DNA from: Chloroflexota bacterium
GTDB taxonomy: Bacteria > Chloroflexota > Anaerolineae > Anaerolineales > Anaerolineaceae
DNA length: 64,000 nucleotides
Assembly: GCA_021779955.1 (NCBI GenBank)
Contig: JAJXZS010000055.1
Coordinates: 1-64,000 of the forward strand
Direction: 5' to 3'
Made by a program: the position numbers and the translations under genes. Shown piece by piece: positions 1-64,000 of this stretch. How positions within the stretch are numbered: position 1 is the stretch's first letter; each line of letters begins with the position of its first letter. The notes under the pieces are model-generated. The model was given only the letters and a program-made list of their open reading frames with translations, was not told where the DNA came from and made no database searches.

Positions 1-236
1 CTCGTGCCGCTCACAGGATCCGTTTCGTCAGATTCGAACGAAAGGACATCGGTAGGGCGGTCGATCTTCCGATATTGCAGATTGAGCTGCTGGATGTCCT
101 CATCGGTAGTGAGGGCGATGGAAAGATCGCAGGCAAGCTCAGGCTGTACTGAATGAAGGGCATCCTGGGCAATTTGGATCAACTTGTCCGTATAGTCGGG
201 GATATCCAGAGCTTCGCTTGTGAGGATTTCGATCAC
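1..236 (-). CDS. ybeY: Endoribonuclease YbeY (rRNA maturation), C-terminus cut by window edge
   Basis: The reverse strand reads from a GTG at 236 to the window edge without a stop. It gives about 78 residues of the YbeY N-terminal half. The family signature is visible (LNLQYRKIDRPTDVLSFE), the stretch just before the zinc-binding HGxLHLxGYDH motif, which would lie outside the window. YbeY is a single-strand-specific metalloendoribonuclease needed for 16S rRNA 3' maturation and ribosome quality control. The GTG overlaps the TGA of pgpH by four bases (GTGA), and an AAGGT lies in the end of pgpH, so the two are translationally coupled. The order pgpH-ybeY is the usual one in Gram-positive-like bacteria. 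Confidence 0.93.
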   Translation of the reverse strand, partial: MIEILTSEALDIPDYTDKLIQIAQDALHSVQPELACDLSIALTTDEDIQQLNLQYRKIDRPTDVLSFESDETDPVSGT

Positions 237-2365
237 TTGATTTTTACCTTTTCGTCAGCCAGAGCCGGTTCAGCTTTAGGCTGAGCCAGCTTGATTTCGG
301 GATATTTGATCCTGGGGTGGTAAGCATTCTGCAACGTTTTGAGAAAGGATTCCTCGATGCGCGAAAGGTCTTTGAAGGTCAGGTTGGTTTGATCCAACTG
401 GCCTTCCTTGAGGCAATCTTCGATCACGTTCTTGATGATTTGTTTGAGCGATTCATCATCTTTTGGCAGTTCCGCCCGGGCTGTTGCTTCGCAGCGATCG
501 GCAAGCATCAAGATGGCCGTCTCTTTCGAGCGAGGTCGAGGACCGGGATAGCGGAATAGTTCGATATCTACTTTGTCGGCAATGCCTTTTGCGTTTTCGA
601 TTGCTTTGCTATAAGGATATTTGGTAATCATCGTTCCATGATGTTCCCGGATGAAATCTTTGATCCTGGGCGGCATCCGATACTTGGACGCAAGAGCAAC
701 ACCATCGGAAACATGTGAAATGATCGTGGAAGCGGTGATGATCGGATCAATCGAATCATGAGGGTCCACTTTACCTGGCACCTGGTTTTCCACGAAGAAC
801 TGCGGATTCATTGCTTTACCAGCATCGTGATACAGCGCACCGGCTCGCGAGAGTAACGGGTCTGCGCCGATCACCTCAGCTGCCTGTTCGGCAAGGTTGG
901 CCACCTGAAGCGAATGCTGGTAGGTACCTGGAGCATTTTGCAGCAAATATTGTTGCAGCGGATTGTCCGGACGCGAAAGCTCGATCAGATTGAGCGCTGA
1001 GGTTAATCCCAGAGCCTGCGAGAGGATGAATTGGATAAGCAGTGCCGCGCTGGCCGAAAGGAGTCCGTTCAAGAATGCAACACTGATCAAAGTCACCAAG
1101 CCGACAAAATCGGTTCCGGTATCGGTCAGGCGATAAGCAACGATTACGAGCGAACCCGAGAGTGCAATCGTCAAACCCGCCAGGAGGAAATGCGTGATTC
1201 TTTTTCCTTTGCCCAACACGAGCAGGCCTATCAGGCTCGAGATCGCGTAAAAGAGCACCACATTCAGAGCATACGGCACTTCAAAGGCTGCCAGAATGCT
1301 CAACACGATGGTCAGCACCAGGCTGGCTTCGAAATTGACCAACGTTCCGACAATCAAAGCAAATGCCGGTAACGGATAGAAATAGGGCATGATTGCCCGA
1401 TTGGGGATTAGCAACCTTGCCCCGTAAAGGAACACAAGCATGGTGATGGCAAGGACCGTGACGTGGCGAAGATTATTGCCGAGAGTAGCACTGCGATACC
1501 TGAAATAGAGCAGAACAAAGATGGCAAGAATCAGAGTCAGGGCACCTGCTGCAATCAATTCCTGGGATCGGTTCGAAGGAGTAATCAAGCCAAAAACATT
1601 CAGCGCTTCGAATTGCTCAGGCGTAATCACCTGCCCGCGATTGATGATGGATTGCCCGTAAGCGTAGCTCTTGGTCATCGGCGGAACTGCATTCATCGCA
1701 GCCTGGCGGGCGAGATCGGTTTGCTCTGACGAGTACAGGCTATTCGCAATAACGAATGGGCTCACGAGGGCGACAACGATCTTGGCCTGGTCGTCGGGAA
1801 ACGAGAAATTGATCAAGGTTGGGATCGAATTTCGAATGTCCTGGACCTGATAATCGCGAATCGTCTTGCGCATGGACTGCTCGAGCACGCTCAGGGATTC
1901 TTGCTGGACCGCTTCCCAGCGTGACTCAGTCAACGCCAACACCGATTCGGCAATCGCCTGGCTGAATTGCACGCTCTTGAGCGACGACAGGTCTGCAAGT
2001 TTCTGTTGAGATGCGGCGTAGGTATCGGAGCGGACAGAAGTGATGTAATTGATTGCAATGTGCAGATTGTCAATTTGGGTGCGCGTGATCGTAGGATCAG
2101 AAGGGAGGTAGACCGTGCCAACCTCTGCGGCGGCAGCATCCCTGGCTTTCTGGGTCAACACTTCACTTGTGTAGGTGTAGTTGTAAGGGGCTGTGATATC
2201 TTGAGTGGAGACTGTGCCCACTGAAAAAGCAAAAGATGATGGGCGTAGGGCAATAGGCATAACTAGTGCAGCAAACGAAAGCACACTGGTTAATATCCAA
2301 ATCGCGACCTTGTAAAAGGCGCGCGGGTAGATGGAATGCAAGAAATTCGCTAGTTTGCCAGCCAC
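233..2365 (-). CDS. pgpH: Cyclic-di-AMP phosphodiesterase of the PgpH (YqfF, 7TM-HD) family
   Basis: A 710-residue membrane protein with the layout of the family. An N-terminal membrane helix (about 20-42) is followed by a large extracytoplasmic 7TMR-HDED region (about 45-265), a block of hydrophobic helices (about 270-460), and a cytoplasmic HD phosphohydrolase domain. The HD motif is ALYHDAGK at about 510, followed by NPQFFVENQ; PGTYQHS supplies an upstream histidine, and REHHG and LADRCE are further metal-site motifs. Known members hydrolyse c-di-AMP to pApA. The gene starts two bases after the yqeY stop and overlaps ybeY, so it belongs to a housekeeping operon. Length is typical and all key metal ligands appear intact. 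Confidence 0.93.
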   Translation of the reverse strand: MAGKLANFLHSIYPRAFYKVAIWILTSVLSFAALVMPIALRPSSFAFSVGTVSTQDITAPYNYTYTSEVLTQKARDAAAAEVGTVYLPSDPTITRTQIDNLHIAINYITSVRSDTYAASQQKLADLSSLKSVQFSQAIAESVLALTESRWEAVQQESLSVLEQSMRKTIRDYQVQDIRNSIPTLINFSFPDDQAKIVVALVSPFVIANSLYSSEQTDLARQAAMNAVPPMTKSYAYGQSIINRGQVITPEQFEALNVFGLITPSNRSQELIAAGALTLILAIFVLLYFRYRSATLGNNLRHVTVLAITMLVFLYGARLLIPNRAIMPYFYPLPAFALIVGTLVNFEASLVLTIVLSILAAFEVPYALNVVLFYAISSLIGLLVLGKGKRITHFLLAGLTIALSGSLVIVAYRLTDTGTDFVGLVTLISVAFLNGLLSASAALLIQFILSQALGLTSALNLIELSRPDNPLQQYLLQNAPGTYQHSLQVANLAEQAAEVIGADPLLSRAGALYHDAGKAMNPQFFVENQVPGKVDPHDSIDPIITASTIISHVSDGVALASKYRMPPRIKDFIREHHGTMITKYPYSKAIENAKGIADKVDIELFRYPGPRPRSKETAILMLADRCEATARAELPKDDESLKQIIKNVIEDCLKEGQLDQTNLTFKDLSRIEESFLKTLQNAYHPRIKYPEIKLAQPKAEPALADEKVKIK

Positions 2366-2367
2366 AT

Positions 2368-2817
2368 TTATTCTTTGATCAGGCGAGACCTAACAAGTTT
2401 GCTGATGCGATCTGCAGATGCCTGACCCTGTACCAAGGGTAGCACACTTTTCATCACTTTGCCCATATCGGCGGGAGATTGAGCGCCTACTTCACCAATC
2501 GCCCGGTCGATCAATTTCAACAGCTCATCATCACTCATCTGCTTTGGAAGATACTTTTCGAGCACCTGAGTTTCCAGTTTGGCTTTGTCGACAAGGTCCT
2601 GGCGGTTGCCTTTGGTGAATTCTGCGATAGATTCGGCCCGCATTTTGATCTCTTTTTGGATGATGCCTTGAATTTCAGCATCGTCAATAGTGTGGCCCTT
2701 TTCCACCTCTGCAAGCTTCAGGCTAGAAAGCACGATGCGGATGGTGTTCCTGGCTATCTCATCCTTGTCTCTCATCGACTGATAGAGATCGGTTTCGAGT
2801 TGTCTGCGCAGTTCCAT
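2368..2817 (-). CDS. yqeY: GatB/YqeY domain protein
   Basis: A 149-residue protein with the complete YqeY fold. It begins MELRRQLETDLYQSMRDKDE and contains the typical EKGHTIDDAEIQGIIQKE segment and C-terminal GKVMKSVLP motif. The domain is shared with the tail of the GatB amidotransferase subunit, which contacts tRNA. The stand-alone protein has been suggested to bind tRNA but has no settled role. I chose ATG 2817 over the GTG two codons upstream because GAGG then sits five bases before it. It lies between comEA and pgpH in one operon. Confidence 0.9.
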   Translation of the reverse strand: MELRRQLETDLYQSMRDKDEIARNTIRIVLSSLKLAEVEKGHTIDDAEIQGIIQKEIKMRAESIAEFTKGNRQDLVDKAKLETQVLEKYLPKQMSDDELLKLIDRAIGEVGAQSPADMGKVMKSVLPLVQGQASADRISKLVRSRLIKE

Positions 2818-2837
2818 ATTCACCTCAGTTGAACCAC

Positions 2838-3383
2838 TTAAGGATTAACGGTAACATAATCATAGATTGTGTCAAGAATGCTTTGCCCGATTCCCGGCAC
2901 ATAAAGCAGATCAGACACCTCTGTAAACAAACCATACGTCTGACGATAGTTCACGATGGCGGCTGCCTTCGCAGGACCAATTCCAGGAAGCGCGTCGAGT
3001 TCCTCAATCGAAGCTGTATTCACATTCACCAGTCCAACGACCGACGCGACAAGTTCCGGCTCACTAGTTGGAGTTGTTCGCAAGGGGATGAGTATTTTTT
3101 CGCCATCTGAGATGACGGCTGCAAAGTTGACGCTCGTGGTGTCCGCCGAGGCCGAGAGTCCGCCAGCGGCATCAATGGCGTCATCGATGCGCGAGCCGAG
3201 TGGTATCTTATAGAGGCCAGGATCAATCACGGCGCCATCGACATGCACGGTAATCGTTGAACTCTCCGTGGGATGCAAGATGGTGATGCCAGATTGGACG
3301 GGCCGTGTTGCAACGAGCAACACCAGTCCCGCAGCCAGCAGGCCGAATAACACACCCAGAAGGATCGATTGCCATGATTTCAT
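2838..3383 (-). CDS. comEA: ComEA-type competence DNA-binding protein (SLBB + helix-hairpin-helix)
   Basis: A 181-residue protein with an N-terminal membrane anchor (about 6-25). An SLBB/soluble-ligand-binding domain follows (about 45-100, VHVDGAVIDPGLYKIPLGSR), and then a C-terminal tandem helix-hairpin-helix domain (about 120-180, NVNTASIEELDALPGIGPAKA and LYVPGIG). This is the layout of ComEA, the surface receptor for double-stranded DNA in natural transformation. It starts three bases after the DUF1385 stop. The partner channel gene comEC is not in the window, but a prepilin peptidase is present at 28.4 kb, so a type IV pilus/competence apparatus is plausible. Confidence 0.88.
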   Translation of the reverse strand: MKSWQSILLGVLFGLLAAGLVLLVATRPVQSGITILHPTESSTITVHVDGAVIDPGLYKIPLGSRIDDAIDAAGGLSASADTTSVNFAAVISDGEKILIPLRTTPTSEPELVASVVGLVNVNTASIEELDALPGIGPAKAAAIVNYRQTYGLFTEVSDLLYVPGIGQSILDTIYDYVTVNP

Positions 3384-3386
3384 CGC

Positions 3387-4277
3387 TCAAGCGACCGGTT
3401 TTGTCTCTTCTTCGTACATGGATTTGAAGGCTGTAATCGCCACTTCCAACATCTCATCGGTAGGCTCGTTTGTGGTCAATCGCTGCATTGCCATGTTTGG
3501 TTTTGCCAGCATTCGGAAGAATCCTTTGTCGAGATGATTTGCCGTAAAACGCATATACTCGTATGCGACCATCACGATGAGCGGCAACAGCAGCACCCTG
3601 GTTGCGAGACGCCAAAACCAGGAGAGCGGACCGAGCAGTGCAAAGACGATGATCGAAAAAACGACGACGATCAGAACAAAGCCGGTTCCACAGCGGGGGT
3701 GATGAAGAGAGAATGGCCTGACCGATTCAGGGGTCAATTCAGCGCCGGCCTCGAAGGCATTGATCGTTTTATGTTCTGCACCGTGATAAGAGAAGACCCG
3801 CTTGATATCCGGCATCCTGCCGACCGCCCAGATATATACAACAACCAGGATCAGGCGGATCAGCCCTTCACCCAGGTTGCTGACAAAATCTGAAAGATGC
3901 AAGGGGGTCTGTAGCAACTGCATCAGGGCAGCCGGAGCGAGGAAGAACAAACCGATTGCGATAGCAAAGGAGAACAGAAGGGTTCCAAACATTGCAGGAC
4001 CTTCGATCTTCTCGTCTTCGCCGCTCTGTGTGTTTGCTGAGATCGTCAGAAATTTCGTTCCGAGTCCGAGAGAATCCCAAAGGATAACGAGCCCTCGCAA
4101 GAAGGGAATTTTGGCAAGGCGGGTCTTGTAGATACCTTTCAATTCCTCTTTCTGAACAACAATCTCTCCGCCAGGCGCACGCATGGCAGCAGCGACATAG
4201 CGGGATCCCCGCATCAATACACCCTCGATCAACGCCTGCCCGCCATAGGCAGGCAGTTTCAGTTTGTCAGTTGGCAT
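3387..4277 (-). CDS. DUF1385 (YqhQ-like) membrane protein
   Basis: A 296-residue protein with the DUF1385 hallmarks: YGGQALIEGVLMRG near the start, the central YHGAEHKTINAFE motif, and HPRCGTGF. Hydrophobic segments lie at about 98-120, 135-152, 200-222 and 228-245. The conserved HGAEHK and HPRCGT histidines and cysteine suggest a metal site, but the family has no established biochemical role. B. subtilis YqhQ is the best-known relative. It is the second gene of the operon, nine bases after the M20 peptidase stop. Confidence 0.88.
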   Translation of the reverse strand: MPTDKLKLPAYGGQALIEGVLMRGSRYVAAAMRAPGGEIVVQKEELKGIYKTRLAKIPFLRGLVILWDSLGLGTKFLTISANTQSGEDEKIEGPAMFGTLLFSFAIAIGLFFLAPAALMQLLQTPLHLSDFVSNLGEGLIRLILVVVYIWAVGRMPDIKRVFSYHGAEHKTINAFEAGAELTPESVRPFSLHHPRCGTGFVLIVVVFSIIVFALLGPLSWFWRLATRVLLLPLIVMVAYEYMRFTANHLDKGFFRMLAKPNMAMQRLTTNEPTDEMLEVAITAFKSMYEEETKPVA

Positions 4278-4285
4278 ATGTAAGG

Positions 4286-5659
4286 TTATTTGCTCGCATT
4301 GTAGAAGAAATGAACAAGTGCTTCCACTCCCTTGAACCAGGTTGGGAGATTCAGCTTTTCGTTCGGCGAATGGATATTATCATCGGGCAAGCCAAAGCCG
4401 GTAAGGACGGAGTCAATACCAAGGATTCTTTGCATGCTTGATACAACGGGGACGCTGCCGCCTTCGCGCTTATAAGTCGGTTTGGTGCCCCAGACAGCCT
4501 CGAGCGCAGCGACCAGGGCTTTGGTTTCAGGTGTGTTGATATCCGAGATGCTTGGGCTACCGCCGCTGAGCTTTTCCAAAGTCCAGGTGACCGTGTTTGG
4601 GGCATGTTTTTGCAGGTACTCGATCAACTGCTTGTGTACATCGTCAGGAGATTGATCCGGCACAAGGCGGGTGGAAATCTTTGCCATGGCCCATGCCGGG
4701 ATGACCGTCTTTGCGCCCGCACCTGTGAAACCAGAAAGCAAGCCGCAAATATCCAGCGTCGGACGTCCGCCAACCCGCTCGACCGGTGTATATCCCTTTT
4801 CGCCCCAAGCTACCGGGGCGCCTGTTTGTTCCTGATAATAAGCATCGTCCATATGCAGGCGGGCCAGTTCAGTTCGTTCCTGTTCAGTCAAAGGAACGAC
4901 TTTGTCGTAAAAGCCTGGGAGCTGCACAACGCCGTCACCATCACGCATACCCGAGATCAAATCTGCCAGCACCTGGGCCGGATTCTGAACAACGCCGCCA
5001 TACACACCGGAGTGCAGGTCGTGGCTTGGGCCAAACACTTTGAGTTCGAAATAAGCCATGCCTCTCAGACCGTACACAATAGTTGGCATATCCGGCGCGA
5101 TCATCCCTGTATCGGCATTGAGTGCAAACGACGCCGAGAGAAGGTCCTTGTGAGCTTTGAGGAAATCTTCGAAGTGAAGGGAGCCGATTTCCTCCTCGCC
5201 TTCGATGATGAACTTGAGATTGAGCGGGAATTTATCAGTGTGCATGATCGATTCAATGGCCGAGACGATCGCCCAGACCTGTCCCTTCATGTCTGAAGCG
5301 CCACGGCCATACAGATTGTCGCCTTCGCGGACCGGTTGGAACGGCTCATGATGCCACAAATCAAGGGGGTCAACCGGTTGAACATCGTAATGGCCATAGA
5401 TCAACACAGTCGGTTGATTGTCTCCTGCATGCATGTAATCGCCATACACGATTGGATGGCGTGCAGTGGGAAAGACTTCAACATGTTCGATGCCAAGCGA
5501 TTTTAGCTTGACAGCAAGGAAATCTGCTGCATGATTGATATCTTGGGTATTCTCAGGCAAGGTCGAAATGGAAGGGATTTTTATGAATTCGATCAACTGT
5601 GCCAGGTATTCCTGTTGATGTTCGTGCAGATAATCGAGTGCTTTAGTGGACTGTGCCAT
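4286..5659 (-). CDS. M20-family dipeptidase (metallopeptidase)
   Basis: A 457-residue zinc peptidase of the M20/M25/M40 family, the dipeptidase-like branch. Metal-site motifs are in order: YGHYDVQP (His and Asp), GRGASDMKG (bridging Asp), EGEEEIGS (catalytic Glu pair) and NADTG. The insert dimerisation domain is near 200-320 with DLHSGVYGG, and the last histidine is in DDNIHSPNE. Cytoplasmic and without a signal peptide, it likely cleaves dipeptides or related amides; the substrate is not determined. It is the first gene of the minus-strand operon, with a good GAGG site just before ATG 5659. It is transcribed divergently from the ssnA-like gene. Confidence 0.92.
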   Translation of the reverse strand: MAQSTKALDYLHEHQQEYLAQLIEFIKIPSISTLPENTQDINHAADFLAVKLKSLGIEHVEVFPTARHPIVYGDYMHAGDNQPTVLIYGHYDVQPVDPLDLWHHEPFQPVREGDNLYGRGASDMKGQVWAIVSAIESIMHTDKFPLNLKFIIEGEEEIGSLHFEDFLKAHKDLLSASFALNADTGMIAPDMPTIVYGLRGMAYFELKVFGPSHDLHSGVYGGVVQNPAQVLADLISGMRDGDGVVQLPGFYDKVVPLTEQERTELARLHMDDAYYQEQTGAPVAWGEKGYTPVERVGGRPTLDICGLLSGFTGAGAKTVIPAWAMAKISTRLVPDQSPDDVHKQLIEYLQKHAPNTVTWTLEKLSGGSPSISDINTPETKALVAALEAVWGTKPTYKREGGSVPVVSSMQRILGIDSVLTGFGLPDDNIHSPNEKLNLPTWFKGVEALVHFFYNASK

Positions 5660-5686
5660 CTACCTCTCCTCAATGTTGATAGGTAG

Positions 5687-5692
5687 ATTATA
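5687..5692 (-). promoter_or_regulatory. Possible -10 element for the M20-comEA-pgpH operon
   Basis: TATAAT on the minus strand, 28 bases before the ATG of the peptidase gene. No clear -35 hexamer is seen at 16-18 bases, so this is a weak call resting on the -10 alone. It lies in the 158-base divergent gap. Confidence 0.35.
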
Positions 5693-5755
5693 TGCTATTT
5701 TAGGCATTTTGCCGGGCAAACAATCGTTGCGCATACCCTCGCAAAGCGACGTAGT

Positions 5756-5784
5756 TTGATAGCAGATTTCCTTTATGCTACAAT
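5756..5784 (+). promoter_or_regulatory. Sigma-70-type promoter of the F420/molybdenum hydroxylase operon
   Basis: TTGATA (5756-5761), a 17-base spacer, then TACAAT (5779-5784). Initiation would fall near 5791, leaving a short leader of about 27 bases before ATG 5818. It is the only good promoter seen at the head of the 16 kb plus-strand gene run. Confidence 0.7.
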
Positions 5785-5817
5785 TACCAGACAACTGACT
5801 GAGGTGAAACAGGGATA

Positions 5818-7167
5818 ATGTTAATCAAAAATGCCACAATCATCACCTGGACCAAACCCAATCAAATTTTGAGCGATTATGCCGTTCTGATCCAGGGGCA
5901 AAAAATCGCAAGACTTGCTCCCCAAATCCAACTTGAAGCTGAATATCCTCACGAACCTGTGCTGGACGCGCACGGACAACTGTTGATGCCCGGCCTTATC
6001 TGCGCTCACACACACTTCTACGGTGCATTTTCACGCGGGCTTGCGATTCCGAATCCCGCGCCTTCGCAATTCTCTGAGATCCTCGAGAAACTATGGTGGC
6101 CGCTCGACCAATCGCTCGACCTGGATGATGTTAGAGTGAGCTCTGAAGTCTGCATGATCGATGCCATCAAACACGGCAACACACTACTTTTCGATCACCA
6201 TGCTTCGCCAAATGCCATCGATGGTTCACTTGACGCGATCCGGGACGCTTTTGCCGAGACCGGTCTGCGGGGCGTGGAGTGCTATGAAGTAACCGACCGC
6301 GGTGGCGTGATCAAGGCTGATGCGGGTATCGCGGAAAACGTGCGTATGATCCACGAGGTGAAGGACGGCCAAAATCTGCAAGGACGGTTAGCAGCCACCT
6401 TCGGCCTGCATGCCGGGTTGACCCTTTCGGATGAGACTCTCGACAAGTGCCGCGTGGCAGCAGACGGATTATCCGGTTTCCATATCCACGTGGCCGAGCA
6501 TCAGATCGATGAGTTCAACAGCCTTGAGAAGTATGGATTGAGGGTCATTGATCGTCTGAAGGAGTTCGATATCCTGGGAGAGAATACCATCGTCGCACAC
6601 GGCGTCCACCTGGACATGCGAGAAGCCGAAATCCTTGCCGAAACCGGTACCTGGCTCTCGCAACAACCCCGTTCCAATATGAATAACGCCGTTGGGCTGG
6701 CAGATGTCGAATCCATGCTGCGTTTGGGCATCAAAGTTTGTATGGGGAATGATGGATTTTCGAATGCGATGTGGGATGAATGGCGGACGTGTTACCTGGC
6801 CCATAAACTGATCCATCGCGACCCGCGAAGGATGAATGGCGGGTCTGTCATCGAAATGGGCGTTTACAGCAATGCATTGCTGGCGCAGCGCTTCTTCCCA
6901 AATACAACAGGGCTGGGCACCATCCAACAGGATGCGCCTGCCGATCTCATTCTCGTGGATTACGAACCGATTACGGAGATGACGCCTGGCAACCTGCCGT
7001 GGCAGATCCTCTTTGGGTTCCGCGATTCGATGGTGACGATGACGATGGTGGATGGGGCCGTGCTGATGCGGGATCGCCAACTGACGACCATTGATGAACA
7101 CAAGGTCATCTTCGAAGCCCGAAAACGTTCAAAGGACGTGTGGGAACGATATCAAAAAATGTTCTAA
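5818..7167 (+). CDS. ssnA: SsnA-like amidohydrolase (cytosine/guanine deaminase superfamily)
   Basis: A 449-residue TIM-barrel amidohydrolase that closely resembles SsnA, with FYGAFSRGLAIP, ILEKLWWPLD and FDHHASPNAIDGSLDAI as in that family. Metal ligands are visible: AHTHFYGA (HxH), HVAEHQ, AHGVHL and GNDGFS (Asp). The family catalyses hydrolytic deamination or dechlorination of heterocycles. SsnA itself has no proven substrate but is found beside selenium-dependent molybdenum hydroxylases and xdh genes, as here. It is the first gene of the operon, directly behind a strong promoter. The substrate is likely an N-heterocycle or purine-like compound, by inference only. Confidence 0.85.
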   Translation: MLIKNATIITWTKPNQILSDYAVLIQGQKIARLAPQIQLEAEYPHEPVLDAHGQLLMPGLICAHTHFYGAFSRGLAIPNPAPSQFSEILEKLWWPLDQSLDLDDVRVSSEVCMIDAIKHGNTLLFDHHASPNAIDGSLDAIRDAFAETGLRGVECYEVTDRGGVIKADAGIAENVRMIHEVKDGQNLQGRLAATFGLHAGLTLSDETLDKCRVAADGLSGFHIHVAEHQIDEFNSLEKYGLRVIDRLKEFDILGENTIVAHGVHLDMREAEILAETGTWLSQQPRSNMNNAVGLADVESMLRLGIKVCMGNDGFSNAMWDEWRTCYLAHKLIHRDPRRMNGGSVIEMGVYSNALLAQRFFPNTTGLGTIQQDAPADLILVDYEPITEMTPGNLPWQILFGFRDSMVTMTMVDGAVLMRDRQLTTIDEHKVIFEARKRSKDVWERYQKMF

Positions 7168-7184
7168 ATCTCTTGAGGAGCAAC

Positions 7185-7862
7185 ATGGCAGACATCGAAA
7201 CTGAAGTCATCGCAATTCTGGGGGGCACTGGCAAGGAAGGCAAGGGCCTGGCTTATCAATGGACGAAATCCGGGCGGAAAGTAATTATCGGGTCGCGTAC
7301 GTTGGAAAAGGCACAGGCGGCAGCCGAAGAGGTCAATCAGAAACTGGCTTCGTTCACCGATCGGCGAGTTACCGGCACCGAAAACGGTCAAGCTGCCGCT
7401 GAGTGTTCGATTGCAGTATTGACGGTGCCTTTCAGCGCGCATGTGGCCATACTGGAAAGCCTCAAGGGAAAACTGAATGGGAAGTTATTGATCGATGTGA
7501 CCGTTCCGATCGTTCCGCCAAAGGTGACAAGGGTTCAGATCCCGGCTGCGGGCAGCGCTGCCATGGAAACGAAGTCCATCCTTGGGGATGGGCTCGAGAT
7601 TGCATCGGCGTTTCAGAATATTTCTTATGATAATTTATGGAATGACCGGAGCACAGAATGCGAAGTGCTTGTTTCCGGCACAAGCAAAGAGACACGTGCC
7701 AAAGTGATCGAGTTGGTGAAGGACGCGGGTCTCGAGGGATGGGATGCAGGCCCTCTAGAAAACTCCATCGTGGCTGAAGGGTTGACATCGATCTTGATTG
7801 GAATCAACAAGCAATTTGGCATAGATGGTTCCGGCATTAGAATCACAGGGGTCAAGCGGTAG
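7185..7862 (+). CDS. npdG: NADPH-dependent F420 reductase (F420H2:NADP oxidoreductase)
   Basis: A 225-residue Rossmann protein that moves hydride between coenzyme F420 and NADP. The N-terminal dinucleotide-binding loop reads ILGGTGKEGKGLAYQW, followed by GSRTLEKA for the NADP phosphate. The middle and end match the NpdG family (AVLTVPFSAH, LLIDVTVPIVPP, EGLTSILIGINKQF). I chose ATG 7185 because TGAGGAG stands four bases before it. An earlier in-frame GTG at 7140 would overlap ssnA. It sits directly before the F420 biosynthesis genes, so the organism both makes and uses F420. Confidence 0.9.
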   Translation: MADIETEVIAILGGTGKEGKGLAYQWTKSGRKVIIGSRTLEKAQAAAEEVNQKLASFTDRRVTGTENGQAAAECSIAVLTVPFSAHVAILESLKGKLNGKLLIDVTVPIVPPKVTRVQIPAAGSAAMETKSILGDGLEIASAFQNISYDNLWNDRSTECEVLVSGTSKETRAKVIELVKDAGLEGWDAGPLENSIVAEGLTSILIGINKQFGIDGSGIRITGVKR

Positions 7863-7876
7863 AGGGCAAACGATCG

Positions 7877-8644
7877 ATGACACTCACGTTTAGCCCTCTG
7901 CAAGCTTTCCCATTGGTAAAACCCGGCGATTCGCTGGCCGACTTGGTTCTCAAGAGTCTGAGAGAATCGAATATTGAATTACAGAACGAAGATATCCTGG
8001 TTGTTGCTCAAAAGATTGTCTCGAAATCAGAAGGCCGCCTGCGCAATTTAAACGACGTCGTCCCTTCGCAAGAAGCAATCGAACTGGCAGCCGAAACCGG
8101 CAAAGACCCCCGCTTCGTCGAACTGGTTTTGCAGGAGAGCGTGTCTGTTCTGCGCAAGCGGGAGAATACAATCATCGTGGAGCAAAAAAACGGGTTCGTT
8201 TGCGCCAATGCCGGAATCGACCATTCCAATGTGCGCGGTGAATGGGGCTTTGAAGATGACTGGGTGCTGCTTCTGCCGGAAAACGCTGACCGTTCTGCGG
8301 ATAACCTTCGCAAGGAACTTGAAGATAAAACCAAGCTCAAGTTGGGAATACTGATCATCGACAGCCATGGACGGGCATGGCGAAATGGCACCGTTGGAAC
8401 AACGATCGGTCTCTCAGGACTTCCGGGATTGGTCGATCTGCGGGGAACGAAGGATTTGTTCGGTTACAGCTTACGCATTACCCAGGTCGCGGCTGCCGAT
8501 GAACTTGCTGCCGGCGCATCCTTGCTAATGGGTCAGGCGGCTGAACGAACGCCGGTCATCCACGTCCGCGGGTTTCCGTATCCGCTGCGTGAAAGCAGCT
8601 TGAGCGAATTGATCAGGCCAAAGGATTTGGACCTTTTTCGATAG
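7877..8644 (+). CDS. cofE: Coenzyme F420-0:L-glutamate ligase CofE
   Basis: A 255-residue stand-alone CofE that adds gamma-linked glutamates to F420-0 using GTP. Family motifs include DILVVAQKIVSKSEGR (about 38-53), the metal-binding CANAGIDHSNV (about 109-119) and ILIIDSHGRAWRNGTVGTTIG (about 153-175). It ends like archaeal-type CofE. It lacks the C-terminal nitroreductase domain of actinobacterial FbiB, so any reduction of dehydro-F420-0 would need a separate enzyme not seen here. It lies 14 bases after npdG. Confidence 0.93.
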   Translation: MTLTFSPLQAFPLVKPGDSLADLVLKSLRESNIELQNEDILVVAQKIVSKSEGRLRNLNDVVPSQEAIELAAETGKDPRFVELVLQESVSVLRKRENTIIVEQKNGFVCANAGIDHSNVRGEWGFEDDWVLLLPENADRSADNLRKELEDKTKLKLGILIIDSHGRAWRNGTVGTTIGLSGLPGLVDLRGTKDLFGYSLRITQVAAADELAAGASLLMGQAAERTPVIHVRGFPYPLRESSLSELIRPKDLDLFR

Positions 8645-8652
8645 GCGGGGCC

Positions 8653-9198
8653 ATGCAAGCAATCGCAACTCTTCTGAATCCGTCTGTACATCAGAAAACA
8701 CTTGAGCCATGGCAAGCGCTTGAGAAGACGTGCGGATTGTCAGGAATCAAAGTCCCAAACGACCCTCATCTTTCCTGGTTTGTGGCCGAGAAATTCGACG
8801 AATCGGCAGTGAAGCAGGAATTTTCCGTATTTGCTCGCGAATTGGAGGAGTTCGAAATCCATACCAATGGCATTGGGTTGTTCACGGGTGAGAGGCCGAT
8901 TCTTTATATACCGGTGGTCAAGACCAAGCAGCTGCTCGATGTGCACGCCAAAATCTGGAATTCCCTATCGAGCTATGGAGAAAATCTAACAGACTTCTAT
9001 AGTCCAGAAAATTGGATTCCGCATATTACGATTACATCAGACGATTCCTCTTTGATCGACCTGGGCTGCATCTTGAGTGCGCTGATGCATGTCGACCTCA
9101 AAATGAAGATACCGGTCGATAATCTGGCGCTGATCTTTTCAGAGGAATCCTCAGCCGGAATCAACTTTGTGCAGAGCTTCAATAGAGGTGAATTATGA
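8653..9198 (+). CDS. 2H phosphoesterase-like protein (2'-5' RNA ligase family) inside the F420 operon
   Basis: A 181-residue protein with two H-x-[ST] motifs, PHLSWF at about 37-42 and PHITIT at about 123-128. These form the paired catalytic histidines of the 2H/LigT superfamily, which cleaves 2',3'- or 1',2'-cyclic phosphodiesters. The rest of the sequence is not familiar to me. It starts eight bases after cofE and overlaps cofD by four bases (ATGA), so it is made with the F420 enzymes. I know of no 2H phosphoesterase in the described F420 pathway. A role in F420 phosphodiester turnover or repair is only inference. Confidence 0.75.
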   Translation: MQAIATLLNPSVHQKTLEPWQALEKTCGLSGIKVPNDPHLSWFVAEKFDESAVKQEFSVFARELEEFEIHTNGIGLFTGERPILYIPVVKTKQLLDVHAKIWNSLSSYGENLTDFYSPENWIPHITITSDDSSLIDLGCILSALMHVDLKMKIPVDNLALIFSEESSAGINFVQSFNRGEL

Positions 9199-10130
9199 CG
9201 AAAGTGGCCGCGCTGGCTGGAGGAGTTGGGGGTGCAAAACTTGCTTATGGCTTATCGAAGATCCTCCCTCCAGACGATTTGACTGTAATCGTCAACACCG
9301 GCGATGATTTTGAACATTTCGGCTTGAAGATTTGTCCCGACCTGGATACGATCTGCTATACACTGGCAGGTCTGGCAAATCCTGTGACCGGATGGGGACG
9401 GGAGAACGATACCTGGAATTGCCTCAGCACTTTGAAGCAATTCGATGCCCCAGCCTGGTTCAACATAGGCGATGCCGACCTGGCGTTGCATCTCGAAAGA
9501 ACCCGCCTGGATCAAGAAGGACATCCTCTTTCGGAGATCACTCAGCAATTGGCGCGTAAAATGGGCATCCAGCACACTGTTCTGCCCATGACCGATGAGG
9601 AAGTGACGACGATCATTTCTACCAAGGAATATGGCGATCTCGATTTCCAGGAATATTTTGTCAAATACCAGTTTGCTCCAACCATGACCGGCATCAAACT
9701 TGATGGCATCGACTGGGCCAGAGCTCCCCAGAAGGTAATCGATAATTTGAATGGGTGCGATATCGTAATTATCTGCCCATCGAATCCTTGGGTGAGTATC
9801 TTCCCGATTCTCTCGATCCAGGATATCAAACAGATCCTGGCGCACAAGCCCGTTGTTGCCGTTTCTCCGATTGTTGGCGGGAATGCCTTGAAAGGCCCGG
9901 CTGCAAAGATGTATCGGGAAATGGGGATCACGCCCTCTGCTCTCGAAGTGGCCCGGCAATACAAACCGTATATCAAAGGCTTCGTTCTCGATGTAATTGA
10001 CGAAGAGCAAGGTGATATTTTAAGCCAGTGGGGTATAATTTCAATGGTTACAAATACGATCATGGCAAACGACGAGGCAAAGGTAAGGTTAGCGCAGGAA
10101 GTGTTGGAATTCTCTTTAAAATTAGTTTAG
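9195..10130 (+). CDS. cofD: 2-phospho-L-lactate / phosphoenolpyruvate transferase CofD
   Basis: A 311-residue enzyme that joins the activated phospholactyl- or phosphoenolpyruvyl-guanosine moiety to Fo, giving F420-0 or its dehydro form. The start LAGGVGGAKLAYGL is the nucleotide-binding loop. NTGDDFEHFG with PDLDT carries the metal and phosphate site, and GWGRENDTW, FNIGDADLALHL, CPSNPWVSIFPIL and VSPIVGGNALKGPA are all family-typical. Length is normal. It is coupled by an ATGA overlap to the 2H phosphoesterase and followed by cofC. Confidence 0.95.
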   Translation: MTKVAALAGGVGGAKLAYGLSKILPPDDLTVIVNTGDDFEHFGLKICPDLDTICYTLAGLANPVTGWGRENDTWNCLSTLKQFDAPAWFNIGDADLALHLERTRLDQEGHPLSEITQQLARKMGIQHTVLPMTDEEVTTIISTKEYGDLDFQEYFVKYQFAPTMTGIKLDGIDWARAPQKVIDNLNGCDIVIICPSNPWVSIFPILSIQDIKQILAHKPVVAVSPIVGGNALKGPAAKMYREMGITPSALEVARQYKPYIKGFVLDVIDEEQGDILSQWGIISMVTNTIMANDEAKVRLAQEVLEFSLKLV

Positions 10131-10142
10131 AAGGTAATTTTT

Positions 10143-10778
10143 ATGACACTTTGGGCTATCGTACCCGTAAAACCTCTCAGAAGAGGGAAATCTCGTCTCT
10201 CCAAGGTCTTAAGTGAAGATGAGCGAACCTCTCTAAACAAGACCTTGCTCGTTAATACCCTGAAGACTTTACGAAAAGTAGAAGAAATCGATACCACCCT
10301 GGTCGTATCGCGCGATCCCTCTGCTCTGGCGCTTGCCAGGGATTACGGAGCCAGGACGGTGCTCGAAGACGGCAGTCCTGAATTGAATACGGCATTACGC
10401 AGAGCAGCCTCAGTTGCCCAAGCCTACCAGGCGCACGAGATCATCGTCCTGCCGGCAGATCTTCCACTGCTGACCTGGGAGCACATGAAGGAGTTCCTAG
10501 CTCACAGCGGCCAACCGCCTGAGGTGATCATTGCCCCGGACCGCCGTCATGATGGGACAAATGCGCTGTACATCAATCCACCAGGGTTGATCCCGTTCTG
10601 CTACGGATCCGGTTCTTTTAATGCCCATGTCGACTCAGCCAGGAAAGCCGGTTCGCGCATCGAAATAATAGACGATCCTATCTTCAGCCTCGATCTCGAT
10701 TTACCTGAAGACCTTGATTATCTGAAACAGCTAAAATCGGAAGACGCCATCATCACCAAATCTGTATCGGAGGGTTAG
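10143..10778 (+). CDS. cofC: 2-phospho-L-lactate / PEP guanylyltransferase CofC (FbiD)
   Basis: A 211-residue GTP-dependent nucleotidyltransferase that makes the guanylated precursor used by CofD and releases pyrophosphate. It opens with [14 protein letters not shown], the GTP-binding start of the family. [11 protein letters not shown] (Asp pair for metal) is central, and [10 protein letters not shown] with the C-terminal [10 protein letters not shown] completes the pattern. Whether it prefers 2-phospholactate or phosphoenolpyruvate cannot be told by eye. Its stop is one base before the next gene. Confidence 0.92.
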
Positions 10779-10779
10779 G

Positions 10780-11778
10780 ATGCCAGAACGAGTTGCTTTA
10801 TATCTACAAGATGCGCATAATCTGCGCGACGGATTGGATTATGTTCGTTATGCAGAAGCAAGAGGATTCGAAGCCGTTTGGCAGGCGGAAAGTCGGCTGG
10901 TACGAGATGCAATTGTGCCCATGGCGGCTTATGCTGCTGTGACAGACCACCTGAAGGTCGGCTCGGGCGTGATCAATAACTGGACGCGCAATATCGGTCT
11001 GCTTGCCTCCACCTTTCTGACTCTCGATGATTTGGCTCCGAACCGGATTATTTGCGGTATTGGCGCCTGGTGGGATCCTTTGGCAAGAAATGTCGGCATC
11101 GACCGCAAGAAACCTTTAACCGCGATGAAAGAGACCGTGCTTATTCTGCGTCGCTTGCTGCACATGGAGAGAGTTACTTTCGACGGCGAATTTATCCATG
11201 TCAACGGTATTCAACTGGATGTGGTACATGGCAACACAGAACCTCGCAATGTTCCCATCTACATTGGCGCCACAGGGGATCAGATGATGGAGATGACCGG
11301 TGAGATCGCCGACGGCGTGGTGATGAATTATTGCGTTCCTCCGGAATACAATCTCAAAGCGATCGAGCTTTTGAAAAATGGCACAACGCGAGCAGGACGC
11401 AAGTTTGACGATCTTGACCGGCCACAGCTCATCGTGTGTTCAGTCAACGAAGACCACGACGCCGCCATCGATACGACACGAGAACTGCTGACTCAATATC
11501 TCGCGCAACAGCCACATATCGCCAAAGCTTCAGGCGTTGCACCTGAAGTGGTGCAGCAGATTCAGTCGATTCTGGGTTGGCCTGCCACGCATGAGCAAAT
11601 TGCCAAAGCCAAATACCTTGTCCCCGAGGACTTGATCATCAGGATCACGGCATCCGGCACGCCTGATGAAGCTCGCGCCAAAGTAAAAGAATACATCAAG
11701 AATGGCTGCACTTGCCCGATTCTCTACCCCGTAGGGGGGGACGTGAAACTCCTTATCGATACCTTTGCGCAGAAGTGA
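10780..11778 (+). CDS. LLM-class F420-dependent oxidoreductase (Mer-like)
   Basis: A 332-residue luciferase-like TIM-barrel protein. The [19 protein letters not shown] opening, the [13 protein letters not shown] strand and the [12 protein letters not shown] segment match F420-dependent members such as methylene-tetrahydromethanopterin reductase. Its position directly after cofC supports F420 rather than FMN as cofactor. The substrate is unknown. As the third F420 function in a row (reductase, biosynthesis, user), it suggests that the deazaflavin made here serves a pathway encoded by this operon. Confidence 0.85.
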
Positions 11779-11779
11779 T

Positions 11780-12253
11780 ATGAGCAGACTCGCAAATTCC
11801 AGGTATTGCTTCGTATGCGGCATCGAAAACGCCAACGGTCTGAAATTGATTCTCGAAAGTGATGCACCTGGTCGCGTATCGGGGAAGATTGTAATACCAA
11901 GCCGGTTTGATGGATGGCCGGGTATTGTTCATGGCGGTGTTCTTTCGGCAATTCTTGATGAATCGGCAGGACGTTCGATCGAGGCCGCCCCATTCCCAAA
12001 CGAGACTTTTCTTACCGGAACCCTGAATGTGCGATTCAGACGACCTGCGTACAGTGAGACCGCGCTTTTTGTGGAAGCTGAACTGGTCAGGCGCAAGGGG
12101 CGCGTGGCCGTTGCCACAAGCAAAATCATGGACGAAGACGGGCAGGTGCTTGCCGAGGCAGAAGGTACATTCGTCAAGATCAAGGAAGAAAATGCCATGA
12201 ACCATACCGGCAAATCAGACGAATGGATAATGGTACCAGGCGAGGAGAATTAA
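11780..12253 (+). CDS. PaaI-family hotdog thioesterase
   Basis: A 157-residue single hotdog-fold protein. It begins MSRLANSRYCFVCG and holds the active-site segment WPGIVHGGVLSAILDE. The HGG loop and following helix are the PaaI/YbgC-like signature. It likely hydrolyses acyl-CoA or aryl-CoA thioesters. ATG 11780 is one base after the LLM stop; an in-frame TTG at 11765 is less likely. The CxxC near the start (CFVCG) recurs in a subset of the family. Its presence hints that the pathway passes through CoA esters, or that it detoxifies them. Confidence 0.82.
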   Translation: MSRLANSRYCFVCGIENANGLKLILESDAPGRVSGKIVIPSRFDGWPGIVHGGVLSAILDESAGRSIEAAPFPNETFLTGTLNVRFRRPAYSETALFVEAELVRRKGRVAVATSKIMDEDGQVLAEAEGTFVKIKEENAMNHTGKSDEWIMVPGEEN

Positions 12254-12254
12254 G

Positions 12255-13013
12255 ATGATCATCGAATATCATCGTCCCAAGGACGAATCGCAAGCGCTCG
12301 CTTTGTTGAACCGCAAGATTCCTATCACCATCCCGCTAGGCGGCGGAACTGTTGTCAGCAAGACCAGCCAAGAAGTCGCCGTCGTAGACCTGCAATTCCT
12401 GGATTTGAACTATATTCGCGAAGAGAACAAGACTATCGCGATCGGCAGCATGACGACACTTGAAGAGATGCTCAGTTATTTTGGCAAAGAATCTGCCATC
12501 GGCCAGGCAATTGTCATCGATGCAGGTAAAAATATCCGATGCATGGCGACACTTGGCGGATCGGTGGTATCGAACGGCGGAAGGTCTGCGCTACTCACCG
12601 TCCTGAAAGCCCTGGGCATAGAAATCGTCTGGAAACCAGGCGATAAAGTCACAGATATCGACACCTGGCTTGCGAGCAAGGATGCAGGCAGATTTGGCGA
12701 CTTCATTTCTGAGATTCGAATGCCAAAGGAAGTTCAAGTTGCCTTCGAATCAGTGGGCCGCAGCCCGCTGGATCTACCGATCATCTGCTGCGCTGTGACG
12801 AGACAGCCCAATGGCAGTTTGCGATTAGCCCTGGGGGGATTTGGAGAAGCTCCGATTCTTGGGTATGAAGGTAATGCATGGGGCGATGTAGCCAAATCGG
12901 TGGGCGGCGCGTTGAATGCAGCCGGAGATGAATGGGCTTCGGCTGAATATCGTGTCGAAGCAGGCACAATACTGGCAAAGCGATTGATCGAAGCGCTGGC
13001 GGAAGGTAAGTGA
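12255..13013 (+). CDS. FAD-binding subunit of a xanthine dehydrogenase-family molybdenum hydroxylase (first system)
   Basis: A 252-residue CoxM/XdhB-like subunit. FAD contacts are TIPLGGGTVVSK (about 28-39) and NIRCMATLGGSVVSNGG (about 92-108). It passes electrons from the iron-sulfur clusters to an acceptor. It is shorter than many CoxM proteins, and the first glycine loop (GGGT) and second loop (RCMATLGGS) differ from the more canonical copy at 18.1 kb, so the FAD site may be modified. It ends three bases before the fused Fe-S/molybdenum subunit and is its likely partner. Confidence 0.88.
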   Translation: MIIEYHRPKDESQALALLNRKIPITIPLGGGTVVSKTSQEVAVVDLQFLDLNYIREENKTIAIGSMTTLEEMLSYFGKESAIGQAIVIDAGKNIRCMATLGGSVVSNGGRSALLTVLKALGIEIVWKPGDKVTDIDTWLASKDAGRFGDFISEIRMPKEVQVAFESVGRSPLDLPIICCAVTRQPNGSLRLALGGFGEAPILGYEGNAWGDVAKSVGGALNAAGDEWASAEYRVEAGTILAKRLIEALAEGK

Positions 13014-13016
13014 GGA

Positions 13017-15944
13017 ATGGCCACCATGAATATCAATCTTGACATCAACAACTGCATGATCCCATTCGAGATACAGCCAGCTGTTACATTGCTAAGCGTA
13101 TTGCGCGGGGCCGGATATTTTGGAGCCAAATTTGGCGGATGCAAGAAGGGTGAATGTGGGGCCTGCACCGTTTTGTTGGATGGGAAACCGGTAAATTCCT
13201 GCTCGATGCTTGCTGCGCAGGCTGAGGGTCACAAAATCCAAACGATTGAGGGAATTGGCCAACATCCCGACCAGGGATGGAAGAAAACCGAGGGTCTGCA
13301 TCCGCTGCAGCAAGCATTCATTGAATCCGGCGCGATCCAGTGCGGCTACTGCACACCAGCCATGGTGCTGAGTACCAAATCACTGATCGATAAGTCACCG
13401 GAACCTTCTGAAGAGGATATTCGCGATGCTCTTTCGGGAATTCTCTGCCGATGCACAGGTTATCAGAAGCCTGTAGAAGCGGTCAGGGCAGCCGCAGCGT
13501 TGATGAACGGTTCGGTGACATTGTCCGAGTTTAGCGACGACATCAAGGCGAACTCCATGCCACAAATGGATCTTGCGCCGGAGGCGGAGGGATTCAAGAG
13601 CGTCGGAAAGCCTGATATCAAGGTTGACGCGATGAAGCTTGTACAAGGCAAGGCTGCTTTCACTGCGGATATCGACATCAAAGATCTGCTGGTCGCCAGG
13701 GTGCTGCACAGCCCGGTAGCCCACGCTCGGATCAAGCGAATCGATGTCGAAAAAGCACGTGCTTTGCCAGGTGTACACGCTGTCTTGACCTACAAGGATA
13801 TTCCGAGGGTTGTTTTCACCACGGCGGGCCAATCGGATCCCATCCCAGGACCGCTGGATGCATTCAGTTTGGACAACAAAGTCCGATTTGTGGGGGACAG
13901 GGTTGCATTCGTGGCAGCCGAAACAGCCGAGATTGCTGCCAAAGCACTCGGGTTGATTGATGTGGAATACGAAGAGCTTCCGATTTTGCTGAATTCGGAA
14001 GATGCCATGAAGCCTGGCGCTCCGATCTTGCATGACGAACCGGAATACCAGAATTTTGCCGATTCCGATCCTTCGAAGAATCTGGCTGCTGAAATCCGCA
14101 TCGATATTGGAAATGTCGAAAACGGTTTTAAAGAGGCCGACCGTATATTCGAAGCGGACTACGAGGTCCCCAAGGTCCAACAAGCACATATCGAACCTCA
14201 TGTCACAGTCACCTACTGGGATTCTGACGACCGCCTTGTTATTCGCACGAGCACACAGGTACCTTTCCATGCTCGCAGGCAACTTGCTCCGGTATTGGGA
14301 TTGCCCATCAAACGAATCAGGGTGATAAAACCCAGAATCGGCGGTGGATTTGGCGGAAAGCAGGAGATCCTCATAGAGGACGTCGCCGCTCATCTGACCA
14401 TCGCCACAGGAAAGCCGGTCGTCTTCGGGTACTCACGGGAAGAGGAATTCATCGCTGCGCGCTCACGGCATCCCATGAAGATTCACATGAAGACAGGCGT
14501 CAAGATGGACGGGACGGTCACAGCGAACGAAATGCATGTGCTCACCGATACAGGCGCTTACGGCTGCCACGCATTGACCGTCACAGGCAATACAGGGCAA
14601 AAGGCTATGGCATTGTATGTTGGTGATGGCAAGTATCGAAAATCACCCAATATTCGCTTCTACGCGGATATTGTCTATACCAATACGCCGCCTGCAGGCG
14701 CATACCGCGGATACGGTGTGCCCCAGGGGTTCTGGCCCGTGGAACGCCAGATGGAAACGATCGCGCGCGAATTGAATCTTGACCCAATCGAGTTCCGGTT
14801 GAAGAACGCGCTGCGCGCCGGCGAACTGCAGCCTTTCAGTACATCGTGGAGCGAGGGACGCGAACCAAAGCCTGAAATTGTCCATACGGTCGGACTGGAA
14901 CGGTGCGTAAAATTGGGGAAGCTTGCCATTGATTGGGAAAAGAAGTTTTCAAAATCCGAATGGCACACAGTTGCCGGAAAACCGCATTTGCGCAAAGGTA
15001 TTGGCGTTGCGATGGTCATGCAAGGCACTGCAATCCCATACCTGGACATGGGCGCGGCGAGCATCAAGATCAACGAAGACGGCTCTTTCAACCTGTTGAT
15101 CGGCGCCACCGACCTGGGTACAGGCTCAGATACTGTTCTTGCCCAGATGGCATCTGAAGTCCTCGGCGTTCCCACAGAAGATATCCTGGTTTACTCGTCA
15201 GATACCGATATGACGCCTTTCGACAAAGGTGCGTACGCATCGAGCACCACGTACATATCAGGGACAGCAGTCACGAACGCAGCCATGCAAGCCGCTGAAC
15301 GCATTAAAGTACGCGCAGCGTTCATGCTCTCTAAGGACGAACGTAAAGTGACGACTGAGGAAATCGTTTTGCGCGAGCGCAAAGCATTTGCTGCAGATGG
15401 GCGGTCCGTCACAATGGCAGAAGTGGCTTGCGAATCGCTGCACCATGCAAATCAGGAGCAAATCATGGGCACGGCATCCTACGTATCGCCAGTGGCTCCT
15501 CCGCCGTTTGCTGCTCAATTTGCCGAAGTTACCGTTGATATTGAGACTGGTAAAGTCATCGTTGACAAGCTTGTAATGGCGGTGGATTCCGGAGTCATCG
15601 TCAACCCATTGACCGCCTCAGGGCAGATCGAGGGCGGCATGGTTCAAGCGCTTGGATACGCAGTAAGTGAGGAAATGGTCTACGACGCGAAGGGCAGGGC
15701 GCGCGAAAGAGACCTGGTGGACTATCACATCTTCAGGGCAGACGAAATGCCTGAGATGAAGACCATCTTTGTCGAAACCTACGAGCCATCGCATCCGTTC
15801 GGAGCCAAAGCTGTTGCTGAGATCCCCATGGATGGTGTGGCGCCGGCTGTGGGAAATGCAATTCAGGATGCGTGTGGGGCCATGCTATACAGGAATCCGG
15901 CCACTCCAGAGCGTGTTCTGGAGGCAATCAAGAGAAGGAAATAA
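13017..15944 (+). CDS. Molybdenum hydroxylase with fused [2Fe-2S] and Mo-binding domains (first system)
   Basis: A 975-residue fusion. Residues about 5-160 are a CoxS/XdhA-type iron-sulfur protein. The plant-type cluster is CKKGECGACTVLLDG with a distal Cys, and the second cluster lies in QCGYCTPAM and LCRCTGYQ. Residues about 195-970 are the molybdopterin subunit, with GGGFGGKQE, PPAGAYRGYGVPQ (active-site Arg loop), ATDLGTGSDTVLAQM (Gln loop) and AKAVAEIP, which supplies the catalytic Glu where xanthine dehydrogenase has GEPP. There is no CO dehydrogenase AYxCSFR loop. It hydroxylates a heterocycle or aldehyde of unknown identity. It abuts the pyrophosphatase gene (TAA then ATG). Confidence 0.92.
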   Translation: MATMNINLDINNCMIPFEIQPAVTLLSVLRGAGYFGAKFGGCKKGECGACTVLLDGKPVNSCSMLAAQAEGHKIQTIEGIGQHPDQGWKKTEGLHPLQQAFIESGAIQCGYCTPAMVLSTKSLIDKSPEPSEEDIRDALSGILCRCTGYQKPVEAVRAAAALMNGSVTLSEFSDDIKANSMPQMDLAPEAEGFKSVGKPDIKVDAMKLVQGKAAFTADIDIKDLLVARVLHSPVAHARIKRIDVEKARALPGVHAVLTYKDIPRVVFTTAGQSDPIPGPLDAFSLDNKVRFVGDRVAFVAAETAEIAAKALGLIDVEYEELPILLNSEDAMKPGAPILHDEPEYQNFADSDPSKNLAAEIRIDIGNVENGFKEADRIFEADYEVPKVQQAHIEPHVTVTYWDSDDRLVIRTSTQVPFHARRQLAPVLGLPIKRIRVIKPRIGGGFGGKQEILIEDVAAHLTIATGKPVVFGYSREEEFIAARSRHPMKIHMKTGVKMDGTVTANEMHVLTDTGAYGCHALTVTGNTGQKAMALYVGDGKYRKSPNIRFYADIVYTNTPPAGAYRGYGVPQGFWPVERQMETIARELNLDPIEFRLKNALRAGELQPFSTSWSEGREPKPEIVHTVGLERCVKLGKLAIDWEKKFSKSEWHTVAGKPHLRKGIGVAMVMQGTAIPYLDMGAASIKINEDGSFNLLIGATDLGTGSDTVLAQMASEVLGVPTEDILVYSSDTDMTPFDKGAYASSTTYISGTAVTNAAMQAAERIKVRAAFMLSKDERKVTTEEIVLRERKAFAADGRSVTMAEVACESLHHANQEQIMGTASYVSPVAPPPFAAQFAEVTVDIETGKVIVDKLVMAVDSGVIVNPLTASGQIEGGMVQALGYAVSEEMVYDAKGRARERDLVDYHIFRADEMPEMKTIFVETYEPSHPFGAKAVAEIPMDGVAPAVGNAIQDACGAMLYRNPATPERVLEAIKRRK

Positions 15945-17294
15945 ATGGTGACTCCGATTTATGTTGTAGGTCACGCAAATCCCGATACCGATTCGATCGC
16001 TTCTGCCATGGGCTATGCCTGGCTGCTGCGCGAACGCGATGGCCTGGATACTGTTGCAGCCAGAGCAGGGGCGACCAATCCGCAGACTGTTTTTGTGCTC
16101 AAGTTGTTGGGATTGGAAGCACCGCAGTTGATTACTGATGCGAGCCCGAGGTTCGGTTCGGTCATGCGGCGCATGGATACAACTACGCCGGAGAAACCAC
16201 TTCGAGAGGCATGGGCTATTGCCACCCGAACGGGAGGAGTTGCTCCTGTGCTCAATGAGGATGGCACTCCGTATGGGTTGATCAATGGTCGCAGCTTGTT
16301 CGAGTTCTTGAGCAGGCAAGTGGGTGTGCGTCCTGACCGTCACAAGATTACGATAGACGATATCCTTGAATACCCGTGCAAAGAGGCAGTCAATCGCGGA
16401 GTACCTAAATTTTCATCCAGCACACGTATTCGTGACGTGCTCAACAAAGTATTGCGCGTCGAAGGTGATGAATTTTGGGTGGTCGATGAAAATACCGGGC
16501 GATACGAAGGCATTTGCCGCCAACGGGACTTGCTCAACCCACCCAGGCTTCAGATCATTTTGGTGGATCACAACGAGGAGCAACAATCGATAGGCTCACT
16601 CGAAGAGGCTGAACTGCTGGAGATCCTGGATCACCACCGGCTTGGCAACCCGTCGACGCGCATGCCGATCAAGATGACCGTGGATATCGTTGGCAGTACG
16701 TCCACGCTGGTATCCGAGCAGATTGAAGACGCCGGGTTAAGCGCTCCGCCGAAGCTCGCCGGGTTGATGCTGGCGGGCTTGTTAAGTGATACGCTGATTC
16801 TCACTTCACCGACGACGACAGAACGTGACCGCTCCGCTTCAGAAAGATTGGAGCGGTGGGCATTCGCACCCGGTTCACCTCTGGCAACTGAAACGCGCGC
16901 ATCTTACGGACAGAAAGTGCTTCAAGCAAGCGAAGGCATCTCCACCCGAACGCCAAAAGAGGTGGTCACTGCCGACCTCAAGCTTTATTCTGCCGGAAAC
17001 TTGAAATTTGCCATTGCTCAGGCTGAAGTCAATAACCTGAATGAGCTCGATGATCATATCAACGAATTGACGAATGCCCTCGAGGAATTACGCGAAACGA
17101 AGAATCTGGATTTCACCATGCTAATGGTTACTGATGTGGTGAGGGGTTCGAGCAGGCTGCTGCTTTCGAACCCGCCGCCCGCGCTTAACGATTTGCCTTA
17201 CAAACCCATGAACGATAACACCCGCCTCGCCGAAGGTGTGGTCTCGAGGAAGAAACAATTATTACCTGTTGTGCTGGGCTTACTGGAGGATTGA
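15945..17294 (+). CDS. CBS-domain family II (Mn-dependent) inorganic pyrophosphatase
   Basis: A 449-residue DHH-superfamily enzyme. The N-terminal metal motif is VVGHANPDTDS, a pair of CBS domains is inserted at about 75-205, and the second half carries VDHNE and ILDHHRLG. A DHHA2 domain follows, ending in VVSRKKQLLPVV, the SRKK substrate-binding motif of family II pyrophosphatases. It hydrolyses PPi, and in known relatives the CBS pair binds adenine nucleotides and tunes activity. Its place between two molybdenum hydroxylases is unusual. CofC and MocA-type enzymes in the same block release PPi, which would explain it. Confidence 0.88.
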   Translation: MVTPIYVVGHANPDTDSIASAMGYAWLLRERDGLDTVAARAGATNPQTVFVLKLLGLEAPQLITDASPRFGSVMRRMDTTTPEKPLREAWAIATRTGGVAPVLNEDGTPYGLINGRSLFEFLSRQVGVRPDRHKITIDDILEYPCKEAVNRGVPKFSSSTRIRDVLNKVLRVEGDEFWVVDENTGRYEGICRQRDLLNPPRLQIILVDHNEEQQSIGSLEEAELLEILDHHRLGNPSTRMPIKMTVDIVGSTSTLVSEQIEDAGLSAPPKLAGLMLAGLLSDTLILTSPTTTERDRSASERLERWAFAPGSPLATETRASYGQKVLQASEGISTRTPKEVVTADLKLYSAGNLKFAIAQAEVNNLNELDDHINELTNALEELRETKNLDFTMLMVTDVVRGSSRLLLSNPPPALNDLPYKPMNDNTRLAEGVVSRKKQLLPVVLGLLED

Positions 17295-17295
17295 G

Positions 17296-18087
17296 ATGTC
17301 GATTTACCAAAGAATCGCGGAGCTGGAAAAGACCGGCGAAGCCGCAGTTCTATGCACGGTCGTGGACGCCAGGGGTTCGACCCCGCGCCACGAAGGCACA
17401 AAAATGCTCGTTTACGCTGACGGCTCCTTTATCGGTACTGTTGGCGGCGGCGAGATCGAAAATCAGGTCAAACAAGAAGCCCGGGAAGCTTTGAAAGACC
17501 GCAAAACGAGATTATTGAAATATACCCTGGTCGATCCAAAACGGGGCGATGTGGGTATCTGCGGCGGCCAAATGGAGGTGTACGTGGAACCGATCATACC
17601 AAAGATGACCCTTGTGGTTATTGGAGCAGGGCATGTTGGGCGGCAAGTGGTGTTCCTGGCCCACTGGCTGGGATACCGGGTGATTGTCGTAGATGACCGC
17701 CCGGAATTTGCCACGCCTGAGTCGATGCCTGACGCTGATGAATATATCACAGCCGATATGGCGGATTTGCCAGATAAAATAACGATCAATGAGTTCACCA
17801 GTATCGTTGCCACGACTCGCGGAGGGGACGTGGATATTGCGGGTTTGGGGCCGCTGCTCGATACAGACGCCGGATACATTGGTGTAATTGGATCAAGACG
17901 CCGCTGGGAATTCACAAAGAAGGGCTTGATTGCCAAGGGTGTCGATCCTGAGAAGTTCAAGCGAGTTCATTCGCCGATAGGACTTGAGTTACAGGCAGAA
18001 ACCCCCGAGGAAATCGCCGTGAGCATCATTGCCGAGGTGATGATGGCCGCCAATCGCGGCACCGGTAAAAGCATGAAAAAGGATTAG
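17296..18087 (+). CDS. xdhC: XdhC-family molybdenum cofactor insertion/maturation protein
   Basis: A 263-residue XdhC/CoxI protein. The N-terminal XdhC domain shows VVDARGSTPRHEGTKM and IGTVGGGEIE, and the CGGQMEVYVEP segment is family-typical. The C-terminal Rossmann domain has VVIGAGHVGRQVV and IGVIGSRRRWEF. Members bind molybdenum cofactor, promote sulfuration and deliver it to the apo-hydroxylase. ATG 17296 has GGAGG nine bases before it, inside the end of the pyrophosphatase gene, so an upstream GTG was rejected. It is encoded between the two hydroxylase systems and may serve both. Confidence 0.92.
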   Translation: MSIYQRIAELEKTGEAAVLCTVVDARGSTPRHEGTKMLVYADGSFIGTVGGGEIENQVKQEAREALKDRKTRLLKYTLVDPKRGDVGICGGQMEVYVEPIIPKMTLVVIGAGHVGRQVVFLAHWLGYRVIVVDDRPEFATPESMPDADEYITADMADLPDKITINEFTSIVATTRGGDVDIAGLGPLLDTDAGYIGVIGSRRRWEFTKKGLIAKGVDPEKFKRVHSPIGLELQAETPEEIAVSIIAEVMMAANRGTGKSMKKD

Positions 18088-18094
18088 GGCGACA

Positions 18095-19507
18095 ATGTGG
18101 AAAGAATATTACAACGCATCCTCCTTGCCTGAAGTTTTGGATCTTCTTGACCAACCCGGGCGCTCCGTTCGCCTGATTGCCGGCGGCACGGATATCCTGC
18201 TCGATCTCGAGAAGCAGGAGCATGAACTTGATCTACTGATCGACGTCTCAAGAATCGAAGGGCTGGATCGGATCAGGGTTGATGCCGATGGAATCGTGCA
18301 CATTGGACCGTTGGTAACTCACAACCATTGCGTAGAATCCGAACTACTGCGCAGGTATGCGCTTCCACTCGTCATGGCAAGCTACATGGTGGGATCTCCG
18401 CAAATCCGAAATCGGGGGACAATCGCAGGCAATGTGATCACTGCTTCGCCGGCGAATGACACCATTTCACCCCTCATGGCTCTCGATGCGTCGCTAACCT
18501 TGCTTTCCAAGCGAGGCGAACGCAAAGTGCTGCTAAGCGAATTCTACAGGGGAGTGCGCAAGACCGTCATCGCCCCTGATGAAGTGTTGACCGATATTTC
18601 TTTTGTCGGAATGAAGGAGACACAAAAGGGAGTGTATAAGAAGTATGCTCTCAGGCGTACGCAAGCGATCTCGCTTGTCAATGCTGCCATCGTTTTGACG
18701 TTAGAAGACAAGAAAATCACTAAAGCCGCAATCACGCTCGGTTCTGTGGCGCCAATAATTATCCATGCTCCAAAAGCCGAACAATTTCTTGTTGGAAAAT
18801 CTCTCTCAGAAGCAGTCATTGAAGAGGCCTCAAGACTTACAGCTTCCGAAATCGCGCCAATCAGTGATATTCGCAGTTCGGCAGGTTACCGTGCAGGCAT
18901 GGCAGAAACGATGGTCAAACGCGGATTGAGTGAAATCAACGCCGGAACGAGCGGTACCGATCTCCCGAAAAATCCAGTATTATTGTGGGGCAAAAAGCAA
19001 GGAACCTCGAATCCCTGGCTCAAAACGGGCAGAGCCTATACAGGGTCTGAATCGATTCAGGCCAGGGTAAATGGAAAACCACTCAGCCTGATAGGCGGCT
19101 ATCAAAAGACCCTCTTGCGTTGGATTCGCGAAGAGGCACTGCTCATCGGAACAAAAGAAGGCTGCGCTGAGGGGGAGTGTGGAGCCTGCACAGTCTTTCT
19201 GGATGGCAAGGCGGTGATGAGCTGCCTTGTAGCTGCCCCCCGTGTGGATCAGGCGGAACTTATCACTATTGAAGGGTTGAGTCAGGACGGGCAATTATCA
19301 ACAGTTCAGCAAGCTTTTGTCGAAGAAGGTGCTGTACAATGTGGATATTGCACTCCGGGTTTTGTGATGTCAGCTGAGAAGCTGCTCGAGGAGAAGAGTT
19401 CTCCTGACCTCGACGACATCAAGATAGCCATCAGCGGCAACCTTTGCAGGTGTACAGGCTATTACAAAATCGTGCGGGCCATAGAAAAGGCAGCATCCAG
19501 CCAATAG
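18095..19507 (+). CDS. Fused FAD-binding and [2Fe-2S] subunit of a second molybdenum hydroxylase
   Basis: A 470-residue fusion in FAD-then-iron-sulfur order. Residues about 1-285 are a CoxM/XdhB FAD domain with IAGGTDILLDLE and QIRNRGTIAGNVITASPAND. A linker of some 35 residues follows. From about 320 to the end is a [2Fe-2S] domain with CAEGECGACTVFLDG, QCGYCTPGF and LCRCTGYY. Xanthine dehydrogenase has the opposite order (Fe-S, FAD, Mo) and CO dehydrogenase has separate subunits, so this layout is less common. It differs clearly from the 12.3-15.9 kb system, so the operon encodes two distinct enzymes. Confidence 0.92.
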   Translation: MWKEYYNASSLPEVLDLLDQPGRSVRLIAGGTDILLDLEKQEHELDLLIDVSRIEGLDRIRVDADGIVHIGPLVTHNHCVESELLRRYALPLVMASYMVGSPQIRNRGTIAGNVITASPANDTISPLMALDASLTLLSKRGERKVLLSEFYRGVRKTVIAPDEVLTDISFVGMKETQKGVYKKYALRRTQAISLVNAAIVLTLEDKKITKAAITLGSVAPIIIHAPKAEQFLVGKSLSEAVIEEASRLTASEIAPISDIRSSAGYRAGMAETMVKRGLSEINAGTSGTDLPKNPVLLWGKKQGTSNPWLKTGRAYTGSESIQARVNGKPLSLIGGYQKTLLRWIREEALLIGTKEGCAEGECGACTVFLDGKAVMSCLVAAPRVDQAELITIEGLSQDGQLSTVQQAFVEEGAVQCGYCTPGFVMSAEKLLEEKSSPDLDDIKIAISGNLCRCTGYYKIVRAIEKAASSQ

Positions 19508-19515
19508 AGGGAACT

Positions 19516-19830
19516 ATGACAAAGTATACGGACCACTACAAACAAGATACACGGTCGAAAGCTGAGCGTTTGGGACCTCATCCGATCTGGCGAGGTATCG
19601 GTCTGGTTTTTCTAATCGTGCTTCCAGTGATGTCGTTTTTGATCGTCAGCTACTTTATCGAGAACCCATCACTTGTGCCGTGGTTGGAGATTCCAAAGGA
19701 AATTGTGTTTCAGAACCTTTGGGATCCATTCATCGCAGCCAAGCTGATCGGTACGATCCTCGTGGCGTTCGTATTATTCATAGCAATTTCATTTTTTACT
19801 TTCCTGATCAATAGCATCGCCGGCCGGTAA
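19516..19830 (+). CDS. Small two-helix membrane protein inside the second hydroxylase gene set
   Basis: A 104-residue protein that I do not recognise. A polar N-terminus (YTDHYKQDTRSKAERLG) is followed by two strongly hydrophobic segments at about 25-48 and 75-100, so it is an inner-membrane protein with about 25 residues between the helices. ATG 19516 follows GAGGGAAC. It sits between the FAD/Fe-S subunit and the molybdenum subunit of the same enzyme, so it is likely co-translated with them. It could anchor the hydroxylase or connect it to a membrane acceptor; that is inference from position only. Confidence 0.75.
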   Translation: MTKYTDHYKQDTRSKAERLGPHPIWRGIGLVFLIVLPVMSFLIVSYFIENPSLVPWLEIPKEIVFQNLWDPFIAAKLIGTILVAFVLFIAISFFTFLINSIAGR

Positions 19831-19890
19831 TCTGGCGGGAGTATGCGTGATCGATCAAGCTTTATTGCATAAATGACAAGGGACAGCGAT

Positions 19891-22098
19891 ATGGAATATG
19901 TAGGCCAATCAGTCCAGCGAATCGATGCTGCAGATAAGGTATCCGGCAAAGCGCTTTACGCCGGCGATTACAATCTACCCTCGCAGCTTTACATGAAGGT
20001 TCTTTTCGCAAAAAGGCCTCATGCGATCATCAAGCATATCGACACCTCTTTAGCAGAGAAATCTGCAGGTGTCGTCGCGATTTTTACTTCCAAAGACGTT
20101 CCAAATAATGAATTTGGACTCGGAATCAAGGATCAGCCGGTGTTGTGCGGGCCGGGATCGAACAAAGCATTCGCCGATCACGTGCGCTATGTGGGAGATA
20201 AAGTCGCGCTGGTCATTGCCGAGACAGAGAAGCAAGCTGAAGCTGCTGCGCGACTGATCATTGTTGATTATGAAGACCTGCCCGTCGTGAGCACGATCGA
20301 GGATGCGCTCAAACCGAATGCCACCCTTGTTCATCCCGATCGGGGATCGAATGTCTGTGTCAATTACCGAATCCGCATGGGCGATGTCAGCAGCGCGTTC
20401 AACCAGGCAGATGTGATCGTCGAGGATGAATATCACACTCCAGTTCAGGAGCACGCCTATTTGCAGCCCGAGGCGGGCGTCAGCTATATCGATGATGAAG
20501 GCCGGGTCACAATAGTTGTTGGCGGCCAATGGACACACGAAGATCGCGAGCAGGTGGCACATGCGCTTAACCTCGAAGAAGAGCAGGTGCGCATTATCTA
20601 TCCGGCGATTGGCGGAGCTTTCGGCGGGAGAGAAGACATGTCTGTGCAGGTAATCCTTGGTCTTGCTGTGATACGCCTGCATGAAAGGGGCATCAACCGC
20701 CCGATCAAGATCGTATGGAGCCGCGAAGAGTCCATGTTCGGGCATCACAAGCGCCATGCGTTCTTCATCAAGGCGAAATGGGGCGCGACGAAGGACGGGA
20801 AAGTGATTGCAGCCCAGATGGAATTGTATGCCGATGGCGGTGCCTATTATTCGACCACACCAAAGGTGCTGGGCAATGCCACGTTACTTTCGACCGGACC
20901 TTACAGCATTCCGAATGTCAAAGTAGACACTTACGGCCTGTACACAAACAATATCACCTCGGGGGCTTTCCGTGGGTTCGGAGGACCTCAAGGTGCATTT
21001 GCGGCCGAAGGTCAAATGAACAAATTGGCAGAGAAACTCGGGCTGGATCCGGTCGAGATTCGCATGCGCAATGTGATCCATGAAGGGGAGACACTCTCTG
21101 TAGGCACACCGCTTCCGCCGGGAGTCACGATCGACAAAGTGACTGAGACGTGCGCGCTGGAAGCAGGTTGGACCAAGGACGCATCCGGTTGGCATCGACC
21201 TGAAGTCATGCACACACACGCGAATAGCCTTGCCAGAGGGATCGGCTTCGCGATCGGCTTCAAAAATGTCGGCTTTTCCTTCGGATATCAGGAGAATTGC
21301 TGGGCAGCCATCGAGTTGTACGGCGCATCCGAGGTAGAGAGGGCAGTGCTGCGGCAAAGCGCTGCAGATGTCGGCCAGGGAGCACAGACGGCGATGGTGC
21401 AGATGGCTGCACAGGCATTGAATTTGCCGATGGAAAAGATCGAGATGGCGGCCGCAGATACGGCGATTACCGAGAGTGCTGGAAGCGCAAGCGCTTCGCG
21501 GATGACATTTATGTCGGGAAACGCGATCATTGGCGCTGCCAAAGAAGCACTCCGAAAATGGGATGCAGAAGAACGTCCGGCTATTGGCGAGTTTACCTAC
21601 CTTGCTCCCAAGACGACACCGTTCGACCCTGAGACAGGCAAGAGCGAGCCAAACTTCGCCTACGGCTACGTCGCAGAGGCGGTCGAGTCTGAGCTCGACC
21701 TGGAGACGGGCGAAGTGCACGTTACCCGGGTCGTGTGCGCAGATGATGTGGGAAAAGCGGTCAATCCACAGCAAGTTGTTGGACAGATCGAGGGTGCGAT
21801 CGTTCAGGCGAATGGTTATGCCGCGCTGGAAAACTTCATCCAGAAAGACAGCATCCCCATGACGACCAAGATGTCTACATACTTGATCCCAACAGTGCTT
21901 GATATTCCGGATGAAATCAATTCCGTGCTGATCGAGAATGCAGACCCGCGTGGGCCATATGGAGTCAGGGGCATGGGCGAGATGCCCTATCTACCGTATG
22001 TGGCAGCGCTTGCTGCGTCTGTCAAAGATGCGACAGGTATCTGGTTCGACGAATTTCCCTTAACCGCCGAGCGGGTCTGGTCGCGACTCAAGAAATAG
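19891..22098 (+). CDS. Molybdopterin-binding subunit of the second molybdenum hydroxylase
   Basis: A 735-residue XdhA/CoxL-type large subunit. It begins MEYVGQSVQRIDAADKVSGK. Molybdopterin-site motifs are GGAFGGRED, TSGAFRGFGGPQ (active-site Arg loop as in xanthine dehydrogenase), AADVGQGAQTAMVQM and RGMGEMPYLPY, which carries the expected catalytic Glu. I chose ATG 19891 because AAGGGA stands seven bases upstream; an earlier ATG at 19873 has no ribosome site. No selenocysteine codon or CO dehydrogenase loop is seen. Substrate is unknown, with a purine or related N-heterocycle the best guess from the ssnA and xdhC context. Confidence 0.9.
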   Translation: MEYVGQSVQRIDAADKVSGKALYAGDYNLPSQLYMKVLFAKRPHAIIKHIDTSLAEKSAGVVAIFTSKDVPNNEFGLGIKDQPVLCGPGSNKAFADHVRYVGDKVALVIAETEKQAEAAARLIIVDYEDLPVVSTIEDALKPNATLVHPDRGSNVCVNYRIRMGDVSSAFNQADVIVEDEYHTPVQEHAYLQPEAGVSYIDDEGRVTIVVGGQWTHEDREQVAHALNLEEEQVRIIYPAIGGAFGGREDMSVQVILGLAVIRLHERGINRPIKIVWSREESMFGHHKRHAFFIKAKWGATKDGKVIAAQMELYADGGAYYSTTPKVLGNATLLSTGPYSIPNVKVDTYGLYTNNITSGAFRGFGGPQGAFAAEGQMNKLAEKLGLDPVEIRMRNVIHEGETLSVGTPLPPGVTIDKVTETCALEAGWTKDASGWHRPEVMHTHANSLARGIGFAIGFKNVGFSFGYQENCWAAIELYGASEVERAVLRQSAADVGQGAQTAMVQMAAQALNLPMEKIEMAAADTAITESAGSASASRMTFMSGNAIIGAAKEALRKWDAEERPAIGEFTYLAPKTTPFDPETGKSEPNFAYGYVAEAVESELDLETGEVHVTRVVCADDVGKAVNPQQVVGQIEGAIVQANGYAALENFIQKDSIPMTTKMSTYLIPTVLDIPDEINSVLIENADPRGPYGVRGMGEMPYLPYVAALAASVKDATGIWFDEFPLTAERVWSRLKK

Positions 22099-22104
22099 CG
22101 AGAG

Positions 22105-22130
22105 AACCTGCTCATCGAGCAGGTTTTTCT
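22105..22130 (+). terminator. Intrinsic terminator after the second hydroxylase
   Basis: A perfect nine-base stem AACCTGCTC / GAGCAGGTT with loop ATC, running into TTTTTCTTTT. It stands six bases after the molybdenum subunit stop. The nucleotidyltransferase gene begins only about 20 bases further on, so expression of that gene needs read-through or its own start signal. Confidence 0.85.
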
Positions 22131-22150
22131 TTTGATTGGAGAATGGGAAA

Positions 22151-22723
22151 TTGAAAATTGGCGCAGTCATTCTGGCGGCGGGAGAATCTCACCGATTTGG
22201 ATCTCCAAAGCAACTGGTGGACGTCAAGGGCAAACCCATGCTGCAATGGGTCATCGACCTGGTTCAATCCATCGACTTCGCGAGGATTGTGTTGGTCCTG
22301 GGGGCAAAAAAGACTGAGATCGAAGCAAAGTTGCAAGTGAGCGAGTGCATTGATATTGTGGATAATCCTGATTGGCGCCTCGGTCAAAGCAGCTCTGTCA
22401 GAAAGGGCGTCGAGTTGCTGGAAAAAGACTGCGATGCAATCATGTTCTTTCTGGGAGACCAGCCATTCATCACCAAAGCACTGGTAGAGCGGGAAATCGA
22501 AGTATATACTGAAAGCAAGCCTGAGATCCTGGTTCCAGTTTTTGATGGAACGAGGGGCAACCCCGTGATCTTTAGCAAAAACTGTTTTTCCGAGCTAAGA
22601 AAAATTCATGGCGATCAGGGAGGGAGGGCGATTTTTCGGAATCACCCAATTTATGAGTTGAGTTGGTCGAATGTGGGAGAAAACAGGGATATCGATAATA
22701 GCGGCGATTTAGGAGGACAATAA
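22151..22723 (+). CDS. MocA/MobA-like nucleotidyltransferase (molybdenum cofactor cytidylyltransferase type)
   Basis: A 190-residue GT-A-fold nucleotidyltransferase. IGAVILAAGESHRFGSPKQ is the NTP-binding start of the MocA family. NPDWRLGQSSSVRKGVE and FFLGDQPFIT (metal Asp) are also characteristic, as is RGNPVIFSK. MocA links CTP to molybdopterin, forming the dinucleotide cofactor and releasing PPi. I take TTG 22151 as start (GGAG nine bases upstream); TTG 22136 is the alternative. It would supply the adjacent hydroxylases with molybdopterin cytosine dinucleotide. Its 3' end overlaps the next gene (TAATG). Confidence 0.82.
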   Translation: MKIGAVILAAGESHRFGSPKQLVDVKGKPMLQWVIDLVQSIDFARIVLVLGAKKTEIEAKLQVSECIDIVDNPDWRLGQSSSVRKGVELLEKDCDAIMFFLGDQPFITKALVEREIEVYTESKPEILVPVFDGTRGNPVIFSKNCFSELRKIHGDQGGRAIFRNHPIYELSWSNVGENRDIDNSGDLGGQ

Positions 22724-23337
22724 TGGAAAAGAGACAAAATGCGCATAGGAATATATCTACAATTATTTTGAGCGCCGGACTCTCAACCAGAATGAAGCAA
22801 CCCAAGCTTGTACTTCCGTGGGGTAAAGATACCATCCTGGGTACGGTGATCAGTGCATTCAAAGATGCTGAGGTAGGTGATATCGTCGTCGTGACCGGCG
22901 GCAGCCGGGAGTTGGTAGAGCAGGAAGCAACGAAGCACAATGCCAAAACTGTGTTTAATCCCAAATATGAGAATGGCGAGATGGTCGATTCTCTCAAAGC
23001 AGGATTGGCAAAGATCATGGATGGAAATTCAACGGCCACGTTCGTTGCCCTGGCCGACCATCCATTCATCTCCAGCCATGACATACGCGGGATGATCGAC
23101 CTGTACAACAAAGGAAAGGCCAAGCTCATCGTTCCAAGCTACTCGATGCGGCGTGCACATCCGTGGCTGATCGACCGCGAACTCTGGCCTGATGTGATGA
23201 AAATCGAACCGCCTGATACCATGCGGGAATTTGTGAATGCGCACAGCAATCTAATCGCATATTACATTGTCGAAATGTCAAAAATCCTCGAAGACCTGGA
23301 CACTCCCGAGGATTATGAGCGGCTTCGACCTCAATAA
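22723..23337 (+). CDS. Second MocA-like nucleotidyltransferase
   Basis: A 204-residue paralogue-like protein with STIILSAGLSTRMKQPKLVLP (NTP loop), VVVTGGSRELVE, NPKYENGEMVDSLKAG and ALADHPFIS. In the central motif the usual GDQP is replaced by ADHP, so it is diverged from the first copy although the Asp remains. A strong AGGAGG precedes ATG 22723. The pair could act on different nucleotides or cofactors, or one could handle a non-molybdenum substrate. The family assignment is firmer than the exact reaction. Confidence 0.78.
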   Translation: MEKRQNAHRNISTIILSAGLSTRMKQPKLVLPWGKDTILGTVISAFKDAEVGDIVVVTGGSRELVEQEATKHNAKTVFNPKYENGEMVDSLKAGLAKIMDGNSTATFVALADHPFISSHDIRGMIDLYNKGKAKLIVPSYSMRRAHPWLIDRELWPDVMKIEPPDTMREFVNAHSNLIAYYIVEMSKILEDLDTPEDYERLRPQ

Positions 23338-23349
23338 CACAGGATCGTT

Positions 23350-24213
23350 ATGGAACTGCAGCCGAGTCACCGCTATGAAATCTGGAACGTAAGCGAAAAT
23401 CCACAGACCCGAACCGTAGACGTCGTTCTGATAGAAGCTCAACCGGGAACAGGCGATATGGAAGGCGCGGTCTATACTTCGGTCCGGACATATTTTCGGA
23501 GTATAAGGACGCCAAGATACCTTTACATCCAAAGGCACATTGGGCGTTTGAAAGAATCTCTGGAAATCGAGCATGGACGCTTCCAATTTGATGAAGCGCG
23601 CTTGAAGCGCGCGCTGAGGCTGGCTGTTGACAAATCCGCAATTGCCGGTGAGGTGCGCATCAAGATTGTAATTGCTCCGAAGTGGAAAGACCCCATCTTG
23701 TTTATGATCGAACCACTGCCCACACCCGACCCTGAAGAATATAAGAAAGGCGTCCAGGTTTACACGACTACCTATATCCGTAAAGATCCCAAGGCCAAAG
23801 TCTTCGAATTCGTCGAGATCCAAGATCAGATTCGCGGTCAATTTGGGCAGCGTGTCGAAGAGGTGATCATGCTCGACCCATCTGGGGGGATGCTGGAAGG
23901 ACTGAGCAGCAACTTCTTTGCGGTAAAAGAAGGGTCTGTCTATACCGCAAGCAGGGGAGTTCTGAACGGGATCACCCGTCAAATCGTGCTCGATATTGCC
24001 AGGAGAGAGGCGATAAACGTCATCTACCAAAAGCCAAAATTCCGCGAGATCGAGCAATTCTCTGAGTGCTTCATCACCAGCACTTCAAGAGGTGTGTTGC
24101 CAGTCGTCTCCATTGATCATAAAATCATCGGACCCGGTAATCCGGGCCCGATCACACGAAAGCTGCACCAATTGTTCGATGAGCGAATTCCCAAATTGGT
24201 CGAGCCGATCTAG
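23350..24213 (+). CDS. Class IV (fold-type IV) PLP aminotransferase-like protein
   Basis: A 287-residue protein of the branched-chain aminotransferase / aminodeoxychorismate lyase superfamily. The second half shows the family pattern: EEVIMLDPSGGMLEGLSSNF (Glu and SSNFF loop), then GVLNGITRQIVLDIA and CFITSTSRGVLPV. The catalytic lysine is probably in DPKAKVFEFVE, but the segment is divergent. The N-terminal half (MELQPSHRYEIWNV) is not typical of IlvE or PabC. The substrate is uncertain. It ends convergently with the DUF2007 gene, the two stop codons sharing CTAG. Confidence 0.75.
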   Translation: MELQPSHRYEIWNVSENPQTRTVDVVLIEAQPGTGDMEGAVYTSVRTYFRSIRTPRYLYIQRHIGRLKESLEIEHGRFQFDEARLKRALRLAVDKSAIAGEVRIKIVIAPKWKDPILFMIEPLPTPDPEEYKKGVQVYTTTYIRKDPKAKVFEFVEIQDQIRGQFGQRVEEVIMLDPSGGMLEGLSSNFFAVKEGSVYTASRGVLNGITRQIVLDIARREAINVIYQKPKFREIEQFSECFITSTSRGVLPVVSIDHKIIGPGNPGPITRKLHQLFDERIPKLVEPI

Positions 24214-24488
24214 GAATTATCATCCTCATTTTCAGTCTCATCGCCAGGTTCTTCCAGATTGCCTTCATTCATCTCGTGGATGATCTTCAGCGCCTCTTCA
24301 ACCTGGTCTGCAGGCACACGCACTTCTACGAGGCCAAGCGGTCCAACGGTCAATCCATATGTCCTGCCCGCGGATTCCTGGTTAGTATAAGCTTTCAAAC
24401 CAAATGATTCGAGCAGGATCTTTACCGATTCGGCTTCGATACCACCCGAGGCTACGTAGACAACTTCATCGCGCATTTTATTATTCAT
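24210..24488 (-). CDS. DUF2007 small protein
   Basis: A 92-residue protein with a single DUF2007 domain (about 8-72), VVYVASGGIEAESVKILL followed by a short beta strand region and VRVPADQVEEALKII. The tail after residue 75 is acidic (EEPGDETENEDDN). The domain is described as a possible signal-transducing module, without a known ligand. ATG 24488 overlaps the exonuclease stop by eight bases and has AGGGAA seven bases upstream, so an upstream-extended reading was rejected. Confidence 0.78.
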   Translation of the reverse strand: MNNKMRDEVVYVASGGIEAESVKILLESFGLKAYTNQESAGRTYGLTVGPLGLVEVRVPADQVEEALKIIHEMNEGNLEEPGDETENEDDNS

Positions 24489-25734
24489 TTTGTTCCCTGT
24501 TTCCCATCTTTTCAATGAGCTGCTGCAATCGATGACTTCTGATGTCCAGCTCTTTGAGCATCTTATTCTTTTTATACCGTAACATGATCGAATTGGCAAC
24601 CGACTCGCGCGCCTGTTGCGTCCATCTGGAGGCAGCAGCGTAGTTAGCGGCATGATGCTCATAATATTTTGCCAATTCAGTCGCAGCGTCGATTCTGTTG
24701 AAGCGTGCGGCTTTTTCCCACACTTCGACGGCCGCCGCCCAATCTTCGCGTTTCTTGTAAATCATACCCAAGCGCATGCAAATTTCAGGCAGGAAGGAAG
24801 TATCCATGGCATTATCGCCCAGGCAAGCCGTAAAGAGCTTTTCAGCTTCAGAGGACATGCCGACATCATCGTAGATGACGCCCATCGAGTAGAGGTCGGT
24901 GAGATTCATCGAGTACTGATCCAGGTTGATCTGCCTCATGGCATCCGCGATGTAAATCATCAGTGCAGCAAGCGAGAGGATATCCATGCGGTTGTGAACC
25001 ATCACGCCCGCAAGCTGGGTCGGGTCACCTGTGCGAAGATAATCGAAATAGATTTCGGGGATCATCCAGGAAGGGACTTCGTTTTCGTCCCTTGGAATGT
25101 TCAGAATTTCTCGCTCAAGGTCCTGAAGTGAGCGGCTGGCAAGGCGATTCTTCCATATTCGGCGGGCCAGGTGGAGCAGATCCAGGTGATTGAGGTGGCC
25201 GAAGGGCACCTGCATCCTGTTGATGGTATATCTTGCATTGAGAAGCGGAATATCGAACGCCTTGCCGTTGAACGTCGAGATAATGCTTGATCGTTCTGTA
25301 AAATTGGCCAGCTCGAGCAGCATGGAGGGCTCTTCGCCTGGATCGCGGATGAGATATTGGTCGACGCGAAAACCTGACTCTGTCTGATAGCCGAGCCCAA
25401 CCAGGAAGGCCAGTGTGCCCGTCCCGCCTGAAAGCCCTGTTGTCTCGGTATCCAGGAAGAACAGACCGTTCGGATTGATATTGGTGTGATCGACGTTCCT
25501 GGTAACAGCCGTGATCTCGGAGGTCGAGATGATCTCGGAAAATGAGACGATGCCGTGCTGATATCCTAATGGATATTCGCTGCGACTGAGATAAAAACTG
25601 CCAAGGCTGTTGCTCAACTCATTCCCTGGAATGAGCGATTCCAGCGAGGGAAGACCCCGGCGCGGTGGAGGAGCCTGAACCTTTTTGGCGGGGACCATTC
25701 CCAGCGATTTAAGTTTGTCTGAAAGCGATTCCAT
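24481..25734 (-). CDS. MrfB (YprB)-like DnaQ-type exonuclease with TPR-like tail
   Basis: A 417-residue protein. A DnaQ/RNase H-like exonuclease domain covers about 95-265: FLDTETTGLSGGTGT (catalytic DxE), FNGKAFDIPLLNAR (exo II), and HNRMDILSL (exo III His/Asp). The last third is helical with TPR-like spacing (SEAEKLFTACLGDN, EDWAAAVEVWEKAARFN). B. subtilis MrfB is a metal-dependent DNA exonuclease acting with the helicase MrfA in mitomycin damage repair. Here the two genes are adjacent in the same order, with ATG 25734 one base after the helicase TGA. The pair is very likely a functional repair unit. Confidence 0.87.
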   Translation of the reverse strand: MESLSDKLKSLGMVPAKKVQAPPPRRGLPSLESLIPGNELSNSLGSFYLSRSEYPLGYQHGIVSFSEIISTSEITAVTRNVDHTNINPNGLFFLDTETTGLSGGTGTLAFLVGLGYQTESGFRVDQYLIRDPGEEPSMLLELANFTERSSIISTFNGKAFDIPLLNARYTINRMQVPFGHLNHLDLLHLARRIWKNRLASRSLQDLEREILNIPRDENEVPSWMIPEIYFDYLRTGDPTQLAGVMVHNRMDILSLAALMIYIADAMRQINLDQYSMNLTDLYSMGVIYDDVGMSSEAEKLFTACLGDNAMDTSFLPEICMRLGMIYKKREDWAAAVEVWEKAARFNRIDAATELAKYYEHHAANYAAASRWTQQARESVANSIMLRYKKNKMLKELDIRSHRLQQLIEKMGNREQNE

Positions 25735-25735
25735 T

Positions 25736-28282
25736 TCAGCCTTTGCCCGCGAGCAATTCCAGTAGTCGTTTTGCTTCCATCTTACCACCGCTTCCATCCT
25801 GCGAAATTGGCCCGACGCATGAAGGGCAACCGTCGCTACAACTGCAGAAGCTGATCAGTTCAAGGCACTTCTCCAGCAATTCTTGATGCTTATTGTACAG
25901 ACTGTCTGATAAGCCGATCCCTGCGGGGATGGTGTCGAAGATCATGATTGCCGGTTGGTTGTCTGCGTAGGGTGCAGCGCCATCGGCATTCGATTCGAGA
26001 TCTTCGCTGTCGCTCATCACGAGAAGCGGCGCGAGATTGGCCATGGCATATCGAACGCCCGAGATGGCGCTGCGGATACGAACGGCTGACTCGGCAAGCA
26101 TGTGGCACTCAGGGCAGAGGGTGATCAGGTTGGAAGGAGCATTTGCGATTACTGCACTTGTGAACGCCTTGAAGGGGAGCTTGTGATGAACGTGGAATGC
26201 CTTGCCGCTTTCGAGTTTTCCGCAATTTTGACAGCGAAAACCGTCTCTCAAGCGGATGGCGCTGCGGATCTGGTTCCATTGAGGGCCGTAGTCATTCGGA
26301 TCGGACTTCCACATGCCTTCTTCGCGCATCTTTGCCACACAAGCCTCGTTCAAGACCATCCAATAGCCAAAGGTGCGCAGCGTTGTCGAAGGCATGTCCA
26401 AAGGTTGGATATCCAGAATCTCCTGATTGTCCCACTTGATTTTCTTGAAGCCGGTCACCTGGGTGGTGACATTGATTTCGCCGTAGTGGATGGTGCACAT
26501 GGGGAGTTCCTGGCTGCGCATAATCTGCAGTACTTCAATCTCCACGTTTGATATCGGCTCGGTCGTGTAATCCGCCATTGAGCGGCTCAAAGTGGCGATA
26601 TTTTTCTCAAGATCGAGATTCTCGACGTAATACGTTTCGCCGCCCTGCAGGTAGATTGCGCCTGGATGGGTCATCCACAGGCTGCTCTGGTAATCCACTT
26701 CACCTATGGTGGTGAGATTTCCGTCCTCGTCAGCAATCTGCAGCAGGATTTCGCGCGCGTTTGAACTGCGCAGAGAAATGACGTTCGCGGGATAATCCCG
26801 CGACATCCAGTAGAACCGGTTGGCTTTGTACTGCAGTACTCCGGCTTCGGCAAGATAATTGAGGTATTCTTCCAGGGTGGCGGCAGGCAACTTTCCGAAT
26901 GAATCGCCAGGGGTGAATGGCAGCTCAAATGCTGCACATTGCAGATGCTGAAGGAGGATCAAAGGGTTGTCGGGGTTGATCAATGCCTGTTCCGGCGATT
27001 TGTCGAGGATGAACTCGGGATGTCGGGCAAGGTATTGGTCCAATGGGGCAGAGGAAGCGATCAGCACCGCAAATGAAGATTTCGACTTTCTACCTGCACG
27101 ACCGGCTCGCTGGGTCGTCGATGCAATCGAGCCCGGATAACCGACAAGCACAGCCGCATCCACGCCTCCGATATCGATGCCGAGCTCGAGGGCGTTTGTG
27201 GCAGCCGCAAGCAAGATGTCGCCCCGCTTCAGTCCGCTTTCGATCTCCCGCCTCTCGGCTTTCAAGTAGCCGCTTCGGTAAGCCCGCATGCGAGCTTTAT
27301 AACCGGGCATGCGTTCGATCGAGCGCCGCAAGAGCAGCTCAACTCCCTTGCGGGTGCGACAAAACGCCAGCGTTTGCACCTTGCGTTCCATCAGATCACC
27401 TGTCAACTGGCTGGCAGTGTCCAGAAGTCCCTGGCGGATACCCAATTCCTGGTTGACGATGGGAGGATTGTAGATCAGGAAATTCTTCACGCCTTTTGGC
27501 GATCCATCGGCATGGATCCATTCCACAGGCGCTTCGAGCAGGTTCCCGGCAAGTTCCTTTGGATTGCCAATGGTTGCCGAGGTTAAAATGTACTGCGGAT
27601 GGGCACCGTAGAAGTCCAAGATCCTGTTCAATCTGCGGATCACATTGGCAATATGCGACCCAAAAACACCACGGTAGGTGTGCACCTCATCGATCACTAC
27701 GAAACGCAAATTTCTGAGCAGGCGCTCCCAAATGGTGTGATGGGGCAGGATGCCCAGGTGCAGCATATCCGGATTGGTCAGCAAGATGCGCGCCTGCTCG
27801 CGAACAGCAGAGCGCTGCGATGCGGGTGTATCGCCATCATAGACAGCAACCCGCGAGGAAGTCGAATTGGGAAAAAGCTCAACTTCGAATTGCTTGAATG
27901 AGTTGAACTGGTCGTAAGTCAGCGCTTTGGTGGGGAAGAAACATAGCGCGCTGCTGTTCGGTTCTGACAGGATGCGGTTCCAAATGGGCAAGCTGTAGCA
28001 GAGGCTCTTTCCGCTTGCCGTACCCGTTGAGATCACTACATTGCAGCCGGCAGCAATTCGTTCGAGGGCTTCGGCCTGGTGCGAGTAAAGCGACCGAATT
28101 CCCTGATCGTTCAGGCTCTGGATCAACCTTGCTGAAAGCCATGGTGGAAATGCGCGGAACTGCGGCGGTGCTTGTGGAGTCTGAGACCATGAGACGATAT
28201 TGGAGAAACGGTCAGGGTCGTGCTCCCACTGACCGAGAATTCTTTCAACAGGCTCATCATCATGGGTAGAAATTTGTCTCAT
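25736..28282 (-). CDS. MrfA (YprA)-like superfamily 2 helicase with DUF1998 and an embedded HNH-like motif
   Basis: An 848-residue DEAD/DEAH helicase. Motifs: ISTGTASGKSLCYSLP (Walker A), VIDEVHTY (Walker B), LTSATIGNPKE (III), and TTQRAGRAGR (VI). The C-terminal DUF1998 zinc module has CSCSDGCPSC at about 813-822 plus IFDTIPAGIGLSD. Just before it, residues about 681-727 form an HNH/His-Me-finger-like pattern: CQNCGK, VHHKLPF, SNLITLCPECH. MrfA relatives are 3'-5' helicases for mitomycin-type lesion repair. The HNH motif might be a nuclease or only a structural zinc finger. It is transcribed away from the prepilin peptidase gene. Confidence 0.88.
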   Translation of the reverse strand: MRQISTHDDEPVERILGQWEHDPDRFSNIVSWSQTPQAPPQFRAFPPWLSARLIQSLNDQGIRSLYSHQAEALERIAAGCNVVISTGTASGKSLCYSLPIWNRILSEPNSSALCFFPTKALTYDQFNSFKQFEVELFPNSTSSRVAVYDGDTPASQRSAVREQARILLTNPDMLHLGILPHHTIWERLLRNLRFVVIDEVHTYRGVFGSHIANVIRRLNRILDFYGAHPQYILTSATIGNPKELAGNLLEAPVEWIHADGSPKGVKNFLIYNPPIVNQELGIRQGLLDTASQLTGDLMERKVQTLAFCRTRKGVELLLRRSIERMPGYKARMRAYRSGYLKAERREIESGLKRGDILLAAATNALELGIDIGGVDAAVLVGYPGSIASTTQRAGRAGRKSKSSFAVLIASSAPLDQYLARHPEFILDKSPEQALINPDNPLILLQHLQCAAFELPFTPGDSFGKLPAATLEEYLNYLAEAGVLQYKANRFYWMSRDYPANVISLRSSNAREILLQIADEDGNLTTIGEVDYQSSLWMTHPGAIYLQGGETYYVENLDLEKNIATLSRSMADYTTEPISNVEIEVLQIMRSQELPMCTIHYGEINVTTQVTGFKKIKWDNQEILDIQPLDMPSTTLRTFGYWMVLNEACVAKMREEGMWKSDPNDYGPQWNQIRSAIRLRDGFRCQNCGKLESGKAFHVHHKLPFKAFTSAVIANAPSNLITLCPECHMLAESAVRIRSAISGVRYAMANLAPLLVMSDSEDLESNADGAAPYADNQPAIMIFDTIPAGIGLSDSLYNKHQELLEKCLELISFCSCSDGCPSCVGPISQDGSGGKMEAKRLLELLAGKG

Positions 28283-28341
28283 AGCAGTTTATTTAGCATA
28301 ATTGGAAACACCAGAACCCAGTCCTTTTTCAGCTTCGCGCA

Positions 28342-28347
28342 TATAAT
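28342..28347 (+). promoter_or_regulatory. Possible -10 element for the prepilin peptidase gene
   Basis: TATAAT, 30 bases before ATG 28378, in the 95-base divergent gap with the helicase. There is no convincing -35 hexamer, so this is tentative. Confidence 0.35.
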
Positions 28348-28377
28348 TGAAAAAACCATCCCTTGAAGCGAGGATTT

Positions 28378-29127
28378 ATGATCATTTATACCATCATCGC
28401 AGTAACGTTGGGAGCCATCGCCGGAATCCTGATCAGCTACCTGGCGGATGTGCTGCCGTATACCCGCAGGTTGACCGCTCAGGTCTGCCTTGAATGCGGG
28501 CACCGCTTCACGCTGCGTGAATCACTTATCTCTTTCCGCTGTCCCGAGTGCAAATCAAGACCTTCAACACGCTATTTCTTCGTGGTCATTGGCATGATGA
28601 TTGTGAGTCTGCTTGCTGCGGCCTTCCCTGTCAAAGGGCTTTCCTACTGGGTGGTTCTGCCTGTGCTCACTTTTTTGGGGTTGATCATGGTCATCGATCT
28701 CGAGCACCGGGTTGTGTTGAACGAAACGAGTATTTTTGGCGCAATCTTCCTGTTGATTGCCGGCACGTTATCCCACGGGATCTGGAACACGCTACTGGGC
28801 GGAGCAGCAGGTTACGGCGCAATGCTCATCCTTTACTATGGTGGCGTCCTTTTCACCAAACTACTTTCGCGCATACGGCACCAGGAAATCGATGAAGTTG
28901 CCCTTGGGTATGGCGATGTGAACGTTGCAGGGTTCCTCGGGCTGTTGATGGGCTGGCCCGCCATTGCATCCACGTTGGTCCTGGCGATCCTGCTGGGCGG
29001 GGTGATTTCCTTCCTCTTCATCATTGGCTTGCTGCTGCTAAAAAAGTATCACGTCTTTACGGCCATTCCCTATACACCTTTTTTGATCCTTGCCGCAGTG
29101 CTGCTCATATTCACCTCAGGAGGATAG
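28378..29127 (+). CDS. Prepilin peptidase (type IV prepilin leader peptidase, A24 family)
   Basis: A 249-residue polytopic membrane protein. The cytosolic zinc-ribbon-like loop has two CxxC pairs (CLECG, CPECK at about 38-63), as in PilD. The two catalytic aspartates of A24 aspartic peptidases are in VIDLEHRVV (about 105-115) and GYGDVNVAG (about 180). About eight hydrophobic segments are visible. It cleaves the leader of type IV pilins and N-methylates it if bifunctional. ATG 28378 follows GAGGA; an upstream TTG was rejected. It stands alone here; with comEA it points to a pilus or competence system. Confidence 0.9.
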   Translation: MIIYTIIAVTLGAIAGILISYLADVLPYTRRLTAQVCLECGHRFTLRESLISFRCPECKSRPSTRYFFVVIGMMIVSLLAAAFPVKGLSYWVVLPVLTFLGLIMVIDLEHRVVLNETSIFGAIFLLIAGTLSHGIWNTLLGGAAGYGAMLILYYGGVLFTKLLSRIRHQEIDEVALGYGDVNVAGFLGLLMGWPAIASTLVLAILLGGVISFLFIIGLLLLKKYHVFTAIPYTPFLILAAVLLIFTSGG

Positions 29128-29371
29128 ACCTGAGAGATCGATACCCTTTGTATGTGGTTGTTCATTCCAAAAGCGAGCGGAAGCAGGGCTGTAAAGCAGC
29201 GGTTCGTTCACCTGAACCCCCGAATTGATTTAATTGAATTGAAAATGTAAAACAATAGTTCAACTTCATAAAGGAAAAATAGGAAACCAGGCTCAGTTCA
29301 GCCAGATGCACCGCCAGATTTGGAGAAAAATGCATGAGCAAAGCCAATTTGATATGCGGATGTTAAGGTAC

Positions 29372-29408
29372 AGAACGCTTCAGGTTATGATTATAGCACA
29401 AGCGTTCT
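29372..29408. repeat. Inverted repeat flanking a -10 element
   Basis: Nine-base perfect arms AGAACGCTT (29372-29380) and AAGCGTTCT (29400-29408) separated by 19 bases. The spacer contains the TGCTATAAT of a minus-strand promoter. It may be an operator at which a dimeric regulator covers the promoter. Confidence 0.6.
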
Positions 29409-29417
29409 ATTCGTCAA
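29390..29417 (-). promoter_or_regulatory. Strong extended -10 promoter with SOS-box-like dyad, no gene downstream
   Basis: On the minus strand: TTGACG (29417-29412), 16-base spacer, and TATAAT (29395-29390) preceded by TGC. The spacer holds AGAACGCTTGTGCT (29408-29395), one mismatch from the GAAC-N4-GTTC form of LexA boxes known in Gram-positive bacteria. It points into the gene-free stretch and the end of the prepilin peptidase gene. Promoter strength and LexA control are inferences. Confidence 0.55.
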
Positions 29418-29428
29418 GAGCTTTTGAG

Positions 29429-29462
29429 ATATTTTAAGGTTGGGAAACCATATTTTAAGGTT
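29429..29462. repeat. Tandem 13-base direct repeats, 21-base period
   Basis: ATATTTTAAGGTT occurs at 29429-29441 and again at 29450-29462. The start-to-start distance is 21 bases, two helical turns. They lie just upstream of the minus-strand orphan promoter, the usual place for an activator or UP-element-like site. Confidence 0.65.
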
Positions 29463-29486
29463 CTGGTGCATACAACAGATAAGAAT

Positions 29487-29518
29487 AAAATGACCGCTCT
29501 CACCGGAGCGGTCATTTT
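29487..29518 (-). terminator. Intrinsic terminator of pckA
   Basis: A 13-base perfect stem AAAATGACCGCTC / GAGCGGTCATTTT with a six-base loop, nine bases after the pckA stop. On the minus strand the stem runs into TTTTATTCTT. Confidence 0.88.
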
Positions 29519-29527
29519 GCCTAAAGA

Positions 29528-31129
29528 CTATTTAGGACCCGCTTTAGTGATGTTTCCACCCACAGCTTTCTCAAACTTTGAAAAGTTCTGTTTGAAGTGA
29601 CCGGCAAGGGTGAGTGCCATTGCGTCATATGCTTCGGGATTGTCCCAGGTTGATCTTGGATCAAGCACCCTGGACGGTACATCCTGACATTCAGTGGGGG
29701 AAGAGAGATTGAAAATTGCGTCATTGCGCATAGGTACATGTTCGAGGTTGCCTGCGATGGCTGCTCGAATCATGGCACGGGTATACGGCAGTTTGATTCG
29801 TTTTCCGACGCCAAAGGGACCGCCGGTCCAACCGGTATTGACAAGCCACACATTCACGCCATATTTTTGGATCTTCTCGCCCAACAACCTGGCATAGACC
29901 TGGGGGAAAAGGGGGAGAAAGGGAGCGCCGAAGCAAGTTGAAAATGTCGGTTCGGGTTCAGCGCCCAGTCCCTTCTCAGTCCCCGCCAGTTTTGAGGTGT
30001 AGCCCGAGAGAAAATAATAAATCGCCTGGTCCACATTCAATTTGGACAAGGGAGGCAGCACGCCGTACGCATCGGCCGTCAGAAAGAACACATTCCTGGG
30101 GTGTCCGCCCAGGCCACTCTTTACATGATTTGAGATGAATGTGATCGGGTAAGCCGCACGCGTGTTCTCGGTCAGACTACCGTCGGAAAAGTCGATCTCG
30201 CGGCTTTGCGGATCGAAAACGACATTTTCGAGCACTGTGCCAAACCGGTGGCAGGCGTCCCAAATGACCGGCTCGAGGGATGCATCCAGGTTGATGGTCT
30301 TCGCGTAGCATCCACCTTCGAAGTTGAAGACACCGTCTTCACCCCAGGCATGCTCGTCGTCGCCAATGAGATTGCGCGAGAGATCAGAGGAAAGGGTCGT
30401 TTTGCCAGTGCCTGAAAGACCAAAGAATAATGCAGTATCGCCGTTCTGGCCAATATTTGCGGAGCAATGCATGGGGAGGACGTTCTGCTCCGGAAGGATT
30501 GTATTGAGAATCGAAAACACCGATTTTTTGATCTCACCGGCGTAGGATGTATTCCCGATCAAAACCATCTTGCGGTTGTAATTCACGATGATGAATGTGC
30601 TTGAATGAATGCCATCTATTGCAGGATCGGCTTTGAATGACGGAAGCTGAAGGATCGTGAAATTGGGCTGCAGGCCGGTCAACTGTGAAGTGGCTGGGCG
30701 GATGAGCAAATTGCGGGTGAAAAGGCTATGCCATGCCTGCTCGGTGATGACACGAACGTTGATCCTTTCTTTCAGATCCGCGCCGACCTGCAAATCCTGA
30801 ACGTACACGTCCCTGCCTTCGAGATAAGCCTGCATCCTGGCAAGCAGCGAATCGAACTGCTGAAGGGTGATGGGCTGGTTGACTTTCCCCCAGTCAATCT
30901 TGCGTGAAGCATCGTCCTGATAATCGACGATGTATTTGTCCCTGGGAGAGCGGCCCGTGAATTGCCCTGTATTTACCATGAAGGCGCCGTCATTGGATAG
31001 ATAGCCCTCATTGTTTTTGACTGCGGCTTCTATCAATTCAGCAGGGCCATAATTCCAGAAGACGTTCGCAAGATTCTTCAATCCGGCACTCTCGATGCCG
31101 AATTTACTCTGCAACCCATACATTTTCAT
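29528..31129 (-). CDS. pckA: ATP-dependent phosphoenolpyruvate carboxykinase
   Basis: A 533-residue enzyme that converts oxaloacetate and ATP to PEP, CO2 and ADP, or the reverse. The kinase-1a P-loop GLSGTGKTTLSSD, the metal motif GDDEHAWGEDGVFNFEGG, the signature LIGNTSYAGEIKKS, and the substrate-binding FTGRSPRDK are all present. Length is normal for the ATP-type enzyme. AGGAG lies seven bases before ATG 31129. It is 18 bases downstream of the large lipoprotein gene and is the last gene of the asp23-nusB-lipoprotein-pckA run, closed by a strong terminator. Confidence 0.96.
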   Translation of the reverse strand: MKMYGLQSKFGIESAGLKNLANVFWNYGPAELIEAAVKNNEGYLSNDGAFMVNTGQFTGRSPRDKYIVDYQDDASRKIDWGKVNQPITLQQFDSLLARMQAYLEGRDVYVQDLQVGADLKERINVRVITEQAWHSLFTRNLLIRPATSQLTGLQPNFTILQLPSFKADPAIDGIHSSTFIIVNYNRKMVLIGNTSYAGEIKKSVFSILNTILPEQNVLPMHCSANIGQNGDTALFFGLSGTGKTTLSSDLSRNLIGDDEHAWGEDGVFNFEGGCYAKTINLDASLEPVIWDACHRFGTVLENVVFDPQSREIDFSDGSLTENTRAAYPITFISNHVKSGLGGHPRNVFFLTADAYGVLPPLSKLNVDQAIYYFLSGYTSKLAGTEKGLGAEPEPTFSTCFGAPFLPLFPQVYARLLGEKIQKYGVNVWLVNTGWTGGPFGVGKRIKLPYTRAMIRAAIAGNLEHVPMRNDAIFNLSSPTECQDVPSRVLDPRSTWDNPEAYDAMALTLAGHFKQNFSKFEKAVGGNITKAGPK

Positions 31130-31147
31130 ACAGTCTCTCCTGTTGGA

Positions 31148-33589
31148 TTATTGTGACTTTCCAGCTAAGAAATGATACCAGTACCAGAGCACGTCGTTTG
31201 CAGGTTTGCCGTGAACAGAATCGGAATTGTCCTGGAGGCTGCCGGCAGATTGATAGCCGCGCGAAAAGAAACCACCGATCCAGGTCCTGCTGCCCGTGCC
31301 CATAACGAAGGCATTATAAATCTTAGCCTGTGTATCCAGACTGATGTTTGTTGCGCTGCCAGCCGGCGTTTGGTCGACAAGGCAATTCACTTCGGCAGCG
31401 CTGCACCCCAGGTACGCATCGGATGTCGACTGCACGTTGAGGCCGATAATCACCGGCTTGTTGAACCGGGTGGCGACCGGTTGAACCACGTTGTCGAGAT
31501 AAGCACCGGCTTCGCTAAGAATCGCGGAAAATGAGGTCATTGCTTCAGCCGAGATTTCCGGGCGGATGATGATGTAGAGGGCGTCCACTTCGTTCAGCCA
31601 GGCCGGGATTTCTTCGCCTGGCGTTTGCAGATCGAGCACTCCGATGATGGCACCTGAATATCTGGCACGAACGTCCTTTACCAATTGAATCCATTGCGCC
31701 TGTTCATCCACCGGAGTATTTGCAGGCGTGCCATCCGGCAACACAGTATTTTGCATGGTCGAACTCATGCCCGGATCACCCAGGATAATGGCGGATGCAC
31801 CTGACAGGGTTGCGGCATCCGCATTTTGAATCACAAAGCGATGATAAGCATCGAACCAGGTCTGCCACCAACCTTGATTGGTGGGGGCCGTATTCCAGTA
31901 GGTCGTGCCATCGACCGGATAGTTGATCCGTGGGAAAATCGCAAGCGCCAGACAGGCTTGCTGAACCTTAAGTGCACTTGAGAGTACGTCGCTCCAGAGC
32001 AAATCCGAACCAGGGATTGGCGCCAGAACGGGCAGCTTGCTGCCGGAAACCGTCCATGTGGGATCGAGGATAAGCCAATTGGCACCTGTAGCAGCAATCG
32101 AAGCATAAGTCGTCTGTTCGAACGACCGGCTCGAAACGGCTCCTGCGGGATCAATTTCGTATCCGGTCAGAAGATCGGTTCGAGGGGGAGTTCCTGCGAC
32201 TTCAGTAGTGACCGAAGTTGGCCCAGTTGACGGATTCAGCGATTGCCATTGTGCCACCGTCGATTGCACGGATTGGGCAATGGCATTTGGCGTAAAGGTT
32301 CGAGGCTGAGTGCCTGCCGCGGGCTCAACTTCACTTGTCAGGTCACATGCGGTATTGCGGCAATAGCGAAACGCGATTTCCCCAAAATAGCTCTGCGGAT
32401 TGTAGAGCGTATACGACCAGGTTTGAGCATCCAATTTCGCCATGGGAAGCGGAGCAGTCCATTGGTACGGGTTCAGTTGAAGCGAGACGGAATCCTCGAC
32501 CGGAGTCTCCGAGGGGACAACGACCTTGAAGGTGACAGGAGCAGAATTTTCAGGATGCAAGCTGGCAACGATGCTCTTCACAGTTATCGCTTTATTGGGC
32601 ACGATCAATTCCCGAACCCTGAAAGAGCCATCGGGATTCAGTTCACCGTTCCAGAATCCATCACCAAGCGTGAATTTATAATTCAGGTAAGATCCAGCCG
32701 GAAGAGACAATTTTAGGCTGAATATACCGTTCGAATTTGTCTGCAAAACAGGCAGATCTGCCGCCAGAGCACTCACTCCTGCATAAGTATCGGCGTACAA
32801 GTTGCCCAGGGAATAAAAGTTCGTGGCGATCCGCAATCCTGTATTGATATCGGTTGCTGAAGGCAGTTCCACCTCGAAGGTTACATCGACCAGGGGACGC
32901 TTGACCAGGCTTATCTGTACCGGTGTGGTGGCATTTTCCGCGATCAAGGCGCTTTGCTGGAATTCTTCGTATGTCCCATCCAGGGCAAAGACCACAAGGT
33001 TGTGAGTACCAGGGGTCAATCCTTCGATAACAAAACTGCCATCGGATGCGGTAAGAGTCTGAATTCCTTCAGCAGTTACCAGCAGGTTGGGCAGGGGGGT
33101 ATTATCCACGGAATCAGTTAGCTGTCCGCGGATTCTGCCGATATTCCCCAGGTAAGGTTCGTCCTGCCAGGCGGCGATGGTATCGTAGAGGACAAGAGGA
33201 CCTGTTACTTTGAGAGCCCTGAATCTAACCGGTTCGCCCGTCGACGTATATTCCGCCGTCGAACTCTGGCTTGTCTTCAAATACCGATATTTGACGATCG
33301 ATCCAACGCTAAATGTTGTTTTGGCGTAGTAAGTTCGCTCGTCTTTCTGGATCATATCGATGCGCGTGGGATTGTACGGAAGCCCTGTCACATCATCCAA
33401 AACTTCGAGCTGCATTTTAGTTTCGGCGGGAAGGGCTGATGGAAGAACAGCTTCAAGTAAAACTTCCGCTTTCTGGTATGCAGTTTTAGTTTCTGTGAAA
33501 GTAACTGACGAAATCTGACTGCAAGCAGCCAGGATTGTTGTAAACAGCAAAACACAGAGCGTCAGGAGTATGGTAGATTTTTGTCGCAT
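31148..33589 (-). CDS. Large lipoprotein with CBM20-like/beta-sandwich repeats and a glycosidase-like C-terminal barrel
   Basis: An 813-residue exported protein. The signal peptide ends in a lipobox, TTILAACS. Three or more beta-sandwich units follow, including a carboxypeptidase-regulatory-like domain (GQLTDSVDNTPLPNLLV, about 155-230). Two units reminiscent of starch-binding CBM20 modules occur (DVTFEVELPSAT near 235, VTFKVVVPSETP near 350). The C-terminal 300 residues look like a (beta/alpha)8 glycoside-hydrolase-type barrel (GANWLILDPTW, WIQLVKDVRARYSG, IGGFFSRGY). Where barrel hydrolases carry the catalytic Asn-Glu, this one reads IILGDPG, so it may be inactive or divergent. Function is unknown; surface glycan binding is inferred. 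Confidence 0.7.
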   Translation of the reverse strand: MRQKSTILLTLCVLLFTTILAACSQISSVTFTETKTAYQKAEVLLEAVLPSALPAETKMQLEVLDDVTGLPYNPTRIDMIQKDERTYYAKTTFSVGSIVKYRYLKTSQSSTAEYTSTGEPVRFRALKVTGPLVLYDTIAAWQDEPYLGNIGRIRGQLTDSVDNTPLPNLLVTAEGIQTLTASDGSFVIEGLTPGTHNLVVFALDGTYEEFQQSALIAENATTPVQISLVKRPLVDVTFEVELPSATDINTGLRIATNFYSLGNLYADTYAGVSALAADLPVLQTNSNGIFSLKLSLPAGSYLNYKFTLGDGFWNGELNPDGSFRVRELIVPNKAITVKSIVASLHPENSAPVTFKVVVPSETPVEDSVSLQLNPYQWTAPLPMAKLDAQTWSYTLYNPQSYFGEIAFRYCRNTACDLTSEVEPAAGTQPRTFTPNAIAQSVQSTVAQWQSLNPSTGPTSVTTEVAGTPPRTDLLTGYEIDPAGAVSSRSFEQTTYASIAATGANWLILDPTWTVSGSKLPVLAPIPGSDLLWSDVLSSALKVQQACLALAIFPRINYPVDGTTYWNTAPTNQGWWQTWFDAYHRFVIQNADAATLSGASAIILGDPGMSSTMQNTVLPDGTPANTPVDEQAQWIQLVKDVRARYSGAIIGVLDLQTPGEEIPAWLNEVDALYIIIRPEISAEAMTSFSAILSEAGAYLDNVVQPVATRFNKPVIIGLNVQSTSDAYLGCSAAEVNCLVDQTPAGSATNISLDTQAKIYNAFVMGTGSRTWIGGFFSRGYQSAGSLQDNSDSVHGKPANDVLWYWYHFLAGKSQ

Positions 33590-33615
33590 AGCCTTCCCCA
33601 GTGAAGCGAGGATGA

Positions 33616-34047
33616 TTATTTTTCTTGAAACAACTGCCTGATCTCTGCCTGGTGATCGACAAGCGCCCCCAGGACGCCGTTGATAAATCTGGATGAACTG
33701 TCCGATCCATAGATTTTTGCCAGTTCGATGGCTTCATTGATCGCAACTTTGACCGGGGTCGAGCCTGATACCGCCAATTCCCAGAGGGCAATCCTCAGGA
33801 TATTCCTGTCTACGACTGCAACCTGGTCCAACGGCCATTCAGGAGCATGTTCCGCAATGATATTATCCAGTTTATCGATAATTGGGAATACTCCGGTGAC
33901 AATCTGGCGGGCGAACTCCACCAAATTTTCATCGAGTTGCTCTTCCTCAAGCCGGCGCTCAAGGATGACCCCAATTGGATGACCGGTCAAGTCATATTCG
34001 TAAAGAACCTGCAAGGCCAAACCACGAGCCTTGGTGCGTGATTTCAT
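33616..34047 (-). CDS. nusB: Transcription antitermination factor NusB
   Basis: A 143-residue all-helical NusB. It starts [20 protein letters not shown] and contains [29 protein letters not shown] and FINGVLGAL, the family-defining segments. NusB binds boxA RNA with NusE (ribosomal S10) and supports rRNA antitermination. It begins six bases after asp23, an order common in Gram-positive relatives. Confidence 0.95.
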
Positions 34048-34053
34048 AATGCT

Positions 34054-34380
34054 CTACTCTGAGAAATCGATATCCTCAACATGGACGTTCACCCTGCCGA
34101 CTTCCATGCCAACCATTTCGTTGATCGAACGGGATACCTGGTTTTGGATGGTGCGGCACACTTCGCGAACGTTATAGTCCTTCTTCAGGACGACATAAAG
34201 ATCTGTGTAGACCAAATTGTCTTCAACGGTGATGCTTACTCCACTCGACAAGCCTTTCTTGAAGAGTTTGTTGACATCGAGCGGACCGGGGGTCAAGCGG
34301 CTTACACCTTCGACACTCACGGTCGCGAGTTGTGCGATCGAGATCAGAACCTCAGGAGCGATTGTCGTTTTTCCCATCAT
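34054..34380 (-). CDS. Asp23/Gls24 family envelope stress protein
   Basis: A 108-residue Asp23 domain protein: TTIAPEVLISIAQLATVSVEGV at the start, VSITVEDNLVYTDLYVVLKKDYN in the middle, and MVGMEVGRVNVHVEDIDF at the end. Members are cytoplasmic proteins linked to envelope stress and cell wall homeostasis. AAGGTG stands five bases before ATG 34380. A TATAAT lies about 50 bases upstream and may be the promoter of the asp23-nusB-lipoprotein-pckA operon. Confidence 0.9.
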   Translation of the reverse strand: MMGKTTIAPEVLISIAQLATVSVEGVSRLTPGPLDVNKLFKKGLSSGVSITVEDNLVYTDLYVVLKKDYNVREVCRTIQNQVSRSINEMVGMEVGRVNVHVEDIDFSE

Positions 34381-34469
34381 AATGTCACCTTTTCAGTACC
34401 ACGAATTCGTCAGTAATGGGTTGATTTTGTTATTATAACCCGAAAGAGTTGAAATCTATTCGATCGGGC

Positions 34470-35228
34470 CTATTGGTGCGATGCAATAAATTCGATCGAG
34501 AGTTCGATTACATCTTGGACAGGACCTTCCAGAAGGATAACGTGCGGCGATTCCTCGAGCCAAACCAGTTCTGTATCTTGCGAAGCCACGTTCTCGAGGA
34601 TAATTTGCGAACTCAGCGGGTCGATGGTCTGATCCAATTTGCCTTGAAACACGATCATGGGAACGATGACGCGCTTGAGGATCCTTCGAGTTCTGCCTTG
34701 AAGTCTCGACAGCTCACTGGCTCCGTGCAACGGAATGACGTTGAAACCCTGCCACGGCGAATCGAGATTGATATTCTTCTTGTTGATGTACTGCTTGAAT
34801 GGCCACAGAAGTCGTGTTTTCCAGATCCCGTGAATGACCAAGCCGGGCGAAAAAAGGATCAGACCCTTGATTCGGGGATATTTCGCGGCCAAGAGAAGGC
34901 TCAGCAAAGCGCCAGTGGATTCACCGGCGAGATGGACGTTCCTGCAACGCTCCTGCATCTGGAGATAGGCGGTTTCAGCGGCTTTATACCAATCTTGCCA
35001 TGTGACGCGATTTAGAGCGTCGGGCGTTCCGCCATGACCTGGCAGAAGAGGCCCAGCCACGTTGAAGCCTGCCTGGTGCAAACCTTGGGCAAACGTCCGC
35101 ACTTCGACCGTTGTGGCCGTAAACCCGTGCAGGCAGACAACACCGGTATCAGACGGGGTAAGCCAATCGAAAGAGCCTCCTTCCGAATCAGGATTTTGAA
35201 AGATGGGGAAAGAGGTCTGCGGGTTCAT
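34470..35228 (-). CDS. Alpha/beta hydrolase, carboxylesterase or monoacylglycerol lipase type
   Basis: A 252-residue alpha/beta hydrolase. GVVCLHGFTATTVEVRTFA holds the oxyanion-hole HGF, and PLLPGHGGTPDAL is typical of the Est30/monoglyceride lipase group. The nucleophile elbow is LAGESTGALL (Ser). The acid is probably in FQGKLDQTIDP and the His in EESPHVILLE. I chose ATG 35228 because GGAG lies six bases before it; an in-frame TTG at 35240 is less likely. It is divergent from the AOR gene. Substrate is unknown, probably short or medium acyl esters. Confidence 0.88.
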   Translation of the reverse strand: MNPQTSFPIFQNPDSEGGSFDWLTPSDTGVVCLHGFTATTVEVRTFAQGLHQAGFNVAGPLLPGHGGTPDALNRVTWQDWYKAAETAYLQMQERCRNVHLAGESTGALLSLLLAAKYPRIKGLILFSPGLVIHGIWKTRLLWPFKQYINKKNINLDSPWQGFNVIPLHGASELSRLQGRTRRILKRVIVPMIVFQGKLDQTIDPLSSQIILENVASQDTELVWLEESPHVILLEGPVQDVIELSIEFIASHQ

Positions 35229-35271
35229 GTGGATCTCCAAGGCTGCTGCATGCGTTTCATGAATGGCATGT

Positions 35272-35300
35272 TTGGCAAATCCAAACCGGGTTTGTATAAT
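35272..35300 (+). promoter_or_regulatory. Sigma-70-type promoter of the AOR-family gene
   Basis: TTGGCA (35272-35277), a 17-base spacer and TATAAT (35295-35300). Initiation near 35307 gives a leader of about 98 bases before ATG 35405. No riboswitch fold was recognised in that leader. Confidence 0.72.
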
Positions 35301-35404
35301 CTATCTGAGAGAACATGCTTCCACATTTCGGTTGATTGGTTCACCAGCAATTCATTTTAGCGGGGAACCTCGAATTCGACAATCGAAATCCATAAGAGGA
35401 GAAA

Positions 35405-37354
35405 ATGGGTCATCCCGCCATCGTTCGAGAGCTTATTCTGGATTGCTCAGCTCAGCAATATGCAGTCAATACGCTGCCAAGCGGCACCCTGTTAGGGCCG
35501 GTTGAGTATGGCTGGGATCGATTCAAGCAGGACCACGATTCGATGACCTTCGGCGGTGGTCTGCTGGCCGGCAGCCCGTTACCAGGCACTCGAAGGATGA
35601 TCTTTTGCGGTTATTCTCCTCAGTGGGAAGGTTTCTATGTTTCTGCGCTGGGTGGAGCGATGTACATTTTCAGACGCACGCATCTCAGCTACGCCTGGAT
35701 ACGCGGTCAGTGCCCACAGACTTCTGTAGTTTTGATCAATTACGTTAATGGCGAATATACGGTCAAGTTCGAACCCATTGATCCCGGTCCGATATGGAAG
35801 TCTTATGTGAACCAGAAGGGAATCGCGAGCGAAGGATTTTATGCACTCCAGGAATATTTATTCGATAAATACCAGAGCATATTTGTTGGAGACAATTTCA
35901 GGATCCTGACGCTTGGTCCTGCGTCTGCCAACACGAACATGGGCGCGATCGGATCAAATCACATTGCACGCGGCTATCTCACCAATATCGATGATTGGGC
36001 GGGGAGGGGAGGGCTTGGATCGCGTTTGCTTCAATACCACCATATCGCAGGTGTTGTATTTGGCGGAGATTTCCAAGATCCCGAGCTGAATGATTCTAAG
36101 GAACTCGACAACTATTTCCTGGAGCGATTTGGCAAGCGGGCGATTCCCGCAGACCTGATTTTCAGCGCCAAATACCGGTACGTTCCCGAGTTCGACACGG
36201 GCGGCACTTTTGGCGTCAATATGTACCAGGGCGAGGATCATCTTTTCAGTTTCAATTACACCTCGGTGTACCAAGCTTCGACAAAACGCATGGAGCAGAA
36301 CCAAAACTTTATCCAGCCACATTATCTCAAACAGTTCAACGAAGAGATTATTCAGAAGAAGGGCTTCAATCACTGCGGCGAACCCTGCGCGATCGTCTGC
36401 AAGAAGGTCAACGATGTGTACAAAAAGGACTACGAGCCCTATGAGGTGTTCGGTCCCAATTGCGGTATTTTCGACCAACGCGCAGCCGAGGTGATCAACA
36501 AATACGTCGATACCATGGGCATCGATGCCATCCAGGCAGGAGGGCTGGTCGATTGGCTCATGGAACTAATCTGGGCGGGAAAACTCGACCCCGCTGAATA
36601 CGATTTGCCGGCTGAAAAGCCGCAATTCCGGTTCGTTTCCACTGAAGATGACTTCGACATCGTGAACGATTCGCTCTACAATGCCAATTATGCGGTTGAG
36701 ATTCTGAAAATGATTCTCTCTACAGAAAAGGGTGAACTCTTCAGGCATGGGATTCGTTATGCCGCCAAGCGGCTGGATGAAAAGGCGGACATCCACTCGA
36801 TCGATTCGGCTGTCTACAACGCCCGAGGGGAGAATGGCTGCATGGCTCCAAACCAGTATTGGGTGCCGGGCATGTTTGCGCCCATGCCGCTGATGGGCAA
36901 GTACTTTTCCTATTACGGATTTGACTACATACCGCCTTTCGAATTGGGAAAGAAAAATGTGGAGCGGTTTGTGTATGAGCTTTACTCGGAGAATAGCGGT
37001 TCATGCCGCTTTCACCGGAAATGGATCGAAGATATCATCGATGACATTATCCTGAGCCATTTCGATCTGCATTTCGATTACTGGAAGACGAATTTCAACC
37101 TGGCCAAAGAAATTCATGATTACCAGTCAAAAGATTCGGTATTCTGGGAATCCGAACGGATTGTCGACATCATCCACGCCTATCTGCATTCCTGGAAAGA
37201 AGAGGGGCTGAACAACCCGACGCTTGACGAGTGGATTCTCAAGTTCGACAAGGACAAGCATGCTGCCGCGCAGGAATACTGGCAAGCGATGTTCGATGGT
37301 ATGTCTGACGCATTCGAACATCCTTTCGATGAACCGGCCCCTGCCAAGAAGTAA
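35405..37354 (+). CDS. Aldehyde:ferredoxin oxidoreductase-family tungsten/molybdenum enzyme
   Basis: A 649-residue AOR-family protein. Recognisable parts are PLPGTRRMIFCGYSP and ALGGAMYIFRR (cofactor-contacting N-terminal domain), LTLGPASANTNMGAIGSNH, and the cluster motif CGEPCAIVCKK (CX3CX3C) near 318-327. A more distal Cys is in NGCMAP or SGSCRF. FGPNCGIFDQRAAEV matches the usual central helix. The first 30 residues differ from classical AOR, which starts with a GGKxLRVDL stretch, so this is a divergent subfamily. It would oxidise an aldehyde or reduce an acid with ferredoxin. It stands alone, with AGGAG at ATG 35405 and its own promoter. Confidence 0.85.
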   Translation: MGHPAIVRELILDCSAQQYAVNTLPSGTLLGPVEYGWDRFKQDHDSMTFGGGLLAGSPLPGTRRMIFCGYSPQWEGFYVSALGGAMYIFRRTHLSYAWIRGQCPQTSVVLINYVNGEYTVKFEPIDPGPIWKSYVNQKGIASEGFYALQEYLFDKYQSIFVGDNFRILTLGPASANTNMGAIGSNHIARGYLTNIDDWAGRGGLGSRLLQYHHIAGVVFGGDFQDPELNDSKELDNYFLERFGKRAIPADLIFSAKYRYVPEFDTGGTFGVNMYQGEDHLFSFNYTSVYQASTKRMEQNQNFIQPHYLKQFNEEIIQKKGFNHCGEPCAIVCKKVNDVYKKDYEPYEVFGPNCGIFDQRAAEVINKYVDTMGIDAIQAGGLVDWLMELIWAGKLDPAEYDLPAEKPQFRFVSTEDDFDIVNDSLYNANYAVEILKMILSTEKGELFRHGIRYAAKRLDEKADIHSIDSAVYNARGENGCMAPNQYWVPGMFAPMPLMGKYFSYYGFDYIPPFELGKKNVERFVYELYSENSGSCRFHRKWIEDIIDDIILSHFDLHFDYWKTNFNLAKEIHDYQSKDSVFWESERIVDIIHAYLHSWKEEGLNNPTLDEWILKFDKDKHAAAQEYWQAMFDGMSDAFEHPFDEPAPAKK

Positions 37355-37518
37355 GGCCATCACCAGGATCGGCGCAACGAGAGAGACGGCATGTTCCAGC
37401 CTGGAGTGGAGGAGCGGTCTTTGGGTCTGTTTTGCCAAATGATTTTCACATACATTTTTGGAAACGTTGGTCAAGAATATAGAAATATACACGCCGCATT
37501 TCTCTTGTCCATTTCTTG

Positions 37519-37548
37519 TTGACCAGGGCGGGGGAGTGGTGTTATGAT
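37519..37548 (+). promoter_or_regulatory. Promoter of the tyrosine recombinase gene
   Basis: TTGACC (37519-37524), an 18-base spacer and TATGAT (37543-37548), with initiation near 37555 and ATG at 37616. The 261-base gap before it, from 37355, holds nothing else I recognise. Confidence 0.6.
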
Positions 37549-37580
37549 ATTTATGGTTTCGATAAGTGCGATTATCATAA
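37542..37580. repeat. Inverted repeat over the recombinase promoter
   Basis: Perfect eight-base arms TTATGATA (37542-37549) and TATCATAA (37573-37580) with a 23-base spacer. The left arm covers the -10 element. It may be an operator or a recombinase binding site. Confidence 0.5.
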
Positions 37581-37615
37581 GCATGAATAAACTGGATTGA
37601 GAGGGCTTTTTGGCC

Positions 37616-38596
37616 ATGGACATGACCATTTCTGATGCGATAGAACGCTACATTTCTTCTGTAAAGCTCTCCAGGAGCGCGCACACAGCCATGGCCTACA
37701 AAAATGCCATGGATTCTTTTGTGGCGACCCTGCACGACCACAGGATCGATTCTGCCACAAATCTACTGGGGGATTTGAGCGAAGACAGCATCTCGTGGTT
37801 TGCAGACGACCTCAAGGGTTACGCACCCACAACGGAGCGCCTGTATCTGACAGCCGCATCGGGCTTTTTCAACTACATTGCGGCAGAGAACCTCAACCAG
37901 GTCAATCTCCCCCGGATCCGGCTGCTCATTCAACAACGTGCCAGGCGCCCGGGGATACGACTGCCGCAGTTTCCTGCGGATGCGATCGAAAAGGTGCTGG
38001 AGTACAGCGAAGGACTGATCAACAAGCCTTATGAAGATCCCGGCGAGCGGCTGATCAATCTGCGCGACAGGGCATTCCTGCTCACCCTGGCTGACACAGG
38101 TCTACGCGTGCATGAAGCCTGCGCGCTGCGACGCGGCGATGTGGATTGGTTCGAGGGAAAAGCCGTGATCATCGGTAAGGGAAACCGCCAGGATGTCGTG
38201 CGATTTTCCACCCGGGCAACCCAGGCGCTGCAGGATTATCTACACGAAAGAACTGCCACAGACGGCAATACAGGAAAATCGCTCTCATCCCTGCCTTTGT
38301 TTGCGCGCCATGACAAAGGATCGGGTAAAAAGATCAAGCCGATGACCACGACGACAGGCCGAAATATCGTCACGGCGCGCGTCGTGGAAGTCCTGGGAGA
38401 CACCGCTGCAGGTACGATTACTCCGCACTCCTTCCGTCATTACTTTGTCACACGCGTCCTGAGAGCCTCAGGTAATCTCAAATTGGCGCAGGAGCTGGCG
38501 CGGCATCGAAATATCACCGTGACGCAGCGCTACGCCCATCTTTCGAATGACGAACTCGATAAGGGCTATTGGGATGCAATCGAAGACAAGAAATAA
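37616..38596 (+). CDS. Tyrosine recombinase / XerC-XerD-like site-specific recombinase
   Basis: A 326-residue enzyme with an N-terminal SAM-like core-binding domain (about 5-90) and a C-terminal catalytic domain. All active-site residues are visible: Arg in DTGLRVHEACALRRGD, Lys in IIGKGNRQDVVRF, HSFRHYF (HxxR), then ELARHRNI (His) and the nucleophile in VTQRYAHLS. It could be a chromosome-dimer resolvase or the integrase of an element. No phage or conjugative genes flank it, so a resident Xer-type role is more likely. GAGGG stands ten bases before ATG 37616; TTG 37610 and ATG 37622 are alternatives. Confidence 0.87.
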   Translation: MDMTISDAIERYISSVKLSRSAHTAMAYKNAMDSFVATLHDHRIDSATNLLGDLSEDSISWFADDLKGYAPTTERLYLTAASGFFNYIAAENLNQVNLPRIRLLIQQRARRPGIRLPQFPADAIEKVLEYSEGLINKPYEDPGERLINLRDRAFLLTLADTGLRVHEACALRRGDVDWFEGKAVIIGKGNRQDVVRFSTRATQALQDYLHERTATDGNTGKSLSSLPLFARHDKGSGKKIKPMTTTTGRNIVTARVVEVLGDTAAGTITPHSFRHYFVTRVLRASGNLKLAQELARHRNITVTQRYAHLSNDELDKGYWDAIEDKK

Positions 38597-38598
38597 AA

Positions 38599-38624
38599 AA
38601 AGCTCCGGGAAATCCCGGAGCTTT
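38599..38624 (-). terminator. Intrinsic terminator of the cold-shock gene
   Basis: Stem AAAGCTCCGGG / CCCGGAGCTTT (11 pairs) with loop AAAT. On the minus strand it is followed by a run of seven T. It also lies two bases after the recombinase stop and could act weakly in the plus direction. Confidence 0.88.
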
Positions 38625-38640
38625 ATGGGTTACGTTGTCG

Positions 38641-38853
38641 TTATTTCAAAACAACTACGTTGCTTGCCTGAAGACCTTTGGGGCCCTTCTCGATTGAGAA
38701 TTCGACCTTCTGACCTTCTTCAAGATTGCGGTATCCATCAGCCGAGATAGCAGAATAATGTACGAATACATCTTCCCCACCATCACGAGAGATAAAACCA
38801 TAACCCTTGGTTCCGTTGAACCATTTGACCGTTCCGACGATCCGTTCAGCCAT
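38641..38853 (-). CDS. Cold-shock domain protein (CspA family)
   Basis: A 70-residue single cold-shock domain. RNP-1 reads KGYGFISRD and RNP-2 reads DVFVHYSAI. It binds single-stranded nucleic acid and acts as an RNA chaperone. AGGAGG stands seven bases before ATG 38853; an in-frame extension upstream was rejected. The stretch 38854-39064 holds its leader and the typA terminator. A possible minus-strand promoter is seen there only as weak TTGACC/TTGCAA-like hexamers. Confidence 0.93.
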
Positions 38854-38930
38854 TTTTTGCCTCCTAGAGCAAATACTACAGAAGAAAATTGTTGAGGATT
38901 GCAACGTTCTATCGGACGGTCAATTAAAAC

Positions 38931-38957
38931 CAGCCCAGGTGCTTTCGCCTTGGGCTG
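38931..38957 (-). terminator. Probable terminator of typA
   Basis: A nine-pair hairpin, arms CAGCCCAGG and CCTTGGGCTG with one G-T pair, followed on the minus strand by GTTTTAATT. It lies about 108 bases after the typA stop and just upstream of the cold-shock leader. Confidence 0.6.
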
Positions 38958-39013
38958 ATGTCTTTCATTACATCCAACAAGAACTACTTTGCATCCTACT
39001 GCAATACTTTATC

Positions 39014-39031
39014 ACGTTCTTTGAAGAACGT
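39014..39031. repeat. Near-perfect palindrome downstream of typA
   Basis: ACGTTCTTTGAAGAACGT, eight-base arms around a two-base centre. It lies 33 bases after the typA stop. It has no T-run, so it is more like a protein site or RNA-stability hairpin than a terminator. Confidence 0.5.
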
Positions 39032-39064
39032 CAAGGGTAAATGAGATTCCATTAATATTCCCGG

Positions 39065-40924
39065 TCAAGCCTCGGCGATGGCTTCTTTTGCCTTCTTGGT
39101 CTGCTTACCGCGTTCTTCAGTATTCAAGATGCGTTTTCGGATGCGGTAGTTGAGCGGCGTGACCTCGAGGAGTTCATCTTCAGCCAGGTACTCGATCGCC
39201 TGGTCCAGGCTCAAATTGACTGGAGGGGTCAAGCGAATTTCGATATCCTTGTTGGATGAGCGCATATTGGTAAGATGTTTCTTCTTGCAGACGTTGACCG
39301 TGAGGTCATCCGGCCGTTGTGTCTCGCCGACGACCATACCTTCGTAAACATCGACCCCTGCTCCAATGAACAAAACACCGCGTTCTTCCGCGTTCTTGAG
39401 GCCGTAGGTGGTTGTGAGGCCAGTCTCCCAGGCGACGATCGAGCTCGTGGATCTGGCATTGATCCCTCCCACCAGGGGCAGGTAGTCGTGGAAGATCGTG
39501 TTCATGATCCCCATTCCGCGAGTTGCCGTCAGGAATTGGTATCGGAAGCCAAGCAAACCGCGCGTAGGGGCCAGGAAGCGCAGGTGGACGGTGTTATCTG
39601 GATTATTGGTCATATCCAGCATTTTGCCGCGTCGATTGCCCATCATTTCAACGACAGTGCCCACAGTATCGGCCGAGGTATCGACGTGCACCTCCTCGAA
39701 AGGTTCCAGGGTTTCGCCCGCTTCGCTAATTTTGAAGATCGCTTCAGGGCGCGACACTTCGAATTCGTAACCTTCACGGCGCATGGTTTCGATCAAAATC
39801 GCGAGGTGCAACTCTCCCCTGCCCGATACGATAAACGTATCCGGAGCATCAGTTTCTTCTACACGCAATGCCACGTTATTTTTGAGTTCATCAAAAAGCC
39901 GTTCGCGCAACTTGCGAGAGGTTCCCCATTTGCCTTCTTTTCCTGAAAATGGCGATGTGTTGACCCCAAAAGTCATACGCACCGTCGGTTCTTCCACTTC
40001 GATCACAGGCAACGCTACAGGATTTTGCGGATCCGCGAGCGTCTCGCCGATCGCAATACCTTCCAGGCCTGCAATCGCCACGATTTCCCCTGCCTCCGCC
40101 TTTTCGACCTCGACTTTTTCGAGGCCTTGAAAAATGTAAAGATACCTGGCGCGCTCGGGGACGATCTTGCCATCTTTTTCGATCCGCGCTACGGGGGCAC
40201 CTGCGCTCAACGAACCCGAATGGATCCTTCCAACAGCAGTGACTCCGCGGTAATCATCATATCCAAGATTGGTCACCAGCAACTGCAATGGTGCATCCGG
40301 ATCGACGGTAGGCCCCGGGATGGTATCCAAAATGGCCAGGAAAAGCGGCTGGAGGGTAGGTTGCAATTCCATGGTCGTTCCAGCTTGCTGGGTGATGGCG
40401 TTGGTGTAGATAATCGGGAAATCCGCCTGCTCATCCGTTGCGCCCAATTCGATGAACAGGTCGAAAGTGAGGTTTACCGCACGCTCGGGGTCGGCATCCT
40501 TGCGATCCATCTTATTGATGACCACAATCACACGATGGCCCATTTCGAGCGCTTTTTTGAGCACGAAACGGGTTTGAGGCATGGGTCCTTCAGCGGCGTC
40601 GACGAGCAAAAGCACGCCGTCGACCATGTTCATCACACGCTCGACCTCGCCTCCGAAATCTGCATGGCCCGGGGTATCAACAATATTGATCTTGACCATT
40701 TTCCCGGTCTTGGGATTCGGAATGCTGATGGCAGTGTTTTTGGCCAGGATGGTAATTCCGCGTTCGCGTTCCAGGTCGTTCGAATCCATAATACGTTCGG
40801 CGACCTGCTGATTCTCTCGAAATACTCTTGCCTGCTTCAGTAATCCATCTACCAGTGTAGTCTTGCCGTGATCGACGTGTGCAATGATGGCGATGTTGCG
40901 AATATCTTCTCTTACCTGATTCAT
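39065..40924 (-). CDS. typA: Ribosome-associated translational GTPase TypA/BipA
   Basis: A 619-residue GTPase of the EF-G-like class. G1 is [15 protein letters not shown], the switch region shows [13 protein letters not shown]3 is [15 protein letters not shown] and G4 is [12 protein letters not shown]. The C-terminal TypA-specific domain with [13 protein letters not shown] and TSSIVAWE is present. It binds the 70S ribosome and supports 50S assembly, mainly under stress or cold. ATG 40924 follows AGGTAT; an upstream in-frame start was rejected. It lies next to a cold-shock gene, which fits that role. Confidence 0.96.
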
Positions 40925-41047
40925 ATACCTGCTTTCAAAACTAAGAGTACAAACTTCAACCAAACCTGTATCTTATCAGACCCGAGGCTGATTGAACAGG
41001 GTCGAATAACAGCTGGTCGCCGCACTACTTGCCAGGGATAGAAGCGG

Positions 41048-41905
41048 CTACTTCCGCAAGCTGTATTTCAAGAGGATCAGGTAGACTCCAAAGAGGATCA
41101 ATGCTACAGAGCCTGTATTGCTGATAAATCCAAGCTCCTTGCCCGCAGAACCTCCAATGTACAACCCCCACCCCACCATTCCGAGCACGCCACCGGGAAT
41201 GATCGGCCACCAAATGAACTTCTGGAATACTAATCTGGCCATAAAGGATATCAGCAACCAACCCAACGCAAGCCACACGAGCATTTTGCCTGTTTTGACC
41301 AGGATCGGTAAATCAGGAGTGACTACCCAGCCATAATACAAGGCTGGAGCTACGGTAAGGACGATGCAGCCCGCTATGATCAAGCCGAGCATCCGCCGGG
41401 CGATGATCCCCCACACCAGCAGCGTCAGGCCAAGGCTGGCACTGAGCGATACGAAGTAGGCAAAGATGCCTGCAGACGAGTAGAACCACAGGTATATGCC
41501 TGAGGACAGGACGACCGAGAACACCACCAGGCTCCACCACTGAACTTTACGCGTTAACCGGCTGGTGAGAATAAAGGTCAGGAGCCAGCCACCTGAAAAC
41601 GCCACAATCGCAGTTCCCGCCTGTTCGACAAACGGTCTGGCTGTCATGAATACAACACCTGTCAGCAACCCAGCCCCAGCTCCCAAGAGGATCGCACCTG
41701 CAATTGTCCAGCCCACATTTCGATGCATCCATGCGTAGGCCATGATCAAGAAGCCGGCCATGGCTGGAATTGCAAAAGTCAACCAGCCAGTCTTCAGTTT
41801 TTGATCGATGAATAGCAGGATTCCCGCTCCGACCAGTAAATAGCCGAGTTTATAAATCTCACTTGATTTCATATGCCTGTTGTTAATGACTTCCTCTTGG
41901 TTCAT
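41048..41905 (-). CDS. Polytopic membrane protein of the two-component operon
   Basis: A 285-residue hydrophobic protein that I do not recognise. About nine membrane segments are visible between residues 18 and 280, with few conserved-looking polar residues. The short cytoplasmic start is MNQEEVINNRHMKSSE. ATG 41905 follows AGGA; a TTG five codons earlier was rejected. It starts 30 bases after the response regulator stop, so it may be a target or partner of the two-component system. DUF2157-like or other small sensor-associated membrane families are possible. Confidence 0.7.
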   Translation of the reverse strand: MNQEEVINNRHMKSSEIYKLGYLLVGAGILLFIDQKLKTGWLTFAIPAMAGFLIMAYAWMHRNVGWTIAGAILLGAGAGLLTGVVFMTARPFVEQAGTAIVAFSGGWLLTFILTSRLTRKVQWWSLVVFSVVLSSGIYLWFYSSAGIFAYFVSLSASLGLTLLVWGIIARRMLGLIIAGCIVLTVAPALYYGWVVTPDLPILVKTGKMLVWLALGWLLISFMARLVFQKFIWWPIIPGGVLGMVGWGLYIGGSAGKELGFISNTGSVALILFGVYLILLKYSLRK

Positions 41906-41934
41906 GATTTCCTTTTTCAAGCTTTTCGGCCGCC

Positions 41935-42594
41935 TTACAGATGGATGATTCCCAGTTCCTTGGCTTTCAGAACCGCCTGCATACGATCATGTACGCCCAA
42001 TTTGCTCAAAATATTCGAAAGATGATTCTTCACTGTACCTTCTGAGATGAATAATTGGTCGGCAATATCTTTATTGCTGGCGCCGGTTGCCACGAGCCGC
42101 AGGATCTCAATTTCCCTTGGCGAGAGCGGATCGGAGATGAAGGAATCGATATACTTTGGCGCAGGATGAGAGATCTTAGAAAACTCGCTGACCACTTTGG
42201 CAACGATCGAAGGCAATAAGAAATACTCGCCCCTGTAAGCTGCGCGGATCGCCTCGGTCAACTTGTCAGAAGAGACATCTTTCAGCAAGTATCCAACTGC
42301 ACCTGCCCGCAGCCCGTCGAAGACGTTTTCATCATCATCGAACGTTGTCAGCACGATTACCTTGATGGTCTTCGAGAATTGGGTGATCTTCTTCGTCGCC
42401 GAAACGCCATCGGTTCCCGGCATTCTCAAATCCATGAGGACGATATCGGGATTCATCTGCATCGCCAGGCGAATCGCTTCATCACCGTTTGATGCATCGC
42501 CGACCACATCAAAATCGGGATAAGCGCTCAGCAGGGTGCGCAAGGCTTCGCGAAACAGAGACTGGTCATCAACAATCAAAATTCGTATCGGCAT
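41935..42594 (-). CDS. NarL/LuxR-family response regulator
   Basis: A 219-residue regulator. The receiver domain (about 3-120) shows ILIVDDQSLF (acidic pair), the phospho-accepting Asp in DIVLMDLRMPG, and the Lys in LLKDVSSDK. The C-terminal LuxR helix-turn-helix (about 150-215) reads LSPREIEILRLVATGASNKD and ISEGTVKNHLSNIL. It is two bases downstream of its kinase gene. The genes it controls are unknown; the adjacent membrane protein is a likely target. Confidence 0.95.
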   Translation of the reverse strand: MPIRILIVDDQSLFREALRTLLSAYPDFDVVGDASNGDEAIRLAMQMNPDIVLMDLRMPGTDGVSATKKITQFSKTIKVIVLTTFDDDENVFDGLRAGAVGYLLKDVSSDKLTEAIRAAYRGEYFLLPSIVAKVVSEFSKISHPAPKYIDSFISDPLSPREIEILRLVATGASNKDIADQLFISEGTVKNHLSNILSKLGVHDRMQAVLKAKELGIIHL

Positions 42595-42596
42595 GA

Positions 42597-43781
42597 TTAT
42601 CCTGGTACTTGAATTGTAATAGTAAATCCACGACCTGACGCAGTATTCACATCGACCTGTCCGTTCAGAAGACGAACTCGTTCCCGAATGCCGATCAGGC
42701 CAAAGCCACTTTGAATATCTTCGGCGCCGCTGCCATTATCTGCGATCACTAGTTTGATCTCATTGGGATCCTGAAAGGAAAGTGTGATGATCACGTGGCT
42801 CGCATTCGAATGCTTGAGCGCATTATTAATGCCTTCCTGGCAGGCACGGAAAATCGTAAGATCCACCTGAGGCGTGAGCACCCGCCAATCCCCTTCGACA
42901 TTGAATTGGATGTCGATTGCATTCACGTTGGTGGAAGCAATGAGTTTGCGAATACGTTCATCGAGCGATCCGTTCTCGGCCTCATCCACTCTCAAGGCAT
43001 AGACCGAATTCCGCACGTCGACCAGAGCTTGCGCCGACATCTCCTCAGCATCTTTCATCATGTGACGAGCTTGCTCGTTGTCGCGTTCGATCATGGCTTC
43101 GGCAGCTTTGATCTGCATATTAATCGTCGTTAACGAATGACCCAAGCCATCGTGAATTTCGCGCGCCAACCGGTTTCTCTCCTGGGTAAGCGTCAATTCT
43201 TTGACCTGGTTCGCGTAATCGGACAAATGCTTGTTGGCTTCCGCAAGTTCCATTGTGAGTTTTTCTTGCTTGATCCTGGCTTTTCGTTCGGTCAGCGCCA
43301 TCAAGGTGAAAATCAAAATGAAAACCTGGCCTGCGAAGAACATCGGCAGCTGCGCCCAAACCGCTTCGAAATTCTGTGCGTAGGCGTAGGTTGCGACAGC
43401 ATAAGTGCCAATGATTCCAGCATTGACCGCGAACATCCAATCCTGATCGAGCAGCATCGCAGTGTGAGAAACAAGCGGCAGCAGGATGAATGGACTGATG
43501 CCTACACCGTTTGTGTAATATACGATGAATCCGCCAATAATCAGCTGGAGGACAAAATATCCAACCCTTTCGATCATGTGATTTGTCTTGCTGATATAGC
43601 TGAACCCGTAAATGCCCACAGTGATGTATGCAATGCCCAGGCAAATCAAGATCAAAATCATGAATAGCGAAGTGATATCCGTTTGGCTGAAGGTAGCAAA
43701 ATAGGATAGAAAGACGACCAGTGCAAACGCAAGGTCGACTCCGGTCGAAAAACTGAACGAATTCGAGTCCGATTTATCCAT
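42597..43781 (-). CDS. NarX/DesK-type membrane sensor histidine kinase
   Basis: A 394-residue kinase. Six membrane segments are visible in residues about 12-170, followed by a short coiled coil (about 172-195). A HisKA_3 dimerisation domain carries the phospho-accepting His in RLAREIHDGLGHSL. The HATPase domain shows FRACQEGINNALKHSNAS (N box) and VIADNGSGAEDIQSGFGLIG (G1/G2). There is no extracytoplasmic domain, so the signal is probably membrane-borne, as in DesK. The extended -10 element eight bases before its ATG suggests a leaderless transcript. Confidence 0.92.
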   Translation of the reverse strand: MDKSDSNSFSFSTGVDLAFALVVFLSYFATFSQTDITSLFMILILICLGIAYITVGIYGFSYISKTNHMIERVGYFVLQLIIGGFIVYYTNGVGISPFILLPLVSHTAMLLDQDWMFAVNAGIIGTYAVATYAYAQNFEAVWAQLPMFFAGQVFILIFTLMALTERKARIKQEKLTMELAEANKHLSDYANQVKELTLTQERNRLAREIHDGLGHSLTTINMQIKAAEAMIERDNEQARHMMKDAEEMSAQALVDVRNSVYALRVDEAENGSLDERIRKLIASTNVNAIDIQFNVEGDWRVLTPQVDLTIFRACQEGINNALKHSNASHVIITLSFQDPNEIKLVIADNGSGAEDIQSGFGLIGIRERVRLLNGQVDVNTASGRGFTITIQVPG

Positions 43782-43789
43782 TGTCTTAA

Positions 43790-43798
43790 ATTATAGCA
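43790..43798 (-). promoter_or_regulatory. Extended -10 promoter of the two-component operon
   Basis: TGCTATAAT on the minus strand, its last base eight bases from the kinase ATG at 43781. Initiation at the usual distance would be at or within two bases of the start codon. No ribosome site is seen. Confidence 0.55.
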
Positions 43799-43864
43799 TC
43801 ACGAGGTAAGCCTCTTTCTATCTTTCGATAGATGACTATACACATTCATGAGGGTATGCACGGG

Positions 43865-45652
43865 TTACTTATTGATTACGATCGTCGCAACGATGGGATC
43901 GTGATCGCTCACCTGCGAGGATTCGTCCAATGGAGTGTTTAGATGAGAGATCTTGGCAGTGAATTCGGAAATATTTTGAGATACAAGGATGTGATCGAAC
44001 AAAGATGCTCCCCCATCCATGAGGATCGAATACCGGTCAGCAGGGTTGATATCTGCAGCGGTATCGATAAGCATTTCCCTTTGAAGTGTCTTCAGTACCT
44101 CGCTCGCGTATTCGTCATTCATGTCTCCCGCAACGATGACGAGCGTATCCGGTGACTGTGAAAGCACCTGGGCAATCCAATGATTCACGTATGCAGCCTG
44201 CGCAATTCGCACCTGCAGCTCGGGTTCAGCCGGCGGTTGAATGCGTCCGTACTCAGGAGAATTTGCACTCTTGGAAATGAGGTGCAAGCCGATCACCAAG
44301 ACCTGCCTTTCGCCAAAGCTGAACAAGCCCACTGCCGGTTTTCGGCTGTTCTCAAAGGATGGATCATCCCAACCGATCAGCATGGGATTGGGTTTGATGG
44401 TTATATGCCCAGAATATCCAACTTCAACGCCACCGTTTTTCGTCAATCTCCCTGAACTGCCCGCAATCTTCAGCTTGCTGTCCTTGCGCAACAGGAATAC
44501 GGTGCGGATATTTCCACCATTGATCCCGCCGCTAGAATTGTTTTCCGAAGGAAAATCAAAATACTCATATTCAGGTCCACCTGCAGAACCTATCGCGGCG
44601 ATCAACATTTCGAGATTGACATCTGCGTTGATTACGGCGTCATCTTTTTCACCGCTGTCATCCTCCACTTCTTCAAGCACCAACAGATCAGGTGCGCAAA
44701 TGTCATTTGCGATCTGGATTGCCAAAGATTTGATTCTTGATGAAGAAGAATATTGGGAGAAATTACGGAGGTTATAATTGGCTACGCGCAATTCGTTTGA
44801 AAACGAATCGGCGCAATAAAACATTTTGCTTTCGTTTTGACCTTCCTCAATGTTTACTTCACTGATTGGATCGAGCTTATAGTTGCCATAATCATAGATC
44901 AGCACCCCTTCCATCCCCGATACAAGTGTATCGCCAACATTAACCTTCGTTTTCCAATTATCGGGAAGCGCGATCATGATTCGATCGGGTCTGCGATCCT
45001 CTTCGGACATGACAGCCGCCTGCGGTGAGGCTGAATCTCTTTGGTCACTGCCCGCTTCCACAACCACAATCTCATTGTAGTCATTGCGAGGGCCAACGAC
45101 GACCATCTCAGGCAGTTCGACGAGCATAAACTCAAGGCTCTCATAGAAATCCAATCCATCGGTTTCGGGGTCGAAGATCCTCATCGCGTCATCTTCGACG
45201 ATCTTCTCGGGGAAGACTCTGCCCTCTTTACCCAGGACTACCGGCTCAACCCAACTGCTGCTGCTCGAAATTACCTTTACTCTCGCATGCGTTATTTCGG
45301 TTTGCGACAGGTTATTCTGCTCCAGGGTTCCCGGCGTGAATTCAGCCACGGTGCCACTGACCGCTACGCGCTGACCTACGAGCACCTCCACGTATTCATT
45401 TGTATGAATATAAAGAGCCTCTGAACTGCAATCCAGCCCATCCGGCTGGTCTGACTCGATCACAAATCCGTTGGAATATTTCTTCGTCACGATTCCGTCA
45501 ACATCTCTGACATACTGCCCTTCCAAAGGAGAAATGTGCGCGCACCCTTGAATATCATGGATTTCGATGCTCCGATCACTGCCCCCATTCCTCCAGCAAG
45601 AAACCGCAAGCAGCATACACACTAAAGCGATAGCAATGAGTTTGGCTTTCAT
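43865..45652 (-). CDS. Secreted lipoprotein nuclease, endonuclease/exonuclease/phosphatase family (ExeM/NucH-like)
   Basis: A 595-residue exported protein. The signal peptide ends in a lipobox (CMLLAVSCW). Residues about 35-130 look like an OB-fold as in extracellular nucleases (GCAHISPLEGQYVRDVDGIV). The catalytic EEP domain has RVANYNLRNF, VLEEVEDDSG (metal Glu), VIVAGDMNDEY (Asp/Asn) and VSDHDPIVA (final Asp-His). It probably degrades extracellular DNA for nutrients. ATG 45652 follows GAGGGG; a longer in-frame reading was rejected. It is divergent from glpK. Confidence 0.87.
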   Translation of the reverse strand: MKAKLIAIALVCMLLAVSCWRNGGSDRSIEIHDIQGCAHISPLEGQYVRDVDGIVTKKYSNGFVIESDQPDGLDCSSEALYIHTNEYVEVLVGQRVAVSGTVAEFTPGTLEQNNLSQTEITHARVKVISSSSSWVEPVVLGKEGRVFPEKIVEDDAMRIFDPETDGLDFYESLEFMLVELPEMVVVGPRNDYNEIVVVEAGSDQRDSASPQAAVMSEEDRRPDRIMIALPDNWKTKVNVGDTLVSGMEGVLIYDYGNYKLDPISEVNIEEGQNESKMFYCADSFSNELRVANYNLRNFSQYSSSSRIKSLAIQIANDICAPDLLVLEEVEDDSGEKDDAVINADVNLEMLIAAIGSAGGPEYEYFDFPSENNSSGGINGGNIRTVFLLRKDSKLKIAGSSGRLTKNGGVEVGYSGHITIKPNPMLIGWDDPSFENSRKPAVGLFSFGERQVLVIGLHLISKSANSPEYGRIQPPAEPELQVRIAQAAYVNHWIAQVLSQSPDTLVIVAGDMNDEYASEVLKTLQREMLIDTAADINPADRYSILMDGGASLFDHILVSQNISEFTAKISHLNTPLDESSQVSDHDPIVATIVINK

Positions 45653-45727
45653 GGACCCCTCGCTCTGAGTTGATTTCACTCTAATTGTATAATCGTTTTT
45701 GTACCATATCGATTTAAGGAGTGTCTC

Positions 45728-47239
45728 ATGGCCAGGTTTGTAGCTGCAATCGATCAGGGCACCACAAGTACCCGTTTCATCCTTTTTGACCACAATGGCA
45801 AGATCGCCGGAATCGACCAAAAGGAACACCGCCAGATTTATCCTGCTGCAGGGTGGGTGGAACATGATCCAATAGAAATATGGAACAACACCCTCGAGCT
45901 GATCGGCAACACCATGCGCAAATCCGGCCTCAGTTCAGAGGATATTGCCGCCCTAGGCATCACCAATCAGCGCGAGACCACCTTACTTTGGAACCGGGTC
46001 ACGGGGCATCCTTATTCCAATGCAATTGTCTGGCAGGACACCCGCACAAGTGAAATCTGCACACAACTTGAAGCAAACGATGGAGCTTCATTCTTCAAAC
46101 AGCGCACCGGCCTTCCCCTTGCCACATACTTCTCCGGACCCAAAATCAAATGGATTCTCGATCATTCAGAACAGGCCAGAAAAGATGCTGAAAATGGACT
46201 TGTGGCCTTCGGCAATATGGATACCTGGCTCCTCTGGAATCTTACAGGTGGCTTGCAGGGCGGCGTCCACGTGACCGATGTGACCAACGCATCACGAACT
46301 TTATTAATGAACCTCGACACCCTTTCATGGGATCAAGATCTGATCGACCGCATGAGAATACCCGCGTCAGTTCTTCCGCGCATATGCTCCAGCTCAGAGA
46401 CTTATGGGTTCAGCCATTACGGTTTGACCAACGTACCGATCAGCGGCGACCTGGGTGACCAACAAGCTGCTTTGTTCGGCCAGGTATGCTTCGAGCCAGG
46501 TGATGCCAAAAATACCTACGGCACAGGCTGTTTCATGCTGCTCAACACAGGCGAGAAGCATATCGAAAGTAAAAACGGCCTGCTGACAACACTGGGTTAC
46601 AAGCTAGACAATCAGCCGGCAGTCTACTGCCTCGAAGGGTCGATCGCCATTACAGGCGCTCTTGTACAATGGCTGCGCGACAATCTGAAAATCATCGAGC
46701 ATTCCTCTGACATTGAGCCACTGGCGCGAACGGTCGAAGACAATGGCGATGTCTATATTGTTCCTGCGTTCTCGGGCCTGTTCGCCCCGTATTGGCGCTC
46801 GGATGCGCGCGGCGTTATTACCGGACTCACACGCTACGCAAACAGCGGTCATATTGCCAGGGCTGTCCTTGAAGCCACTGCATTCCAAACCAAGGAAGTG
46901 CTCGAAGCCATGGAATCCGATTCAGGGGTGAAGTTGACATCGCTAAAAGTCGACGGCGGTATGGTGGTCAATGATCTGCTGATGCAATTTCAGGCGGATA
47001 TCCTCGACGTTCCAGTCGTCCGTCCGCAGGTTGCCGAGACGACAGCGCTCGGAGCAGCCTACGCTGCCGGCCTGGCGGTAGGATTTTGGGGCGAACTGGA
47101 TGAACTTCGTGCAAATTGGGCAAGAGACAAAGAATGGATCCCCAATATGGAAACCTCTCATCGAGAAGCCTTGATGGCCAAATGGAAGAAGGCCGTTTCC
47201 CGCTCTTTTGATTGGATCGATCCCACGGCAGCCCGATAA
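45728..47239 (+). CDS. glpK: Glycerol kinase
   Basis: A 503-residue FGGY-family kinase. Motifs: [16 protein letters not shown] (phosphate 1), [41 protein letters not shown] (adenosine/phosphate 2 region, given here as the span near 240-270), and [16 protein letters not shown]. It phosphorylates glycerol to glycerol 3-phosphate, which with plsX at 55.6 kb feeds glycerolipid synthesis or catabolism. AAGGAG precedes ATG 45728. A TATAAT in the 75-base divergent gap may serve it, without a clear -35. No glycerol facilitator or dehydrogenase is adjacent. Confidence 0.96.
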
Positions 47240-47247
47240 TTCCTACC

Positions 47248-47276
47248 TTGACCAGCATTGGCTTCAAAGATAAAAT
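47248..47276 (+). promoter_or_regulatory. Promoter of the ribosomal protein L25 gene
   Basis: TTGACC (47248-47253), 17-base spacer, TAAAAT (47271-47276). Initiation near 47283 gives an 80-base leader. It lies right after the glpK stop, so rplY need not depend on glpK transcription. Confidence 0.6.
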
Positions 47277-47282
47277 TCGTAT

Positions 47283-47300
47283 TTGCCTGACCTCAGGCAA
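47283..47300. repeat. Palindrome at the predicted start of the rplY transcript
   Basis: TTGCCTGACCTCAGGCAA, eight-base arms around CC. It falls exactly at +1 to +18 of the predicted transcript, so it could be an operator or a 5' stabilising hairpin. It lacks a T-run. Confidence 0.5.
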
Positions 47301-47362
47301 TCATTCTCTAATAGAGCGAAGGTAACCGGTTATGCTGGTGAGAGGCGCTCGAAGGAAAAAAG

Positions 47363-48016
47363 ATGGAAAAGCTAGTGATCAAAGCTGTAAAACGCGAAGT
47401 AATCGGCAAGAAAGTCGGTGTTTTGCGTCGTGAAGGCAAACTGCCCGGTGTAATCTACGGGCATAATTTCGAGGCGCTCCCGATTTTAATGGACCTCAAA
47501 GAAGCATCCAAGGTACTGAGCATTTCCACCGCATCGACGATTATCAATGTCGTGGTCGATGGCAAGGAACATGCAGCTCTGGTGCGCGAGAAGCAGAAGG
47601 ATTATCTGCGCAACACGTTCATCCATGCGGACTTCCAGGCAGTCTCACTGACTGAAAAGTTGCGCGCCAAGGTCAATATCGAACTCGTCGGCACTGCACC
47701 TGCGATCCGCAACTTTAATGGCGTGGTCGTTGAAGGTGTCAGCTCGATCAATGTCGAGGCGCTTCCCGGGGATCTGCCGGAACGGTTCACCGTCGATGTA
47801 TCTCACCTTGAGAACATTGGCGATGGTATCTATCTACGGGATCTCGAAATACCCTCCGGCGTCGAACTACTCGATGCTTTGGAAGAACTTGTCGTGCTCA
47901 TCACGGCTCCTGCTGCAGAAGAAGTCGAAGAGGCTCCTGCTGTCGAAAGCGCTGCGGATGTGGAAGTGATCGAGAAAGGCAAGAAGGTAGAAGAAGGCGA
48001 AGAAGAAGCAAGCTAG
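47363..48016 (+). CDS. rplY: Ribosomal protein L25, two-domain CTC form
   Basis: A 217-residue protein. The N-terminal L25 5S-rRNA-binding domain (about 1-90) has GKKVGVLRREGKLPGVIYG. The C-terminal beta domain (about 95-185) has the TL5/CTC pattern, ending IPSGVELLDALEELV. The tail is strongly acidic and Ala/Glu-rich (from about 188). The long form is typical of general stress protein CTC rather than the short E. coli L25. AAGGA precedes ATG 47363. Confidence 0.93.
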   Translation: MEKLVIKAVKREVIGKKVGVLRREGKLPGVIYGHNFEALPILMDLKEASKVLSISTASTIINVVVDGKEHAALVREKQKDYLRNTFIHADFQAVSLTEKLRAKVNIELVGTAPAIRNFNGVVVEGVSSINVEALPGDLPERFTVDVSHLENIGDGIYLRDLEIPSGVELLDALEELVVLITAPAAEEVEEAPAVESAADVEVIEKGKKVEEGEEEAS

Positions 48017-48046
48017 TTCTCCTTTTTTCATCACCGAATGTCAAAA

Positions 48047-48072
48047 CAATGCCGGAGTTAATTCTCCGGCAT
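48047..48072. terminator. Bidirectional terminator between rplY and the NUDIX gene
   Basis: Stem AATGCCGGAG / CTCCGGCATT with loop TTAATT, followed by TTTGTTTAT on the plus strand and by TGTTTTG on the minus strand. The minus-strand NUDIX stop codon (TAA, 48060-48058) lies in the loop, so one arm is also coding. Confidence 0.85.
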
Positions 48073-48660
48073 TTTGTTTATCAGCCTTAAGAGTTCGTGA
48101 GTGATCCTTGCGGTGATCCCCCAAAGTATTTCGCCCTCATACAGGTGGTAATGGATCACGGATACCGTTTCACCGTTTTGCAGTTTTCTTGGGCGATCTT
48201 CCCAATTATTCTGGTTTGACAACCACCTAATCGGAATGCAAAATGTCCGCGCCACTTCACTTGGATTGTTGCGAACAACCACCGGCCAGTCTATCACACC
48301 TACAACCGGCTTCAAGAAATACCCAGAGACCGTATGGAACGCCTGCAGGCTGCCAAGTATTGAGATTTTGTCCGGTGTCAGGCCGATTTCCTCCCAGGTT
48401 TCTCTCAGCGCCGTTGCCACGAAATCGTGGTCCACTTTTTCTACGGCGCCTCCCGGAAAAGAGACTTCGCCCTTGTGATCCACCAGGTTGTCTGCCCTGC
48501 GAGTGAAAAGCAGACTCCATTCTCCATCCTTCTTCAGCAAAGGCACCAGTACAGCTGCCATCTTTTCGTACGGAGGCACATCTGGAAATTCGGCTATCGA
48601 ATCTTGCAGTTGTGTACTTAAAAAATCTATGACGGGATCCAAGGGATAACTGCCAGCCAT
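48058..48660 (-). CDS. NUDIX hydrolase of the CoA pyrophosphatase (NudL) type
   Basis: About 200 residues. The UPF0035/CoA-pyrophosphatase motif LLFTRRADNLVDHKGEVSFP is followed by the Nudix box GGAVEKVDHDFVATALRE then TWEEIGL. These enzymes cleave CoA or its derivatives to 4'-phosphopantetheine and 3',5'-ADP. ATG 48660 is four bases after the trmI stop. A longer start at ATG 48702, with GAGGAA upstream inside trmI, is equally possible, so the true N-terminus is open. It is the last gene of the nifS operon. Confidence 0.88.
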   Translation of the reverse strand: MAGSYPLDPVIDFLSTQLQDSIAEFPDVPPYEKMAAVLVPLLKKDGEWSLLFTRRADNLVDHKGEVSFPGGAVEKVDHDFVATALRETWEEIGLTPDKISILGSLQAFHTVSGYFLKPVVGVIDWPVVVRNNPSEVARTFCIPIRWLSNQNNWEDRPRKLQNGETVSVIHYHLYEGEILWGITARITHELLRLINKMPEN

Positions 48661-48664
48661 GCTT

Positions 48665-49558
48665 TTACTCAGATTCAGATTCTTCGATGTCTTTCCTGGC
48701 ATCCCCAAATTCCTCGTCCAGAACGCTGACCATCTTGGTTTCCTTGAGCAGTTTGTGATCCATTTGATTCGGGTCGATATTTACCGGCCTGCCGAATACG
48801 AGATACCCGGTATGTGCCACCATCCGATCCGTTGGCCTGAATCTGAGTGGTTCGGGTTTGTAATACCGCACAGAGACTTCGCAGACATCGATGAAGGCAA
48901 AGTTGTTCTGCCTCAACGCGTTCAAGACCATAATCACCTGATTGGTGGTTGGGCAAATACACGCGAAGTAGCCACCCAATTTGAGCCCGACCCGCGCCTG
49001 GCCGATATAATCATACGGGTTGGCCACATCGAGGATCAGCGCATCGACTCCTGTCTGGTCAAATCCTCCTGCTATGTCCTTAACGAAGAATTCGATATTC
49101 TCGGTCAGTCCCAACCGGTCAAGGTTTCTGCGCGCGACGGCCTGAGTAGATTCTTTGATTTCATATGAAAAGACCCTGCCCTCTTTTCCCACAGCGTAAG
49201 CCAATGCGATCGTCAGGGCTCCGCTTCCTGTTCCTGCCTCAATCACGCTCACACCGGGTCCTATCCCCATGGTGTGCAGCATAAAGGCGATATCTTTGGG
49301 ATACAAGATCTGCGTTGCGCGGGGGATTTCCTTCAAGAGATCGGGCAGCGCCGGCTGTAACATAAAGAACGGGCTTCCATTGTGGCTGAATACCTGGCTC
49401 CCCCACTCTTTCCCAATCAAATCATCGTGCCTGACAATTCCGCGATGGGTGTGAAATTCGACCCCATACTCGAGCTTGAGCATGAAATGCTTGTAGCTCA
49501 ACCCCACCAATTCCACAAGGTCACCTTCTTGGGCAATACTTCCCTTTGATACGATCAC
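48665..49558 (-). CDS. trmI: tRNA (adenine-58-N1)-methyltransferase TrmI
   Basis: A 297-residue class I methyltransferase. An N-terminal beta barrel (about 1-65) is followed by the catalytic domain with YPKDIAFMLHTMGIGPGVSV, then IEAGTGSGALTIALA (SAM loop), and VDALILDVANPYDYI (the family D/P motif). It methylates A58 of the T-loop of tRNA. The start is GTG 49558 with a weak CAGG upstream. Two other tRNA-related genes (mnmA and its sulfur donor nifS) lie upstream in the same operon. Confidence 0.9.
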   Translation of the reverse strand: MIVSKGSIAQEGDLVELVGLSYKHFMLKLEYGVEFHTHRGIVRHDDLIGKEWGSQVFSHNGSPFFMLQPALPDLLKEIPRATQILYPKDIAFMLHTMGIGPGVSVIEAGTGSGALTIALAYAVGKEGRVFSYEIKESTQAVARRNLDRLGLTENIEFFVKDIAGGFDQTGVDALILDVANPYDYIGQARVGLKLGGYFACICPTTNQVIMVLNALRQNNFAFIDVCEVSVRYYKPEPLRFRPTDRMVAHTGYLVFGRPVNIDPNQMDHKLLKETKMVSVLDEEFGDARKDIEESESE

Positions 49559-49575
49559 TCTGCCTGCTTTCTATG

Positions 49576-49845
49576 CTACCTGGCTTCGACCTGGACCTGG
49601 CCAAGCCAATTGCCCAGGAAAAGGAAGAGCAAGGTGAAAAGAATGGCGATGCCCAAATTCAGCGGCCCCAATTGCAGGAAGTGCCATCCCATCCATTGGG
49701 CAAGCAGATGGCCGACCCAAAACCCCACCCAGGCGAAGATATTGAAAAGGAGCAGCTTACCCAGCTTTCCTCCGCGCCAAAAGTGGAAGGCGCAACCCAG
49801 GATCGATGCGATCATGCAGCCCAAGATAAACGATGGAAAGGTCAT
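49576..49845 (-). CDS. Small membrane protein between mnmA and trmI
   Basis: An 89-residue hydrophobic protein that I do not recognise. Segments at about 4-20, 28-50 and 60-82 could cross the membrane. Aromatic and Gly residues are frequent (FHFWRGG, WVGFWVGH, WMGWHFLQLG). AAGGA stands seven bases before ATG 49845. It is 15 bases after mnmA and 17 before trmI, so it is part of the tRNA modification operon, with no obvious functional tie. Confidence 0.72.
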   Translation of the reverse strand: MTFPSFILGCMIASILGCAFHFWRGGKLGKLLLFNIFAWVGFWVGHLLAQWMGWHFLQLGPLNLGIAILFTLLFLFLGNWLGQVQVEAR

Positions 49846-49860
49846 GGAAGTTTCCTTATC

Positions 49861-50922
49861 CTATTGAATGATTCCACTGGCAACAACTTCATCACCATCA
49901 TAGAATACAGCAATTTGCCCGGGAGTGATATCCAGAACAGGCTCTTCGAGTATCACATCCAGTTTACCGTTTTGAATATCAATCAATGAGCAACCCACCG
50001 GAGATGCCTTATAACGGGTCTTCACCATGTATTTGTCCGCGGACTGAATTCCTCCCGGGCTTATATTGAGGTCTCGGGCCGTGAACCTGTCTCTCCCGAG
50101 CTCTGCTCTTGAACCTACCACAATTGCATTCTGCGCAGCATCCTTGCTCAGAACATAGACCGGTTCGCGATTGCCTGCGCCAAGACCTTTACGCTGACCA
50201 ATCGTAAAATTGGCCAGTCCTGCATGAGTTCCGACTCGCATTCCACTCGAATCGACCATCTGCCCTTCTACAAAGGCTTCAGGCGCATGTCGCTTCAAGA
50301 AATCACGGTAACCCAATTTTCCGACGAAACATAAGTCTTGTGAATCACGCCGGTCTGCGACGGGCAAACCTTTTTCGCGGGCAATGGCTCGAATCTGCAC
50401 TTTGCGATAGCCGCCCAGGGGCAGCAACGTATGACTCAACTGTTCCCGGGTCAATCCTGATAAGACGTATGACTGATCCTTGGTTTCATCGACGCCTTTC
50501 CTCAGGCGCACGAATTCGCCTTCCCGCTCAAGCCTGGCGTAATGGCCAGTGGCGAGGAAATCATTGCCGTTTTGCAGTACAAAATCCAACAGAACTCCCC
50601 AACGAATCCAGCGGTTGCAGTTGAAGCAAGGATTCGGTGTGAATCCGTTTGCATAATCGCTAATAAAACCATCCACGATCCTGGCTTTGAAGAGGTCGCG
50701 CACGTCCAGCACGTAGAAAGGGATTCCGAGGATCGATGCGACCTCTCTGGCTTGCCTGATCGCTTCGGGCGGGCAGCAGGAATTCTCTTTTTCGCCGCAT
50801 TCATCGGCCCAAAGCTTCAGCATGATCCCCGAGACGTCATATCCCTCATCCAGTAGCAGAGCTGCGGCAACCGAGCTGTCCACGCCGCCGCTCATGGCAA
50901 CGACGACTTTCTTGCGCTCCAT
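49861..50922 (-). CDS. mnmA: tRNA-specific 2-thiouridylase MnmA
   Basis: A 353-residue enzyme. The PP-loop VVAMSGGVDSSVAALLL binds ATP. The catalytic cysteines are in FTPNPCFNCNRWI and DSQDLCFVGK, and NFTIGQRKGLG is the family signature. It puts sulfur on U34 of tRNA-Lys, -Glu and -Gln. ATG 50922 shares one base with the TGA of the cysteine desulfurase gene (TGATG), so donor and acceptor of the sulfur are translationally coupled. Confidence 0.96.
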   Translation of the reverse strand: MERKKVVVAMSGGVDSSVAAALLLDEGYDVSGIMLKLWADECGEKENSCCPPEAIRQAREVASILGIPFYVLDVRDLFKARIVDGFISDYANGFTPNPCFNCNRWIRWGVLLDFVLQNGNDFLATGHYARLEREGEFVRLRKGVDETKDQSYVLSGLTREQLSHTLLPLGGYRKVQIRAIAREKGLPVADRRDSQDLCFVGKLGYRDFLKRHAPEAFVEGQMVDSSGMRVGTHAGLANFTIGQRKGLGAGNREPVYVLSKDAAQNAIVVGSRAELGRDRFTARDLNISPGGIQSADKYMVKTRYKASPVGCSLIDIQNGKLDVILEEPVLDITPGQIAVFYDGDEVVASGIIQ

Positions 50923-52079
50923 CAAGAATTCCTCTTCCGGTTCGCTTCGATCAGCCCTGGCAATGCCCGGGTAAATGAATCGATATGCTCGTCAGTCGTT
51001 CCGCTGCCCAATGTCACACGCAACGAACCCAATGCCAGTTTCGGCTCGATCCCCAAAGCCAACAAGACATCTGAGGGTTGCGGATCGCCCGTCTTGCAGG
51101 CCGAACCCGATGAGCAGGCAAAACCCGCCATATCGAGCTGAACGAGCAGCCGGTTTCCATCTACGCTTTCGAAAACGAAACTAGCGTGATTTGGCAATCG
51201 TTCTTTCAGATCTCCGGTAACCATTGCGCCAGGGATCTCCTCGGTTACTCTTTCGATCAATCGATCCCGCATGTGGGTTAATTCGGGAGAGCGAACAGCC
51301 ATCCCCTCACGCGCAAGCAACAGGGCTTCAGCCATCCCGACTATGGATGGGACATTATGAGTACCTGCCCTCAGACCATTTTCCTGCTTTCCACCTGTAA
51401 TCTGCGGGAAAAGCTCCGGCTTCTTCCTGCTTACCAGCGCCCCAACGCCCTTCGGACCGTAGAATTTGTGCGCTCCGATCGAAATCAGATCGATCGGACT
51501 ATTCTCCAGGTCGAACTCGAGATGGGCTGCGGCCTGCACTGCATCCGAATGGAAAATGGCTCCTTTTCGATGGCAAACCTCTGCGATTTCACTGACCGGG
51601 TTGATCGTACCAATTTCGTTGTTGGCAAAAATGATCGAGACTACCGCGGTATCCTCATCGATCAGACGTTCGAGGTCTGTCAAATCGACTTTTCCTGAAC
51701 GATCCACCTTGACAAGGTGTACATCGAACCCGTATGCGTCACCCAACTGCTCAACCGTAGCCAACACGGCATGGTGTTCAACAGGACTGGTAATGATCTT
51801 ATTCTTCCCGTGCGTCCGTCTTTGCCACAGAGCTGTTCCCCTCACCGCCAGGTTGTCGCTCTCGCTGCCGCCGCTAGTGAAGATGACGCCGTCCGTCGAA
51901 ACATGAAACATCCCGGCAATCCCGGTTCTGGCATTATCGACAGCGGCTTCGGCTTGCTGTCCAAAGGTATGGATGCTCGATGGATTCCCGAAATCCTGTG
52001 TAAAAAAGGGCTCCATCTTCGCAAAAACGCGTCGATCCAATGGAGTCGTCGCGGCATAATCCAGATATATCCTATCCAT
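50922..52079 (-). CDS. Cysteine desulfurase (NifS/IscS family)
   Basis: A 385-residue PLP enzyme. It starts MDRIYLDYAATTPLDRRV; the PLP-binding His is in SPVEHHAVLAT, the Lys in ISIGAHKFYGPKG, and the mobile active-site Cys in FACSSGSACKTGDPQPS. It releases sulfur from cysteine as a persulfide for MnmA and possibly Fe-S clusters. GGAG stands nine bases before ATG 52079, and an upstream in-frame extension was rejected. It is first in the operon nifS-mnmA-small membrane protein-trmI-nudix. Confidence 0.94.
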   Translation of the reverse strand: MDRIYLDYAATTPLDRRVFAKMEPFFTQDFGNPSSIHTFGQQAEAAVDNARTGIAGMFHVSTDGVIFTSGGSESDNLAVRGTALWQRRTHGKNKIITSPVEHHAVLATVEQLGDAYGFDVHLVKVDRSGKVDLTDLERLIDEDTAVVSIIFANNEIGTINPVSEIAEVCHRKGAIFHSDAVQAAAHLEFDLENSPIDLISIGAHKFYGPKGVGALVSRKKPELFPQITGGKQENGLRAGTHNVPSIVGMAEALLLAREGMAVRSPELTHMRDRLIERVTEEIPGAMVTGDLKERLPNHASFVFESVDGNRLLVQLDMAGFACSSGSACKTGDPQPSDVLLALGIEPKLALGSLRVTLGSGTTDEHIDSFTRALPGLIEANRKRNS

Positions 52080-52098
52080 AATTGATCTCCAATCGCGT

Positions 52099-52107
52099 AT
52101 TATAGCA
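52099..52107 (-). promoter_or_regulatory. Extended -10 promoter of the nifS-mnmA-trmI operon
   Basis: TGCTATAAT on the minus strand, 19 bases before ATG 52079. There is no strong -35 hexamer, as expected for an extended -10 promoter. It is the same nonamer as before the histidine kinase gene and in the 29.4 kb orphan promoter. Confidence 0.6.
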
Positions 52108-52178
52108 TGCCCTTTCCTCATCAATCGAATTCATTGCTGTTATAATTAATTGACATTTTATAAGAATAGGGAGATACC

Positions 52179-53600
52179 ATGGGTTCAAAGATCGTATTTG
52201 GAACAGACGGATGGCGCGGCGCAATAGCAGAAGACTATACTTTCGAAAATGTACGGCGCTGTGCCCAGGGGTTCGCCTTTTATTTACTCCACCATGGCAA
52301 ACAAGGTCAAACGCTGGTCATCGGCTACGACAAACGCTTTCTCTCTGAAGATTTTGCTCTCGCTGCTGCAGAAGTGATGGCAGGCAATGACTTTTACGTT
52401 CTGCTGACGGACGGCGCAACACCTACACCTGTGATCGCCTACGCCGTTGTGGATAAAAAGGCAACCGGCGCGATCAACATCACCGCTTCACACAATCCCC
52501 CGATCGATAACGGCTTCAAGGTTCGCGATGAGCACGGCGGTGCGATCGCTCCGGATGGCCTGAAAGAGATCGAAAGCCTGATCCCGGATTCGGAAGCCGA
52601 TTGTAAACGCATGCCCGCTAAAGATGCTCAGGCGTCCGGGAAGATCACATACTTCGATGCTTCCATCGATTACATCGTCCATCTCAAGGACTTGATCGAT
52701 CTCGAACCCATCAAGAATGCCGGGCTGAATATCGTCGTCGATGCCATGTGGGGCAACGGCGCTGGCTGGTTCACCCGCCTTCTCGCGGGCGGCAAGACCA
52801 AAGTGATGGAAATTCACAACACGCGCAATCCGATCTTTCCCGAGATGAAGCGCCCGGAGCCCATTCCCCCGAATATCAATGTCGGTCTGCGTACGACAGT
52901 GGAGCAAAATGCGGACGCTCTTCTGATCACGGATGGCGATGCAGACCGCCTGGGTGTCGGTGATGAAAACGGCGTGTTTGTTAATCAACTCCAGGTTTAC
53001 GGTTTGCTGGCTTTCTATCTCCTGGAAGTGCGCAAAGAGCGTGGCGCTATCGTCAAGACGCTTTCTACCACCAGCATGCTCGAAAAGCTGGGTAAGTTGT
53101 ATGACGTTCCTGTGTACGAAACCGGCGTCGGATTCAAATACGTCGCTCCAAAGATGATGGAGACAGATGCGATGATCGGCGGCGAGGAATCCGGAGGGTA
53201 TGCGTTCCGCGGTAATGTTCCAGAAAGAGATGGCATCCTTGCCGGCCTGTACATGCTCGATTTCATGGTCAAACTGAACAAGAAACCGTCCGAATTGCTT
53301 GCGCTTCTCTTCAGCAAGGTCGGTGCGCATTACTACGACCGCATCGATACAAGTTTCGACGGCAATCGCAGTGACCGCGAAAAGATGATCCTGAATGAAC
53401 ATCCCAGGGAGATAGGCGGGCTCAAGGTGACCGGCCTTAACACCCTGGATGGTTACAAATTCATCCTGGAAGATGGCGGCTGGCTGCTGATTCGCTTCTC
53501 TGGCACCGAAGCGATTATGCGCGTCTATTGTGAGACCACGCATCAGGATAAGGTCCAGGCCATCTTGCACGATGGATTGAAGATCGCGGGATTGGCTTGA
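52179..53600 (+). CDS. Phosphoglucomutase/phosphomannomutase
   Basis: A 473-residue alpha-D-phosphohexomutase. The four site motifs are in order: catalytic Ser in [13 protein letters not shown], metal site [10 protein letters not shown], sugar-binding [10 protein letters not shown] and phosphate-binding [12 protein letters not shown]. It interconverts hexose 1- and 6-phosphates; whether glucose or mannose is preferred cannot be told. GGGAGA precedes ATG 52179. A TATAAT lies in the 99-base divergent gap with the nifS operon. The tatD start follows the stop directly. Confidence 0.93.
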
Positions 53601-54407
53601 GTGTTTGAACTGATTGATACACATTGCCATTTAACATCTGAAGATTTCGCCACAGACCTCGATCAGGTGCTCCAGGCCGCCGGTGACGCCGGCGTCGGAA
53701 GGATTGTGATCCCGGGTGTAGATTTGGAATCAAGCCGTCGGGCGATCGAGCTCTCGCAAAGCCATCCCCTGCTCTTTGCGGCCGTGGGCGTCCAACCGGA
53801 GTTCAGCACAGGTTATTCGCATGAGCATTTTGCTGAGTTCGAGAAGCTGGCTCGAATGGAAAAAGTGGTGGCAATTGGAGAGATCGGATTGGACTTTCAT
53901 TACCCGCCTGTGGACGCCGAGCTACAACAAAGCGTGATGAACGAAATGCTTGAATTGGCGGAAAAGGTGAGAAAACCGGTACTGGTGCACAGCCGGGATG
54001 CGATGGGTTCAGTGCTATCCATCCTGGCGGATTGGATAAACAGGTTGGATGCAGCAAGTTTGAGCAAGCTCGCAGCCGCACCAGGGATCATGCACGCTTT
54101 CGAGGGCAACCTGAACCAAGCGGAAGAAGCCATCCGGATGGGCTTTGCCCTGGGAGTCGGCGGGCCTGTCACCTACAAGAATGCCGTGCTCAAGCGTAAT
54201 GTCTTCGAAGCCATTGGATTGCAGCATCTTGTTCTCGAGACCGATTCACCTTACCTCCCACCCCATCCTTACCGAGGAGAGAGGAACGAACCAGCCCATC
54301 TTAAAGAAGTTGCACTGAAACTCTCTGAGATTTTGAACCAACCCTTGGAAACGGTCGCCCTGAAGACCACATTCTGCGCAAAACGAATATTTGGATGGAT
54401 AGCATAA
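53601..54407 (+). CDS. tatD: TatD-family metal-dependent deoxyribonuclease
   Basis: A 268-residue TIM-barrel hydrolase. Metal ligands appear in IDTHCHLTS, IGEIGLDFHY, LVHSRDAMG, MHAFEGN and LETDSPYLPP. TatD-type enzymes are 3'-5' exonucleases on single-stranded DNA or RNA and are also proposed in D-aminoacyl or repair roles. The start is GTG 53601 right after the mutase TGA. The gene is in an operon pgm-tatD-polyprenyl synthase. Confidence 0.92.
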   Translation: MFELIDTHCHLTSEDFATDLDQVLQAAGDAGVGRIVIPGVDLESSRRAIELSQSHPLLFAAVGVQPEFSTGYSHEHFAEFEKLARMEKVVAIGEIGLDFHYPPVDAELQQSVMNEMLELAEKVRKPVLVHSRDAMGSVLSILADWINRLDAASLSKLAAAPGIMHAFEGNLNQAEEAIRMGFALGVGGPVTYKNAVLKRNVFEAIGLQHLVLETDSPYLPPHPYRGERNEPAHLKEVALKLSEILNQPLETVALKTTFCAKRIFGWIA

Positions 54408-54408
54408 G

Positions 54409-55380
54409 TTGATTACCTCGATCATTACCCTCCCCAAGATACAAAACCGACTCAATGATGTCGAAAGACTCATGGCCGCTCAATCCGAAGGTTACGAAGC
54501 GGCTTTGAGGGATGCTTTCAATATTTTGCTTTCAACCGGCGGAAAAAGGATCCGGCCGACAATCATCCTGCTCATCGGATCCATGCTTGGCGCAGAACCC
54601 GATTTGACGATCATCCTGGCTGCGTCGATCGAGTTATTGCATACAGCAACGCTGGTGCATGATGACTTGATCGATGGCGCGCTACTCAGGCGAGGCGTCC
54701 CAACGTTGAATTCAAAATGGACTCCTGCCGCGACTGTCTTGACCGGCGATTTCATGTTCTCCTGCGCGGCACACCTGGTAGCCCAGACGAAATCGAACGA
54801 GATTGTTACGATCTTCAGCAAGACTCTGCTCACTATTGTCAATGGAGAGATCAACCAGTTGTTCTCCAGCAAGTGCAACCTGGAACGCAGCGATTATTAC
54901 CGCAGAATTTATTCGAAGACTGCATCACTCTTTGAAACATCCTCGACTACCGCCGCCATTTTGGGCAATGTCCCTCACAAGGAAAAGGAATCTCTCCACC
55001 AATTTGGCTACAACCTGGGGATGGCATTTCAAATCGTCGACGATGTGCTCGATTATGTCGGCTCAGAAGAAAGCATCGGCAAACCGGTTGGCGGAGATCT
55101 GCGCCAGGGGCTGATCACCGCCCCGCTACTCTTCTACCTCGAAAATCATCCGAATGACCCCGACCTCGCCGGCTTTATGGACCGCAATTGTCCCAAAGAC
55201 GAAAATAAACTTGCTCAAATTGTCGAGAAGATCGCCTACAGTGACGCAATCCAGCAATCGCTGGATGAATCAGCCAAGTTTGCCGATCAAGCGAAGAAAG
55301 ACCTCAGTGCTTTCGATGAGAGTCCCGAAAAGACGGCACTTCTCGAGATCGCCGATTTTATTGTGAATCGTAAATTATGA
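54409..55380 (+). CDS. Polyprenyl diphosphate synthase (trans-isoprenyl)
   Basis: A 323-residue all-helical prenyltransferase. The first aspartate-rich motif is LVHDDLIDGALLRRG and the second is AFQIVDDVLDYVG. GGKRIRPTI is the usual IPP-binding start. The residue pattern before the first motif suggests a long-chain product (heptaprenyl to decaprenyl, for the quinone side chain). The start is TTG 54409, one base after the tatD stop; the N-terminal helix it adds is family-typical. Confidence 0.92.
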   Translation: MITSIITLPKIQNRLNDVERLMAAQSEGYEAALRDAFNILLSTGGKRIRPTIILLIGSMLGAEPDLTIILAASIELLHTATLVHDDLIDGALLRRGVPTLNSKWTPAATVLTGDFMFSCAAHLVAQTKSNEIVTIFSKTLLTIVNGEINQLFSSKCNLERSDYYRRIYSKTASLFETSSTTAAILGNVPHKEKESLHQFGYNLGMAFQIVDDVLDYVGSEESIGKPVGGDLRQGLITAPLLFYLENHPNDPDLAGFMDRNCPKDENKLAQIVEKIAYSDAIQQSLDESAKFADQAKKDLSAFDESPEKTALLEIADFIVNRKL

Positions 55381-55398
55381 GGACATTCCCTGGGAATC

Positions 55399-55422
55399 AA
55401 AAAGAGCCGCTTTCTGCGGCTC
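55399..55422 (-). terminator. Terminator of the tRNA-Leu transcript
   Basis: Stem GAGCCGC / GCGGCTC with loop TTTCT (55404-55422), followed on the minus strand by TTTTT (55403-55399). On the plus strand AGCTTTTG follows, so it may also end the polyprenyl synthase transcript. Confidence 0.8.
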
Positions 55423-55430
55423 AGCTTTTG

Positions 55431-55512
55431 TGCGCTGGGTGGGAGTTGAACCCACACGCCTTGCGGCACATGGCCCTCAACCATGCCTGTCTGCCAATTC
55501 CAGCACCAGCGC
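55431..55512 (-). tRNA. tRNA-Leu (anticodon GAG)
   Basis: An 82-base gene on the minus strand. Acceptor stem GCGCTGG pairs with CCAGCGC, and the D-arm starts TGGAATTGG-CAGACA as in tRNA-Leu. The anticodon arm is CATGG-TTGAGGG-CCATG with GAG in the loop, and a long variable arm (TGCCGCAAGGCG region) fits the class II leucine type. The T-arm is GTGGG-TTCAACT-CCCAC. A73 is followed by CAA, so CCA is not encoded and must be added. GAG reads CUC and CUU codons. Confidence 0.95.
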
Positions 55513-55524
55513 AATTGCTTCGTT

Positions 55525-55552
55525 ATTATAATCGGCAACGGTATGTTGTCAA
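55525..55552 (-). promoter_or_regulatory. Consensus promoter of the tRNA-Leu gene
   Basis: TTGACA (55552-55547), a 16-base spacer and TATAAT (55530-55525) on the minus strand, both hexamers perfect. It implies a 5' leader of about six bases before the mature tRNA and shows that this genome uses the standard sigma-70 consensus. Confidence 0.85.
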
Positions 55553-55595
55553 GCAGATTGATAAAGATTAATCCATTCTAAGTAGAGGGAACAAA

Positions 55596-56594
55596 ATGAC
55601 TATCATCCTGGATGCAATGGGAAGCGACGCATATCCTGAACCAGAACTCAAGGCGGCGGTCATGGTTCGCCAGACCCTCCACGAGGAGCTGACTCTTGTT
55701 GGCAAGCGCGACATGCTCGAAATGAAATTCAAGCAGCTCTTCCCCAATGAGAAGCCGCTACACATCGTCGATGCACCCGATATCGTGGAGATGACAGATA
55801 AACCTGTAGAGTCTGCACGTAAAAAACCGAACAACTCAATGGCAGTTGGTTTGAACCTGGTCAAGAACGGCGAGGGTGAAGCATTTGTGACCGCAGGAAA
55901 CACGGGTGCAGCTTATTTCAACGCCGTCACCATTCTGCGCCGTATGGACAAGATTTCACGCCCTGCGCTCGCCTCGATCATTCCGGTCTACCACTCAAAG
56001 GCAGTCTTTGTAGATACCGGCGCCAACGCCGATTGCCGTCCCGAATTCCTGCTTGAATTTGCGGTCATGGGCAGTGTTTATGCCGAAAAAGCACTCAATG
56101 TGGATTCACCCAAGGTTGGGTTGCTTTCAAACGGTGAAGAAGCGGGCAAAGGCAATCAGTTGGTCAAAGATGCTTATCCGCTCCTCAAGAACAGCGGTCT
56201 GAATTTCTACGGGAACACAGAACCGAAAGAGGTGTACGCCGGCAACGTCAATGTTGTCGTGACCGATGGTTTCACGGGCAACATCTTCATCAAGACCAGC
56301 GAATCGGTCGGACGATTGATCACCAACGTGCTCAGAGAGGAAATTTCGGCAAGTTTCAGCAGTAAGATGGGTTACCTGCTGGCAAAACCCGCCTTCGCTG
56401 CGTTAAAGAAAATGATGGACCCGGCAGAAGTGGGCGCTGGTTTATTGCTCGGCGTGAACGGACTTGTGTTCATCGGTCACGGCCGATCAGATGCTTACGC
56501 ACTCCTCTCGGCCATCAAGCTGGCCCGGCGTACGATCGATGCCAACTTGCTGACCGCCATGAAAGACGAAGTACAGGCGAAAATCTCTGCCTGA
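55596..56594 (+). CDS. plsX: Phosphate acyltransferase PlsX
   Basis: A 332-residue enzyme that makes acyl-phosphate from acyl-ACP for phospholipid synthesis. It opens IILDAMGSDAYPEPE and holds AFVTAGNTGA, VDTGANADCRPEFLLEFAVMG, LLSNGEEAGKGNQLVKDAY and VVVTDGFTGNIFIKTSE, all classic. AGAGGGAAC precedes ATG 55596. In many bacteria plsX is clustered with fab genes or rpmF; here it is followed by an unknown membrane protein. Confidence 0.95.
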   Translation: MTIILDAMGSDAYPEPELKAAVMVRQTLHEELTLVGKRDMLEMKFKQLFPNEKPLHIVDAPDIVEMTDKPVESARKKPNNSMAVGLNLVKNGEGEAFVTAGNTGAAYFNAVTILRRMDKISRPALASIIPVYHSKAVFVDTGANADCRPEFLLEFAVMGSVYAEKALNVDSPKVGLLSNGEEAGKGNQLVKDAYPLLKNSGLNFYGNTEPKEVYAGNVNVVVTDGFTGNIFIKTSESVGRLITNVLREEISASFSSKMGYLLAKPAFAALKKMMDPAEVGAGLLLGVNGLVFIGHGRSDAYALLSAIKLARRTIDANLLTAMKDEVQAKISA

Positions 56595-56629
56595 TTCCAG
56601 AAAATCACCCAATCGATTCGGAGAAATAG

Positions 56630-57328
56630 ATGAAAACGTACACAAACGAGAAATTGGTCAAGAGAAACAGCCGCATTGGCAACATAGCATCGATCTTGAG
56701 CATCTTGATTATTGGCGCCATGATCTATGTTTCGTTCACAGATACCAAAGGGACCTATATCTCCTTGACCTTTGGCGGTCTCATCGTCGGACTCTTGCTC
56801 TTTCAATTTGCGAATTATTATCTCACCCGCTGGGGAAAATCACCCCGGCCTGATCAGCTTTTATCATCTACCTTGAAGGGATTGGACAATACATATTCTC
56901 TCTACCATTATTCCACTCCGATATTTCATCTCATCGTCGGTTCGAATGGTGTTTTTGCGCTCCTGCCCTACAACCAGGCAGGCAAAATCTATTTCGACAC
57001 CAAGCGCAACCGCTGGCGCCAAGTTGGCGGCAACGCACTTCTTAAATTCTTTGCCAATGAAGGTCTGGGCAGGCCTGACCTTGAAATCCGATACACACAG
57101 GAAGACCTTGTAAGATATGTCAAGAAACTGGGACTCGACCCTGCACCCCTCTCGAACAATGTGATGGTTGTATTCACCAATCCCAAAGCGAATGTCGATC
57201 TGGCAGACTCACCTCACCTTGCAACGACCGGCGAGAAGTTGAAAGATTATCTACGCAGGAAGATGAAAGAAAACCCCATGCCTGTTGACTGGATCGAAGA
57301 CTTCAAGGCCAAATTACCTCAAGAATAA
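56630..57328 (+). CDS. Membrane protein with NERD-like cytoplasmic domain
   Basis: A 232-residue protein. Two membrane segments (about 20-40 and 47-67) are followed by a soluble domain. The pattern LLSSTLKGLDNTYSLYHY, then FHLIVGSNGVFALLPYNQAG, resembles the start of a nuclease-related (NERD) domain, which has a hydrophobic strand and G-V-F turn at this position. The catalytic residues of that fold cannot be confirmed. The remainder (about 130-232) is not recognised. It lies 35 bases after plsX and is closed by a terminator. Confidence 0.65.
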   Translation: MKTYTNEKLVKRNSRIGNIASILSILIIGAMIYVSFTDTKGTYISLTFGGLIVGLLLFQFANYYLTRWGKSPRPDQLLSSTLKGLDNTYSLYHYSTPIFHLIVGSNGVFALLPYNQAGKIYFDTKRNRWRQVGGNALLKFFANEGLGRPDLEIRYTQEDLVRYVKKLGLDPAPLSNNVMVVFTNPKANVDLADSPHLATTGEKLKDYLRRKMKENPMPVDWIEDFKAKLPQE

Positions 57329-57333
57329 AAGAT

Positions 57334-57359
57334 CAACACCCCGGAAATCCGGGGTGTTG
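57334..57359. terminator. Bidirectional terminator between convergent genes
   Basis: An 11-pair stem CAACACCCCGG / CCGGGGTGTTG with loop AAAT, then TTTATTTTT on the plus strand. It lies five bases after the membrane protein stop and abuts the rluB stop. The minus-strand tail (ATCTTTTATT) is weaker. Confidence 0.85.
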
Positions 57360-57360
57360 T

Positions 57361-58311
57361 TTATTTTTCTGTCCGTCTCAGTGATTTCTTTGGTCCGGTT
57401 GAGTTCCTTGAATCGTGCCTGCCTGGGTTTTTCCCTTGCTGGCGACTGCTGCCTGTCCGTTGGGGTCTTCCCGGTTTCGATTCACTGCTTGTACGGTGGG
57501 ACTTTTCCGGTTTCGACTCATTGCTTATCCGCTGCGATCTTCGGGGTTTCAATTCACTACTTTTCCATTGCGTCCTTCGTGTTCTCGGCTCATTGCTTGT
57601 TCGCTTGAGCCCTTCCACTTCATCCTTGCTCAAGTCGCGAAATTCGCCCGATTTTAGGCTACCCAGAGTTATTGCCCCAATCCGTACGCGAATAATCTTC
57701 ACCACAAACATGCCAAGCAACTTGGCAGTCTCGCGAATCTGGCGTTTCCGGCCTTCCTTCATCACGACCCGCAACCATGTCCCTTTACCCGCTTGCGCTT
57801 CTACGATGACTTTTGCCGGCGCCGATCTGTGACCATCTTCAAGAACTATGCCTCTACGCCAAGTTTCCAGTTGTGCATTGTCGGGTTTGGTACTCAAGAG
57901 CACCCTGTATTCTTTTTCATGTTCATAGCGCGGATGGGTCAGCTTGTTGACCAGGTCGCCATCATTGGTCAGGATGACCAGGCCTTCGCTCTCGAAATCA
58001 AGCCTGCCTACCACCGCCATGTCCAATCCTCCGGGGACAGCATCAAAAACTGTCCGTCTTTCGTCTCCTGGCAAGGTCTTGTCACAGAGCATGAAACGAG
58101 GTTTGTTGTAGGCAACATATCTGAATTCAGGCAGCTTCGCGATGACACTGCCATCCACAGCAACCCGATCAACCGCAATATCAGCCTTGGCGCCAAGTTC
58201 GATCTTTTTGCCGTTGACCGTAACTCTGCCTTCGCTGATTAATACTTCACTGGCTCTTCTCGAGCCATATCCTGCCCTTGCCAGGATCTTCTGCACACGT
58301 TCTTCTACCAT
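57361..58311 (-). CDS. rluB: Pseudouridine synthase RluB/RsuA type with repetitive basic tail
   Basis: A 316-residue protein. An S4 RNA-binding domain (about 1-60, QKILARAGYGSRRASEVLI) is followed by the RsuA-type catalytic domain, with the nucleophile Asp in VVGRLDFESEGLVILTND and MKEGRKRQIRE later. From about 240 the protein becomes a low-complexity Arg/Lys/Ser tail made of 12-residue repeats with the form R-x-S-x-E-x-K-P-x-x-x-Q. Most relatives end near 240, so the tail is lineage-specific and may bind RNA. AAGGA overlaps the scpB stop before ATG 58311. Confidence 0.9.
   Translation of the reverse strand: MVEERVQKILARAGYGSRRASEVLISEGRVTVNGKKIELGAKADIAVDRVAVDGSVIAKLPEFRYVAYNKPRFMLCDKTLPGDERRTVFDAVPGGLDMAVVGRLDFESEGLVILTNDGDLVNKLTHPRYEHEKEYRVLLSTKPDNAQLETWRRGIVLEDGHRSAPAKVIVEAQAGKGTWLRVVMKEGRKRQIRETAKLLGMFVVKIIRVRIGAITLGSLKSGEFRDLSKDEVEGLKRTSNEPRTRRTQWKSSELKPRRSQRISNESKPEKSHRTSSESKPGRPQRTGSSRQQGKNPGRHDSRNSTGPKKSLRRTEK
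57437..57616 (-). repeat. 36-base degenerate tandem repeat in rluB
   Basis: Four clear 36-base units at 57473-57508, 57509-57544, 57545-57580 and 57581-57616, each opening GGTTTC-like and containing CACT/CATTGCTT, plus a weaker unit at 57437-57472. They encode the 12-residue units of the RluB tail in frame. Such repeats can change in number between strains. Confidence 0.8.
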
Positions 58312-58313
58312 CG

Positions 58314-58889
58314 CTAATCCTTCAAGATCCCGTTTTTCTTGACTTCATCGACATTTTCCTCGCCGATTTCGTATGGCGGCAATTGTGCAAGAGAGGAAAG
58401 TCCGAAATGCTGCAAGAATTCTGCAGTTGTCGAAAATAAGATCGGCCTGCCAGGTCCTTCAGTTCTGCCCACTTCCTGGATCAGACCCTTGCTCAATAGA
58501 CTTTTAATGACGCCGTCACTGCTCACGCCGCGAACGGCATCGATGCTTGGGCGCGTTACCGGTTGGCGGTAGGCAATGATCGCCAACGTTTCGATGGCAG
58601 CCTTGCTCAACCTTTGTGCGGCTTCGAGCCCCAGGAACTTCTCAACATCCTCACCGAATTCAGCAGCAGTGGTCAGTTGCACTCTTCCGCCATGCCATTG
58701 CAGGCTGATTCCGCGCTTTGCTGCGTAGAGCTGATCCAATTCTCCCAAGATGATGTCAATGGTCTTCAAGTCGATATTCAGCGCTTCGCCGAGCTGCGAA
58801 GGCGTCACAGGTGAAGAAGCTACGAATAACAGTGCTTCTACTCTGGCGATATCGGTTTGGGTAATGTAGTCTTCGGGATTTTCACTCAT
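58314..58889 (-). CDS. scpB: Segregation and condensation protein ScpB
   Basis: A 191-residue ScpB with tandem winged helices. ARVEALLFVASSPVTPSQLGEAL is the first domain start, KAAIETLAIIAYRQPVTRP the conserved second-domain signature and GRPILFSTTAEFLQHFGL the end. With ScpA it bridges SMC dimers. ATG 58889 has no clear ribosome site; a GTG ten codons upstream is an alternative. scpA is not in the window. It is followed two bases later by rluB, a widespread order. Confidence 0.93.
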   Translation of the reverse strand: MSENPEDYITQTDIARVEALLFVASSPVTPSQLGEALNIDLKTIDIILGELDQLYAAKRGISLQWHGGRVQLTTAAEFGEDVEKFLGLEAAQRLSKAAIETLAIIAYRQPVTRPSIDAVRGVSSDGVIKSLLSKGLIQEVGRTEGPGRPILFSTTAEFLQHFGLSSLAQLPPYEIGEENVDEVKKNGILKD

Positions 58890-58931
58890 GCTATAATCGT
58901 AGAATTGGATGGATTTCACTCATTATAATCG
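58881..58931. repeat. Duplicated -10 region between scpB and the G5 lipoprotein gene
   Basis: TTCACTCATGCTATAATCG (58881-58899) and TTCACTCATTATAATCG (58915-58931) are direct copies 34 bases apart, the second lacking GC. Each contains TATAAT on the plus strand; the first is an extended -10 (TGCTATAAT). They probably form tandem promoters of the lipoprotein gene at 58981. The first overlaps the scpB start codon. Confidence 0.6.
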
Positions 58932-58980
58932 AACTTGAGTTACGTTTCATGAATTGCCTGCGAGAGTCGCTGCTTCCTTG

Positions 58981-60546
58981 ATGAAAAGATTGTTGATTAT
59001 TATTCCGCTGCTTTTTATACTGACGGCCTGCCAGCTTGTCCTGCCGTCACCCGGTGCGTTGACGATTACAGTCAATGCAGACGGCAAAGCTCAAACGCTG
59101 ACCGTCGAGCCGGGCACAACCGTTCAAATGGCTTTAGAGGCCGCAAATATCAACCTGGGTGCTCTGGACCGCGTCGAGCCTGCTTTGAGCACCGTCCTGA
59201 CCTCGGATACAGCCATCAAAATTGTACGCGTTGTTGAAGAGTTCGATGTTGAGGAATCGGTGCTTCCTTTCGAGAATCAGACTGTCAAAAATGAGTCGAT
59301 GCCCGAAGGACAGACCGTGTTGATTCAACCAGGCGTGAACGGCAAGGTTTCCACTACATATCGCACACTCAAAGAAGATGGCGTGTTGGTCTCCCGCACA
59401 ATCGTAAAGACTGAAACGATCGAAGCGGCAAAGCCGGAGATCGTCATGGTAGGCGTGCAATCGCCATATGTCTCTCTCCCCATCGACGGCAAACTAACCT
59501 ATATAACTGCATCCTCTGCGTGGTTGATGGAAAAAACCACCGGCAACCGCCGTCCACTGGTCACCACAGGCGACCTGGACGGCCGGATATTCTCCATCTC
59601 TCCAGACCGGAAATGGCTTCTTTTCTCACGCCTGGCTCAAGATGCGGACAAGAGCAGCGCAATCAACTCGCTCTGGATCGTCAACCTCGAGACTTCCGAC
59701 CCCAAACCGATCTCACTCGGAGTGACAAACGTCGTCCATTTTGCCGACTGGGTGCCCGGATCTCCGATGACCATCGCGTACTCCACCGTCGAACCTCGCG
59801 ACGTACCTCCCGGCTGGCAGGCGAATAACGACCTGATCGTTCTCCAATTCGATGAAACGGGAAGCGAAATCGATCGCAAAACGATCGTCGAAGTCAATTC
59901 CGGGGGCATCTATGGCTGGTGGGGAACCCTCTACAGCTACTCCCCAGACGGTTCGCGAATTGCGTATGCCCGTCCCGATTCGATCGGCCTCGTCGATACT
60001 TCGACTGGCGAACTCGATCCCATGGTCAATTTGGTTCCGTACCAAACCGGCGGCGATTGGGCCTGGGTGCCTGGGTTGAACTGGTCGCCTGACGGGAGGC
60101 TGCTCTTCACCGTTGTGCATGGAGCGCCTACGAGCAGCGCGGCTGATGAGACCTCCACCGAGTTCGATCTGGCTGCAACTGTGATGGGTTCGGGTTCGGT
60201 GATTCGAATATATCCGAACGCTGGAATGTTCGCTGAAGCCGTGCCTTCATCTGCAGGCAGCGCATACCTCATGGGAGTGATGACATCCATTTTGCCGGCT
60301 CAAAGCGAAACCAGCAAATATGACCTTCGAACCATGGATCGCGACGGCTCGAATATCCGCAAGTTGTACCCGGGCGAAGGGATCCAGGGATTGAATCCGC
60401 AGAAAGTTACCTGGTCTCCATCGTCAGTCAAAAACGTGTACTTGGGTTTTCTTTCACAAGGGAATATAATGCTTGTCGACATGTCCACAGGTTCCATCTC
60501 GCAGGTGACTGGAGACGGAACAGTCAGCAAATTTGATTGGAAGTAG
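58981..60546 (+). CDS. Lipoprotein with DUF348, G5 domain and beta-propeller
   Basis: A 521-residue exported lipoprotein; the signal peptide ends in FILTACQ. A ubiquitin-like DUF348 segment follows (about 25-95, TVEPGTTVQMALEAANINLG), then a G5 domain (about 97-170, FDVEESVLPFENQTVKNESM and VKTETIEAAKPEIVMVGVQ). G5 modules bind N-acetylglucosamine-type glycans. From about 175 to the end, repeated blades (SPDRKWLLFSR, SPDGSRIAYARPD, SPDGRLLFTVVHG) form a TolB/PD40-type propeller. No enzyme domain is seen. It is probably a cell-surface binding protein. ATG 58981 was preferred over upstream in-frame starts because it leads straight into the signal peptide. Confidence 0.82.
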   Translation: MKRLLIIIPLLFILTACQLVLPSPGALTITVNADGKAQTLTVEPGTTVQMALEAANINLGALDRVEPALSTVLTSDTAIKIVRVVEEFDVEESVLPFENQTVKNESMPEGQTVLIQPGVNGKVSTTYRTLKEDGVLVSRTIVKTETIEAAKPEIVMVGVQSPYVSLPIDGKLTYITASSAWLMEKTTGNRRPLVTTGDLDGRIFSISPDRKWLLFSRLAQDADKSSAINSLWIVNLETSDPKPISLGVTNVVHFADWVPGSPMTIAYSTVEPRDVPPGWQANNDLIVLQFDETGSEIDRKTIVEVNSGGIYGWWGTLYSYSPDGSRIAYARPDSIGLVDTSTGELDPMVNLVPYQTGGDWAWVPGLNWSPDGRLLFTVVHGAPTSSAADETSTEFDLAATVMGSGSVIRIYPNAGMFAEAVPSSAGSAYLMGVMTSILPAQSETSKYDLRTMDRDGSNIRKLYPGEGIQGLNPQKVTWSPSSVKNVYLGFLSQGNIMLVDMSTGSISQVTGDGTVSKFDWK

Positions 60547-60555
60547 GAAAAAACG

Positions 60556-61512
60556 ATGCGAATACTAATCACCGGAGCAGCAGGTTTCCTGGGTTCACAT
60601 TTGTGCGACCGCTTGATCAAAGAAGGTCACACCGTGATCGGGATGGATAATTTCATCACCGGTAACCCCATGAATCTTGCACAGCTAACCGGCAGCGACC
60701 GGTTTTCTTTCATCAAACACGATGTCAGCGAATACATCTTTGTGCCGGGCAAACTCGATGCGGTGCTTCACTTTGCTTCGCCTGCGAGCCCGAACCCTGC
60801 ATCACCGTTTAGCTACCCCAATCTGCCCATCCAGACCATGAAGGCAGGCGCACTGGGTACTCACAACACATTGGGTGTCGCAAAAGCAAACGACGCCAGG
60901 TTCCTGCTTGCTTCCACCAGCGAAATCTATGGTGATCCTCTCGAGCATCCACAAAAAGAGACTTACTGGGGGCATGCGGATCCGATCGGGTTTCGCTCTG
61001 TCTACGATGAAGCCAAACGCTTTGCAGAGGCATTGACGATGGCCTATCATCGTTTTCATGATTTGGATACACGCATCGTTCGTATTTTTAACACCTACGG
61101 CCCACGGATGCGCCTGGATGATGGGCGCGTTGTTCCCAACTTCCTCCAACAGGCTCTGCTGGGCAAGCCGATCACCATCTATGGTGATGGCAGCCAAACG
61201 CGCAGCTTCTGCTACGTCGACGACCTGATTGAAGGCATCTACAGGCTTCTTCTCTCCGACGAACACATGCCTGTCAACATTGGCAATCCTGCCGAAATCG
61301 CTATCAGTCAATTTGCAGAGGTGATCAACAAGATGGTTGGCAACAAAGCCGGCGTCGTCTACGAACCAGATAAACGTCTTGGTGACGATCCGCAGCGCCG
61401 CCAACCTGATATCACTCGCGCCAAATCGATCCTCGGCTGGGAACCCGTTACCGACCTCGAAACTGGTTTGGAACGCACCATCCAGTACTTTCGCACTCAA
61501 TTGAGCCAGTAG
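60556..61512 (+). CDS. UDP-glucuronate decarboxylase-like NAD-dependent epimerase (UXS)
   Basis: A 318-residue extended SDR. The NAD loop is [19 protein letters not shown], the catalytic triad is STSEIYG with [11 protein letters not shown], and [10 protein letters not shown] and IFNTYGPRM are characteristic of UDP-xylose synthase. It would convert UDP-glucuronate to UDP-xylose for surface glycans. Several UXS-like epimerases have been annotated without proof, so dTDP-glucose 4,6-dehydratase-like roles remain possible. It is the first of uxs-gtrA-uroD-rsmD, with short or overlapping gaps. Confidence 0.88.
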
Positions 61513-61989
61513 ATGTCAAACCTGTCAGGAGCCACTGAAAAAATTCGCTTTGGCAAATTTGCCCTTGTAGGTATCGCCGGTTCCGTAATCGATTTTGGAG
61601 TCTTCAATCTTCTTGCTACGCTTTTAGCTGTCGATTCCATCCTGGCAAGCGCTATCTCTTTTAGCCTGGCCGTGATCAATAACTTTGTGCTCAACCGTAT
61701 TTGGACATTTCCAGAATCGCGCAGTGCTCCTGCCCTTAAGCAGCTTTTACAGTTCGCCATTGTTAGCCTCATCGGGTTGGGTATTCGGCTGCCATTGTTC
61801 GCCTGGCTCGAAAGCCAGCTTATCCCGTTGGCAGGTAAAATTCATCAGGATCTTGTCACTGCTACATTCATCGGCCATAATGTATCATTAGCTTTGGTCA
61901 TTCTTGTGGTCATGCTCTGGAATTTCATCGCCAATCGTTATTGGACATTCAAGATGGTTCCGATCGGAGTTACCAAGGAGCAAAAATGA
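61513..61989 (+). CDS. GtrA-family membrane protein
   Basis: A 158-residue protein with four membrane segments (about 15-35, 40-58, 75-95, 115-140). The family pattern is FGKFALVGIAGSVIDFGVF, AISFSLAVINNFVLNRIWTF, and the terminal IANRYWTF. GtrA proteins are thought to move lipid-linked sugars across the membrane. ATG 61513 follows the uxs TAG directly, and the stop overlaps the next start (ATGATG). Pairing with UXS suggests envelope glycan assembly. Confidence 0.9.
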   Translation: MSNLSGATEKIRFGKFALVGIAGSVIDFGVFNLLATLLAVDSILASAISFSLAVINNFVLNRIWTFPESRSAPALKQLLQFAIVSLIGLGIRLPLFAWLESQLIPLAGKIHQDLVTATFIGHNVSLALVILVVMLWNFIANRYWTFKMVPIGVTKEQK

Positions 61990-62975
61990 TGAAACCACGC
62001 GAACGGCTTGAGAAATGCTTGGCGGGCGAAGAAGTCGACCGGCCACCTGTTGCCCTATGGCGACACTTTCCAACAGACGATCTCACTCCTTTTACCCTGG
62101 CTCGTTCCGTAGTCTTGTTCCAAAACACATACAATTTCGATTTTGTGAAGATCACTTTCGCCTCATCATACGCAAGCCGAGACTGGGGCACTGTGGAATC
62201 CTGGGATGGCAATCCGGAAGGTTCAGGCTCTGTCACAACATTCCCTATTGAGTATCCCCAAGATTGGGCGAAAATTAAAGTGCATTCGCCAACCCAAGGC
62301 GCGTTGGGCGATGCGCTCGAATGCATCCGCCTGGTCCGCACCGCGCTTCCTGCAGAAATTTCGATCATTCCCACCATCTTCTCTCCCCTCGCTCAAGCCA
62401 AGCACCTGGCAGGTAAAGAGCGGCTTTCCGAGCATCTTCGTAAAGCACCTGACGCGCTTCTTGCTGCGCTGGAGGTGATTTCAGAACAGACCATACTCTT
62501 CATCCGCGAGTGCAAGAAGCTGGGAATCGACGGCATTTTTTATGCCGTTCAGCACGCCCAAAAGCATCTCATGACTGAACCAGAATTCGTCCGTTTCGGC
62601 ATGGAAGATGATCTGCGCATCCTCGCCGAGGTACAGGACCTCTGGCTGAATGTTGGCCATATCCACGGTTCACAGATCATGTTTGACAAGGCGGTCAAAT
62701 ACCCGGTCAACGTGCTGAACTGGCACGATCGCGAAGAGAATATCGCGCTCCAATACGGTCTGGGGAAATTCAAAGGCGCAGTATGCGGCGGATTAAGGCA
62801 GTGGGATACCATGGTCTATGGCATGCCAGATAAAGTGAGAAGCGAATCACTCGATGCCGTCGATCAGACAGGTGGCAAGCGCTTTATCCTCGGCACAGGT
62901 TGCGTGCTGCCGATTATTGCGCCCCACTCCAACATACTTGCTGCAATCGAAACCGTCACCTCTTCCGGAGATTAA
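61986..62975 (+). CDS. Uroporphyrinogen decarboxylase (URO-D)-family protein, not HemE
   Basis: A 329-residue TIM-barrel protein of the URO-D superfamily. RPPVALWRHFPTDDL takes the place of the HemE R-x-P-x-W-x-M-R-Q-A-G-R motif. GIDGIFYAVQHAQ, LNVGHIHG, GLRQWDTMVYG and LGTGCVLPIIAPHSNI follow the superfamily layout. Members include porphyrin decarboxylases and corrinoid methyltransferases (MtaA, CmuA). The His residues in GHIHG and LNWHD could bind zinc, but no HxC pair typical of MtaA is seen, so the substrate is open. AAGGAG precedes ATG 61986 (or 61989). Confidence 0.85.
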   Translation: MMKPRERLEKCLAGEEVDRPPVALWRHFPTDDLTPFTLARSVVLFQNTYNFDFVKITFASSYASRDWGTVESWDGNPEGSGSVTTFPIEYPQDWAKIKVHSPTQGALGDALECIRLVRTALPAEISIIPTIFSPLAQAKHLAGKERLSEHLRKAPDALLAALEVISEQTILFIRECKKLGIDGIFYAVQHAQKHLMTEPEFVRFGMEDDLRILAEVQDLWLNVGHIHGSQIMFDKAVKYPVNVLNWHDREENIALQYGLGKFKGAVCGGLRQWDTMVYGMPDKVRSESLDAVDQTGGKRFILGTGCVLPIIAPHSNILAAIETVTSSGD

Positions 62976-62977
62976 AC

Positions 62978-63541
62978 GTGGGCCAACTACGCATCATCGG
63001 GGGTACCGCCAGGGGCCTTCACATCCAATCCGTTCCCGGTGACACAACCAGGCCGATTACCGATCGGGTCAAAGAAGCGCTCTTCAATATCATCGGTCCG
63101 GATATTATCGATGCCGATTTTCTGGATCTTTTCGGCGGCACAGGCAGCGTTGGGATAGAAGCGTTGAGCCGGGGTGCCCGATCCGCCATATTTGTCGACC
63201 TCAACTCGAAACCCATTGCCACCATTCGAGCCAATCTCGAGACAACTCATCTGGCAATGAAAGCCAAAGTCGTTCAGGCGGATTCATTTCGCTTTCTCGC
63301 TGCGGCGCATTCTTCCGCTTTTGATTACATCTACATAGCGCCGCCCCAATATCAGCAGCTCTGGATTCGCGCCCTTCAAGCCGTTGACCAGAATACGGCA
63401 TTGCTCAGCCCAGATGCCTGGGTTATTGTGCAGATCCATCCGATCGAGCTTGCGGATGTCGAACTAACTCATTTGGAGGAATTCGATCGCCGCAAATACG
63501 GCTCTACGGTTCTATTGTTTTATCAAAACCGCGAAGAGTAG
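62978..63541 (+). CDS. rsmD: 16S rRNA (guanine-966-N2)-methyltransferase RsmD family
   Basis: A 187-residue class I methyltransferase. It opens LRIIGGTARGLHIQ and contains RPITDRVKEALFNIIG and LDLFGGTGSVGIEALSRGA (SAM loop), the RsmD signatures. At the catalytic site the usual DPPY/F motif reads IAPPQYQQLW, so the first Asp is replaced by Ala. That change may be characteristic of a subfamily. GTG 62978 follows GGAG by seven bases; a longer in-frame reading from 62900 was rejected. The stop abuts the convergent NUDIX gene. Confidence 0.9.
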   Translation: MGQLRIIGGTARGLHIQSVPGDTTRPITDRVKEALFNIIGPDIIDADFLDLFGGTGSVGIEALSRGARSAIFVDLNSKPIATIRANLETTHLAMKAKVVQADSFRFLAAAHSSAFDYIYIAPPQYQQLWIRALQAVDQNTALLSPDAWVIVQIHPIELADVELTHLEEFDRRKYGSTVLLFYQNREE

Positions 63542-63994
63542 CTACACCCCCTCGCGGACGATCAGCTTTCCATCTTCACCGTATAAATACTGAAGAGAGA
63601 AGAAGTCCCCCTTCATCACTCTTGGAATGATAATCGGCAAGTCTTCAACGCATGGATGATTTCCAAGCTCGCTTACATCGACCCATTCCAATAAGCCTTC
63701 GTCCGACGACTTCATCGTACCGCTCAAATCATTTCCCGAACACACAAACATACAGATCCCCTGTTCAGGTTCGACGTCGATCATCACCACGCCATTGATC
63801 TGTAGATTGTGTACGGCTAATCCGCTTTCCTCCCTCGCCTCACGTTTGGCGGCCGAAATCACATCCTCGCCACGTTCGATATGACCGCCAAGGCCGTTGT
63901 ACAGACCCGCCCAGAGCTTTTTCGTTGGCGCACCTTTCTGCAACAGCACTTTTCTGCCGTCGAATAGCAATATCAGGGTACGGGCCACCACCAT
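63542..63994 (-). CDS. NUDIX hydrolase (8-oxo-dGTPase/MutT-like), N-terminus at window edge
   Basis: At least 150 residues. VARTLILLFDGRKVLLQKGA leads into the Nudix box GGHIERGEDVISAAKREAREESG, given here as the span at about 37-59, which fits G-x5-E-x7-R-E-x2-E-E-x-G. WAGLYNGLGGH is typical of MutT-like enzymes that clean up oxidised nucleotides. The ATG at 63994 is six bases from the window end and the frame stays open beyond it, so the true start may lie outside. Confidence 0.85.
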   Translation of the reverse strand: MVVARTLILLFDGRKVLLQKGAPTKKLWAGLYNGLGGHIERGEDVISAAKREAREESGLAVHNLQINGVVMIDVEPEQGICMFVCSGNDLSGTMKSSDEGLLEWVDVSELGNHPCVEDLPIIIPRVMKGDFFSLQYLYGEDGKLIVREGV

Positions 63995-64000
63995 GTAGCG

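Follow-up and report, generated by a model that had tools for sequence, protein, structure and literature searches.

The window, the whole 64,000-nucleotide stretch of DNA that was analysed, contains a 2H-phosphoesterase gene set among genes for coenzyme F420 maturation and for reductive uric-acid degradation. The gene and its neighbours were assigned as follows.

4286..5659, minus strand: M20 peptidase (PF01546), divergently oriented; in the neighbourhoods of relatives often found beside ssnA
5818..7167, plus strand: ssnA, amidohydrolase of reductive uric-acid degradation (NF005540, 482.8 bits, cut-off 444)
7140..7862, plus strand: npdG, NADPH-dependent F420 reductase (TIGR01915, 182.7 bits, cut-off 149.8)
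7877..8644, plus strand: cofE, F420-0:L-glutamate ligase (TIGR01916, 266.8 bits, cut-off 180.65)
8653..9198, plus strand: 2H phosphoesterase (2'-5' RNA ligase superfamily), 181 aa, ATG start, HLS and HIT motifs
9195..10130, plus strand: cofD, 2-phospho-L-lactate transferase (TIGR01819, 300.5 bits, cut-off 257.45); closest solved sequence, LPPG:FO 2-phospho-L-lactate transferase 3c3d
10143..10778, plus strand: cofC, guanylyltransferase (TIGR03552, 167 bits, cut-off 105)
10780..11778, plus strand: LLM, luciferase-like, Mer-like oxidoreductase and candidate F420-dependent yanthine reductase (PF00296; Mer profile NF002619 at 172.6 bits, below its cut-off of 276; nearest solved sequences are Mer)
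11765..12253, plus strand: 4HBT thioesterase-fold protein (PF03061)
12255..13013, plus strand: FAD_binding_5 subunit, YgfM-like (PF00941)
13017..15944, plus strand: XDH/XdhD-like molybdenum hydroxylase (PF02738, PF20256, PF01315, PF01799)

The stop codon of cofE (TAG, 8642-8644) is separated by 8 bp from the ATG of the 2H gene, whose own stop codon (TGA, 9196-9198) overlaps the ATG of cofD (9195-9197). The four-base overlap with cofD described in the original prediction is thus present, as ATGA at 9195-9198. A second molybdenum-hydroxylase set, comprising flavin/Fe-S and MoCo subunits, lies at 18095-22095, downstream of XdhC.

Relatives of the window's cofE in named public contigs were, judged by title, mostly from Anaerolineaceae, Anaerolineales or Chloroflexi, and included Ornatilinea apprima, Anaerolinea, Longilinea, Pelolinea and Brevefilum. 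Where the gene order was complete it read M20 (divergent), ssnA, npdG, cofE, (2H), (cofD), (cofC), LLM, (4HBT), (FAD_binding_5), (XDH), followed by more molybdenum-hydroxylase genes. Neighbouring genes in these loci were named by phmmer matches to the window's proteins and their open reading frames were called by a simple longest-ORF scheme, which misplaced genes or starts in some loci (e.g., L089, L114).

Translation of the open reading frame at 8653-9198 gave the motifs HLSW (His39, Ser41) and HITI (His124, Thr126). The protein matched PF13563 (2_5_RNA_ligase2) at 43.7 bits (cut-off 27) in a Pfam scan, and the same profile was found in all 37 members of an alignment of operon-borne 2H proteins (A1) at E ≤ 0.01. 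A match of 31.2 bits to the NF010223 equivalog (PRK13679), which we take to be a YjcG-type profile, remained below the cut-off of 129. These two were the only matches in the Pfam and NCBIfam profiles, and no homology to CofC, CofD, CofE, CofG/H or FbiB was detected. A phmmer search of the PDB with the window's 2H protein gave no match at E ≤ 1, and single-protein scans of genome-contig and plasmid collections gave no relative. A profile built from A1 retrieved the PDB entries 1vdx, 2d4g and 2fyh at E-values of 2e-6 to 3e-6, together with three weaker entries. An AlphaFold2 model based on 37 operon 2H sequences (pLDDT 91, pTM 0.86) had 2H proteins of the LigT/CPDase fold as its best PDB entries in Foldseek and VIA-align comparisons, with a Z-score of 16.6 and an rmsd of 2.9 over 170 residues for 1vdx, and Z-scores of 16.2 for CPDase (5h7e) and 15.5 for LigT (5ldi).

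Residues H39, W42, G75, F77, W121, P123 and H124 were invariant in A1. Both histidines were kept in 57 of 57 operon 2H copies, in all of which positions 41 and 126 were occupied by serine or threonine. The window's open reading frame is a genuine 2H phosphoesterase with intact active-site motifs and, by sequence and predicted fold, a normal member of the superfamily; profile, motifs and fold all agree with the earlier identification of a 2H protein with two HxS/T motifs. What is unusual about it is its F420-bound gene setting.

Operon 2H proteins are acidic (median net charge -7 and pI 5.3 over 43 rows; -11 and 4.9 for the window's protein), and A1 contains a single conserved basic residue, K90, and no conserved arginine. 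Given that the groove of LigT is described as strongly positive (PMC5283653), these properties may be taken as only a hint against an RNA-binding groove of the LigT type. The 2H paralogues that are unlinked to F420 genes were equally acidic (median net charge -9 over 25 rows), and W121, P123 and H124 also occurred in 39 of 39 unlinked paralogues. No F420-specific residue was found when operon and unlinked copies were compared.

The original prediction described the gene as locked between cofE and cofD. Its position relative to cofE was indeed tightly conserved, with intergenic distances of -17 to 14 bp in 50 of the 56 2H genes that had a same-strand cofE in the locus. The outliers were L087 (48 bp), L114 (-104 bp, long ORF call), L137 (76 bp, short ORF), L261 (-58 bp), L267 (2031 bp, with a gene in between) and L268 (second tandem copy). 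The link to cofD was loose: in 34 pairs no more than 600 bp apart, the distance ranged from -35 to 490 bp and exceeded 30 bp in 10, with other genes inserted in some. A same-strand 2H match within 521 bp upstream of cofD occurred in 34 of the 98 family genomes with a cofD match (93 over cut-off plus 5 with incomplete or broken matches; another 7, matching only weakly at about 1e-4, were dropped) and in 12 of 32 genera, a recurrence which shows that the arrangement of 2H and cofD is not due to chance. The next operon gene after 2H was cofC in eight genomes (G008, G010, G011, G013, G052, G068, G069, G123) and LLM in three (G033, G056, G102). The tight link of the 2H gene is therefore to cofE, and the overlap with cofD in the window is a local detail. 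Because the gap to cofD varied and 2H stayed behind cofE when cofD had moved or was absent, a tie of 2H to CofD chemistry was rejected, and with it the suggested connection to nucleotidyl or phospholactyl transfer. No fused cofE-2H gene was noticed in the loci that were read. In L239 and L268, which may be one contig, two tandem 2H genes with ORFs of 179 and 195 aa lie behind cofE.

Among 147 genomes of the window's family, some 2H match was found in 101, a cofE match in 111 and a match to the cofD profile in 105 (93 over cut-off). Operon-borne 2H genes occurred in 46 of these genomes, covering 19 of 40 genera: 34 upstream of cofD and 12 more identified by reading neighbourhoods. All but one had a cofE match (45); the exception, G064, carries its 2H gene at a contig end. 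The frequency among cofE genomes was therefore 45/111 in the family, and it was 3/11 in the window's own genus (G000, G127, G131), in which G135 carries only a weak 2H fragment interrupted by stops and the G128 contig breaks off after cofE. The order was sampled with 300 genomes, of which 263 had cofE and 81 a 2H match at E 1e-6; the cofE, 2H and CofH counts were taken as referring to the same set, as settings were identical. Outside the family, 18 genomes of this sample had a 2H match, which lay behind cofE in 12, in one case with a gene in between and in another on a contig that retains just the cofE end. In another of the 18, G165, the 2H gene lies at a contig start, before cofC. Expressed per cofE genome, the cofE-2H pair was found in 24/71 inside the family, 12/192 outside and 36/263 overall. 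The adjacency occurred in four families of the order (f1, f9, f12, f14), the 12 genomes just mentioned belonging to the three families other than that of the window. At the level of the phylum, 33 of 400 sampled genomes had a 2H match at E 1e-12, and none of 21 loci from outside the family had cof genes in the flanking regions of approximately 1.5 kb (three further matched genomes were left out). The choice of family loci was guided in part by their 2H gene, so that unbiased counts are available only at the whole-genome level.

These counts indicated that 2H is an optional gene, present in a minority of Anaerolineales F420 clusters. Absence from the F420 clusters of related genomes, which the original prediction named as refuting it, is thus seen in part: the gene recurs beside cofE in several families, with a low frequency in the window's genus and elsewhere in the order. 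As most F420 clusters of relatives lack the gene, it cannot represent a general step of F420 biosynthesis, and the proposal of a new accessory step does not hold in that general form.

Operon and unlinked copies formed mostly separate paralogue groups in sequence-based trees. A tree built from 80 2H proteins of the family (46 operon, 34 unlinked) required 3 changes of the unlinked label, as compared to 26.0 for shuffled labels, and placed the unlinked proteins in one clade of 24 rows (SH-aLRT 94), one clade of 9 and L124 alone. A wider tree of 115 rows (77 from the family and 38 from the order and phylum) required 7 changes; here, the operon copies of L277 and L271 fell among unlinked rows and the unlinked copies of L296 and L124 among operon rows. 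Both were quick trees with many weak forks, from which rows shorter than 115 aa (80-row tree) or family rows shorter than 150 aa (wider tree) had been left out. Mapped onto the cofE tree, presence of an operon 2H gene required 15 changes, indicating that it was gained or lost many times. Genomes G109, G102 and G027 hold both an operon and an unlinked copy; the two kinds occurred together in 3 of 84 cofE loci. A complementary distribution of the two, for which there were too few independent pairs, was set aside. Operon 2H proteins diverge rapidly: at 60-70% identity of cofE, their median identity was 0.30, as compared to 0.56 for cofD. The idea that they evolve faster than unlinked copies was rejected, since the median for the latter in the same cofE range was 0.28.

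The surroundings of unlinked 2H genes varied, and included genes for a TPR-SLT protein, an FHA and PP2C pair with a ThiS-like protein, ABC ATPases, DNA polymerase III delta, OsmC, an M23 peptidase and others. In L097, a small ThiS-like protein (4091-4387) directly precedes the unlinked 2H gene, and ORFs of the same cluster and size are similarly placed in L070 and L082. The 2H match in L301 (G621) lies inside an ORF of 623 aa, possibly a fusion with another domain.

In seven genomes, an operon 2H gene was found without any CofD match (G008, G010, G011, G013, G068, G069, G102). Operons with cofE, npdG and LLM in genomes without a true CofD were found in G008, G010, G011, G013, G068 and G069 (loci L132, L118, L114, L117, L119 and L121), in G139 and G140 (L176, L177) and in G102 (L098), and all of these except G102 also had cofC in the operon. 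CofC scored over cut-off in 7 of 7 CofD-less loci scanned. A PF01933 search of 13 CofD-less genomes yielded one protein each over cut-off, of approximately 450-500 aa and taken, from its size, for YvcK. In CofD-less genomes with an operon 2H gene, this was kept alongside ssnA and LLM. Within genus g4, the position behind cofE holds 2H in four species without a true CofD (G008, G010, G011, G013) and cofD in four species without a 2H match (G007, G009, G012, G014, three of which are 71-77% complete). A link between CofD loss and 2H gain, striking in this genus, was not significant (3 independent pairs on starred branches, median p 1), and the CofD-less genomes G035 and G145 had no 2H match.

The gene slot behind cofE was also occupied by other candidate helpers. 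In 71 named-contig loci, which include some loci of the window's family and from which 7 loci at contig ends and 2 without a recognised cofE had been left out, the stretch from cofE to the next F420 gene held a nitroreductase in 29 cases, 2H in 12, and a PNPOx protein alone in 1; 29 loci had none of these. The family set comprised 80 loci, chosen partly through 2H and with 4 loci at contig ends left out; here, the same stretch held 2H in 41, a nitroreductase in none and neither in 39. On the named contigs, none of the 12 2H loci had a nitroreductase; mutual exclusion of 2H and nitroreductase was nevertheless rejected, as the two coexist in L265, L267, L269, L271, L275 and L274. The stand-alone nitroreductase, in several loci accompanied by a PNPOx-like protein, is a candidate dehydro-F420-0 reductase. 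Separate nitroreductase genes (PF00881) lie between cofE and cofD in L190, L186, L189, L191, L206, L212, L192, L219, L228, L246, L265, L271, L274 and L275.

XdhD, YgfK and SsnA have been shown to carry out the reduction and ring opening of uric acid via yanthine, and an operon type has been predicted to degrade uric acid with F420, with a likewise predicted role for LLM (Li et al., 2025, PMC12507026). The window's operon fits this prediction and adds genes for F420 maturation. A YgfK-like protein with Pyr_redox_2 and Fe-S domains is encoded in the F420 operons of L209 (7071-9566), L226 (11867-14230) and L275 (from 12747). An ORF of equal size is present in each of L199 and L266. No cofE-2H locus free of uricolysis genes was found among the loci read, each of which had at least one of ssnA, LLM, XDH and a YgfK-like gene nearby; gene context can therefore not separate a role in F420 metabolism from one in purine metabolism. 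Locus L275 (G339) had been considered as a uricolysis-free cofE-2H-cofD-cofC locus and was rejected: its first 15 kb end inside the YgfK-like gene, and homologues of 4HBT, FAD_binding_5, XDH, DHH and XdhC follow beyond. Genes for ssnA, npdG and LLM were not found on its 52.5-kb contig. The uricolysis genes of L275 lowered the weight given to an F420-related role and raised that of a role in purine supply. That the 2H enzyme is made together with the F420 enzymes as an accessory is still a fair guess, in that close spacing (from which co-expression would follow), occurrence in several families and the mostly separate paralogue group speak for it, while the uric-acid genes leave room for a role outside F420.

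Genes for FO synthesis and for conversion of FO to F420 are stated to co-occur in the majority of organisms (PMC8498797), and Anaerolineales seem to be an exception. The window's genome (G000) is 100% complete, and profile searches gave no match to CofH or CofG at E 1e-3. At the same threshold, some CofH match was found in 37 of 147 family genomes, of which only G033 scored over cut-off; apart from this genome, the strongest match was partial (1.7e-13). The CofG profile matched in 17 of 61 genomes, a set that does not include G033, with none over cut-off. In the order sample, CofE was present in 263 of 300 genomes and CofH over cut-off in only 8; below-cut-off CofH matches of 4e-74 to 5e-100, which may be true or related proteins, occurred in four others. 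The single over-cut-off CofH of the family (G033:C4:88420-90662) lies beside a second, weaker match that is maybe CofG. In the same genome, the operon 2H gene is located between cofE and LLM, and cofD elsewhere. The F420 chromophore of Anaerolineales would then derive either from uptake of Fo or from an unrecognised synthase, or else be another chromophore. The puzzle is bigger than the 2H gene, since most Anaerolineales with cofE show no known gene for the Fo core. The available text of the F420 review contains no word beginning with salvag- or scaveng- (PMC8498797).

The 2H enzyme may assist the F420 maturation unit as a dispensable partner coupled to cofE. The reading that is preferred here, with a probability of roughly one in three, is that it acts as a small-molecule cyclic phosphodiesterase in repair or turnover of F420, perhaps on Fo-4',5'-cyclic phosphate, its substrate being presumably a small cyclic phosphodiester rather than RNA. 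Such a compound could arise by a chemically plausible attack of the ribityl 4'-OH of F420-0 on the adjacent 5'-phosphodiester. One catalytic histidine of the 2H enzyme would then activate water and the other would protonate the leaving ribityl oxygen, and ring opening would yield Fo monophosphate, to be dephosphorylated to Fo and re-used. Deazaflavin would thereby be saved in bacteria that mostly have no recognisable Fo synthase, a deficiency from which we infer that such a saving enzyme makes sense. In favour of this reading are the 2H fold, the two histidines kept in every operon copy, the tight spacing behind cofE in four families, the mostly separate paralogue group, the acidity of the operon proteins, the lack of CofH and CofG matches in the window's genome and the chemical precedent of cyclic FMN. 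Several observations count against this cyclic-phosphodiesterase reading: the inactivity of mammalian CNPase, a remote 2H enzyme, towards cyclic FMN (PMC12838640), the patchy distribution of the gene, the constant presence of uricolysis genes, the lack of an F420-specific residue, the equal acidity of the unlinked paralogues, the rapid divergence of the operon copies, the failure to notice a cofE-2H fusion and the occurrence of 2H in CofD-less genomes. The known route would not allow recycled Fo to be converted to F420 in the seven genomes that have an operon 2H gene and lack a true CofD.

A different substrate altogether, RNA 2',3'-cyclic phosphate or 2',3'-cyclic nucleotides, would make the protein an ordinary 2H enzyme placed behind cofE by operon history. 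This account, doubtful but to be taken seriously, would explain that annotated solved relatives act, by their titles, on RNA, cyclic nucleotides and ADP-ribose 1'',2''-cyclic phosphate, that unlinked paralogues from unrelated neighbourhoods carry the same motif set, and that the copy in the operon is optional and evolves rapidly. It fits less well with a tight coupling to cofE that recurs in four families, the mostly separate paralogue group, the three genomes that keep both kinds of copy (G109, G102, G027) and the acidic operon protein without conserved arginine. Were cyclic nucleotides the substrate, the enzyme might also feed purines to the operon's own uric-acid pathway, e.g., from 2',3'-cyclic purine nucleotides released by RNA decay. 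Both the uricolysis gene near every cofE-2H locus read and the retention of 2H with ssnA and LLM in CofD-less genomes point in this direction; we consider such a role unlikely, as the 2H gene lies directly behind cofE rather than beside ssnA or XDH, and most such operons in the order lack it (in the 71 named-contig loci, 29 had a nitroreductase instead and 29 neither).

Hydrolysis might instead concern the linear phosphodiester of F420, F420-0 or dehydro-F420-0, with transesterification via the 4'-OH releasing wrong or surplus forms, and Fo being recovered before or after CofE acts. The 2'-5' ligase/phosphodiesterase activity reported for LigT (PMC5283653) provides a precedent, and proof-reading beside cofE is conceivable, as FbiB adds glutamate to dehydro-F420-0 (PMC6450877) and none of the 80 family loci has a nitroreductase between cofE and the next F420 gene. 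Coexistence of 2H and nitroreductase in six loci shows that 2H is no stand-in for that reductase and, with 39 of the 80 family loci having neither gene, makes turnover of linear forms rather improbable. A replacement of CofD by 2H, which in CofD-less genomes would act on the CofC product and pass its phospholactate on to Fo, appears very improbable. The alternating slot of genus g4, the over-cut-off CofC of seven CofD-less loci and the 13 CofD-less genomes with only a YvcK-sized PF01933 protein would be accounted for; the side-by-side presence of 2H and cofD in 34 family genomes, the lack of association between CofD loss and 2H presence and the CofD-less genomes without 2H (G035, G145) argue against it. 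Action on a pyrophosphate is, moreover, not known to us for any 2H enzyme. Equally improbable is the idea that in Anaerolineales without Fo synthase, several genera of which also lack CofD, the F420 phosphodiester itself is formed or re-formed by the 2H enzyme coupled to cofE, either with salvaged Fo accepting an in-line transfer from the CofC product or with the opening of Fo-4',5'-cyclic phosphate running in reverse; if true, this would constitute a CofD-independent route to F420.

To our knowledge, no repair or recycling step has so far been attached to F420. The collection of papers that was searched contains none that joins coenzyme F420 with a 2H phosphoesterase, or F420 biosynthesis and cofD with an RNA ligase. 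If the 2H enzyme acts on a deazaflavin phosphoester, it would represent the first known F420 repair or recycling step, in organisms whose chromophore supply is puzzling. The 2H-containing operon also gives a clearer picture of the F420-dependent route of uric-acid degradation that has been predicted for Chloroflexota.

With the reductive uric-acid cluster XdhD-YgfK-SsnA (PMC12507026), the window shares ssnA, XDH, YgfM-like and M20 genes; F420 synthesis genes, a 2H gene and the missing Fo synthase are not mentioned in the available part of that account. FbiB of mycobacteria, as described in PMC6450877, is a CofE fused to a dehydro-F420-0-reducing nitroreductase and thereby resembles the present case in that an accessory enzyme is tied to CofE. 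In contrast to the reductase part of FbiB, the 2H enzyme is not a redox protein, is not fused to CofE and can coexist with a nitroreductase. A ribityl flavin that forms a 4',5'-cyclic phosphate is known from FMN cyclase and cyclic FMN metabolism, which offer a precedent for the proposed substrate: FAD yields 4',5'-cyclic FMN, which is reported to be stable to acid and base and to be hydrolysed by liver extract (PMC12838640). That precedent concerns FAD in animals, and in the part of the account available the responsible hydrolase was not identified, CNPase having failed. The closest structural counterparts are LigT/ThpR of E. coli (5ldi), PH0099 of Pyrococcus (1vdx), YjcG of Bacillus (2d4g) and the Deinococcus CPDase (5h7e), which share with the window's 2H protein the fold over nearly the whole chain (Z-scores of 15.3-16.6), the two HxS/T motifs and a length of approximately 180 aa. 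The window's protein, only 12-16% identical to them, differs from these enzymes in its acidity, in the lack of a conserved arginine and in being bound to a cofE operon.
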